DNA from: Streptomyces spororaveus | GTDB taxonomy: Bacteria > Actinomycetota > Actinomycetes > Streptomycetales > Streptomycetaceae | Direction of reading: 5' to 3' | DNA length: 33,826 nt | NCBI RefSeq assembly: GCF_016755875.1 | Contig: NZ_BNED01000007.1 | Location: forward strand, 1-33,826 | Notes under the pieces: model-generated | Told to the model about the DNA's origin: nothing | Database searches by the model: none | The model's input: only the letters and a program-made list of their open reading frames with translations | Made by a program: the position numbers and the translations under genes | Shown here: positions 1 to 33,826 of the stretch, piece by piece | Numbering within the stretch: the stretch's first letter is position 1 | Layout: each line of letters begins with the position of its first letter

Positions 1-303
1 GACCGGCGCCGACGAGATCGCGCGGACCCTCGGAGCATCCCCGCAGGCGCGGGGTCGACGACTGCCAAGCCCTGGGAGTCGTGTCCTGGGGCGGGGCATC
101 CCCGCGGGCGCGGGGTCGACTCCGGGCTGCCGAGCCCGAGCTGTTCCAGGCGCGGAGCATCCCCGCGAGCGCGGGGTCGACGGTGACCTCGTCGGTGGTC
201 ACGTCGCCTCGATGGGAGCATCCCCGCGAGCGCGGGGTCGACTTCGACGGCCATGCTCAGGCTGGTGGAGCTGGCGGCGCATCCCCGCGAGCGCGGGGGC
301 GAC
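1..303 (-). CRISPR. CRISPR array 1, type I-E, cut by the left edge
   Basis: Five 28-bp repeats start at 32, 93, 154, 215 and 276, exactly 61 bp apart, so the four complete spacers are 33 bp each. Positions 1-31 look like the rest of a fifth spacer, so the array probably continues to the left. Read on the minus strand, each repeat begins GTCGACCCC and carries the CCCCGC/GCGGGG stem typical of type I-E. The rightmost repeat (276-303) is followed by the leader, so transcription runs right to left and new spacers would enter at the right. Repeats vary slightly at the second to fourth bases and the middle (GCGAGCG, GCGGGCG or GCAGGCG on the plus strand). No spacer is shared with array 4. Confidence 0.95.
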
Positions 304-352
304 ACTTTCTGAGCTGGGGCTTTATCGCCCCAGGTGGCCGTTTTCGTTCAGA
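304..352 (-). promoter_or_regulatory. CRISPR leader of array 1
   Basis: The sequence next to the last repeat, read on the plus strand, starts ACTTTCTGAGCTG, continues with CTTTATCG and later has GTTTTCGTTCAG. The same three blocks at the same spacing flank array 4 at 18880. Conservation only on this side of both arrays identifies a leader, and it fixes the minus strand as the direction of transcription. The block is A/T-richer than its surroundings. The outer limit of the leader is not certain. Confidence 0.8.
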
Positions 353-442
353 TGATACTGGGGCGGCAGCGAGAATTGGCCCGTCGAAGTCCACAGGCCG
401 ACAGCACGAGGCGAACGTCCACACAGACGACCATTCCTTGGC

Positions 443-470
443 GGAGTATCCCCACGAGAACGTTCGGTCG
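443..470 (-). repeat. Degenerate CRISPR-like repeat upstream of the leader
   Basis: The segment reads GGAGTATCCCCACGAG and ends in GGTCGG. It matches the array 1 repeat in its first half and at its end, with several substitutions between. It stands alone about 90 bp beyond the leader, between the leader and the cysteine desulfurase gene. It may be a relic of an older array. The rest of 353-524 shows no recognisable gene. Confidence 0.4.
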
Positions 471-524
471 GGCCGGCGGGAGGTTTCGATACGGTCAGGC
501 CTTCCCCCGACGCGCGGCCCCTCG

Positions 525-1688
525 TCAGGCGGCGCTGGAACGAGGTGGCCTCTGCCTGGCAGCGGCCTGCGCGATCAGTGCTGCGGCGCGCTCGACTTCG
601 TCGGCCGTGGTGTTGCGGCCGATGCCCAGGCGCAGGGTGCGGCGGGCCTGGGTGCGGGTGAGGCCGATGCCGGTGAGGACGTGGGAGGGCTCGCCGATTC
701 CGGTGTTGCAGGCGGAGCCGGTGGCGGCGGCGATGTCCGGGAGGCGGTCGAGGACGTCTGCAGCTTCGGCGTCGGGGAGGGTGAGGCTCAGGGAGCCGGG
801 GAGCCGCCGGGTGGGGTGTCCGTTGACGGTGGCGCCTGGGATCGCGTCGAGGAGTCTGTCCTGGAGGCGGTCGCGCAGGGCGCGGATCTGTGCGAGGGCG
901 GGGGCGGTGTCGCTGGTGATCAGGTGGGCGGCAGCGCCGAGGCCGACGATGCCGGGGACGTTGAGGGTGCCGGCCCGTAGCCCGCGTTCCTGGCCGCCGC
1001 CGGTTTGCTGGGCGGTGAGGAGGGTTCCGCCGCGAACGTAGAGGGCGCCGATTCCCTTGGGCCCGTAGAGCTTGTGGGCGGAGAGGGAGGCGAGGTCGAC
1101 GCCGAGTTCGGCGGCGTCGAAGAGGCCGTATCCGGCGCTCTGCGCGGCGTCGGTGTGGAGGAGGATCCCTCGGTGGGCGACGATTTGGGAGATGGTGGCG
1201 ATCCGTTGCAGGGTGCCGATCTCGTTGTTGGCGTGCATGACGGATACGAGGACGGTGTTCGGGGTGAGGGCGGCGGCGATGTCGCCGGGGTGGACTCGTC
1301 CGTGCTTGTCGACGGCGACGCGGGTGGAGGTGTAGCCGTGGTGGTCGACGAGGCGCTGGACGGCGGCGAGGACGGCCTTGTGCTCGATCGCGGTGGTGAC
1401 GATGTGCCCGCCGTGGGGGCGTTTGGTGAGGGCGCCGCCGAGGATGGCGAGGTGGTTGGCCTCGGTGGCGCCGGAGGTGAACACGACCTCGGCTGGGTTC
1501 TTCGCGCCGATGAGGTGGGCGACCTGCCGGCGGGCGGTGGCGACGGCTTTGGCCGCTGCCCGGCCGTAGGCGTGGGCGCTGTTGGGGTTGCCGTAATCGG
1601 TGGTGAGGTACGGCAGCATTTCTTCCAGGACGTTGGGGTCGAGGGGTGTGGTGGCCTGGTGGTCGAGGTAGATCGGTCGGCTGGTCAC
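525..1688 (-). CDS. Cysteine desulfurase, IscS/NifS/DndA type
   Basis: A PLP-dependent enzyme that takes sulfur from cysteine as an enzyme-bound persulfide and passes it to acceptor proteins. The 387-residue length fits the class V aminotransferase family. Visible residues are the PLP-stacking His103 in IEHKAV, the DAAQ motif around Asp180, the Schiff-base Lys206 in SAHKLYGPKG, and the loop cysteine Cys327 in GSACNTG. The GTG start at 1688 overlaps the stop of the upstream gene (GTGA), so the two are translationally coupled. It is the last gene of an operon with a dCTP deaminase-like protein, a HIT protein and an unknown protein. No iron-sulfur scaffold or tRNA thiolase gene lies beside it, so housekeeping cluster assembly is not its obvious job. 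That it supplies sulfur for nucleotide or DNA modification is an inference from the neighbours. Confidence 0.9.
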   Translation of the reverse strand: MTSRPIYLDHQATTPLDPNVLEEMLPYLTTDYGNPNSAHAYGRAAAKAVATARRQVAHLIGAKNPAEVVFTSGATEANHLAILGGALTKRPHGGHIVTTAIEHKAVLAAVQRLVDHHGYTSTRVAVDKHGRVHPGDIAAALTPNTVLVSVMHANNEIGTLQRIATISQIVAHRGILLHTDAAQSAGYGLFDAAELGVDLASLSAHKLYGPKGIGALYVRGGTLLTAQQTGGGQERGLRAGTLNVPGIVGLGAAAHLITSDTAPALAQIRALRDRLQDRLLDAIPGATVNGHPTRRLPGSLSLTLPDAEAADVLDRLPDIAAATGSACNTGIGEPSHVLTGIGLTRTQARRTLRLGIGRNTTADEVERAAALIAQAAARQRPPRSSAA

Positions 1689-2629
1689 GCTGCCTCCTTC
1701 TTGGCCCGGTCGGCGGGCGGCGCGGCCGCGGTGTACTTACGTTCGCCGTCGATGAGGTCCCAGTAGACGGTGCGGGGCTCGGCGAAGACGGAGAACGCGG
1801 TGGCCAGGCACCGCCAGTTCCGATTCGGCTGGGCCCGGGTGAGGACGAAGGCGTCCTCGAAGAGCTTGGCGGCGCGTCGCATCAGGGCCGGGCGCGGGTC
1901 CTGGGGGCCGAATAGCTGCAGGTAGCCGCGTTCGCGGAGCCAGGTTTCGGCGTGTTCGGGCTGGGGGTCTCCAACGAGCTGTCCGCCGTCGGCCAGGGTT
2001 TGGGCTGCGAGGCGCTCCAGGCGGCGGCGTCGGCGGGTGTCTTCCCCACCGGGGCAGTGTTCGCCGGTGAACTGCCACTCGTGCCAGCGGGGCGTGGTGT
2101 AGCGGTCCCAGTCGACGTTGCTGAGCTGTGCGGTGACCTGGGGCGGCAGTTCGCCGCGGGTGAGGTCGGCGACGTCGTAGCCGGGGCCGAGCGCTTCGAG
2201 GGTGAAGGTGCCGCGGATATGGGGGCGCGGGCGGTCCATCCGGATCATGACGGTGAGCTTGTTGGTGAAGCGGTTGGTGGGGCCTGCCAGGATGACCGCG
2301 CGCCCGTCGGCCAGCAGGGGCTGGGCCCGGTGTGTGATCTCGCCGATGGGGAAGGTGTTGCCTCCGCGGTAGTACTGCTTCTTCTCGACCCCACCGTCGG
2401 AGCGGATCATCAGCCGATCGGTGCCGAGCGCAGTGGCGAGGGCGTGGGCGGCGGTGCGTATCTCGGCCGGGCTCTGGCCGGGCCGTAACAGGGCTGCGTT
2501 CAGGGTGGGCAGGTGCAGGGAGTGCAGCAGTGCCATGGTCTGCCACTTCGGCCAGCGCCGGTCGTTCGCGGCTGCCGCGAGTTCCTCGGCGCTCAGGCTG
2601 TGCAGGGGTCGGGGCAAGGGATTCGCCAT
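1685..2629 (-). CDS. Conserved-looking protein of unknown family in the nucleotide/sulfur operon
   Basis: This 314-residue protein is not recognised with confidence. The ATG at 2629 is preceded by a clear AGGGGGA ribosome site. Notable segments are LMIRSDGGVEKKQYYRGG, then GEITHRAQPLLADGRAVIL, then a basic stretch NKLTVMIRMDRPRPHIRG, then FTLEALGPGYDVADLTRG. The order of a conserved Arg-Ser, an aromatic Gly-Gly and later acidic and Gly-rich segments recalls ATP-grasp or PEP-synthase-like nucleotide-binding folds, but this is a weak resemblance. There is no signal peptide or membrane helix. It is coupled to the cysteine desulfurase downstream and starts 16 bp after the HIT gene ends. It could be the acceptor or activating enzyme for that sulfur. 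Confidence 0.75.
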   Translation of the reverse strand: MANPLPRPLHSLSAEELAAAANDRRWPKWQTMALLHSLHLPTLNAALLRPGQSPAEIRTAAHALATALGTDRLMIRSDGGVEKKQYYRGGNTFPIGEITHRAQPLLADGRAVILAGPTNRFTNKLTVMIRMDRPRPHIRGTFTLEALGPGYDVADLTRGELPPQVTAQLSNVDWDRYTTPRWHEWQFTGEHCPGGEDTRRRRRLERLAAQTLADGGQLVGDPQPEHAETWLRERGYLQLFGPQDPRPALMRRAAKLFEDAFVLTRAQPNRNWRCLATAFSVFAEPRTVYWDLIDGERKYTAAAPPADRAKKEAA

Positions 2630-2645
2630 GTTGTCCCCCTGGTCG

Positions 2646-3272
2646 TCAGGTGGTCGCGGTGGCCCGGACGGCCGCGGTGAGGGTGTCGTACGTCTGGTTG
2701 TGGTTCTGCTCGAAGGGGTGGTCTCGCCAGTCGTACTGCTCGCCGATTCCGTACTGGTCGGCGACGACGCGGCGGACGAACTGGCGGGCGAACCTGCTGG
2801 CGGCGGGCCAATAGTGGTGCTCGCCCGGGCGGGGTGAGAGGTACAGGTACGAGGTCTGCGCGGCCGTCGGCAGATCGACGAGCGAGGTGAGGTGCCGGCC
2901 CGGGCCGCCGACCTTCTCGTACGCGGCCAGGATGGCGTCAGGGTCGTGCACGGGGATGAGGTGAAGGTGGGCGTGGCTGCAGCAGGAGGCGCCGAGCTCG
3001 CAGTCCCGAGGTCCGTGTTCGGCGACGATGGTGGGGCCGTAGTGGGTCTGGATCAGGGTGCGCATCGACTCCAGGCTGGCGGCGACCTGCGGGAGGTTGT
3101 CGGGCGTGATGTCGGCGGCCGCGTCGAGGTGCTCCAGCGGCATGTAGAGGGAGTAGCCGGGGGTGAGGCAGCCGACGGTGGGCAGGAGGACCCAGTGGTC
3201 GGCGGTCTCGGTGATGATGCGGTTCTTGGGTGCGCGCTCGGTGAACTCGGTGCAGAACTGGCAGTCGTCCAT
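2646..3272 (-). CDS. HIT-family nucleotide hydrolase or transferase
   Basis: The 208-residue protein carries the histidine-triad signature as HAHLHLIPVHD, in which the central His attacks the alpha-phosphate of a nucleotide substrate. A zinc-type CQFC pair sits at the N-terminus, as in many HIT proteins, and another Cys pair precedes the triad (GASCCSHAHLH). The C-terminal third is longer than in minimal HIT proteins. I chose ATG at 3272 because AAGAGG lies 8 bases upstream. A GTG at 3281 that overlaps the previous stop as GTGA is the alternative. Family members cleave nucleotide phosphoramidates, dinucleoside polyphosphates or adenylylated intermediates. The position after a dCTP deaminase-like gene suggests a nucleotide substrate, which cannot be named from sequence. 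Confidence 0.85.
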   Translation of the reverse strand: MDDCQFCTEFTERAPKNRIITETADHWVLLPTVGCLTPGYSLYMPLEHLDAAADITPDNLPQVAASLESMRTLIQTHYGPTIVAEHGPRDCELGASCCSHAHLHLIPVHDPDAILAAYEKVGGPGRHLTSLVDLPTAAQTSYLYLSPRPGEHHYWPAASRFARQFVRRVVADQYGIGEQYDWRDHPFEQNHNQTYDTLTAAVRATATT

Positions 3273-3277
3273 GGCAG

Positions 3278-3823
3278 TCACCTCTTGTTCGGGTCGCCGA
3301 GTTCGTCGGCGTAGCGGCTCTGCAGGTCAGTGGGCCGGCCGTAGAAGGGGTGGGTGGGCGCGGCGTGGCCGCCACCGCGTTGCTGGAGGACGAGGCGGGC
3401 CAGGGGCATGCCGTGGTGCAGGCGCAGCGTGGTCGGGCACTCGTTGACGAGTTCGAGGGTCAGGTGGCCGGACCAGCCCGGGAGGACGAACGGGCTGGTG
3501 ACGTGGACGGCCAGGCCGACGCGGGCCAGGTGGCTCAGGCCGCCGATCATCCCCGTGACGTCCGGGCCGAGGGAGACCGGCTCGAAGGCCGCGGCCAGGG
3601 CCATCTGGCCGGGCGCCAGGTCGTAGGTGTTCCAGTCGGTGATCTGCGGGCCGTACAGGGTGTCGATGCTGGACTGGTCGGCCAGGTCGACGACGGCGCT
3701 GGGGTCGACGAGCGGCTGGATCGGACTGCCCAGCTTCAAGAGCAGGCTGTCCCCGCGCAGTTCCCCGTCCCACGCTACGGCGCCGCTGTCGATGAGGTCC
3801 TTGATGGACGCGGCTGAAAACAT
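3278..3823 (-). CDS. dCTP deaminase / dUTPase-fold protein
   Basis: This 181-residue protein has the trimeric dUTPase/dCTP deaminase fold signature: HLARVGLAVHVTSPF followed by LPGWSGHLTLELVN. Glu124 in TLEL corresponds to the catalytic glutamate position of dCTP deaminases, and Arg101 to the phosphate-binding arginine region. The usual RSSLAR triad is altered to GLSHLAR, so the exact substrate is unsure. ATG at 3823 follows a GGGGGTGAG ribosome site. It is the first gene of the four-gene operon and faces the LysR gene across a 207-bp promoter region. dCTP deaminases make dUTP for thymidylate synthesis. Some bacterial ones are known anti-phage proteins that drain the dCTP pool. Which role applies here is inference. 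Confidence 0.85.
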   Translation of the reverse strand: MFSAASIKDLIDSGAVAWDGELRGDSLLLKLGSPIQPLVDPSAVVDLADQSSIDTLYGPQITDWNTYDLAPGQMALAAAFEPVSLGPDVTGMIGGLSHLARVGLAVHVTSPFVLPGWSGHLTLELVNECPTTLRLHHGMPLARLVLQQRGGGHAAPTHPFYGRPTDLQSRYADELGDPNKR

Positions 3824-3856
3824 GTCTCACCCCCGGGATTCAGGCATCGGTGTGGT

Positions 3857-3958
3857 GAACATCGCCAGATCGAATGCGATGGAGGAAATGTTCCCGTGGA
3901 TAGCTCGCCATGTCTCCATGCCCGACCGAACATTTCAAGGTTTTCCTGGCGTGAAATG
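3857..3958. promoter_or_regulatory. Divergent promoter region with nested inverted repeats, probable LysR operator
   Basis: Between the operon and the LysR gene lie GAAATGTTC (3885-3893) and its exact reverse complement GAACATTTC (3928-3936), centres 43 bp or about four helical turns apart. They are flanked by further half-sites GAACAT (3857-3862) and GAAATG (3953-3958), giving a symmetric four-site arrangement. LysR-type regulators usually bind such divergent regions as tetramers over several half-sites. The assignment to the adjacent regulator is inferred from position. Confidence 0.55.
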
Positions 3959-4030
3959 CGGTGAAGTCCACTACTGCTGGCCGCTCGGACAGTGCAAGCT
4001 GGTGGGTAGCGCCCAGGGAGGGGGAAGCGC

Positions 4031-5098
4031 GTGCCGTCGTTACCGTCCGGCCCGCTCAAAGTGCCTGGTCCCGAAGGGTTCCGGGGGGATCTGCTCGCCT
4101 GTTCACCGGACTTGCTGGACCTGACGTGGGACCAGATGCGCACGCTCGTCGTCGTCCATGAGGAGGGCACCGCGCTCGCGGCGGCCCGCCTGCTGGGGCG
4201 GGAGCAGTCCAGCGTGCAGAAGCAGCTCGACATCCTCAACCGGAACTTCCAGTCCCTGACCGGCGAGCTGGTGGTCGTGAAACAGGGACGCGGCCGCGAT
4301 CTGCTGTTCACCCCGACCGGGCTGGAGGTCGTGGACCGGATCCGGTCCACGTTCTCCGACTGGCTTCAGGGCATCGCGAACTCGAGGCGTCGGCTCGGAA
4401 GCAGCCTGACCGTGGGCACCACCGAGTTCACGCTCCCCTTCCTGGCTCGGGTGTGGGAGCGGGTGGAGCCCGAGCTGATGGCGCGGGAGGTGGAGCTCAA
4501 GGTCGTCCACGTGCGTACCCGCGACTTCCGTCAGCGCTTGGACTCCAACCAGGTGGACCTGCTGTGCGGGGGCCTGGCCGCGCCGGTCGGCGACGGCCCG
4601 CTCGCGCCCGAGTACGACTTCCTGGAGTGGCACCGCGAAGGCCTGGCCCTCCTGACGAACCTGTCCGTTAGGGAGCTGCCCGCTCGGCGGGTCGGCGTTG
4701 AGCGGCTGCGGAACCTGCCGCTGGTCATCCCCTCCCGCGGGGTGATCGCCGACTTCGTCGAACGCTGGTACGGAACCGACTTTCGCAGCCACCTCCAGGT
4801 CGTCGCGGAGATCGACGACATCTACTACGGGCTGGCCCTGCTGCGATCCGAGATGACCAGAGGTTGCATGCTGTGCGCGCGCTCCATCGGCGAAGCCGCC
4901 GTCGAAGGCCGGCTGCCCGGCGGCGAGGGCTTCCGCCTGGTCGAGTTCGCCGACGACTTCGACCCCATGCTCCAGCTCGTCTCTGGCGTCTTCGCACGCA
5001 AGGGCGAGCGGGACACCTACGACGCCTCGCACCCCCTGAACGTGCTGTGGGAGGCCTTCCGCGAGGAAGCCGCCTCCGGCCAGCCGATCCCGCTGTGA
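4031..5098 (+). CDS. LysR-family transcriptional regulator
   Basis: The 355-residue protein has an N-terminal winged helix-turn-helix (about residues 35-105) with the LysR pattern: TWDQMRTLVVVHEEGTALAA, then ARLLGREQSSVQKQLDILN, then FTPTGLEVVDRI. This is followed by a periplasmic-binding-protein-like effector domain (SSLTVGTTEFTLPFLARVW onward). The GTG start at 4031 follows GGGAGGGGGAA. It has an N-terminal extension of roughly 30 residues relative to typical LysR proteins. It diverges from the dCTP deaminase operon and is followed 28 bp later by the EEP-methyltransferase gene. It therefore probably controls both directions through the inverted repeats at 3857-3958. The effector is unknown; a nucleotide-pool or phage-derived signal would fit the context but is speculation. 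Confidence 0.88.
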   Translation: MPSLPSGPLKVPGPEGFRGDLLACSPDLLDLTWDQMRTLVVVHEEGTALAAARLLGREQSSVQKQLDILNRNFQSLTGELVVVKQGRGRDLLFTPTGLEVVDRIRSTFSDWLQGIANSRRRLGSSLTVGTTEFTLPFLARVWERVEPELMAREVELKVVHVRTRDFRQRLDSNQVDLLCGGLAAPVGDGPLAPEYDFLEWHREGLALLTNLSVRELPARRVGVERLRNLPLVIPSRGVIADFVERWYGTDFRSHLQVVAEIDDIYYGLALLRSEMTRGCMLCARSIGEAAVEGRLPGGEGFRLVEFADDFDPMLQLVSGVFARKGERDTYDASHPLNVLWEAFREEAASGQPIPL

Positions 5099-5126
5099 CC
5101 ATCCCTTCCGCCAAAGGGCACTCCTG

Positions 5127-6479
5127 ATGCTGCTGGCCTCGATCAACCTCAACAAGCGACTCGGCGCGGACGGACCGGATGGCGCCCGCGCCCGGTTCGC
5201 CGCCTGGCTGCGCGCGCACGACGTCGCGGTCATCGTCGCGCAGGAGCCGTACAAACCGGCGGACCGGCAACCGCCGCTCGTTCACGGGTACGTCTTCGCA
5301 GGCGGGGACGGTCACCTCGCCACCTGGGTACGCGAGGACGTCGCCACGCCAGCCGTGTCGACTCCGACCGCCTGGGCGCAGCGGGTGGAGCTGGGCTGGC
5401 TCACCGTCCTGCAGGTTCACCTCGATGCCTACAGCAGCGCGGCGCGTGCCACTCAGCTCGGCGAGCTTGCGGCACTGGCCGCGGCCGAGGGCGGGCGGCC
5501 ACTGCTGGTCTGCGGGGACTTCAACCTCGCGCCGCGGCCGCAGGACGGGCTCTACGGCGGGGAAGTCAGCGGGTTCACCGCGGACACCGAGCGCCAGGCG
5601 CTCCAGCACCTGCTCCAGAGCGCGTGGCTCGTCGACACCACCAGCCCGGACGGGCAGGAAGCGGACTTCACGTTCGAGCGGCTCTTCACCGGCAAACTCA
5701 GCCGTTTCCGCTGTGACCTCGCCCTGCTGAGCGACCACATGGCCGCAGGTGTCCCGGTCGCGGCCCGGCACGAAGTCCGGACGGGCCCACAGGCGTTCAC
5801 CGACCACTCCGCGATCCTGCTCCGCCTGCCCCTCACCCCGGAGGCCGCTGAGCCGGACGACGTCCTGTTCGCGATCAGCGACCTCACCGGCAAGCAGCCG
5901 GCGACCGCGGGCTCCCGCCCGTACCAGCCGCACAAGACCGCGATGAGCCGCCAAGGTGCCTCGCCAGCGGCCCGGGCTGTCACCGGGCACCTGACGGGCC
6001 CGCTCGGCGTCCGCACGGTCCTCGATCACGGGTGCGGCCGCGGGACCGACGTCGTCCACTACCGGACCGCCGGGCTGGACGCGGACGGGTACGACCCGCA
6101 CGAAGGTTTCGGCTGGCCCCGCCCGGAGCGGGAGGGCTACGACCTGGTAACCCAGATGTTCGTCCTCAACGTGCTGCCCGATCCAGGAGCGCGGATCCGC
6201 GCACTGCAGGACGCAGCCGCGTTCGTACGCCCCGGAGGTCACGTCGTCGTCGTCACCCGCTCCCCCGAAGAGATCACGAAGGCCGCCGCCGACGGCAGCT
6301 GGACGGCCCACCACGACGGCTACTGGTCGAGCAAGGGGAAGGGGACGTTCCAGCGCGGAATCAGTGCGGCGGAGACCACTGCGCTCGCCCGCCACGCCGG
6401 CCTCGTCCCCGCAGCGGGGACAGCCGGGCTGCCCCTGCCCGGAGTGAGTCACGTCGTACTGGTCAAGCCCGAGCTGTAG
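5127..6479 (+). CDS. Fusion of EEP-family phosphohydrolase and SAM-methyltransferase-like domain
   Basis: Residues 1 to about 240 form an endonuclease/exonuclease/phosphatase domain. It begins MLLASINLNKRLG, has the metal-binding Glu in IVAQEPY, the GDFNLAP motif, and ends with the TDHSAILLRLPL His. About residues 270-450 form a class I methyltransferase-like domain: HKTAMSR, then VLDHGCGRGTDV (SAM loop), DADGYDPH, a post-I QMFVLNVLPDP, and VRPGGHVVVVTR. The HKTAxSR plus GCGRGxDV plus NVxxDP pattern resembles the methyltransferase family associated with DNA phosphorothioation (dnd-related). ATG at 5127 follows AAAGGG. It is co-directional with the LysR gene. A two-domain protein that can cut phosphodiesters and methylate fits nucleic-acid or nucleotide processing. 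Substrates are unknown. Confidence 0.85.
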   Translation: MLLASINLNKRLGADGPDGARARFAAWLRAHDVAVIVAQEPYKPADRQPPLVHGYVFAGGDGHLATWVREDVATPAVSTPTAWAQRVELGWLTVLQVHLDAYSSAARATQLGELAALAAAEGGRPLLVCGDFNLAPRPQDGLYGGEVSGFTADTERQALQHLLQSAWLVDTTSPDGQEADFTFERLFTGKLSRFRCDLALLSDHMAAGVPVAARHEVRTGPQAFTDHSAILLRLPLTPEAAEPDDVLFAISDLTGKQPATAGSRPYQPHKTAMSRQGASPAARAVTGHLTGPLGVRTVLDHGCGRGTDVVHYRTAGLDADGYDPHEGFGWPRPEREGYDLVTQMFVLNVLPDPGARIRALQDAAAFVRPGGHVVVVTRSPEEITKAAADGSWTAHHDGYWSSKGKGTFQRGISAAETTALARHAGLVPAAGTAGLPLPGVSHVVLVKPEL

Positions 6480-6504
6480 CGGTGCTGCGGGGCCTGCAAC
6501 GAGG

Positions 6505-6834
6505 TCAGCGGTTGCCGGTCCAGACGATGCGCTCCGAGAACCCGCCCCGCTCCTCGGCCTTCGATGCCCGGATCTTCTCCAGCTGGACGGGATCGACGCC
6601 GAGGTCCGCCGCGAGGGCGAAGGCGACCTCGAGGACGTCCGCGAGCTCCTCGGGAGCATCGGTCTCGTCCGCCGCCATGTACTCCGCCACCTCTTCGGTC
6701 AGCTTCGCACGGAGGCGCTCGCGGTACTCCGCCGGATCGGCCACATAGACCTCCGGCTCGGCTCCGCCCACACGGATAATCTCAGGAATCCGGTCCCGTA
6801 CCAGCTTGCCGTCGACCACGTACTTCTCCTGCAC
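6505..6834 (-). CDS. MazG-like NTP pyrophosphohydrolase
   Basis: The 109-residue protein matches the small all-alpha house-cleaning NTP pyrophosphatase group. It starts QEKYVVDGKLVRDRIPEIIR and carries the Mg-binding pattern LTEEVAEY, then EELADVLEV (the EExxE and ExxD pairs). GTG at 6834 was chosen because family members begin just before the KLVRDxIP segment. A longer frame to 6930 would add 32 residues unlike the family. No strong ribosome site is visible. Such enzymes remove non-canonical or excess (d)NTPs. Its end is convergent with the EEP-methyltransferase gene, 25 bp away. It adds a third nucleotide-pool function to this cluster. Confidence 0.8.
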   Translation of the reverse strand: MQEKYVVDGKLVRDRIPEIIRVGGAEPEVYVADPAEYRERLRAKLTEEVAEYMAADETDAPEELADVLEVAFALAADLGVDPVQLEKIRASKAEERGGFSERIVWTGNR

Positions 6835-6889
6835 CAGATCGTCATGGGCTGGCCAGACAGCCGGGCCCTCACGTGGGTTCGAGCCTAGA

Positions 6890-6913
6890 GATGGCGCCTC
6901 AACTGGCGCCATC
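6890..6913. repeat. Perfect hairpin upstream of the MazG-like gene
   Basis: GATGGCGCC and GGCGCCATC form a perfect 9-bp stem with the six-base loop TCAACT. It lies 56 bp upstream of the chosen GTG. It could be an operator or a 5'-leader structure. The remaining interval up to array 2 (6914-7146) shows no gene I recognise. A poor repeat-like match occurs near 7088. Confidence 0.5.
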
Positions 6914-7146
6914 AGAAACACAAATCCCACCCGAATCGGTTAGCCGATCACACCGGCAACCGTGCCAGCAGCACCGCAATGCCGGAACCAAGGCTGCATC
7001 CAAGGGCAGCAGCCCCCTCATGCCGCACGGCCCCCCATCCAGGAAAAGCCACGCACGGCATTAGTGACCTCGCCGACACCCGAGCGCGGGCCATCCCGCT
7101 GCACCACCTCCGCCCCTGCCAGAACACGATCGGATTCGTGAAGCTC

Positions 7147-8456
7147 GGACCATCCCCGCAGGCGCAGGATCGACGCGCCTGTGACGCACAACCCCGAGCC
7201 CAACGCCGGACCATCCCCGCAGGCACGGGGTCGACAGTCTCTGCGGAGGTCTCCTCTAGAAGCTGCTGCGGACCATCCCCGCGAGCGCGGGGTCGACGTG
7301 AACGGCTGGGGGAGCACGGCGGCCTTCTTCGGACCATCCCCGCGGGCGGGGTCGACGCGTTGTGGTAGCAGCCCCGTGACGTGGTGTCCGAACCATCCCC
7401 GCGAGCGCGGGATCGACGGCGCCTACGACCACGTCGTCCTCGCCCAGCTCGGACCATCCCCGCGGGCGCGAGGTCGACGGGGAGTTCGGTCATAGCGTCT
7501 TCCTCCGCCCTCGGACCATCCCCGCAGGCACGGGGTCGACTAGCGGATGAGCGGGTCGAGGATGCCGAGCGGCGGACCATCCCCGCGGGCGCGAGGTCGA
7601 CTGGCCGGCGGCCGCCAATCCACCCATGTCGCCCGGAGCATCCCCGCGGGCGCGGGGTCGACCAGCTGCCCGAGAGCGTCCAACCCACGTACGCCGGACC
7701 ATCCCCGCGGGCGCGGGATCGACGGCGGAACCGGCATCGCGACGGACGGCATGGCCGGACCATCCCCGCGGGCGCGGGGTCGGCGCGCCGGTGGCCGGCA
7801 CGGTCAGGGGCTGCTCCGGACCATCCCCGCGGGCGCGGGGTCGACTGGGGGCTGGCCGCGGTGACGCCCTGCTCGACCGGACCATCCCCGCGGGCGCGGG
7901 GTCGACCCCTCGGGGACCGTGTCCGAAGCAGTGCGCCGCGGACCATCCCCGCGGGCGCGGGGTCGACGCGATGACCTCCAGTACGACGAGGACGAGGAGA
8001 GGACCATCCCCGCGGGCGCGCGGTCGACGGAGCGAGGTCCCACGGCGCACGCTCCACGGGGGGACCATCCCCGCGGGCGCGGGGTCGACGCCTACGAGGT
8101 GGCGTGGGCGAGCGTGCCGCTCGGACCATCCCCGCGGGCGCGGGGTCGACGCCCGGCAGCAGGCGGAGGGGCTGCGGGACTGGGGACCATCCCTGCGAGC
8201 GCGGGGTCGACGTGACCTCAAGGCCGTGCAGCGTCTCGACCGCCGGACCATCCCCCGCGGGCGCGGGATCGACGTGAGGGGCACCGTGCGGAACCCGGCG
8301 TTGGACGGACCATCCCCGCGGGCGCGGGGTCGACCTGCCCGCCGGTTACTTCCATCCGGTCACCAGCGGACCATCCCCGCGGGCGCGGGGTCGACGAGAT
8401 GCTCGGCACCTACCTGACCTCGACCCCCGGACCATCCCCGCGGGCGCGGGGTCGAC
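7147..8456 (-). CRISPR. CRISPR array 2, type I-E, 22 repeats
   Basis: Twenty-two repeats start at 7147, 7208, 7270, 7331, 7390, 7451, 7513, 7574, 7635, 7696, 7757, 7818, 7879, 7940, 8001, 8062, 8123, 8184, 8245, 8307, 8368 and 8429. Most are 28 bp with 33-bp spacers; two spacers are 34 bp. One repeat (7331-7356) has lost 2 bp and one (8245-8273) has gained a C. Repeats near 7147 are the most divergent and those near 8456 match consensus best, so the trailer is at the left and the leader end at the right, giving minus-strand transcription. The leader of arrays 1 and 4 is absent here: the array ends 67 bp from the cas6e stop and may be expressed as the tail of the cas operon. The two degenerate length variants may process poorly. 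Confidence 0.97.
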
Positions 8457-8523
8457 TTTCGGGTTCGGTGGTGGGCTGCGGGTCAGCGCGGTCGATGGGC
8501 ACAACGTCGCGTGAGCTGGGGTG

Positions 8524-9321
8524 CTACTGGGCGGCGGCGAGGGTGAGGAGACCGCAGCCGTACGCCTTTGCGGGGCCGATGCCGGTGAGCAGGGTGCGGG
8601 CCAGGGTGAACGGGTCGGTGACGGTGAGGGTGCCCTCGTAGGTAGCGGTGGTGATGGTGACTGTCGTGTTGCCGGTGCCGGAGCTGTCGGTTTTGGTGAA
8701 CTGTCGTCGGTCGCGGGCGGTGATGCGGACGTCGAGGGTGGGCTCGGGTTCGGCGGCGGGGGCTGTCAGGGGCAGGATGCTGGGCGCGGCCGGGGCGGAT
8801 GCCGGTACCTCCTTCAGTTCGAAGCCGAAGCCCTTGACGCGGTCGGTGAACCACGCAAGCTGATGGGCTGCGGTGCGGTGGCCCATGCGGAACGAGCGGG
8901 TCTTGCCGTCGGCGGCGGCCGCAATGCGGTCGGTTTGTGTTTTGGTGGGGTTCTGTGGGGTGCGTGAGTTCTGGACCGGGGATGCCGTCAGCCGGAACCC
9001 GTAGACCTGTCCGGGCTGGAGCTGCGCGAGGAGTTGTCCGTAGTCGGCGACGACGGGTTTGGCGTTCGGTTCGTCGACGAGCCAGCCGGCCTGCTCGACG
9101 AGGGCTGTCCAGTCCGGTGCGACCTGCGTGACCGTGTACAGGTAGGGGCGGTGGCGGTTGTCGCTGTCGAGGCGCCACAGGGTGCGTCCCGCGTCGGGGT
9201 GGTAGGCGACGGCGCCGAGGACGGCAGCGTGCATGGCCTGCGGGGACCGCAGGAGCTTGCGGGTGCCGTCGCGGAGCGGGGCGAGGGGGATGCGGGACAG
9301 GTGGGCCATGGGGTTCACCAT
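8524..9321 (-). CDS. cas6e: Cas6e (CasE/Cse3), crRNA endoribonuclease
   Basis: The 265-residue Cas6e cuts pre-crRNA at the 3' base of the repeat hairpin and stays bound in Cascade. The N-terminus (HLSRIPLAPLRD) is the family's first ferredoxin-like strand. His31 in QAMHAAVLGA matches the catalytic histidine position, and the C-terminal Gly-rich loop is GIGPAKAYGCGLLTLA. ATG at 9321 overlaps the cas5e stop by 7 bases; an in-frame ATG at 9309 is an alternative. It is the last cas gene, and its stop lies 67 bp from array 2. In canonical I-E loci cas1 and cas2 follow here; both are missing. Confidence 0.93.
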   Translation of the reverse strand: MVNPMAHLSRIPLAPLRDGTRKLLRSPQAMHAAVLGAVAYHPDAGRTLWRLDSDNRHRPYLYTVTQVAPDWTALVEQAGWLVDEPNAKPVVADYGQLLAQLQPGQVYGFRLTASPVQNSRTPQNPTKTQTDRIAAAADGKTRSFRMGHRTAAHQLAWFTDRVKGFGFELKEVPASAPAAPSILPLTAPAAEPEPTLDVRITARDRRQFTKTDSSGTGNTTVTITTATYEGTLTVTDPFTLARTLLTGIGPAKAYGCGLLTLAAAQ

Positions 9322-10109
9322 CCGAGAAGGGCGAGGGGGTCATGCCCTTCGCCGCTGGTTGCGTCCGGGCCGGGATCGAATCCCGTGGGCAGGGGGATCA
9401 GGGTGTGGCGGACACGGCGGCTTGTGTGCCGGGGGCCGCTCGAGGCGTAGCTGAGGGGCTGGTCCTGGAGGATTGTGTCGCCGTTCGGATCGTCTAGGAC
9501 GGCCGATACCTCGACGGTGGCGGGGGAAGCACCGCGGTGCTTGCGCTGCCATAGGGTCCGGGCGTGGGGGGATGCGAGCCAGTCGTGTCCGGTGAGGACG
9601 TCGGCGATCGGATCGGCAGTGGTGCCGAGTACGAGCGGGAACGTGGGCGGGCAGGAGCGGCGGCCAAGAGCGAGTATCGCCACCGGGGCCTTCGCCGCGG
9701 CGGTCACCTCGGCCATCACGGGGGCCGGGCCGTGGATGGCGACGAGGAATGCCGCGTCCTGCAGGTAGAACCGCTCCCCGGTCATCGTGTACCGGGCCGG
9801 GCTGGTCCCGACCTGGCGGCCTTTGCCGTTGACCTTCGAGGACAGGAGCGGCACGCCCCGGTAGTCGCTGACCGTGTGGTAGTCCCGCAGCAGGGTTCCT
9901 GGTACGTCGGCGCGTACGCCGATGGTGAGTTCGGCCAGGGCGCCGAGCGGTTCGTCTCGTTCGCGGCCGAGGGCCGCGCCGAGGAGTCCGATGACGCCGG
10001 ACTTGGTGGGCATGGGGCTGGTGTGCCGGGTGTCGACGACTGCACGGTGGTCGCCCCATGCTTGCAGGGGTGCCGCGAGGCGGAGCAGGAGCGTGGTTGC
10101 CTCGGTCAC
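9315..10109 (-). CDS. cas5e: Cas5e (CasD), Cascade subunit
   Basis: The 264-residue RAMP protein binds the 5' handle of the crRNA. The family N-terminus is clear: TLLLRLAAPLQAWG, then SPMPTKSGVIGLLGAALG. GTG at 10109 overlaps the cas7e stop as GTGA, so the two are coupled. An upstream extension in the same frame is Arg/His/Pro-rich shadow of cas7e and was not included. It sits in the order cse1-cse2-cas7e-cas5e-cas6e normal for type I-E. Confidence 0.94.
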   Translation of the reverse strand: MTEATTLLLRLAAPLQAWGDHRAVVDTRHTSPMPTKSGVIGLLGAALGRERDEPLGALAELTIGVRADVPGTLLRDYHTVSDYRGVPLLSSKVNGKGRQVGTSPARYTMTGERFYLQDAAFLVAIHGPAPVMAEVTAAAKAPVAILALGRRSCPPTFPLVLGTTADPIADVLTGHDWLASPHARTLWQRKHRGASPATVEVSAVLDDPNGDTILQDQPLSYASSGPRHTSRRVRHTLIPLPTGFDPGPDATSGEGHDPLALLGW

Positions 10110-11248
10110 CGGGACAGCTCCGCGGTGAGGTTGTCGATGAGGGTGGGGAAGGTGAGGGCGGGGCCGAACGCGGTGCCGAGGGCTTTGGCGGTGTCTTCGC
10201 CCGTGAAGGCGTGGGTGATGCCGGTCCACAGGGCGGGGGCGCCCCACTGGTGGGTGATGGTGGTCTGCTCGGTGGCCAGGGCGGTCGCGGACGGCTCGGC
10301 GTAGCCGGTGCCGCCGTATGCCTGGACGGGCTTCTCGAAGGCGGTGACGAGGTTGACGGGCTGGTCCTCCCGGACGGCGACGGCGACGAGCTGTGGCATG
10401 GTGCGGTGGCCGAAGCTGTTGCCGTAGCCGGTGGGCATGGACCGGACGAACGCGGATACGAACGCGCTGGCGGCCTCGACGGCGGCCTTGGGGTTACCGA
10501 GGTTGGTGTCGAGCTGGTGCAGGGACACGGTGCCGTACCGGTAGAACGTCGCCGAGTTGAAGCCGATCCGGCCGATCATTCCGGCCCCCTTGGAATCGGA
10601 TTGCTGCCGGTCGTCGACGGCCGTGTAGTAGTCGAATTCCAGCTCCGCGGCGTGGGTGGCGAGGGCGTGCGCGACCTGGCAGGCGGCGTTCACGTCGATG
10701 CCGGGTACGTTGGCGACCATCCGGCCGAAGAGCCCGACGTCGATGGGATGCCCGGTCATCAGCGCGCTCTTCACCTCGGCGGTGGCGAGCTCGGCGAGGA
10801 GTTTCTTGTCGTCGAGGGTGGCCAGTTCGGCGGCGCGGTCGGCGACCAGGTCGACGAGCTTCTCGATCTGCCGGTTCCCGTAGAAAAGGAGATAGGCGGT
10901 CTCCTCGGCCTTGTTCTTGCTCGCGGTGATCCCGAGGGGGGCGAGGACGGCGGCCGCGATCCGGGCGGCTGGCTCCGGATCCAGGCCGGTGCGGGCGGCG
11001 AGCTCCTCGGCAAGGTGGTCGGCGATCTGCTTGGTGCGGGTGCCGAGCTGGTCCTCCCCGATCCCGAGCGCAGCGAACGCGAGGCGGGTAGCGCGCTTCC
11101 ATGCCTGCGAGGAGGCACGCGGGCGGCGCACACCCCCGTACATCGCTTCCTTGGGCGATCCCGCGTCGTCCCTGTTCAGGTTGGACGGGGGGACTGTCTG
11201 CAGCACGTGGACGTCGATGAATCGGCGGCGCGTGGTCTTGTCGGACAT
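10106..11248 (-). CDS. cas7e: Cas7e (CasC/Cse4), Cascade backbone
   Basis: The 380-residue protein forms the six-copy backbone that coats the crRNA spacer. The family N-terminus is intact: FIDVHVLQTVPPSNLNRDD, then AGSPKEAMYGGV, then RASSQAWKRATR. ATG at 11248 is preceded by AAGGAG at ideal distance. This is the best ribosome site in the operon and fits the need for many Cas7 copies. A 124-bp gap separates it from cse2, whereas the other Cascade genes overlap. Confidence 0.95.
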   Translation of the reverse strand: MSDKTTRRRFIDVHVLQTVPPSNLNRDDAGSPKEAMYGGVRRPRASSQAWKRATRLAFAALGIGEDQLGTRTKQIADHLAEELAARTGLDPEPAARIAAAVLAPLGITASKNKAEETAYLLFYGNRQIEKLVDLVADRAAELATLDDKKLLAELATAEVKSALMTGHPIDVGLFGRMVANVPGIDVNAACQVAHALATHAAELEFDYYTAVDDRQQSDSKGAGMIGRIGFNSATFYRYGTVSLHQLDTNLGNPKAAVEAASAFVSAFVRSMPTGYGNSFGHRTMPQLVAVAVREDQPVNLVTAFEKPVQAYGGTGYAEPSATALATEQTTITHQWGAPALWTGITHAFTGEDTAKALGTAFGPALTFPTLIDNLTAELSR

Positions 11249-11372
11249 GGGTGACTCCTTGGTGAAAGTGCTGGATACGTCCCGGGGGCGGATCCCGTCT
11301 TGCAGGGATTGCTCTCGCGGGGTGTGCGCGCCCCACGAGGAGATGCCGGCCCGGGCGCGCGTGATGGAACCT
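11249..11372 (-). other. 124-bp gap between cse2 and cas7e
   Basis: This is the only untranslated gap inside the otherwise overlapping Cascade operon. It contains GCGCGCCC and GGGCGCGC (within 11330-11368), which can pair across about 20 bases, and the strong cas7e ribosome site at its downstream end. It may set mRNA stability or stoichiometry. No U-run is seen, so a terminator is not claimed. Confidence 0.4.
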
Positions 11373-11972
11373 CTACACGGTGCTGTTCTGGGTGTCGGCC
11401 GGCTTCGTCCACGCGTGGTAGGTCAGTCCCCAGGCTCGGACGGCGCGGGCGCGGGTTTCGGGGAAGGGCCACACCTGCAGGTCGTACAGGAGCCGCGTGT
11501 AGTCGAGGGGCTGCCCGATGCTTGCGAGCTGGGACACCAGGCCGCGTACGGCGAAGAACACGGCGTTCAGGGTGCGGGCCTGCGCGGCCGCGGCCATCCG
11601 GCCGTCCACTCCATCGGTGCTGAAGCGCTCGTGCAGGGTCCGGGCGGCCTGCCCGAGGCCGATGCCCCGCGCGTGCATCAGCCTGGCCTGGCCCTGCTGA
11701 TGCATCGCGAACAGGGCCAGCGCCATGTGCTCGGCGACCAGCTTGTCCGGGACCAGGCCGCGGGCGGCCAGAGAGTCGTCGATCTTCGTCCGGTAGTGGC
11801 GCCACATCTGCGGGACTGTCCCCGCCGGAAGAGTCAGCCCCATCCGCAGCGCGGCCAGATCAGATCCGGGCGGTGTCCTCCCGGCCTTCGACCGGCCCGG
11901 TTCGAAGTCGCACCAGTACCACGGGGCGGTGCTCACCTCGGGTGCGCCGGTGCTCTGTTCGGGGATGGTCAT
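11373..11972 (-). CDS. cse2: Cse2 (CasB), Cascade small subunit
   Basis: The 199-residue, mostly helical protein fits Cse2, which forms a dimer along the Cascade belly and stabilises the R-loop. Recognisable segments are PGSDLAALRMGLTLPAG and the helical core around LALFAMHQQGQARLMHARGIGLG. ATG at 11972 overlaps the cse1 stop as ATGA. Sequence similarity within this family is low, so the call leans on position between cse1 and cas7e plus size and helical character. Confidence 0.9.
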   Translation of the reverse strand: MTIPEQSTGAPEVSTAPWYWCDFEPGRSKAGRTPPGSDLAALRMGLTLPAGTVPQMWRHYRTKIDDSLAARGLVPDKLVAEHMALALFAMHQQGQARLMHARGIGLGQAARTLHERFSTDGVDGRMAAAAQARTLNAVFFAVRGLVSQLASIGQPLDYTRLLYDLQVWPFPETRARAVRAWGLTYHAWTKPADTQNSTV

Positions 11973-13585
11973 GCGCTTGTCTCCTCGGCGGGCGGGTACA
12001 GGTGGGTGAGATTGCGGCGCAACGCCGCGTGGAAGAACCGTTCGGCGCTGGCCTGCCGGTATGTCTTCGCGTCGGCACCCTTGCCCTGCGTGACGCCGTT
12101 GAACGCCCGCCCCGGGAGCCGGTGCAGCAGCTCGTCCGCGGCTGCGCGGGCGGCCCGGTCGGCAAGGGTCTCGAAGGCGTGATGCGCCTGGTCGAGCTCG
12201 GCATGGTCCGGGTTGTGCTGGCAGCCGGTCAGGAACCTGCGCACCAGCGGGTCAAGGGTGTGGAGCAGCTTCGTGCCGGGCTGCTGCCCCTTGCCGGCCG
12301 GTGCGGGTTCCCCGCCGACCGCGAGCGCGAGGTGCTTGGCGAGGTCGTCGATGGCGTAGGCGAGGTTCTCGGCCTGGGTGCATACCTGGATGACCGAGCC
12401 GCGCAGTGCCATGTCGGCGCGGAGCGCGGCCATGGGGATGGGCATGGAGTCGAACAGGACATCGGCGATGATCGCGGACTGGGTGCCGTAGACGACACCG
12501 CAGGTCTCGGCGCGCAGCGGATAGGTGACGGGCAGGTCGCCGGTGAGGGTGGCGGACGCGATCTGCGTGAGCAGGCTGGACGTCTCGACACCGGTCGTGT
12601 CCTGGTCGAGGGCGATGAGTGTCTTGAGGCCGCGCCATCCGGTCCGGCCGGGCAGGTGTCGGCGGGGGTAGCGGATGCTGCCCTTCTTCGGGTCCTTCTT
12701 GATCGTCCAAAGGGTGTGAGGCTCCCAGGCCGGCACCTCGGGCATCCGGTCCCCGCCGGACATGACGACGTGCGAGACGTACAGCCCGCCGTCGATCTCG
12801 TCGGGGATGAGACGGATCCTGCGGGCCTGCCAGGTGAAGAGGTCCAGGACACCGGCCGGGGTACGTTCGTCCCAGGTCGGCCCCAGCGGATCCCGGCGCC
12901 ACTGCGGCATGTCGCCGTCCGGCCGCGCGCCGGTCGGAAGGTTCAGCACGATCGTCTCGAAGAGAGTCGGTCCGATCGGTGTGACGACGCCGAGGAACCC
13001 GAGCGGGCCCACCCTTGCGCCCATCGTCTTGCCGGCCTTCGCCTTCGGGTCGCCGACCGCGGCCGTCTTGATCCCCGCGGTGTCCCAGGACTGGGCATGC
13101 AGCATCCACCGCACCGCCTCCCCCACCGGGACCGGCTCGGGGTCGGCGTCCGTACGGGCATTGCGCAGCGGGGTGTTGTTCCCCGTCGCCACGTGCGGCA
13201 TCAGTTCGGTCACCGGCTTGACGACGTCTTTCGGATGCGTCAGCCCTGCCGCCTGGCCGAAGGGGCGAACGTCGTCGAAGACCCGGAAGGAGTCCCGGTG
13301 CTCATCCAGGTACTGGGCGATGTCCGCGCACTGGCCGGGAGTGAAACGGGCCTCGTCCATCATGTCCGCCCACGCCTCGGCGTCGATGGGGCCGAGCGCG
13401 TCCAGGACCACGGGCACGAGGAGCTGCCTCAGCAGAACGGGGGTCATCGTCGGCAGCTCGACCGCGAGACCGGCGAACGTGTGCGAGTCGAGGAGCGCAG
13501 AACGAAGACCGACCTCCCGCACTCCGTCGGCGCTTCTGACAGGGATGCATCCCTCGTCGACCAAACACGACTCGTGAGCAGCCAA
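11969..13585 (-). CDS. cse1: Cse1 (CasA/Cas8e), Cascade large subunit
   Basis: The protein recognises the PAM and recruits Cas3. I chose TTG at 13585 (538 residues): AAGGGAG lies 5 bases upstream, and the protein then begins AAHESCLVDEGCIPVRS, matching the usual Cse1 N-terminal pattern ending in a W/CIPV strand. A reading frame open to 14083 would add 166 residues of arginine/serine-rich shadow. Length fits the family (about 500-560). The promoter probably lies between 13586 and 14233, because cas3 is 2.1 kb away with an opposite-strand gene between. Confidence 0.92.
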   Translation of the reverse strand: MAAHESCLVDEGCIPVRSADGVREVGLRSALLDSHTFAGLAVELPTMTPVLLRQLLVPVVLDALGPIDAEAWADMMDEARFTPGQCADIAQYLDEHRDSFRVFDDVRPFGQAAGLTHPKDVVKPVTELMPHVATGNNTPLRNARTDADPEPVPVGEAVRWMLHAQSWDTAGIKTAAVGDPKAKAGKTMGARVGPLGFLGVVTPIGPTLFETIVLNLPTGARPDGDMPQWRRDPLGPTWDERTPAGVLDLFTWQARRIRLIPDEIDGGLYVSHVVMSGGDRMPEVPAWEPHTLWTIKKDPKKGSIRYPRRHLPGRTGWRGLKTLIALDQDTTGVETSSLLTQIASATLTGDLPVTYPLRAETCGVVYGTQSAIIADVLFDSMPIPMAALRADMALRGSVIQVCTQAENLAYAIDDLAKHLALAVGGEPAPAGKGQQPGTKLLHTLDPLVRRFLTGCQHNPDHAELDQAHHAFETLADRAARAAADELLHRLPGRAFNGVTQGKGADAKTYRQASAERFFHAALRRNLTHLYPPAEETSA

Positions 13586-13892
13586 AATGGCTCCCTTCTC
13601 TGCAAGTTGACGGATGGTCAGACAAGACGAAGAGGACGGTACGCAACTCTGAAGAGATAGAGCAAGCCGTGGCCAAACATTGCGAACACCCTGGATCCCG
13701 ACATCAGGAGGACCCACCCGGAGGTGTACCGGATGGGTCTGACAATCGGCTCCCGCGGCAGATCTCAGCTGGTTCGCCCCGACGATCGGGCATCGCTCGA
13801 ACCGCCTTACAGCGGATCCGTAACAAGCCGGCTGCCCCCAGCGTGGAGTCGTGGTGCGTGAGATCTGGATGCTGGCTCCGGGCTCCCCGTGG

Positions 13893-13921
13893 TCGGAGTC
13901 TTCTCCGCTCGCGCGGGGCGA
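13893..13921 (-). repeat. Isolated CRISPR-like repeat relic
   Basis: The segment containing CTCCGCTCGCGCGGGGCGAC matches the right end of the array 3 repeat type (CCCCGCTCACGCGGGGCCGAC at 15589-15609) apart from two substitutions and one missing base. A weaker unit follows at about 13963-13990. It lies on the cse1 side of the membrane-protein gene and suggests that the eroded array once extended further. In such GC-rich DNA a chance match is possible. No gene is seen in 13586-14233. Confidence 0.35.
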
Positions 13922-14233
13922 CCTGGGCCATGTCTGCTCCGATGCAGGTGCAGGTGCAGGCAGAGCTGCTCCCGTACGCGCGAGGTCGGCGGACCCCCTA
14001 CATGGCTGTGCACGCGAGAACGGGAGTCGTTTGTCAACGGCTTCGGGAATCACTGAGCGGCTCAGCAGTTTGATCAATGTCAACGAGTTTGGGAGTCACT
14101 CCCGTGTCCACAGATGCAATGTGCGGGCGCGCGGGTTGCCGATACGGCTGCCTGGCGGATGTCCGCGGGTGAGGGCACAAGACACACGAACCTTCGACTA
14201 CATGGGCGGGAGACACATCACGAAGATCAATGA

Positions 14234-14674
14234 ATGGCTTCCGAAAAGGCACAGTTTGCTGCCGTACTTGCCCAGGTGATTCCTTTGGCCATCCTTGCTG
14301 TAGTAGTGGAGTCGCGCAGCGGCCATGAGGCGCGAGCAAAGGCACCGGCAGGGGTCGCACCCGCCATCTGGGTACTCGTGCTCGAAGCCGTCATCGTGAC
14401 AGGCCTCGTGTTTGTTGAGATGGCTGCGCTGATGACTGCAGCTGGCTCGAATACGTTCATCCTGAACTGGCTCGCAGGAAGGCCCGGCGCCATCGGCGTT
14501 GGGGTCTTGCTGGTGCAAGTGGGGCAGCTCTACGTCACCAATCTGGCCGAGTCGTACGAACAGAACGGCAAGCTGAGCAGCGCACAGGCCAAGATTGTCA
14601 AGATCGTTACCAGGACCCTGCTGTGGTGCGCCGTGCTTCTTGCGCTGGTGGCGGTCTGGTGGTTCTACGTGTGA
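14234..14674 (+). CDS. Small multi-pass membrane protein inside the CRISPR locus
   Basis: The 146-residue protein is not recognised by family. It shows four likely membrane segments: about residues 7-25 (FAAVLAQVIPLAILAVVV), 45-70 (IWVLVLEAVIVTGLVFVEMA), 85-103 (AIGVGVLLVQVGQLYVTNL) and 127-146 (LLWCAVLLALVAVWWFYV). A polar loop, AESYEQNGKLSSAQAKIVKI, precedes the last helix. No good ribosome site precedes ATG at 14234. Its codon choice is less GC-biased than its neighbours. It lies on the plus strand against the cas genes, between cse1 and an eroded array. It could be a recent insertion or a membrane partner of the defence locus. Function is unknown. Confidence 0.6.
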   Translation: MASEKAQFAAVLAQVIPLAILAVVVESRSGHEARAKAPAGVAPAIWVLVLEAVIVTGLVFVEMAALMTAAGSNTFILNWLAGRPGAIGVGVLLVQVGQLYVTNLAESYEQNGKLSSAQAKIVKIVTRTLLWCAVLLALVAVWWFYV

Positions 14675-14827
14675 CGGCCACGAGCGTCGCCTGCCTTCGG
14701 CCCAGTAGGTGACTCCCGAAGTCGCGAACATCGAGTATTCGCGCAAGCGCGCGACTCGATCTCGCGTCAAAACGACGTCGCTAGTCGCGTACAAAGCCAC
14801 CCTTCACGATCAGCGCTGAGGGCTCCC

Positions 14828-15609
14828 GGCTGTCCCGGCTCAGACACGGGCGACCTGCGGAAACCGGCTTTCGGGGCTCTCGTTCAGCAGCCGTTCCGCT
14901 CTCGTGGGGGGGCGGCTCAGCAGCGAGCCCGTCCACCGGGTACCTGCAGGAGCCATCCCCCGTTCGCGGGTTCGGCAGCGGACCGACAGCCGTCTGCGGC
15001 GCGGTCACGCAAGAGCTGTCCCCGCCGTGCGGGCTGATCAGTCGTAGCCCCTGCCCGCGCTCGCGCCTCGGCATCCGACTTGGCCGCACCCCGCCGGTCC
15101 GGAACCGTCGCCGCTCGCGCGCGAGGACGATACCTGGCCGATGGCTCTGGCTCCCAGTGATCCGAGCCTCCCCGCATCGCGGGGTCTACCTGCATGTACC
15201 TTGAGGAACGATCTCCTCAGACGGGCCATCCCCACATGTGCGGGGCCGGGGGCCAACAGCTACCTGCTCAGCCGAGGAATCCGTCCCAGGAGCCTATCCC
15301 CCGCGCGCGGGTCCAACCCCGAGAAGCCAGCACCCATGATGCGGGGCTCGAAGCCATCCCTGTTTGGGGCAGTTTCCGCACGGCCGCTGGGCTCCTGGGG
15401 ATGTCCCCGTTCACGCGGGCCCATCACATCGACCTGGCCGTAAGTGACACAGGGCAGGCGGCTACCCCCGCTCGGGGCGGGGCCGACCTGACGGAAACGA
15501 TGACCTTCACGCTTCAGCAGGAACAATCCCCACTCACGCGGGGCCGACAACATCCTCACGGACGAGCCGCGGCTGAAGCAGGCACCATCCCCGCTCACGC
15601 GGGGCCGAC
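14828..15609 (-). CRISPR. CRISPR array 3, heavily eroded, between cse1 and cas3
   Basis: Repeat-like units start near 15582, 15521, 15460, 15399, 15350, 15289, 15223, 15162 and 15101, with weaker ones near 15040, 15011, 14949, 14887 and 14828. Many steps are exactly 61 bp, the period of the intact arrays; others are 49, 62 or 66 bp, showing indels. The three rightmost units are clearest (for example CCCCGCTCACGCGGGGCCGAC at 15589-15609). Decay increases leftwards, as expected for an array with its leader at the right. The repeat differs from that of arrays 1, 2 and 4 in the loop (CTCAC instead of GGGCG on the plus strand) and in GGCCGAC for GGTCGAC. The interval 15610-15690 up to cas3 lacks the leader of arrays 1 and 4. 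Confidence 0.75.
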
Positions 15610-15690
15610 GCAAGGTCGAAGAGCACATGGGCAGGGGCCGCCCCTTTCCGACCTGCAGTGTTCTGCAGGCAGGGCGGGTTCCGGGCGCTT

Positions 15691-18504
15691 TCAGGCGGCA
15701 GTGTAGGTGAGGCCGGTGCCGGGGTCGTAGGCGACGGCGTACCGACCGACAGCTCCGGCCAGGTTGGGGTCGAGGACGAGGGCGCGGGTGGAGCGCAGCC
15801 AGGGGTGGCTGGACCAGCCGGGCAGTGGGCTGAGGTGGTCGAGGGCTTCGCCGGTGAGGCGGGCGGGTAGGCGCATCATGTCGCCTGCGAGGGTGTCGAG
15901 GTGGGCGTGTACGAGGGTGCCGTCCGCGCCGAGAGGCTGGCCGCCCAGGGTCGTGTAGCCGGCCGGGGTGCGGATGATGAGAACGGCCTCGATGGACATC
16001 TCTCCGTCGCGGACGACGGCGGCCAGGTGGTCCTCAGTGCTGGCCTGAGTGCTGGCGTAGTGGAGGCCGTCGAGGGTCTTGGCGGTGTGCTCGCCGGTGC
16101 GGGTGAGGAGGAACTTGGCAGCCTCCTTACGCCGGGTTTCCTGCTCCTGGTCCCACTCCGTCTGGGCCTTCTCGGCGTCGGCCTGCCAGGCCGGCGGGAC
16201 GACAGGCGTCTCGCCGTACACGGCGGCGACGAGTTCGGGGACCTGGGACGGGACCGCCCATCCTCCGGCGTTCTCCGCGGCCAGGACGAGGGACGCGGTG
16301 CGGAGCAGGAGGTGGCGGCCGTAGATGTACTCAGCGCCCCGCTCGATGCGGGGCGGCGCCCCGGCAAGGCCGGGCTGCAGGGCGGTGACGTAGACGGTTG
16401 GCCGCGTCAGCCGTGCCGGCCGGCTGGTTCCCTCGTGGCGGTGGACGCGTCCGACGCGCTGCAGGAGCAGGTCGACGGGGGCGAGGTCGGTGACGATCAG
16501 GTCCGCGTCGATGTCGAACGACTGCTCGGCTACCTGCGTGGCCACGAGGATCAGACGGCCCGGGCGCGGGGTGTCTTTGTCGGGCCCGAGCTGGGCAAGA
16601 AGCCGCTCGGTGCGGTCGGCGCGGGCGGCGGCGGTGAGCTGCCCGTGCAGGATGACCGTGTCGGTCCCGTACCGGGCGGCGAGCTGCCGGTGAGTGCGCT
16701 GCGCCCTGCTGACGGTGTTGCGGATGATCAGCGCGCACCCGCCGTCGGCGAGTTCCTGATCGAGGAGGTTGATGACGGGCTGCTCGGCCTGCGTGTCGGT
16801 GAGGCGGATGCCGCGCAGTAGTGCGGGTTCGGGGAGAACGCGGAGGCGGACGGGCAGGTCGGGCCGCCAGGTCGCGGTGTGCGCGGTCAGGGGGGCGGGC
16901 ATGCCGGGCCAGACGCAGGTGACGTTGGGGTATCCGCCCGGGTCGGAGAGGGCGACGGTGCGCGCCGGTTCCGCGCCGGCCATGTACGCGGCAGCAAGCT
17001 CGGCGCGTTGCGCGGGAGGCAGGGTCGCCGACAGGAGGATCACCGGAACGCGGGCCTGCCCGAGCCAGAAGAGGGCCTCTTTCAGGAACTGTGACATGTA
17101 GACGTCGCAGGCGTGGACCTCGTCAAGGATGACGACCTTCCCCGCGAGCCCGGCGGTGCGGAGCATGACGTGCCTGGTGCGGGTCGCGGCGTACAGGAGC
17201 TGGTCGATGGTGCCGACGGTGAGATGCGCGAGCAGTCCGCGCTTGGGGCCGAGGAACCAGTCGGCCGGACCGTAGCGGTTACAGCAGTCGTCGGCGTCTT
17301 CCTGGACGCTGCGGAACCGGGCGTCGGCCGCCGTCCAGTCCCCGGCCAGCATCGCTTTCCACTCGGTGTTGAAGGCACGTTTCCCGTGGAGGAGCACGGC
17401 TTCGTCCTCGGCACCCGGCTGGACCTGCGAGGCCCAGGCGCGAACGTTGGTGAACATCGGGTCGGAGGTGGCCTGCGTCGGCATCCCGACGAACACCCCG
17501 GACAGGCCGAACCGTTCGGCCATCACCTCGGCCACGGCCAGCGCCGTCTTCGTCTTCCCCTCGCCCATCGGCGCCTCGAGGACCACCAGCCCGGGCGCGC
17601 TCATCGTCCGCACGATGCCGACGGCGAGGGCCTGTGACGCGCGCGCGTCGTGCCCGAACCTCAGCTTCACCACATCGGTCCCCGCGGTCGGCTGCAGGGT
17701 GCGCAGGCCACCGCCCAGCCGGCGGTCCTGCCAAGCGGCAGCTGCCCGGCGGCGCGCGTCGGCCACGGACACACGGGCCAGATCGGGGATGCCGGGAAAG
17801 TGCCCGGCGTCCGAGGCGATCCAGTCCGCCATGACGACGAACCCGAGGAGCGTGAGCTGGTCCGCCCGGGCCGGCACCCCCACCGGCTGGACCTCGGCCA
17901 GCGACTCGTACCCCATGGCCAGGGTGAAAGCCTCGATGACCCGTGCCTGCGCGGCCTTCCACTCGGCGCTCCTGCCATGCGCGTCGCCATGGGCGTGGGT
18001 GACATCGCTCTGCGTCGCCGCCCGAAGAACACCATGATGTCCCGACACCATCGGGCACACCCAGTCGATACTCCGGCGCCCCCACCCGCCCGTGCCCTTC
18101 AGAACGGTCCGGAGCAGGAAGCCCCCCGCCTTGTCGTGCGCCCACTCCCGTGAGGTCCGGGCGGTGACAACCCCCTCACGCCAGCCCAACCCGGCCTCCG
18201 CGAGACGAGCGGCTTCAGCGGGAGCCTGCCGCTGGAACGCCGGAGTCGCCTTACCGCAGTCATGGATCCCGCAGACCCACGCGAAGAACCGGCGCCCATC
18301 ACCCGCCACCCGGTCGAGCATCTCCCGGGTCGCCGGAGCGAGGTAGTGGTCCCAGATGAGTTCGGCCACGGCCGCGGTATCAAGCATGTGAGAAAGCAGC
18401 AGGTTCACCGTCCCCCCGCCACGCCCGGCGGACTTCCCCCACAGGCAACCGAGCCGATCCATCTCCTCGGCACTCAGGCCAAGGCGGGTAAAGGTACACA
18501 GCAT
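15691..18504 (-). CDS. cas3: Cas3, HD nuclease-helicase
   Basis: The 937-residue fusion nicks and degrades target DNA recruited by Cascade. The HD nuclease is N-terminal: His39 in LLSHML, His81-Asp82 in GIHDCGK, and later SGHHG. The SF2 helicase follows, with Walker A APMGEGKT, the DEAD-box variant ILDEVHACD, motif III LLSATL, and motifs V-VI in VATQVAEQSFDIDADL and LLLQRVGRVHRH. All catalytic residues I can see are intact. ATG at 18504 gives the usual start shortly before the HD domain; the frame is open to 18576. It is separated from cse1 by the eroded array and a reverse-strand gene, so it is probably transcribed separately. No clear promoter was found in the 102 bp before array 4. Confidence 0.93.
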   Translation of the reverse strand: MLCTFTRLGLSAEEMDRLGCLWGKSAGRGGGTVNLLLSHMLDTAAVAELIWDHYLAPATREMLDRVAGDGRRFFAWVCGIHDCGKATPAFQRQAPAEAARLAEAGLGWREGVVTARTSREWAHDKAGGFLLRTVLKGTGGWGRRSIDWVCPMVSGHHGVLRAATQSDVTHAHGDAHGRSAEWKAAQARVIEAFTLAMGYESLAEVQPVGVPARADQLTLLGFVVMADWIASDAGHFPGIPDLARVSVADARRRAAAAWQDRRLGGGLRTLQPTAGTDVVKLRFGHDARASQALAVGIVRTMSAPGLVVLEAPMGEGKTKTALAVAEVMAERFGLSGVFVGMPTQATSDPMFTNVRAWASQVQPGAEDEAVLLHGKRAFNTEWKAMLAGDWTAADARFRSVQEDADDCCNRYGPADWFLGPKRGLLAHLTVGTIDQLLYAATRTRHVMLRTAGLAGKVVILDEVHACDVYMSQFLKEALFWLGQARVPVILLSATLPPAQRAELAAAYMAGAEPARTVALSDPGGYPNVTCVWPGMPAPLTAHTATWRPDLPVRLRVLPEPALLRGIRLTDTQAEQPVINLLDQELADGGCALIIRNTVSRAQRTHRQLAARYGTDTVILHGQLTAAARADRTERLLAQLGPDKDTPRPGRLILVATQVAEQSFDIDADLIVTDLAPVDLLLQRVGRVHRHEGTSRPARLTRPTVYVTALQPGLAGAPPRIERGAEYIYGRHLLLRTASLVLAAENAGGWAVPSQVPELVAAVYGETPVVPPAWQADAEKAQTEWDQEQETRRKEAAKFLLTRTGEHTAKTLDGLHYASTQASTEDHLAAVVRDGEMSIEAVLIIRTPAGYTTLGGQPLGADGTLVHAHLDTLAGDMMRLPARLTGEALDHLSPLPGWSSHPWLRSTRALVLDPNLAGAVGRYAVAYDPGTGLTYTAA

Positions 18505-18606
18505 GACCACAACCGTATGACAGGGCACTGACACAACCCCCACCCCGCCCAGATCCCAAGAAGACACCCACAACACCCGCTCCTCCTGGAATCACCTGGG
18601 AGCAGC

Positions 18607-18879
18607 GGGCCATCCCCGCGAGGCGCAGGGTCGACGTTGGACGAGCCGTGACCACGTTCCGCATCGCGGGACCATCCCCGCGGGCGCGGGGTGGACGCAC
18701 TCGGACCTCCACGCCGTGGGTCTCCCCTCGGACCATCCCCGCAGGCGCGGGGTCGACTTGTTCAGCTGCTCGGCGAACGTGATGGCCTCCGGACCATCCC
18801 CGCAGGCGCGGGGTCGACGCCTTGGGGTCCCAGGAGTACGACGTCATTTCCGGACCATCCCCGCAGGCGCGGGGTCGAC
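18607..18879 (-). CRISPR. CRISPR array 4, type I-E, five repeats
   Basis: Repeats start at 18607, 18669, 18730, 18791 and 18852, with four 33-bp spacers. The leftmost repeat (18607-18635) is 29 bp and degenerate and the second carries a GTGGAC end. The three rightmost are identical, so the leader end is at the right. The repeat type is that of arrays 1 and 2, with the GCAGGCG centre seen in part of array 1. The trailer points at the cas3 start 102 bp away. Confidence 0.95.
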
Positions 18880-18930
18880 ACTTTCTGAGCTGCGACTTTA
18901 TCGGCCGAGCGGGGTGTTTTCGTTCAGTTG
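18880..18930 (-). promoter_or_regulatory. CRISPR leader of array 4
   Basis: It begins ACTTTCTGAGCTG directly after the last repeat and shares the CTTTATCG and GTTTTCGTTCAG blocks, at equal spacing, with the leader of array 1. Beyond about 18928 the two leaders diverge, though a T-run (CCTTTTTTGG) is added here. Confidence 0.8.
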
Positions 18931-19169
18931 CCTTTTTTGGAGGGCGGGGCGAGAGGAACACCCTGTCCAGGTCGACGGGCTGCCACCGACCGCTCAATCA
19001 CACCGAGCTCGTCGGCGACCGCACGAGGTGTGCTGCTTCATCAGGAAGTCTCCCCAGCAGCTACTTGCCCCTTTCTCCATCCCGTTCTCTGCCGCATACC
19101 GATACCCCGAGTCACGGTCCTCCTTCACGCCGGGCGAACTCCTAGCATGCGCGGCCGCACCGACAACCA

Positions 19170-19670
19170 AGCTAGGTGGTGGGGAGGAGGCCGGCGCATT
19201 CCTCAGGGCCGAGGATACGGATGCCCGGTTTTTCGGCCTTGGGGAGCCGGCCTTCTCGCCCGCCACCACGGGGGTGGTGCGCTTGGACACCGACGACGAT
19301 GCATTTCCGCCGGCCCGCTCGATCAGCTCGTCCCGGCCTCGGTCCCTTCCTGGCCTGGAACCGCGGAGGAAGACCTTGAAGAACAGGATCGTCTGGCCGT
19401 CGTCCGTAACAACCCCGCCAGCCCGCCACGGCGTCCGGAGAGGAGCGCCCCCAAGCCCCGGCCGCGGCCGGGCCCCCTGCCGAACCTCCCCCCGCGGCCC
19501 GGCCCACGGTCGAGCCCGCAGTCGGCCCGCCTGCCGCACCGGATGAACCAGCGGCCGCACCGCCTCTGCTGGCTGTCAGCAAACCCGTCTTCCATCACGA
19601 CCAGAACCAGCTACCCCCCTTCGAAGCGTCAGCCCTCCGACGCCGACACTTCGTCAGCAGCGGACCCTGA
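19170..19670 (+). pseudogene. Decayed coding remnant of unknown family
   Basis: Three consecutive plus-strand segments in different frames show protein-like composition with GC-rich third bases. One has RAEDTDARFFGLGEPAFSP and GVVRLDTDDDAFPP (about 19200-19320). The next has TAEEDLEEQDRLAVVRN (about 19320-19405). The last is an Ala/Pro-rich stretch ending LPPFEASALRRRHFVSSGP and a stop at 19668-19670. A terminator follows 44 bp later, as for a true 3' end. I read this as one gene broken by two frameshifts and missing its 5' part. The family is not recognised, and 18931-19169 holds nothing I can name. Confidence 0.4.
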
Positions 19671-19713
19671 TCCCACCCGGCACCTCTCGCCCGGCCACGA
19701 AGCCGAGCACAGC

Positions 19714-19745
19714 GAAGGCCCGCCCCCATCGGGGGCGGGCCCTTC
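19714..19745 (+). terminator. Strong GC hairpin terminator
   Basis: GAAGGCCCGCCCCC pairs with GGGGGCGGGCCCTTC, with one bulged C, around a two-base loop. It follows the end of the decayed gene at 19670 and faces the convergent toxin gene. No U-tract is present, which is common for streptomycete terminators. Confidence 0.65.
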
Positions 19746-19839
19746 CCGACAGGCCGCGCAGCGCGCGGCTCGTGCGACCGCACTCTCGTGGCCGGGTTCC
19801 GCCGCATGCAGCACGGAGCCGCTGCTGATCACGTGCCGG

Positions 19840-20220
19840 TCAGGAAGCCGGGCGCAGTGAGCGGAGCCGGTCGGCGACGTCGTACACGGTCAGGCGCAGG
19901 CCGCGGATGTCGGTGATCAGGTCGCGCCATGGTTCGAAGGCGGTGTCGATGTCCTTGCCGGAGGCCTTGATGTAGGCGACGGCGATGCCGTAGCCGAAGT
20001 ACTCGTTGCGGGCCGGCAGCGGGCGGGTGAGGACGATCTGCTCCAGCAGCGCAGCCGCCCGCCAGTAGGCGTCCGGCTCTTCCGTCCCCCAGGACGGGGT
20101 GTTGACCCGGTGGCGGGCGACCGCGGCGACCAGACCCGAATAGTCCAGGACGCCAAGGTCCTTGCCGAGGAGGTCCTCCTGCCGGTCCAGGAGCCAACGG
20201 ATGTCGATGTGCAGTTCCAA
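19840..20220 (-). CDS. Fic/Doc-like toxin of a toxin-antitoxin pair
   Basis: The 126-residue protein matches the small Fic/Doc-type toxins common in Streptomyces: LHIDIRWLLDRQEDLL, then YSGLVAAVARHRVNTPSWG, then WRAAALLEQIVLTRPLPARN, then YGIAVAYIKASGKDID. The core aligns with the Fic helix, but the HPFxDGNxxR catalytic motif is absent. ARNEYFGYGIAVAYI stands in its place, so classical AMP- or phosphotransfer chemistry may be lost or altered. The start is TTG at 20220, three bases after the antitoxin stop, so the pair is coupled with the antitoxin first. Confidence 0.7.
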   Translation of the reverse strand: MELHIDIRWLLDRQEDLLGKDLGVLDYSGLVAAVARHRVNTPSWGTEEPDAYWRAAALLEQIVLTRPLPARNEYFGYGIAVAYIKASGKDIDTAFEPWRDLITDIRGLRLTVYDVADRLRSLRPAS

Positions 20221-20223
20221 GGG

Positions 20224-20466
20224 TCAGGCCGCCCGGGTTCCGCCGGCCGCGGGCGGTGCGCCGAACTCCGCGTCGAACGCGGCTGCGATGCCCGGCCGGC
20301 CGACCGTCTCGCGGAACGCCGCGGTGGCCCGGCCCAGGGCGAGCTGGTTCTCCTCCTCGATGGCCAGTGCTGCCAGATAGGCGCGCAGGCTCTTGCCGTG
20401 GGCGGCAGCCAGGGCGGCGAGGCGGTCCCGGGTCTCGGAGTCGATCTTCACGGTGGTATCAGCCAT
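20224..20466 (-). CDS. Antitoxin, ribbon-helix-helix type
   Basis: The 80-residue protein starts MADTTVKIDSETRDRLAALA, a beta-strand and helix as in RHH/Arc-type antitoxins, then KSLRAYLAALAIEEENQLALG and a C-terminal toxin-binding tail. ATG at 20466 fits the family; an in-frame ATG five codons upstream would fall inside the palindromic operator. It is the first gene of the pair. Confidence 0.75.
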   Translation of the reverse strand: MADTTVKIDSETRDRLAALAAAHGKSLRAYLAALAIEEENQLALGRATAAFRETVGRPGIAAAFDAEFGAPPAAGGTRAA

Positions 20467-20473
20467 ACCCCGA

Positions 20474-20491
20474 GTATGCACGCATGCATAC
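20474..20491. promoter_or_regulatory. Palindromic operator of the toxin-antitoxin pair
   Basis: GTATGCA and TGCATAC form perfect 7-bp arms around CGCA, 8 to 25 bases upstream of the antitoxin ATG. RHH antitoxins typically bind such short palindromes and repress their own operon. The site overlaps where a promoter -10 would lie if the transcript is nearly leaderless. Confidence 0.6.
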
Positions 20492-20553
20492 CTTCACGAA
20501 TACCCCTTCGGGAGTCCGCTGCCCCCGTCCGCACGTGGCCTGCGCGCGAGCCG

Positions 20554-21144
20554 TCATCCGTCCTGGGCGGCCAGGAGCAGAACCAGAGCCCTGGAGTGGG
20601 TTGTGCCGAGCGTGGTGGCCAGCGTGTCGGCGGACATGCCGTCGTCGCCCAGCGCCCCGGCGGCCTCCCGTCCGACCCGGGCGGCGATCCGCTCCAGCAC
20701 ACCCGCAGCGCGCAGCGCGGCCAACGGGGTGTCCGCGGCCGTGGCGGTCAGCTGCCCGGCCATCGCGGCCAGGAGCGCGGCCAGCGGCTCGGGCAGCGGC
20801 ACGGCCGCCTCGCGGACGACGGACAGGTGCGCGGCCCAGTCCGCGAGCGGTCCCGAAAGGTCCACGTCCGCTTCATACAGGGGCCGGTCGCCGATCGTGT
20901 CCCAGTCCAGGGGGTACTGGGCGGCGCTGCGCCATCCGCACGCGCACCCCGCCCGCAAAGCCTCCGCGCGCGGACGGCGGGCCCGCCCGTCATACGCCGA
21001 CCAATGCCTGGTCGACGGCACCTCCGAACCGCTCCCGACATCGAAATACACCGGACCCGGCTCACCACCGCCGATGAGTACACCCACCGCGCCCGCGTGT
21101 GCGTCCCCGAAATCAACCGTCCACCAGTCCCACTCCACCAGCAC
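20554..21144 (-). CDS. Hypothetical protein
   Basis: The protein is about 196 residues if it starts at GTG 21144 (MLVEWDWWTVDFGD). The frame stays open to a GTG at 21270, with a less protein-like N-terminus. Features are an acidic strand-rich N-terminal half (HAGAVGVLIGGGEPGPVYFDVG), a CACGW motif that may bind metal, and a helical Ala/Leu-rich C-terminal half ending TTHSRALVLLLAAQDG. No signal peptide or membrane helix is seen. It lies 88 bp upstream of the antitoxin on the same strand. I do not recognise the family. Confidence 0.6.
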   Translation of the reverse strand: MLVEWDWWTVDFGDAHAGAVGVLIGGGEPGPVYFDVGSGSEVPSTRHWSAYDGRARRPRAEALRAGCACGWRSAAQYPLDWDTIGDRPLYEADVDLSGPLADWAAHLSVVREAAVPLPEPLAALLAAMAGQLTATAADTPLAALRAAGVLERIAARVGREAAGALGDDGMSADTLATTLGTTHSRALVLLLAAQDG

Positions 21145-22004
21145 ACCACTCTCGCCCACGTTCCCGCCGACAGACCGGCCGGATCCCTTGCGACCCTGCC
21201 CCGCCCGCGAACCCGCCCACACCCCGGCCGCCCCAACAACCAGCGCGGTTGGATACCTGGCTTTGTACACGGGAATGGGTTCTGGCTCGGGTTCTCCCTT
21301 TGGTCTCGCGATCGGAGAGGCCCGCTTCTCGGCGCGTTCGCGGGCGCAGCGGGACTCGGCTGTGTACCAAACCGGCCGGCGGACCGATCAGCGGCCGGTG
21401 ACGTTGGGGCGGCCCGGTGGTACTGCTGCCCCCAGAGCGCTCTGGGCACCGGGCCTCACCCACGCACGCCATATCGGCGCGGGCTGACCACGACCTAACC
21501 GGCGCCCGCACCGGTCGGAACACGGCCCGGAAAACTGGTCCTGACACCTGACGCTGCCACCACCACGAACGGCGACATCCATCCCCGAGCGACAGCAGCA
21601 AGGAACGGAAGGCGTCAGGCACCAGGACCCAGGTTCCGCCCCAGGCAGGCCGAGGAGAACGGCAGGGCGTGCCCGGGACGGCGTGCACCCAGCCCTTCAA
21701 CGACCGAGCACACCACCGGTTCCGCGCCCTGGCCGCCGGGATGCGAACCTCGCAGTTCTACACATCCGGCCGGCCTGCAAACCGACCACCGAGGTGTGGG
21801 CGCGCCGGCACGCGCACGAGGGGATGGGCGGCATCTGGACCGTGACCGCAAAGCCTCCCCGCCTCAGCTGCCTACCTTGCGACGAGCACAGGCGAGCGTC
21901 CCCCGGCGTCCGCGCCCGCGCGCCGTCTTCGCCCGGGTTCCAGGCGCGTCCGGGGGCAGGTGGGGCAGTCACCTCGGTGTCTGCTTCAGTGGCCGCTGTC
22001 GGTG
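21145..22004. other. 860-bp interval without a confident gene
   Basis: Frames on both strands are open for 60-190 codons but have Arg/Pro/Ser-rich composition and no recognisable domain, as expected for GC-rich noncoding or decayed DNA. No repeat, tRNA or strong hairpin was noticed. It may contain the promoter of the hypothetical gene at 20554-21144. Confidence 0.5.
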
Positions 22005-22997
22005 TCACCAGCGCAGGAGCATCACTGCGGCGCTGGCTCCGCTGGCGAGTCCGAAGAGAGCGACCGTGTCGCCCGGGGCCAGCCGGCGGTGGCGCACTGC
22101 CTGGGCGAGTTGGAGGGGCAGGGTCGCGGCGGCGGCGTTGCCGGTGTGGGGGAAGGTGGGGATGATCTGCGCGGGTTCGATGTCCATGCGGGTGCGGAAG
22201 GCGTCGACGAAGGGCACGGACGGCTGGTGGACGCAGACAAGGTTGAGGTCGCGGACGTTGACGTGCTGTTCCTTGAGCCACTGGGCGCCCTGGTCGTCGA
22301 GGTCGATGAAGGAGCCGAGCAGGGCGTCGGAGTCGATGTGGAGGCCCTGGGGGTGGTTGGGGGCGTGGTGGGGGTCGTAGAGGGTGGCGGCGGGCCATCC
22401 TGCGGAGTTGGCCAGGAACACCGATCCGGTGATGCCCGGGACAGGTGAGGCCTCCACCAGCAGGGCCGCCCCCAGGTCGGCGCCGGTCAGCGAGGTGAGT
22501 CCGGTGCGCAGCTGGTCTCGGGTGAGGTTCCAGCGGGAGAGGCGGGTGAGGGTTTCCCCGCAGGTGATCAGGACGCGGCGGTGCTGGCCGGTTCGGATGA
22601 GGGCGTCGGCGACCTGGAGGGCGTTGATGACGCCGTTGCACGCGTTGCCGATGTCGAAGGCCGGGCAGGACAGGCCCGTCTTCGCCGCGACGATGTGGGC
22701 GTTGGCGGGTTCGCGGACGTCGGCGCTGACCGCGGCGAACAGCAGCAGGTCGATGTCGGCCGGTGTGAGGCGGGCGGTGTGTAAGAGGCGGGCGGCGGCC
22801 CGGGCGGCGAGGTCGGAGGGCAGATCGCCGGGATCGGCGACGGTGCGTTCGTGCAGGCCGAAGGTGCGCTGCAGGAGACCGGCGGGCAGTCTGAGGGCGG
22901 GGCTGTGCTGGTGGAGGAGTTGTTCGATCTCGGTAACGTGCTGGCGTCGGGTGGGCAGATGGACTGTGGTGTGGGCGATGCGGCTGTGGGTGCTCAC
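22005..22997 (-). CDS. KAS III-like (FabH-like) 3-oxoacyl-ACP synthase
   Basis: The 330-residue thiolase-fold enzyme carries the full Cys-His-Asn triad of FabH-type condensing enzymes: Cys120 in IGNACNGVINAL, His257 in CVHQPSVPF and Asn287 in PHTGNAAAA. The C-terminus GDTVALFGLASGASAAVMLL is the typical last Gly-rich strand. GTG at 22997 overlaps the dehydrogenase stop as GTGA. FabH relatives outside fatty-acid loci often make starter units, signalling lactones or acyl transfers in natural products. No acyl carrier protein or other FAS/PKS gene lies in this window, so it is not housekeeping FabH. The product is unknown. Confidence 0.88.
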   Translation of the reverse strand: MSTHSRIAHTTVHLPTRRQHVTEIEQLLHQHSPALRLPAGLLQRTFGLHERTVADPGDLPSDLAARAAARLLHTARLTPADIDLLLFAAVSADVREPANAHIVAAKTGLSCPAFDIGNACNGVINALQVADALIRTGQHRRVLITCGETLTRLSRWNLTRDQLRTGLTSLTGADLGAALLVEASPVPGITGSVFLANSAGWPAATLYDPHHAPNHPQGLHIDSDALLGSFIDLDDQGAQWLKEQHVNVRDLNLVCVHQPSVPFVDAFRTRMDIEPAQIIPTFPHTGNAAAATLPLQLAQAVRHRRLAPGDTVALFGLASGASAAVMLLRW

Positions 22998-23920
22998 GCC
23001 GTCTCCTTCACGCGCCCGGACCTTTCGCCGGGTTGCTGGCCTGGTGGCCGGGCTGCCGCTGCGGGGGTGCGGGGCAGGCCGGTGACCGCGTGCTTGATGC
23101 GGTCGGTGAGGCTCAGCGGCAGCATCGTGTGGAGGGGGACGAGGAAGCGGGCTTCCCGGCCGACGACGTAGCGGGGACGCGGCCGACGGGCCGTCAGGCA
23201 TGTCTCGACGGTGCGTGCCACCGGTTCGGGGCCGGGTACTCGGCGGTCCACGGCGGTGAACAGGCGTGTGGTGCTGTCGTAGCCGGGGTTCGCCGGATCG
23301 CGGAGGGTGTTGAGGTCGGTCAGGGCGCGGCTGAGCATGGGGGTGGCGAACGCGCCGGGCTCGATCAGGCTGACGCGGACGCCGAGGTGGGCGGCCTCTA
23401 CGCGCAGGCAGTGGGTGAGGGCCGAGAGGGCGTGCTTGCCCGCGCTGTACCAGGCGCCCATCGGCCAGGGGACCCGGCCCAGGCCGGAGGAGATGTTGAC
23501 GATCCGGCCGCCGCCGCAGGCGGCCATGGCCGGCAGGACGAGCCGGCACAGCCGGGCCGGACCCAGCAGATTCACCTCCAGCAGGCGACGGGCGTCCTCG
23601 TCGTCCACGTCAGCGACCGCGCCTGCCTGTGGGATGCCGGCGTTGTTGACCAGCGCCCACGGCCCGCCGCCCGTCATCTCGGCGCACTCCTGGAGCGCCT
23701 GGCGGCAGGATGCCTCGCACGCGACGTCCAGCTGGACGGTGCGCAGGGCCAGGCCCCGCCCCGCGGCATCCGCCACGAGGTTCCGCGCCTTGTCCCGGTC
23801 GCGTGCACCGGCGATCACGTCCCAGCCCGCGCCCGCCAGACGGAACACGATCACCCGGCCAAACCCACCCGTCGCCCCCGTCACCAGCACACTCCGCCCG
23901 CCCGACCCCGCCACCAGCAC
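22994..23920 (-). CDS. Short-chain dehydrogenase/reductase
   Basis: The 308-residue classical SDR has the cofactor loop TGATGGFG, NNAGIPQ, the Ser in VNISSGLG and the catalytic YSAGK pair; an Arg after the second strand suggests NADP(H). The C-terminus extends about 50 residues past the Rossmann core with a hydrophobic segment around FLVPLHTMLPLSLTDRI, as in SDRs acting on lipid-like substrates. GTG at 23920 follows GGAAGGA. Coupling to the KAS III-like gene suggests it reduces that enzyme's 3-oxo product. Confidence 0.88.
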   Translation of the reverse strand: MLVAGSGGRSVLVTGATGGFGRVIVFRLAGAGWDVIAGARDRDKARNLVADAAGRGLALRTVQLDVACEASCRQALQECAEMTGGGPWALVNNAGIPQAGAVADVDDEDARRLLEVNLLGPARLCRLVLPAMAACGGGRIVNISSGLGRVPWPMGAWYSAGKHALSALTHCLRVEAAHLGVRVSLIEPGAFATPMLSRALTDLNTLRDPANPGYDSTTRLFTAVDRRVPGPEPVARTVETCLTARRPRPRYVVGREARFLVPLHTMLPLSLTDRIKHAVTGLPRTPAAAARPPGQQPGERSGRVKETA

Positions 23921-24389
23921 CCCACGTCCTTCCCAACTCGACTCGCCGCGCCTCGGCCCGCAGGCCGCGCCCCTCACGCGGACAACGACGAGGCCCCGGC
24001 AAGGTAGTGGCCCCCGCCGCCGGGGCCCGGCCGCGGCCGCGTACACCTTCAGCTGCTCCACTTCCAGACCCTCGGTCAGGGGCCTCCGGGAGTGCTTCGC
24101 GTCCGTGCTCACGGGTGCAGCCCACGGATCGGCGGCCTCCCGCACCGGCGGCTCGGCAGCGGCGGGAGCGGGGGGCTCGGGGGGCTCGGGGGTGGCGGCC
24201 GCAGCGGGAGCGGGCTCGGCGGGCAGGCGCGACCCGCGGGTCACCGGCCGCGCACCTGCGCGCGGCCAACACGTCCCTGGCCGGTACCGCGGCGCCGGCT
24301 GCAGGAGCGGGCGAGGCCGAGGTAACGGCAGTCGCCGCCGGGGCGGGTGCAGGTGCCGGGCCGGCAGGCTGCGGGCGCTATGTCCGAGG
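23921..24389. other. 469-bp Ala/Pro-rich interval, coding status unclear
   Basis: On the minus strand several frames encode Ala/Pro/Glu-rich sequence (PEPPEPPAPAAAEPP), followed by a more ordinary stretch LTEGLEVEQLKVYAAAAG. This resembles a linker and tail of a decayed gene. The plus strand has the GGGGGCTC motif repeated around 24170-24190. No intact gene is called. It may also carry the promoter for the SDR-KAS III pair. Confidence 0.4.
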
Positions 24390-25034
24390 TCATTGCGGCG
24401 TGCTGAAGGTGCCGGCGCGGGCTGCCGCAGCGGCGACCCGGGCGGCGCGGTGCGGGAGCGTCGGGTCGGGGACGGCCCGGATCAGCAGCAGTTCGTGGTA
24501 GAGCGGGGCGGTCGCCGCGATGAGCAGCGCCCGGCTGTCGGCGGGGCCGGGCAGTTCGCCCCGGTCGGCTGCTCGGGTGACGACCGCAGCGCACCGTGCG
24601 TAGCGGTCATCCCAGAAGCGTGACAGTGCCGCTGCCGCCTCCGGCGAGCGGAATCCGGCGGCGATCAGAGCCATCGTCAGGTTCGGGCCGCCGCCCGCCA
24701 GTGCCTCGTACACCTCCTGGTTGAGGGCAGTCAGGTCGTCCTCCAGTGACCCGGTGTCCGGTGGGGTCCACGTGTCGTCGGATGCGGTGTCGAGTACGTC
24801 GGCCAGCAGGTGTCCGACGTCGCGCCAGCGCCGGTAGACGGTCGTGCGGTGGACGCCGGCGCGTTCGGCGACCGCGTCGACTGTCAGCCCGTCGTACCCG
24901 GCCTCCAGGAGCAGCGCGCCCACCGCCTCCAGCACCTGGGTGCGGACGCGGGCGCTGCGGCCGCCGGTCCGGCGCCGCCTCGTGGCCGGTTCCTGTCGGC
25001 TGGAATCTTCGCTTGCCTGCATGGGGGAATCCAT
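24390..25034 (-). CDS. TetR-family transcriptional regulator
   Basis: The 214-residue repressor has an N-terminal helix-turn-helix: RTQVLEAVGALLLEAGYDG, then LTVDAVAERAGVHRTTVYRRW. The ligand-binding domain is all-helical with the common C-terminal pattern TAPLYHELLLIRAVPDPT. ATG at 25034; an in-frame ATG lies four codons in. It diverges from the ABC-F cassette, with a 24-bp palindrome between them, so it most likely represses the resistance genes and itself and is released by a drug-like ligand. The SDR-KAS III pair downstream on the same strand could be part of the regulon. Confidence 0.9.
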   Translation of the reverse strand: MDSPMQASEDSSRQEPATRRRRTGGRSARVRTQVLEAVGALLLEAGYDGLTVDAVAERAGVHRTTVYRRWRDVGHLLADVLDTASDDTWTPPDTGSLEDDLTALNQEVYEALAGGGPNLTMALIAAGFRSPEAAAALSRFWDDRYARCAAVVTRAADRGELPGPADSRALLIAATAPLYHELLLIRAVPDPTLPHRAARVAAAAARAGTFSTPQ

Positions 25035-25043
25035 GCCAGCATT

Positions 25044-25067
25044 TTAACGCAACATTCGTCGCCTTAA
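25044..25067. promoter_or_regulatory. Palindromic TetR operator
   Basis: TTAACGCAAC and GTCGCCTTAA are inverted with 8 of 10 positions matching around ATTC. The palindrome lies 10 bp from the TetR start and directly before the AAAGGAGAA ribosome site on the other side, so binding would block both divergent promoters. The TTAA ends are A/T-rich islands that may include -10 elements. Confidence 0.65.
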
Positions 25068-25079
25068 AGGAGAAGTCCC

Positions 25080-25184
25080 GTGGTCATCCACCGCGTTGCC
25101 GCCCACCGCACCGCCGCCGTGACGACGATCCCCGCCCCCGAACTCCTGGAGCCGCCCTGTGACTGCGCAGCTCACCGCGTCTGA
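25080..25184 (+). CDS. Short leader ORF overlapping the ABC-F start
   Basis: GTG at 25080 follows an excellent ribosome site (AAAGGAGAA, 5-6 bases upstream) and opens a 34-codon frame rich in His, Ala and Pro (MVIHRVAAHRTAAVTTI, then PAPELLEPPCDC). It runs past the ABC-F GTG at 25159 in another frame and stops 23 bases inside that gene. The main gene has a weaker ribosome site (CTGGAG). ABC-F and other ribosome-targeted resistance genes are often controlled by stalling on such leader peptides. Function here is inferred from layout only. Confidence 0.55.
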   Translation: MVIHRVAAHRTAAVTTIPAPELLEPPCDCAAHRV

Positions 25185-26838
25185 CCTCACCAAGTCCTAC
25201 GAAGGCCGCCTGGTCCTCGACTCCGTCGACTGCTCCGTCCCCACCGGCGAACGTCTCGGTATCGTCGGAGAGAACGGCTCGGGCAAGTCCACCCTGCTCC
25301 GGCTGCTGGCCGGGGCCGAGCGCCCCGACCGCGGCGAGGTCGTCCTTCACGCCGAAGGCGGCGTCGGCCATCTCGCGCAAGAGGAAAGCCTCCCCCCGCA
25401 CCTGACCGTCCAGCAGGTGGTCGACCGCGCCCTCGCCGAGCTGCGCGCCCTGGAGCAGGACCTGCGCCGGCTGGAGGCCCGCATGGCCGACGGCGACGCC
25501 ACCGCCGAGACCCTCACCGCGTACGCCGACACCCTCACCGCCTTCGAACTGCGCGGCGGGTACGACGCGGACGCCCGCGTGGAGCGTTCCCTGCACGGCC
25601 TCGGCCTGCCGGGCCTACCCCGCGAGCGCGCTGTCGGCGGCCTGTCCGGCGGCGAGGCCGTGCGCCTGCGCCTGGCCGTACTGCTCGCCGCCGCCCCGGA
25701 GGTGCTGCTCCTCGACGAGCCCACCAACCACCTCGACGGCGCCGCCCTGACCTGGCTGGAGGACCACCTGCGGGCCCGGCGCGGCATCACGGTCGTCGTC
25801 TCCCACGACCGGGCGTTCCTGGAACGCGTCGCCACCTCCCTTTTGGAGGTCGACGGTGACCTGCACAGGACCGTGCGGTACGGCAACGGCTACGCCGGCT
25901 ACCTCGCGGAGCGCGCCGCCGAGCGGCGGCGCCGCGCGGAGGCCCACACCGCCTGGCGGGCCGAGGCAGCCCGGCTGCGCGAGGCCGCCGCCGTCACCGC
26001 CCGCCGGGTGGCGCCCGGCCGGGCCATGAAGGACGGCAACAAGATGGCGTACGACCGCGCTGCCGGCCGGGTCCAGCAGTCCCTCGCGAGCCGGGTCCGC
26101 AACGCCGAGGAACGGCTCGCCCGGCTGCTGGCCCGGCCGGTGCACCCACCCGCGGAGCCACTGCGGTTCACCGCCGTGCCGCGCACGGCCACCACCGCAG
26201 CCGGGCCTGGCACGCCCGCCGGGCCGGCCGGGTCCGACGACGCGCGACGGGTACTGCTGGCCGCGGCGGGCGTCGCGGTCGAGGGGCGGCTCGCGCCGGT
26301 GGATGTGACCGTGCCGGCCGGCGGCCGGCTGCTGGTCACGGGCCCGAACGGGGCGGGCAAGAGCACCCTGCTGCACGTTCTGGCCGGCGCCCTGGACCCC
26401 GACCTCGGGCAGGTCGTCCGGCACGGCCAAACCGGGCTGCTGGCCCAGCACACCGACGCCGGCACAGGCCGCGGAACGCTGCTCGCGGCCTACGCCGAGG
26501 GCCGCTCCGGGACTCCCGAGGAGCACGCCGAACGGCTCCTGTCGCTGGGCCTGTTCGCCCGCGACCGGCTGTCCGCTCCGGTCGGCTCCCTCTCCGTCGG
26601 GCAGCGGCAGCGGCTGGCCCTGGCCCGCCTGGTCACCGAACCGGCCGATGTCCTGCTGCTGGACGAGCCCACGAACCACCTCTCCCCCGCGCTGGCGGAG
26701 GAACTGCAGGAGGCGCTGGACCGGTTCGCCGGCGCAGTGGTCGTCGTCAGCCACGACCGGCGGCTGTGCGCCCGCTGGCCGGGCGACCGGCTCACCCTGC
26801 GCGCCCCGGCGCCCGCCGCAGCCGCCGCCCACCCGTGA
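25159..26838 (+). CDS. ABC-F ribosome-protection ATPase
   Basis: The 559-residue protein has two ABC domains and no membrane segment. ABC1 has Walker A GENGSGKST (residues 37-45), signature LSGGEAVRL and Walker B LLLDEPTNHLD. The linker includes a charged helical arm (AERRRRAEAHTAWRAEAARL) that would reach the ribosomal exit site. ABC2 has GPNGAGKST, LSVGQRQRLALARL and LLLDEPTNHLS. Antibiotic-resistance ABC-F proteins bind the E-site and dislodge drugs such as streptogramins, lincosamides or pleuromutilins. The neighbouring virginiamycin B lyase makes a streptogramin-type drug the likely substrate. GTG at 25159 overlaps the leader ORF. It is 54 bp from the lyase and probably co-transcribed. 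Confidence 0.9.
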   Translation: MTAQLTASDLTKSYEGRLVLDSVDCSVPTGERLGIVGENGSGKSTLLRLLAGAERPDRGEVVLHAEGGVGHLAQEESLPPHLTVQQVVDRALAELRALEQDLRRLEARMADGDATAETLTAYADTLTAFELRGGYDADARVERSLHGLGLPGLPRERAVGGLSGGEAVRLRLAVLLAAAPEVLLLDEPTNHLDGAALTWLEDHLRARRGITVVVSHDRAFLERVATSLLEVDGDLHRTVRYGNGYAGYLAERAAERRRRAEAHTAWRAEAARLREAAAVTARRVAPGRAMKDGNKMAYDRAAGRVQQSLASRVRNAEERLARLLARPVHPPAEPLRFTAVPRTATTAAGPGTPAGPAGSDDARRVLLAAAGVAVEGRLAPVDVTVPAGGRLLVTGPNGAGKSTLLHVLAGALDPDLGQVVRHGQTGLLAQHTDAGTGRGTLLAAYAEGRSGTPEEHAERLLSLGLFARDRLSAPVGSLSVGQRQRLALARLVTEPADVLLLDEPTNHLSPALAEELQEALDRFAGAVVVVSHDRRLCARWPGDRLTLRAPAPAAAAAHP

Positions 26839-26892
26839 CGGTCGGCAGGCCGCTCCACCCCTCCCCTCCTCCCCCTCGAAGGGACGCCCCTC

Positions 26893-27810
26893 TTGACCAC
26901 CTCCGTAAGCCCGCTCGGCACCCTCACCCTGCCCACCGCCGGCTCCGGCCCGTACGCGCTCGCCGTCGGGCCTGACGGCCATCTGTGGTGCACCCTCGTC
27001 CACGCCGGGCGCATCGCCCGCCTCACCCCGTCGTCCGGCCGCGTAGAGGAGTTCGCACTGGACTCCCCCGACTGCGGCCCCACCCTGGTCACCGCCGGCC
27101 CGGACGGCGCGCTGTGGTTCACACGCTACCGCGACCACCGGATCGGCCGGATCACAGTGGACGGCGAGACCCGCTCGTACGCGCTTCCCGGCAGCGCGGG
27201 CGGGCCCTACGGGATCGCGGCCGGGCCCGACGGCGCCCTGTGGTTCACCCTGACGAACACCAACCGCATCGGCCGGATCGGCACGGACGGCGAGGTCCGC
27301 GAGTTCCTTCTGCCGTGCGAGGGGGGATTCCCGTCCTTCCTCACGGCGGGACCCGACGGAGCCCTGTGGTTCACTCTCAACCAGGCGAACGCGATCGGCC
27401 GGATCACCGTCTCCGGCGAGATCCGGCTCCACCCCCTGCCCACACCCGGCGCCGCCCCGGTCGGGATCGCGGCCGGCTGGGACGGGAGCCTGTGGTTCGC
27501 CGAGATCGGCGCCGGGCGGATCGGACGGCTCACGACCGGCAGGGCAGGCGTGGAGATCACCGAGTTCGCGCTGCCCGAAGCCGACTGCCGCCCCCACGCT
27601 GTCGCGGTCGCACCGGACGGGACCTGCTGGTTCACCGAGTGGGCCACCGGCCGGATCGGCTCCGTCACCCCGGATGGGATGATCACCGAGCACCCGCTCA
27701 CACACCGCAACCGCGAACCCCACGGACTCACCTTCGGCCCTGACGGCACGCTGTACGTCGCAGAGGAGCACAGCGGCATCTCCAGGTGGGAGGTACACCA
27801 CGCCGCCTGA
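26893..27810 (+). CDS. vgb: Virginiamycin B lyase (streptogramin B lyase)
   Basis: The 305-residue protein is a seven-bladed beta-propeller built of repeats of the form GPDGALWFT followed by RIGRI. Vgb enzymes linearise type B streptogramins by cleaving the ester bond by elimination, with a Mg ion. His and Glu residues in RPHAVAVAPDG, CWFTEWATGRIG and REPHGLTFGPDG fall where Vgb has its active-site residues, and Tyr21 (GPYALAVGPDG) matches the substrate-contacting N-terminal tyrosine. TTG at 26893 follows GAAGGGA. Length is typical of Vgb (about 295-305). Paired with an ABC-F gene it gives drug destruction plus target protection. Confidence 0.88.
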   Translation: MTTSVSPLGTLTLPTAGSGPYALAVGPDGHLWCTLVHAGRIARLTPSSGRVEEFALDSPDCGPTLVTAGPDGALWFTRYRDHRIGRITVDGETRSYALPGSAGGPYGIAAGPDGALWFTLTNTNRIGRIGTDGEVREFLLPCEGGFPSFLTAGPDGALWFTLNQANAIGRITVSGEIRLHPLPTPGAAPVGIAAGWDGSLWFAEIGAGRIGRLTTGRAGVEITEFALPEADCRPHAVAVAPDGTCWFTEWATGRIGSVTPDGMITEHPLTHRNREPHGLTFGPDGTLYVAEEHSGISRWEVHHAA

Positions 27811-28071
27811 CACCCCAACAGGCGGCAAGGCCGACAGAACGGCCACGGCAGCGACGGTCTGGTCGACACCGACCCCGGCGCGGTCCGCGTCGGTCAGGAT
27901 CCGGGCGACGTCGACACCGGCGGCGTCGAGGCGGCCCATCGCGGCCGCGATGTCCGGCCACGCCGGGGACGCCAGGATCACCTCACGGACCAGCCCCTGG
28001 GGCATCGACGTGCGCAGGAGGCCGGACCACCGGTCGGTGCCCCCCGCCTTGATACGCGCCGTGTGTGACGT
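27811..28071 (-). pseudogene. Fragment resembling a plasmid or mobile-element protein C-terminus
   Basis: One minus-strand frame reads ARIKAGGTDRWSGLLRTS, then REVILASPAWPDIAAAMGRL, then AGVDVARILTDADRAGVGVD. This pattern recalls the C-terminal part of large actinomycete plasmid transfer or mobilisation proteins. The recall is from memory and is not a match I can prove. An in-frame stop lies at 28072-28074 and the frame runs without a natural end into the antisense of vgb. I take it as a truncated relic with no start. Confidence 0.35.
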
Positions 28072-28120
28072 TCAGTGACCATCTTGGGTGGGCGCCGACC
28101 CGGGCGGGTCTGATTCGGAT

Positions 28121-28210
28121 CTAGGCTCGGAAGGCTTTCCGAAGGAGTTCGCCGAACTCGGCTGGGTGCGTGGTCAGGCCGGTGTGCCCGCCGGGGAAGC
28201 GCCGGAGTAC
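28121..28210 (-). pseudogene. C-terminal fragment resembling an alpha/beta hydrolase
   Basis: The end of the frame, RVLRRFPGGHTGLTTHPAEF followed by GELLRKAF, matches the usual last segment of small alpha/beta hydrolases, where the His of GGH is the catalytic base. Upstream sequence does not continue the fold in one frame. Only this tail seems to survive. Confidence 0.35.
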
Positions 28211-28406
28211 CCGGGCGGTGACCGGCGACGTGTGACGGCAGCCGGGACCTCGCCCCGGCCGGCAGCGCCACGGGGCCGGGAGCAGCATGTCCGAAGGCGG
28301 CTCCCCGCAGTGGCTATTGCACCCCTGCGCCGGGTGCAGTGCGCCGTTGACGCACTCGAACAAGACGGCATCCCACCCGGACAGAGTGCTCACGTCCGGG
28401 TGTGCT

Positions 28407-28430
28407 GCTGCCGGGGCGTGCCCCGGCAGC
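28407..28430 (-). terminator. Terminator of the tpg-like gene
   Basis: GCTGCCGGGGC and GCCCCGGCAGC form a perfect 11-bp stem with a two-base gap, 5 bases past the stop codon of the terminal-protein gene on the minus strand. Confidence 0.75.
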
Positions 28431-28435
28431 GGGGT

Positions 28436-28990
28436 TCAGAAGGAGACGTCGAAGTAGTCGATGTCGGTGAACTCGACCCGGAGCTCGTCGGCCCGGGTTC
28501 CGCCGTCCTTGAAGTAGATCTCCTGCAGCCCCTCGGCGACGATCGCCCGCAGGTCGCGGTCGGCGGCGCCCTGTGCGCGGGCGTCGAACAGGCGCTGGGC
28601 GTACAGGGGCGGGAGGTGGACCGTGAGCCGGCGGACGCGGCCGTCGTCGGTGCTGCCGACGGGGGCGGTGTAGCCGAACCGGGCCCGGGTCTCGACGGTG
28701 ATGCCGGTGCTGGTGGCGGCCTCCTTACGGCGGCGGCCCCGTACCACGGGCTGCCAGCGGGCGCGTACGGCCGTGTCGATGCGCTCCGCGACGGGCTGGG
28801 GCGGGGTCTTGCGGTCGCCCTTGCGGTAGCGCTCCACCGACCGCTGACTCACCCCGAGCACCTCGGCGACGGCCTTGGTCGTCTTCAGCTGCTTCAGCAG
28901 GAAGTTGATCCGGCCCTTCAACGTCCTGGGCGGCTCCCTCGTGAACCCCTCCCGGTCCGCTCGGTCCAGGGCGTCATCGATGTCCCCCAC
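28436..28990 (-). CDS. tpg: Telomere terminal protein (Tpg-like)
   Basis: The 184-residue protein matches Streptomyces Tpg in length and sequence pattern: GDIDDALDRADREGFTREPP, then TLKGRINFLLKQLKTTKAVAEVLG, then a helix-turn-helix SQRSVERYRKGDRKTPP, then ATSTGITVETRARFGYTAPVG, ending VEFTDIDYFDV. Tpg is bound covalently to the 5' ends of linear replicons and primes end-patching. Thr114, reported as the DNA-linked residue in S. coelicolor Tpg, is present here at the same number (VGST). GTG at 28990 follows GAAGGGA. The usual upstream partner gene tap is absent: a TPR fragment on the other strand lies there instead. Confidence 0.9.
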   Translation of the reverse strand: MGDIDDALDRADREGFTREPPRTLKGRINFLLKQLKTTKAVAEVLGVSQRSVERYRKGDRKTPPQPVAERIDTAVRARWQPVVRGRRRKEAATSTGITVETRARFGYTAPVGSTDDGRVRRLTVHLPPLYAQRLFDARAQGAADRDLRAIVAEGLQEIYFKDGGTRADELRVEFTDIDYFDVSF

Positions 28991-29084
28991 CCGTTGCCTG
29001 TCCCTTCGCCGCCGCCCCCGTCCCCGGCACATCGCCCGGGACCGCGCGTACCAGTCTGTCCTACGACCCGGCTGCCGGTCCGGC

Positions 29085-29279
29085 CGCCACCGCGAAGGAA
29101 CGGCACTGAACAACCTCGGCATCGCCCTGCGAGAGACGCAGCAGTTCGAGGAAGCCATCGACGCCCACACCCAGGCCGCCACCACCTTCCACGAACTCGG
29201 CGACCGCCACAGCGAAGGAACGGCGTTGAAGGTCTGGGCAATCACGCACAACGAGCGCTGGCTGAAGCGAGCTGAGTAG
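29085..29279 (+). pseudogene. 3' fragment of a TPR-repeat protein
   Basis: The frame reads REGTALNNLGIALRETQQFE, then EAIDAHTQAATTFHELGDRH, then SEGTALKVWAITHNERWLK and stops at 29279. These are tetratricopeptide repeats of the type found in large actinomycete NB-ARC/TPR proteins. Upstream the frame loses this character near 29080, about 90 bp from the tpg start. It is a truncated tail. Confidence 0.6.
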
Positions 29280-29427
29280 CCTTCGCCCTCCTTGGATGGC
29301 CCACGGCCGCGGCGGCGCTGCGCAGGCTGGCGGCGCCACTCTCCCGGAGTGCGGACAGTGACCGCCCGCTGTGCGCAGCAGTGCGGGCCGTCGCCCGGTG
29401 AGGCGACGGCCCGTGCGGTCATGTCAC

Positions 29428-29456
29428 GCAGGACCCCGCCATCGTGCGGGGCCTGC
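29428..29456 (-). terminator. Terminator of the lamin-tail-domain gene
   Basis: GCAGGACCCCGC pairs with GCGGGGCCTGC, with one bulge, around CATCGT, just 3' of the TAA stop at 29468 on the minus strand. Confidence 0.6.
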
Positions 29457-29467
29457 GGGTGCCGGTG

Positions 29468-29938
29468 TTAGCGGCGGCGGCCCCAGGTTTCGGTGTCGAC
29501 GGTGCGGCCGCGGTCATCGCGCAGCGTCGCGGTGTCAGAGCCGTTGTCCCAGACGTAGTTACGGCGGTCCTGGAAGAGGTCGGTGCGGGTGTCGCGGCCG
29601 TTGCCGGTGTGCATACGGATGGTGGCCCGGCCGGCGATGCGGACGTTGTCGAAGCGGTAGCGGTTGCCGTCGCTGTCCCGCAGGGTCCAGCCGCGGAGAT
29701 TGATGCCCTCGCGGGTGGTGTTGGTGATCTCCACCCACTCGCTGTTCAAGGACCGGTTCGAGCGGTCGTCACGTCCGGGACTGTCGGCCTGGACCCGGCT
29801 GATCTCCACCCGCGGCCGCTGCTGGTGGTGACGGTCACCGTCGTGCGCGGACGCCGGCAGCGCGGCGGCCGAGACGATCGCGCCGGCCACCAGGACGGTG
29901 GCGGCGATACGACGTACGGAGGAAAAAGCAGAAGACAT
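29468..29938 (-). CDS. Secreted lamin-tail-domain (LTD) protein
   Basis: The 156-residue protein has a clear Sec signal peptide: basic SSVRRIA, hydrophobic TVLVAGAIVSAAAL, and cleavage near PASAHD. The mature part is an LTD fold, seen in RVEISRVQADS, NSEWVEITNTTREGINLRGW, TLRDSDGNRYRF, RIHTGNG-like RMHTGNGRDTRTDLF, and WDNGSDTATLRDDRG. LTD modules are beta-sandwiches found on secreted nucleases and surface proteins. ATG at 29938 follows GAGGGAG. A long in-frame upstream extension is rejected because it lacks protein character. The partner is unknown. Confidence 0.85.
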   Translation of the reverse strand: MSSAFSSVRRIAATVLVAGAIVSAAALPASAHDGDRHHQQRPRVEISRVQADSPGRDDRSNRSLNSEWVEITNTTREGINLRGWTLRDSDGNRYRFDNVRIAGRATIRMHTGNGRDTRTDLFQDRRNYVWDNGSDTATLRDDRGRTVDTETWGRRR

Positions 29939-30081
29939 AGGTGACGCTCCCTCAAGAACAGCGCAACGCATCCGGCGCCAGAGGCAACCACTCCGCCGGA
30001 TCCTGGACAGCCTCCGACCGGATCGAGCGAGCCGAGACCGCGACCAGGGAAGCCAGCTGGCCCTAGGCAGCGTCTTGTCGA

Positions 30082-30975
30082 TCATTTGTCGAGCCAGATG
30101 AGGGTGCTGGCGAGGGTGATCGCGGCCTGGTAGCGGGCGGGGTGCTTGTCGTAGCGGGTGGCGATGCCTCGCCATTGCTTGAGGCGGTGGAAACAGCGTT
30201 CGACGACGTTGCGGCGCCGGTAGACGGACCTGTCGAAACGACAGGTCCGTTCCCGGCGCCGGGCTCGGCCCGCGAGTTGGCCGGCACGCTCCGGGATCGT
30301 GGCTTTGATACCGCGCCGACGGAGGGAGGCGGGAAAGTCCGGGAGGAGTATCCCTTGACCGCGATGACCCGCTCGGGCCGCACGCGGGGCCGTCCGGGCC
30401 CGCCGCCTGCCACCCGAAATGAGGCCGATGACGGTCTCGGCCTGGGTTCAGTCGTTACGGGTGCCCGCGGTCAGAACGAAGGCCAGTGGCCGGCCGCGAC
30501 CGTCGCAGGCGAGGTGAATCTTCCTGGTCAGCCTGCCGCGGGAGCGTCCCAGGGCTCGTTCGTAGAGCCCCCTTTGGCGGCGGTGTGCTGGTGGGCACGC
30601 ACGATGGTGGAGTCGATCGCGACCAGCCAGTCCACCTCGCCCCTGGTCTGGGCGGCGGCCAGGAGACGGTCGAAGGTGCCGTCGGCCGCCCAGCGGGCGA
30701 AGCGTCGTCTCCGGGAACATCGCTGGGCGGTGCGGCCGGGACCGTGCCGGAAGACGGGTCCGGAGCCGGGCCAGCGGAAGCCAGCGGCACTGTGGGAGCG
30801 GTTGCGGCGGGTGCTGGGGCGGCCGGGGTGAGAGCCGCGGTCGAGGCCATGGCCGCCGCGTGGAGCTGGCGGGCCTTGAGAAGTGCAGGCCGTGCCGTTG
30901 AAGGACGCGGTGGGCGGTCGAGGGCGCGATCCCGGTGCGGGGCGGCCGGCCAGTCCGGGCCCGTGCTTCCATGCG
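30082..30975 (-). pseudogene. Frameshifted IS5-type transposase remnant
   Basis: The order of DDE transposase pieces on the minus strand is recognisable but spread over three frames. They are FARWAADGTFDRLLAAAQTR and WLVAIDSTIVRAHQH (first Asp), then GRSRGRLTRKIHLACDGRGR and PLAFVLTAGTRND, then a stop at 30448-30450 where a Cys codon is usual. Next come GRPRVRPERVIAVKGYSSR, and finally RRRNVVERCFHRLKQWRGIA (last Glu) and TLIWLDK with a stop at 30082-30084. The element is inactive. The start region (about 30880-30975, IAPSTAHRVLQRHGLHF) looks like a piece of a different transposase family, so the remnant may be a mosaic. Terminal inverted repeats were not found. Confidence 0.8.
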
Positions 30976-31025
30976 TGTGACCGGAAGCGCGGGCCCGTCT
31001 GGCGTGGGGAAACAGTCCCCGAAGG

Positions 31026-31550
31026 CTAGTCGTCGTCCCCGGGTTCGGATTCTCTGACGAACCAGAGGTCGAGGGTGTACTGCTCAGCGGTGGAGCACTG
31101 TTTCCATGCTGCTCGGATCTGTTCCGCGCCCCATTGCTCATCGACAGCGCGCTGGAGGCACGTGTCGTAGTAGGCGGCCGTGGCGTCTCGTCCGCTCCAT
31201 GCCGCGTGCCCGTCGTAGACGCCGGGTCGCGGCAGGTCCATCATGCCCGCCGGCCCAAAGGTGAACTGGTTGACGACGAGTTGGCCTGTCTCTGATTCCA
31301 GGGTGACAGGGACCGTGCCTTCAGCGTCCTCCGGGGCCTTCTGGGGAGTTTCCCAGACCCTGATGGTGACCTGCACTTCGATGTCGGGCTGAAGGCTGTG
31401 TAGGTAGAGGTGGTAGCCGTTTCCGGCGACTACCTCGGTCCTTGACAGCTTCAACGCCTCGTCGTCGCCGAGGTAGGCGTCAGAGTCGTAGACCTCCACG
31501 ATTCTGCGGTCCGGTCGGGCGGTAGTGCTGTATTCGGTGATGATGGACAT
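31026..31550 (-). CDS. Hypothetical protein downstream of a secreted nuclease
   Basis: The 174-residue acidic protein has no signal peptide or membrane helix. It is beta-rich in the first two thirds (RIVEVYDSDAYLGDDEALKL, YHLYLHSLQPDIEVQVTIRV, LVVNQFTFGPAGMMDLP), then helical (ATAAYYDTCLQRAVDEQWG), ending LWFVRESEPGDDD. ATG at 31550 follows CGGAGCG and lies 17 bp after the nuclease gene, so they share an operon. An acidic cytoplasmic protein beside a secreted nuclease could be an immunity protein. That is inference and the family is not recognised. Confidence 0.7.
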   Translation of the reverse strand: MSIITEYSTTARPDRRIVEVYDSDAYLGDDEALKLSRTEVVAGNGYHLYLHSLQPDIEVQVTIRVWETPQKAPEDAEGTVPVTLESETGQLVVNQFTFGPAGMMDLPRPGVYDGHAAWSGRDATAAYYDTCLQRAVDEQWGAEQIRAAWKQCSTAEQYTLDLWFVRESEPGDDD

Positions 31551-31567
31551 GGGCGCTCCGTCACTGC

Positions 31568-32752
31568 TCAGGGAGTTATTTTCACATAAAATGCATCTCC
31601 GTCGAGGATGCGGTTCAGGGTGAACATTTCGTTCAACCTTCGACCGCCCGTCTCATTGTCAGTTCCCTCGATGAGCCTGGCCGAGAACCTGTTCCCCGGG
31701 GCGGCAGCGCCTTCCTTGGTGGAAGCGAAGGGGTATTCGTCGCACTGGAGTCCAGTCCCTCTATAATCACCCCAGACATCGTTGCACGTTTCTATCGCCT
31801 TATCCCGATTCTTCTCCTGCTTGCCCTTGTCGATGAGGCGGTGGAGGGGCTCGGCGGCTCCGGGTACGGTTTTACCGGCCCAGGAGGGGAAGGTGCGCTC
31901 GGGTAGCTGTTGAGCGTCGAGGATGTGTCGTGCACTCTGGTCCACGGCGGGGTCCTTGAGGCTCATGACAAGCTCTACGCGCGCCCCGGTGAACACCGTT
32001 CCCTTGTGTTTGCCTGCTACTGGTCCGGCGTAGTCGAAGCGGACAATCGACGTGGCCATCATCTTGTCCTCCCACTTCACCGCGGTGGGGGAGGTCACCT
32101 GCATCGTCAGGTTGATCTCACCGAGAACCACCTGATTGTTGCCCGACTCGAGCTTGCCGGTGTCGGGTGAGGTGTAGGTGAGCTGCCAGAACGGCTTTGC
32201 ATTCCATTCTGCGATTGTGCCGTTTTGGAGGACGTTGTTCGGTTTGGTGATCTGTGGGTTGACGTCGCTGCCCTGGGCTTGGATCTTGTGGGTGAAATAC
32301 TGCTCGATCTTCCAGTTCGCAGGGTTCTCGCCGGCGACCGCCTTGGTGCGGATGTTTTCGACACTGCTGGTGTAGTCGACTCTGCGGGATCCGTCGTAGG
32401 AGAATCCCAGAATCCAGACGTCGAACCAGAGTTCGCCTCGGAGTCGTAGTCTGTCGTCCTTGAGTTTCAGGTAGGTGGGACGGTGCACGCACGTTTCAAA
32501 GCGGCTTTTGATCCAGCCCTTCGGGGTCTTGGCCTCGGCACGGCTGGCGCACTCGGTGCGCAGGTCGCCGTCCTGGAGGATGGTCGGCCGTGAGGCAGTA
32601 CCCGAGCCTGCGGCACGTGCGGAAGCAGAATCGGCTGTCCCGAGAGTCAGGAGAAGTGCGAGTGCGGCACAGAACAGTGTCAGGAGGGCGTGCGTCCGCG
32701 GCCGCTGGGTGGCTCGCATGAGCACTCGGGGGACGGAAGCGTCGGCGGTCAC
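31568..32752 (-). CDS. Secreted protein with C-terminal NucA/NucB-type nuclease domain
   Basis: The protein is about 394 residues. It has a signal peptide: basic MRATQRPRTH, hydrophobic ALLTLFCAALALLLTL, and cleavage near SASARA. A long beta-rich middle of unknown fold follows. The last 80 residues carry the NucA/NucB pattern: ETCNDVW, then GLQCDEYPFASTKEG (catalytic CDEYPFA block), then NRFSARLI and LNRILDGDAFYVKI. NucA/NucB enzymes are extracellular DNases. The GTG at 32752 overlaps the upstream stop as GTGA; GTG 32761 or ATG 32719 are alternatives. It sits between a partial gene and a small acidic protein, a layout like secreted toxin loci. Confidence 0.82.
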   Translation of the reverse strand: MTADASVPRVLMRATQRPRTHALLTLFCAALALLLTLGTADSASARAAGSGTASRPTILQDGDLRTECASRAEAKTPKGWIKSRFETCVHRPTYLKLKDDRLRLRGELWFDVWILGFSYDGSRRVDYTSSVENIRTKAVAGENPANWKIEQYFTHKIQAQGSDVNPQITKPNNVLQNGTIAEWNAKPFWQLTYTSPDTGKLESGNNQVVLGEINLTMQVTSPTAVKWEDKMMATSIVRFDYAGPVAGKHKGTVFTGARVELVMSLKDPAVDQSARHILDAQQLPERTFPSWAGKTVPGAAEPLHRLIDKGKQEKNRDKAIETCNDVWGDYRGTGLQCDEYPFASTKEGAAAPGNRFSARLIEGTDNETGGRRLNEMFTLNRILDGDAFYVKITP

Positions 32753-33826
32753 GACTGGCACATCTGCCCCCAGCAGGCCTCGAGGAGCTGTCCGGTCTCA
32801 GTCGAATAGGTGGCGCGGAACCCTTGGAAGGTCAGTCCGCGATGCTCCAGGCCGCGGGTAGGCGCCGCGGACTCCACGGTCACCACCGAGGTGCCAGCGA
32901 TAGCCGAAGACTGTGGCGCAGTGCTCGACGAATCCTTCGCGTTCGGCAGTCGTATCCCTGACGCAACGCGGATCCCGTCCCGGGCGACGCCGAAGGATTT
33001 GGCCGCGCGCTCTGCGATGTCAGCCGGTTCCCCATGCCTTCCAGGCTTTCGCGCCGCATCGCGCTGGGGGCTCTGCAGCGCTGCCGCGTTGCAGACCTTG
33101 ACGGTTTGCACGCAGTTCGACAGACCGGGAACCGTGTTCATGCAGCTTTCAGGGTCGGTGGCGAGGCAGTTCGAGAGCGCCTTCTGGTCGACGCCGTTGA
33201 ACGTCCCCGCCGCCCGAGCCGGTGTCGTGGGCGCCGGCCCCACCGTTGGCCCGGGTTTACTCACCGTCCACTGGATGGACGTGGTGGAGTCAGTCAGTTT
33301 CGCCTCGAAGCAGTACGGCGCCTTGTAGACGGCGGCAGGGTCGGACGGGATACCCATCGACTTGCCGCATATCCCCAACGTCGTGAGCTGCGTAGTGTCC
33401 GCGGTCGCCGCCCTGGCCCAGGCCTTGTTCTCCGCCATGAACTGCATACGGTTCGCTATCGGCGGGACCGTCACGTGCTGGGGCCCTCTGACCTCAAGGC
33501 CGATGTCGACCCGGTTGGGATTTCCGCGAGGAATCTTGAGCTGGTCGGTGGTGGTGCCGACCATGTTGAAGTCGTACAGGACGTCCCACTGGTCGCCACT
33601 GGCCTGGCGCACCGTCATGTACGTGTGGTTCACGTTGTCCGCGACCGTCGGGTTGAGGCCTGCGGTGATGGCCTTGGTTACCCCGCCGCGTTTACCCAGC
33701 TCGGTCCATCTCGGCCCGTAGCCGATGGTCGTCGCGCCCGTCTTTTCGGCGTGCAGGCCTACGTCAATGGAGGGACCGAATATGTCGCCTCCGTTAGCGC
33801 CTTCGGTCTGGTCGGTGTTGGGGACC
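32749..33826 (-). CDS. Large protein of unknown family, 5' end beyond the window
   Basis: At least 358 codons are open to the right edge, so only the C-terminal part is visible. It begins in beta-rich sequence (GGDIFGPSIDVGLHAEKTG, NHTYMTVRQASGDQWDVLYD, RVDIGLEVRGPQHVTVPP). Then comes a Cys-rich stretch (CLATDPESCMNTVPGLSNC, VQTVKVCNAA) and a C-terminus ending TYSTETGQLLEACWGQMCQS. Repeated cysteines and strand-rich composition suggest an extracellular protein. Its stop overlaps the nuclease start, so the two are coupled and may act together outside the cell. Confidence 0.7.
   Translation of the reverse strand, partial: VPNTDQTEGANGGDIFGPSIDVGLHAEKTGATTIGYGPRWTELGKRGGVTKAITAGLNPTVADNVNHTYMTVRQASGDQWDVLYDFNMVGTTTDQLKIPRGNPNRVDIGLEVRGPQHVTVPPIANRMQFMAENKAWARAATADTTQLTTLGICGKSMGIPSDPAAVYKAPYCFEAKLTDSTTSIQWTVSKPGPTVGPAPTTPARAAGTFNGVDQKALSNCLATDPESCMNTVPGLSNCVQTVKVCNAAALQSPQRDAARKPGRHGEPADIAERAAKSFGVARDGIRVASGIRLPNAKDSSSTAPQSSAIAGTSVVTVESAAPTRGLEHRGLTFQGFRATYSTETGQLLEACWGQMCQS

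Follow-up and report, generated by a model that had tools for sequence, protein, structure and literature searches.

A seven-gene cassette and its recurrence

The window analysed here is a stretch of 33,826 nt from Streptomyces spororaveus (NZ_BNED01000007.1), and the locus under study consists of seven genes at window positions 525-6828 (Table 1). The seven reading frames were all confirmed, and their codon-position bias is strong. The initial annotation had described the first four genes as overlapping or nearly so, and the coordinates bear this out: DCD/HIT and U314/CysDes each overlap by 4 nt, and a gap of 16 nt separates HIT from U314. The open frame of the MazG-like gene continues to 6930, and its start probably lies near 6828, as in its relatives.

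Table 1 Features of the cassette in window coordinates
Feature	Position	Strand	Basis or remark
Conserved cassette block	464..6945	.	Common to plasmid loci L016 and L017 and S. goshikiensis L004
CysDes, NifS/IscS-type cysteine desulfurase, 387 aa	525..1688	-	Pfam, NCBIfam, alignment
U314, stand-alone ATP-grasp protein by predicted fold, 314 aa	1685..2629	-	4-nt overlap with CysDes
HIT-superfamily hydrolase/transferase with HxHxH triad, 211 aa	2646..3281	-	Weak Pfam CwfJ_C_1/DcpS_C/HIT
DCD, dCTP deaminase/dUTPase-fold protein, altered substrate residues, 181 aa	3278..3823	-	4-nt overlap with HIT
Divergent intergenic control region	3824..4030	.	137/253 alignment columns invariant
LysR-type operator candidate, dyad CTGTCCG-NN-CGGCCAG	3977..3992	-	Arms invariant, centre variable
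LysR-type regulator, 355 aa	4031..5098	+	PF00126 at cut-off
EEP hydrolase fused to SAM methyltransferase, 450 aa	5127..6479	+	PF03372 and PF13489
MazG/PRA-PH-like NTP pyrophosphohydrolase, ~107 aa	6505..6828	-	Conserved residues, plasmid annotation

The grouping of the seven genes had been proposed from this window, with conserved co-occurrence in other genomes as the check. Order and orientation of all seven are kept in 9/9 other whole loci (seven genome contigs and two plasmids), so the neighbours are conserved and a chance grouping is ruled out. Judging by matching positions or identities, additional loci (L002, L003, L012-L014 and L114) come from genomes that had already been included; L006 starts within the HIT gene, and three genes are visible there. 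Divergence of the seven genes is correlated across loci (r 0.83-0.98). By blastn, the window aligns with L016 over 467-6945 (91.9%), with L017 over 464-6943 (90.7%) and with L004 over 513-6945 (91.9%), and the boundary of the block is sharp in this near clade. Three of the 392 genomes in a Streptomyces sample, the host counted, carry the cassette. We also compared contig sizes among more distant relatives: 35 of the 120 listed U314 relatives (the best 120 of 246 matches) have exactly the contig size of one of 119 listed EEP-methyltransferase relatives (of 120 listed, row P0195 gave no size and was dropped), whereas the same pairing at 40 shifted lengths gave only 0-3. These pairs reach down to ~50% identity and include Nonomuraea, and equal contig size is a strong but indirect sign that both genes lie on one contig. 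We conclude from these computations that the seven genes are one unit, residing in different replicons and sites.

The coupling of nucleotide-acting families to a sulfur donor, pointed out in the initial annotation, is a feature of this conserved unit, for which we found no description. PADLOC, Pfam, NCBIfam and PHROGs hold no model for the seven-gene set, and none was described among the listed titles and abstract openings of open-licence papers, a coverage outside which most subscription journals lie. Since the host has a Dcd of its own (36% identity to cassette DCD) and other proteins of the cysteine-desulfurase type (the best at 45, 39 and 33% identity to CysDes), the cassette DCD and CysDes are extra copies.

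The LysR regulator, whose helix-turn-helix scores 26.8 bits against a Pfam cut-off of 26.6, is the most conserved of the seven proteins (mean pairwise identity 0.88, 10 sequences). Conservation of the control region was measured over nine sequences, the window and eight loci, with ~20 nt of coding edge included per side. The dyad within it occurs once in the window against 0.07 expected, allowing up to one mismatch, and is exact in 10/10 distinct loci holding the region. A conserved operator candidate thus lies between two divergent transcripts. A scan of 3700-4150 found no promoters or terminators.

Enzyme families and conserved residues

CysDes matches Pfam Aminotran_5 (E 1.3e-78) and NCBIfam NifS at 409 bits, under that equivalog's cut-off. 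Lys206 and Cys327, placed as the PLP lysine and persulfide cysteine by alignment to solved cysteine desulfurases, are invariant in 8/8 aligned sequences (L005, L009 and L010 left out). It is the sole cassette protein matching a PADLOC model, with strong matches to both DndA and SspA; NCBIfam DndA scores 360 bits against a cut-off of 480, and on sequence the PADLOC matches appear to be generic NifS/IscS resemblance.

U314 had been singled out for structure prediction, and the model predicts an ATP-grasp fold. Pfam, NCBIfam, PADLOC and PHROGs gave it no match at the limits used. The best matches in a fold comparison are PEP-synthase-type ATP-grasps, and the 50 rows listed include no RNA ligase, though one may rank lower; Foldseek's own first row is DcsG (6jil), another ATP-grasp, at a TM of only 0.37, and the fold statement therefore rests on the separate comparison. 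U314 gave no PF01326 (PPDK_N) match, and hhalign of its profile against nine PPDK_N domains of the host and relatives was not significant (probability 0.24, E 0.25), so the predicted fold is the sole basis of the assignment. On that basis we predict that U314 is an ATP-grasp of the PEP-synthase/RPH type. Enzymes of this kind are reported to transfer phosphate to a swivel-domain histidine (PMC12167813). By Pfam, none of the seven cassette proteins contains a phospho-histidine swivel domain. At least 246 proteins (E at most 0.001) belong to the family headed by U314, which has no name in the libraries searched, and the genome samples searched yielded it in no genus other than Streptomyces.

DCD matches Pfam PF22769 (E 4.8e-21) and scores 79.3 bits against the curated Dcd model TIGR02274, below its cut-off of 92.8. 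In an alignment of nine sequences (L009 left out) to E. coli Dcd (1xs1), S97, R101 and E124 correspond to Ser111, Arg115 and Glu138, which we take to be catalytic, and are invariant in 9/9. DCD is thus like Dcd in fold and in these residues, but unlike it at the substrate residues R110, S112, A124, R126 and D128, whose equivalents are L, H, S, F and L in 9/9. The known anti-phage role of dCTP deaminases had been offered as an argument for defence. Those enzymes have a zinc-dependent cytidine-deaminase fold; DCD, by contrast, is of the dUTPase-type Dcd fold, its substrate residues are altered and it matches no PADLOC family at E 0.1, which weakens the argument.

The HIT protein lies below Pfam cut-offs (HIT E 0.084, CwfJ_C_1 E 5e-4), its nearest models being CwfJ/DcpS-type HIT, and has the triad of the superfamily, H103-x-H105-x-H107, invariant in 10/10; its AlphaFold2 model has a pLDDT of 42.5. 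In the EEP-methyltransferase (EEP PF03372 E 1.1e-9; Methyltransf_23 E 3.8e-11), N7, E40, D131, N133, D226, H227 and LDHGCGRG are invariant in 17/17. The MazG-like protein is below the Pfam cut-off (PF12643, 23.7 vs 27 bits), is annotated on both plasmids as nucleoside triphosphate pyrophosphohydrolase, and keeps E79, E80, E95 and D98 in 9/9 rows, one of which is a solitary second copy on L016. The conserved Dcd, EEP, HIT and MazG residues are, we assume, those usually taken as catalytic; computation shows that the putative catalytic residues of the CysDes, HIT, EEP, SAM and MazG families are conserved.

Mobility and genomic settings

The cassette lies on two plasmids (L016 and L017), and a transposase adjoins it in L010. 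In L011, perfect 46-bp tRNA-Thr direct repeats bracket it, indicating that the cassette can integrate as a small element. Among the 30 comparable loci fetched (81 genomes), 26 carry just one copy, next to the same gene; the remaining four have no tRNA in the stretch examined. Direct att repeats and empty sites, the marks of an integrative element, were thus found together at one locus of ten. Apart from the seven genes, the stretch enclosed by the repeats in L011 has no ORF of at least 70 aa that passes a codon-bias filter, so no integrase of its own was found there; for L009, the search gave no relative that has an empty site and both flanks. An origin as a phage-borne module is unsupported: there is no U314 relative in 50,697 phage records, nor among 25 pattern-matching stretches of viral contigs (0/25).

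The initial annotation had placed the cassette between two CRISPR arrays. This holds in the window, where repeats lie on either side (about 34-304 and 7149-8457, and again 18622-18880) with type I-E cas genes at 8.5-18.6 kb, but is not general: arrays occur at 3/10 loci in the stretches examined, all three in the near clade (~90% identity), and flanks were unequal in length (that before the L008 cassette was only ~0.7 kb). Near-clade L005 and L017 have no arrays in the stretch examined. We therefore reject a CRISPR accessory module. On pSMg1-2 the neighbours are cas1e, cas2e and casA-E, and in L008 they are an MBL plus E2-E1-JAB pair, which matches PADLOC models.

We surveyed the flanks with Pfam and PADLOC on ten proteins each (11 distinct, mostly picked from 100 flank ORFs). 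Pentapeptide repeats were seen beside L007, a PCMT-like methyltransferase that also matches PADLOC mad2 (E 8e-13) beside L009, an ABC-transporter ATPase beside L011 and a Methyltransf_19 protein beside L017; besides these, the L008 pair and the L010 transposase, the proteins tested had no Pfam or PADLOC match. Prompted by the L017 neighbour, we searched the host genome for Methyltransf_19 and obtained one unrelated match. Together, the sporadic presence, plasmids, tRNA-gene island and CRISPR loci suggest that the cassette is not for housekeeping but pays off under certain conditions, for example in phage defence or in competition.

Relation to known sulfur systems and proposed function

Dnd, Ssp and Type-4 BREX systems pair a desulfurase (DndA/SspA) with a PAPS-reductase-like protein (DndC/SspD/BrxP), and the cassette resembles them in having a NifS/IscS-like desulfurase in a mobile setting. 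Unlike them, it contains no recognised PAPS-reductase-like activator, DndB/D/E, SspB/C or restriction module, and its ATP-using partner has a predicted ATP-grasp fold. DndC (TIGR03183) matched no cassette protein and was not found in the whole host genome (0/1), with a model that matched in 5/14 control genomes and exceeded its cut-off in 0. From the NCBIfam and PADLOC results, and from the DndC search of the host, we reject the reading of the cassette as a remnant of a dnd/ssp locus. The methyltransferase domain had been likened to that of phosphorothioation loci; this link proved thin, the resemblance to TIGR04096 being distant (48.8 bits over ~100 residues, cut-off 150). For a Massilia plasmid relative of the domain, an incomplete gene table lists 10 features, none of which is named dnd.

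The thiouridylases ThiI and MnmA, with IscS, activate tRNA with ATP through a PP-loop before persulfide attack. The proposed chemistry of the cassette would be alike in ATP activation, persulfide attack and desulfurase donor, but its activator is a predicted ATP-grasp, and no RNA-binding domain was recognised. HpeHI-type two-component small-molecule dikinases (HpeI, PDB 9goj) and rifampin phosphotransferase differ in that the cassette encodes no His swivel partner and U314 has no detectable sequence similarity to the nine PPDK_N domains.

We tentatively favour, at somewhat short of an even chance, an autonomous, horizontally moving, LysR-controlled cassette whose enzymes carry out sulfur chemistry on a small molecule, probably of nucleotide type. 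CysDes would take sulfur from cysteine and carry it as a persulfide on the enzyme; U314 would spend ATP to activate a substrate oxygen, in the form of a phosphate ester or an acyl phosphate, and the persulfide sulfur would then displace it. Such activation and displacement is the logic of thiouridylases and CTP synthase, with an ATP-grasp standing where thiouridylases have a PP-loop. The DCD-fold and HIT enzymes, on the same transcript, may prepare or trim the nucleotide part, the EEP-methyltransferase may cleave a phosphodiester and methylate, and the MazG-like enzyme may remove unwanted triphosphate forms. LysR would switch the pathway, probably after sensing a small molecule. Cysteine desulfurases serve Fe-S assembly too; ATP-grasp enzymes usually form amide or thioester bonds, and we know of no precedent for sulfur insertion by this fold.

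We reasoned that the same genes might make and release a sulfur-containing antibiotic or signal of nucleoside or peptidyl-nucleotide type, with HIT, MazG and EEP as tailoring or self-protection enzymes. A LysR regulator with an operator is typical of metabolite pathways, and the conserved operator candidate, the fused methyltransferase, the frequency of ATP-grasp ligases in such pathways and the sporadic spread in actinomycetes would fit. However, by Pfam the seven genes include no transporter, carrier-protein, NRPS/PKS or precursor-peptide gene, the block boundary is sharp in the near clade, and no such cluster appeared among the paper titles listed (20 of 47, and 11), which makes this natural-product cassette rather unlikely.

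Phage defence, the idea of the initial annotation taken without DNA phosphorothioation, would have infection trigger a modified nucleotide, thio-substituted or other, which poisons replication of the phage or drains a nucleotide pool. The mobility, four nucleotide-acting families, CRISPR arrays at 3/10 loci, cas genes on pSMg1-2 and PADLOC-matching L008 neighbours are consistent with this. However, the three CRISPR-neighbour loci are one clade and may reflect a single inherited event, the sole PADLOC match is the generic CysDes one, no obvious sensor or toxin domain was found by Pfam, and a LysR regulator is, to our knowledge, unusual for such a system. A defence role is possible and the initial interpretation is partly supported, yet this particular scheme seems to us unlikely.

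Nucleic-acid end-processing or repair (U314 as atypical ligase, HIT as aprataxin-like deadenylase, EEP as phosphodiesterase and the methyltransferase protecting ends) is very improbable: the CwfJ/DcpS-type HIT resemblance and the reported ATP-grasp RNA ligase RLIG1 (PMC11494293) speak for it, but the best U314 fold matches are PEP-synthase-type ATP-grasps, the motif most similar to ligase KxDG has invariant Arg76 (31/31), and desulfurase and DCD would have no role. Ligases have a nucleophilic lysine in KxDG.

Returning to sulfur chemistry on a nucleotide-type molecule, the product might be a thio-substituted free nucleotide: the ATP-grasp would phosphorylate a base oxygen and the desulfurase swap in sulfur, as a sulfur analogue of CTP synthase, while the altered DCD, HIT, EEP-methyltransferase and MazG-like proteins tailor or police the product of a LysR-inducible mobile immune or competition cassette. 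We regard this specific version as quite doubtful; if true, there would be a thionucleotide pathway that involves neither tRNA nor the DNA backbone. More broadly, the cassette has the look of a pathway not yet described, whose product would be a nucleotide-like molecule containing sulfur and might serve against phages. If a sulfur-bearing nucleotide is made, this would be a new route beside tRNA thiolation and DNA phosphorothioation, and it would give ATP-grasp enzymes a new job. Whatever the product, the cassette forms a complete, mobile unit that includes its regulator and, at ~6.5 kb, is small enough for cloning and testing in one step.

Gene layout, conservation and regulation of the cassette

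All seven genes that the initial annotation had described were found at the places it gave them. Four of them, encoding a dCTP deaminase/dUTPase-fold protein (DCD), a HIT protein, a 314-residue protein (U314; predicted ATP-grasp fold) and a cysteine desulfurase (CysDes), are tightly packed: DCD overlaps HIT, and U314 overlaps CysDes, by 4 nt each, and 16 nt separate HIT from U314. Alignment of relatives places the equivalent MazG-like start at about 6828, with the upstream GTG not used.

Genes of the cassette and type I-E CRISPR set of the window
Feature	Window position	Strand	Remark
DCD	3823-3278	minus	first in transcription order
HIT	3281-2646	minus	second in transcription order
U314	2629-1685	minus	third in transcription order
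CysDes	1688-525	minus	fourth in transcription order
LysR	4031-5098	plus	
EEP-methyltransferase	5127-6479	plus	downstream of LysR
MazG-like gene	6828-6505	minus	convergent with EEP-methyltransferase
Type I-E CRISPR set	8524-18576		Cas6e, Cas5e, Cas7e, Cse2, Cse1, Cas3

Searching species-representative genomes with a U314 alignment yielded eight loci, all in Streptomyces or [Kitasatospora] papulosa, which together with two plasmids made ten. The conservation of gene neighbours, proposed earlier as a check, is borne out: gene order and orientation are unchanged across the whole set of seven in all nine whole loci. The sequence of the tenth, L006, begins within HIT, and HIT, U314 and CysDes are visible there. 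In seven whole genome loci the cassette proteins share 61-97% identity with their window counterparts (a short second MazG piece excepted), and between any two of the seven genes the matrices of pairwise identity correlate with r of 0.83 to 0.98 (45 pairs). Among the relatives listed (120 of 246 U314 matches, and 119 EEP-methyltransferase rows of 262 matches), 35 of the 120 U314 relatives match a listed EEP-methyltransferase relative in the exact size of the longest contig, whereas 40 shifted sizes, used as a control, gave 0 to 3 coincidences. Size-matched pairs among these listed relatives reach Nonomuraea wenchangensis and metagenome proteins, at ~50% identity. We conclude that the cassette is one unit.

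The divergent intergenic region is also conserved: across nine sequences, 137 of 253 alignment columns show no variation. A dyad, CTGTCCG-NN-CGGCCAG, lies at 3977-3992, ~38 nt upstream of LysR, and is exact in all ten distinct loci holding the region; 0.07 matches with up to one mismatch would be expected by chance in the window. Its arms are invariant and its two central bases variable, as expected for a dimer-binding site, suggesting a candidate operator. No sigma-70-like promoter was detected in a scan of the intergenic region.

Rarity, mobility and CRISPR setting

Counting the host, U314 occurs in 3/391 genomes sampled from the order, 1/396 from the phylum, 2/394 from the class, 1/61 among relatives and 4/392 from the genus, one of the last four being a 40-residue match (E 5e-4). 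The conserved block has sharp ends in the near clade, near window 464 and 6945, and the sites differ: plasmid pSMg1-2; the NBC_01278 plasmid, with phage-like genes adjoining; a site ~0.3 kb or less from a DDE transposase (L010); one beside a PCMT-like methyltransferase gene (L009); and, in [Kitasatospora] papulosa, one where an MBL gene and E2-E1-JAB pair begins ~120 bp past CysDes. In strain DvalAA-14, where the neighbour is an ABC-transporter ATPase gene found in 81/81 genomes searched, the cassette is bracketed by 46-bp direct repeats without mismatches, at 5253-5298 and 12331-12376. These correspond to the 3′ part of tRNA-Thr(TGT), whose intact gene is at 12334-12408; the tRNA beside the ABC gene is single-copy in 26 of 30 loci examined and absent from the stretch examined in four. 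The 7.1-kb segment between the repeats holds seven genes and no recognisable integrase, and we therefore infer movement in trans or integrase loss. The remaining loci showed no flanking tRNA-type direct repeats, only array or short matches. We conclude that the cassette is mobile and rare.

Several other genes were observed in these sequences. The pair in [Kitasatospora] papulosa (7316-11394 of that locus) encodes an 850-aa Prok-E2_A/ThiF/JAB fusion together with a metallo-beta-lactamase-like protein. On the NBC_01278 plasmid, a ~16-kb gene annotated as a DEAD/DEAH helicase adjoins the cassette (20461-31591 and beyond), with a portal protein upstream, and an annotated MazE7 antitoxin/Doc toxin pair lies ~8.5 kb from it; a two-gene pair at window 19840-20481 is similar to the latter in DNA. 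Plasmid pSMg1-2 carries a tgmA-B-C ATP-grasp RiPP cluster (L049, 4052-6371). Window 25159-27810 encodes an ABC-F protein that most resembles the TlrC/CarA producer type and, beside it, a protein related to the streptogramin lyase Vgb, both scoring under the curated cut-offs of those models.

The placement between CRISPR arrays holds for the window but not as a general setting, since arrays flank the cassette at only three of ten loci (the window, S. goshikiensis and pSMg1-2). None was found in the stretches examined of L005, L007-L011 and L017, whose flanks are unequal (~0.7 kb on one side in L008). The S. goshikiensis and pSMg1-2 arrays have repeats that differ from the window's. The link may have been inherited once, or the cassette may tend to settle in elements that carry CRISPR. 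Plasmid pSMg1-2 carries cas2e, cas1e and casE-A, and its annotation lists no cas3 as a gene of its own. No cas1 or cas2 was noticed in the window, where the interval from Cas6e to the adjoining array leaves no space for them; the related plasmid pSMg1-2 has both. Array ends at window 275-354 and 18851-18930 share an 80-bp stretch, 83% identical, that extends past the last repeat, and in S. goshikiensis and pSMg1-2 the cassette has on either side a similar sequence of 118-119 bp, composed of repeat plus array end. A second, solitary MazG-like copy on pSMg1-2 (25626-25952 of L016) adjoins another array; ~190 bp past the cassette end also match the window there, and it may be what is left of a further cassette copy. 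A possible decayed array beside cas3 (window 15511-15609) consists of two diverged repeat-like copies of 38 nt with 61 nt between them.

Enzymes and putative function

CysDes is alignable with solved cysteine desulfurases, and its K206 and C327 are invariant (8/8). Other proteins of this type are encoded in the host genome, the best at 45, 39 and 33% identity, as is a Dcd of the host itself at 36% identity to DCD, so the cassette CysDes and DCD are extra copies. DCD retains the equivalents of E. coli Dcd S111, R115 and E138, and replaces R110, S112, A124, R126 and D128 by L, H, S, F and L (both 9/9); in the host's own Dcd, KSS is retained, as is the D of FIDPG. With the roles usually assigned to these residues, DCD reads as having an altered substrate. 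The HIT triad (10/10), the EEP and SAM motifs (17/17) and the MazG-like acidic residues (9/9 rows) are kept.

Since the CysDes gene overlaps that of the predicted ATP-grasp U314, the simplest view is that the two would form a sulfur-insertion pair, in which ATP would create a leaving group and a persulfide would bring the sulfur. The substrate or scaffold would be nucleotide-like, because four nucleotide-acting families are present, and the product would be tailored by methylation, given that a methyltransferase is fused to EEP. Both the activation chemistry and the substrate of this pathway are what we infer.

The product might serve phage defence, a possible reading drawn solely from the mobility and neighbours of the cassette, or it might be a natural product, another possible reading that draws on LysR control but meets a cassette without an exporter. 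DNA phosphorothioation is disfavoured, because no PP-loop or PAPS-reductase-like protein was recognised in the cassette and DndC was not found in the host genome; the tie of the methyltransferase to phosphorothioation loci, suggested previously, proved weak (48.8 bits against a cut-off of 150).

No description of the cassette was found among the titles and abstract openings listed by searches of the open-licence literature, a coverage outside which most subscription papers fall, and term searches of passages from two recent surveys of phosphorothioation and BREX (PMC10853773, PMC12839542) brought up no mention of it. As a whole system it matched neither Dnd, nor anti-phage dCTP deaminase, nor two-component dikinase, and is therefore rated a new kind of system of putative function. 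Tentatively, the shared core would be a sulfur chemistry devoted to some nucleotide-like molecule, with a benefit to its bearer that may be immune or competitive.
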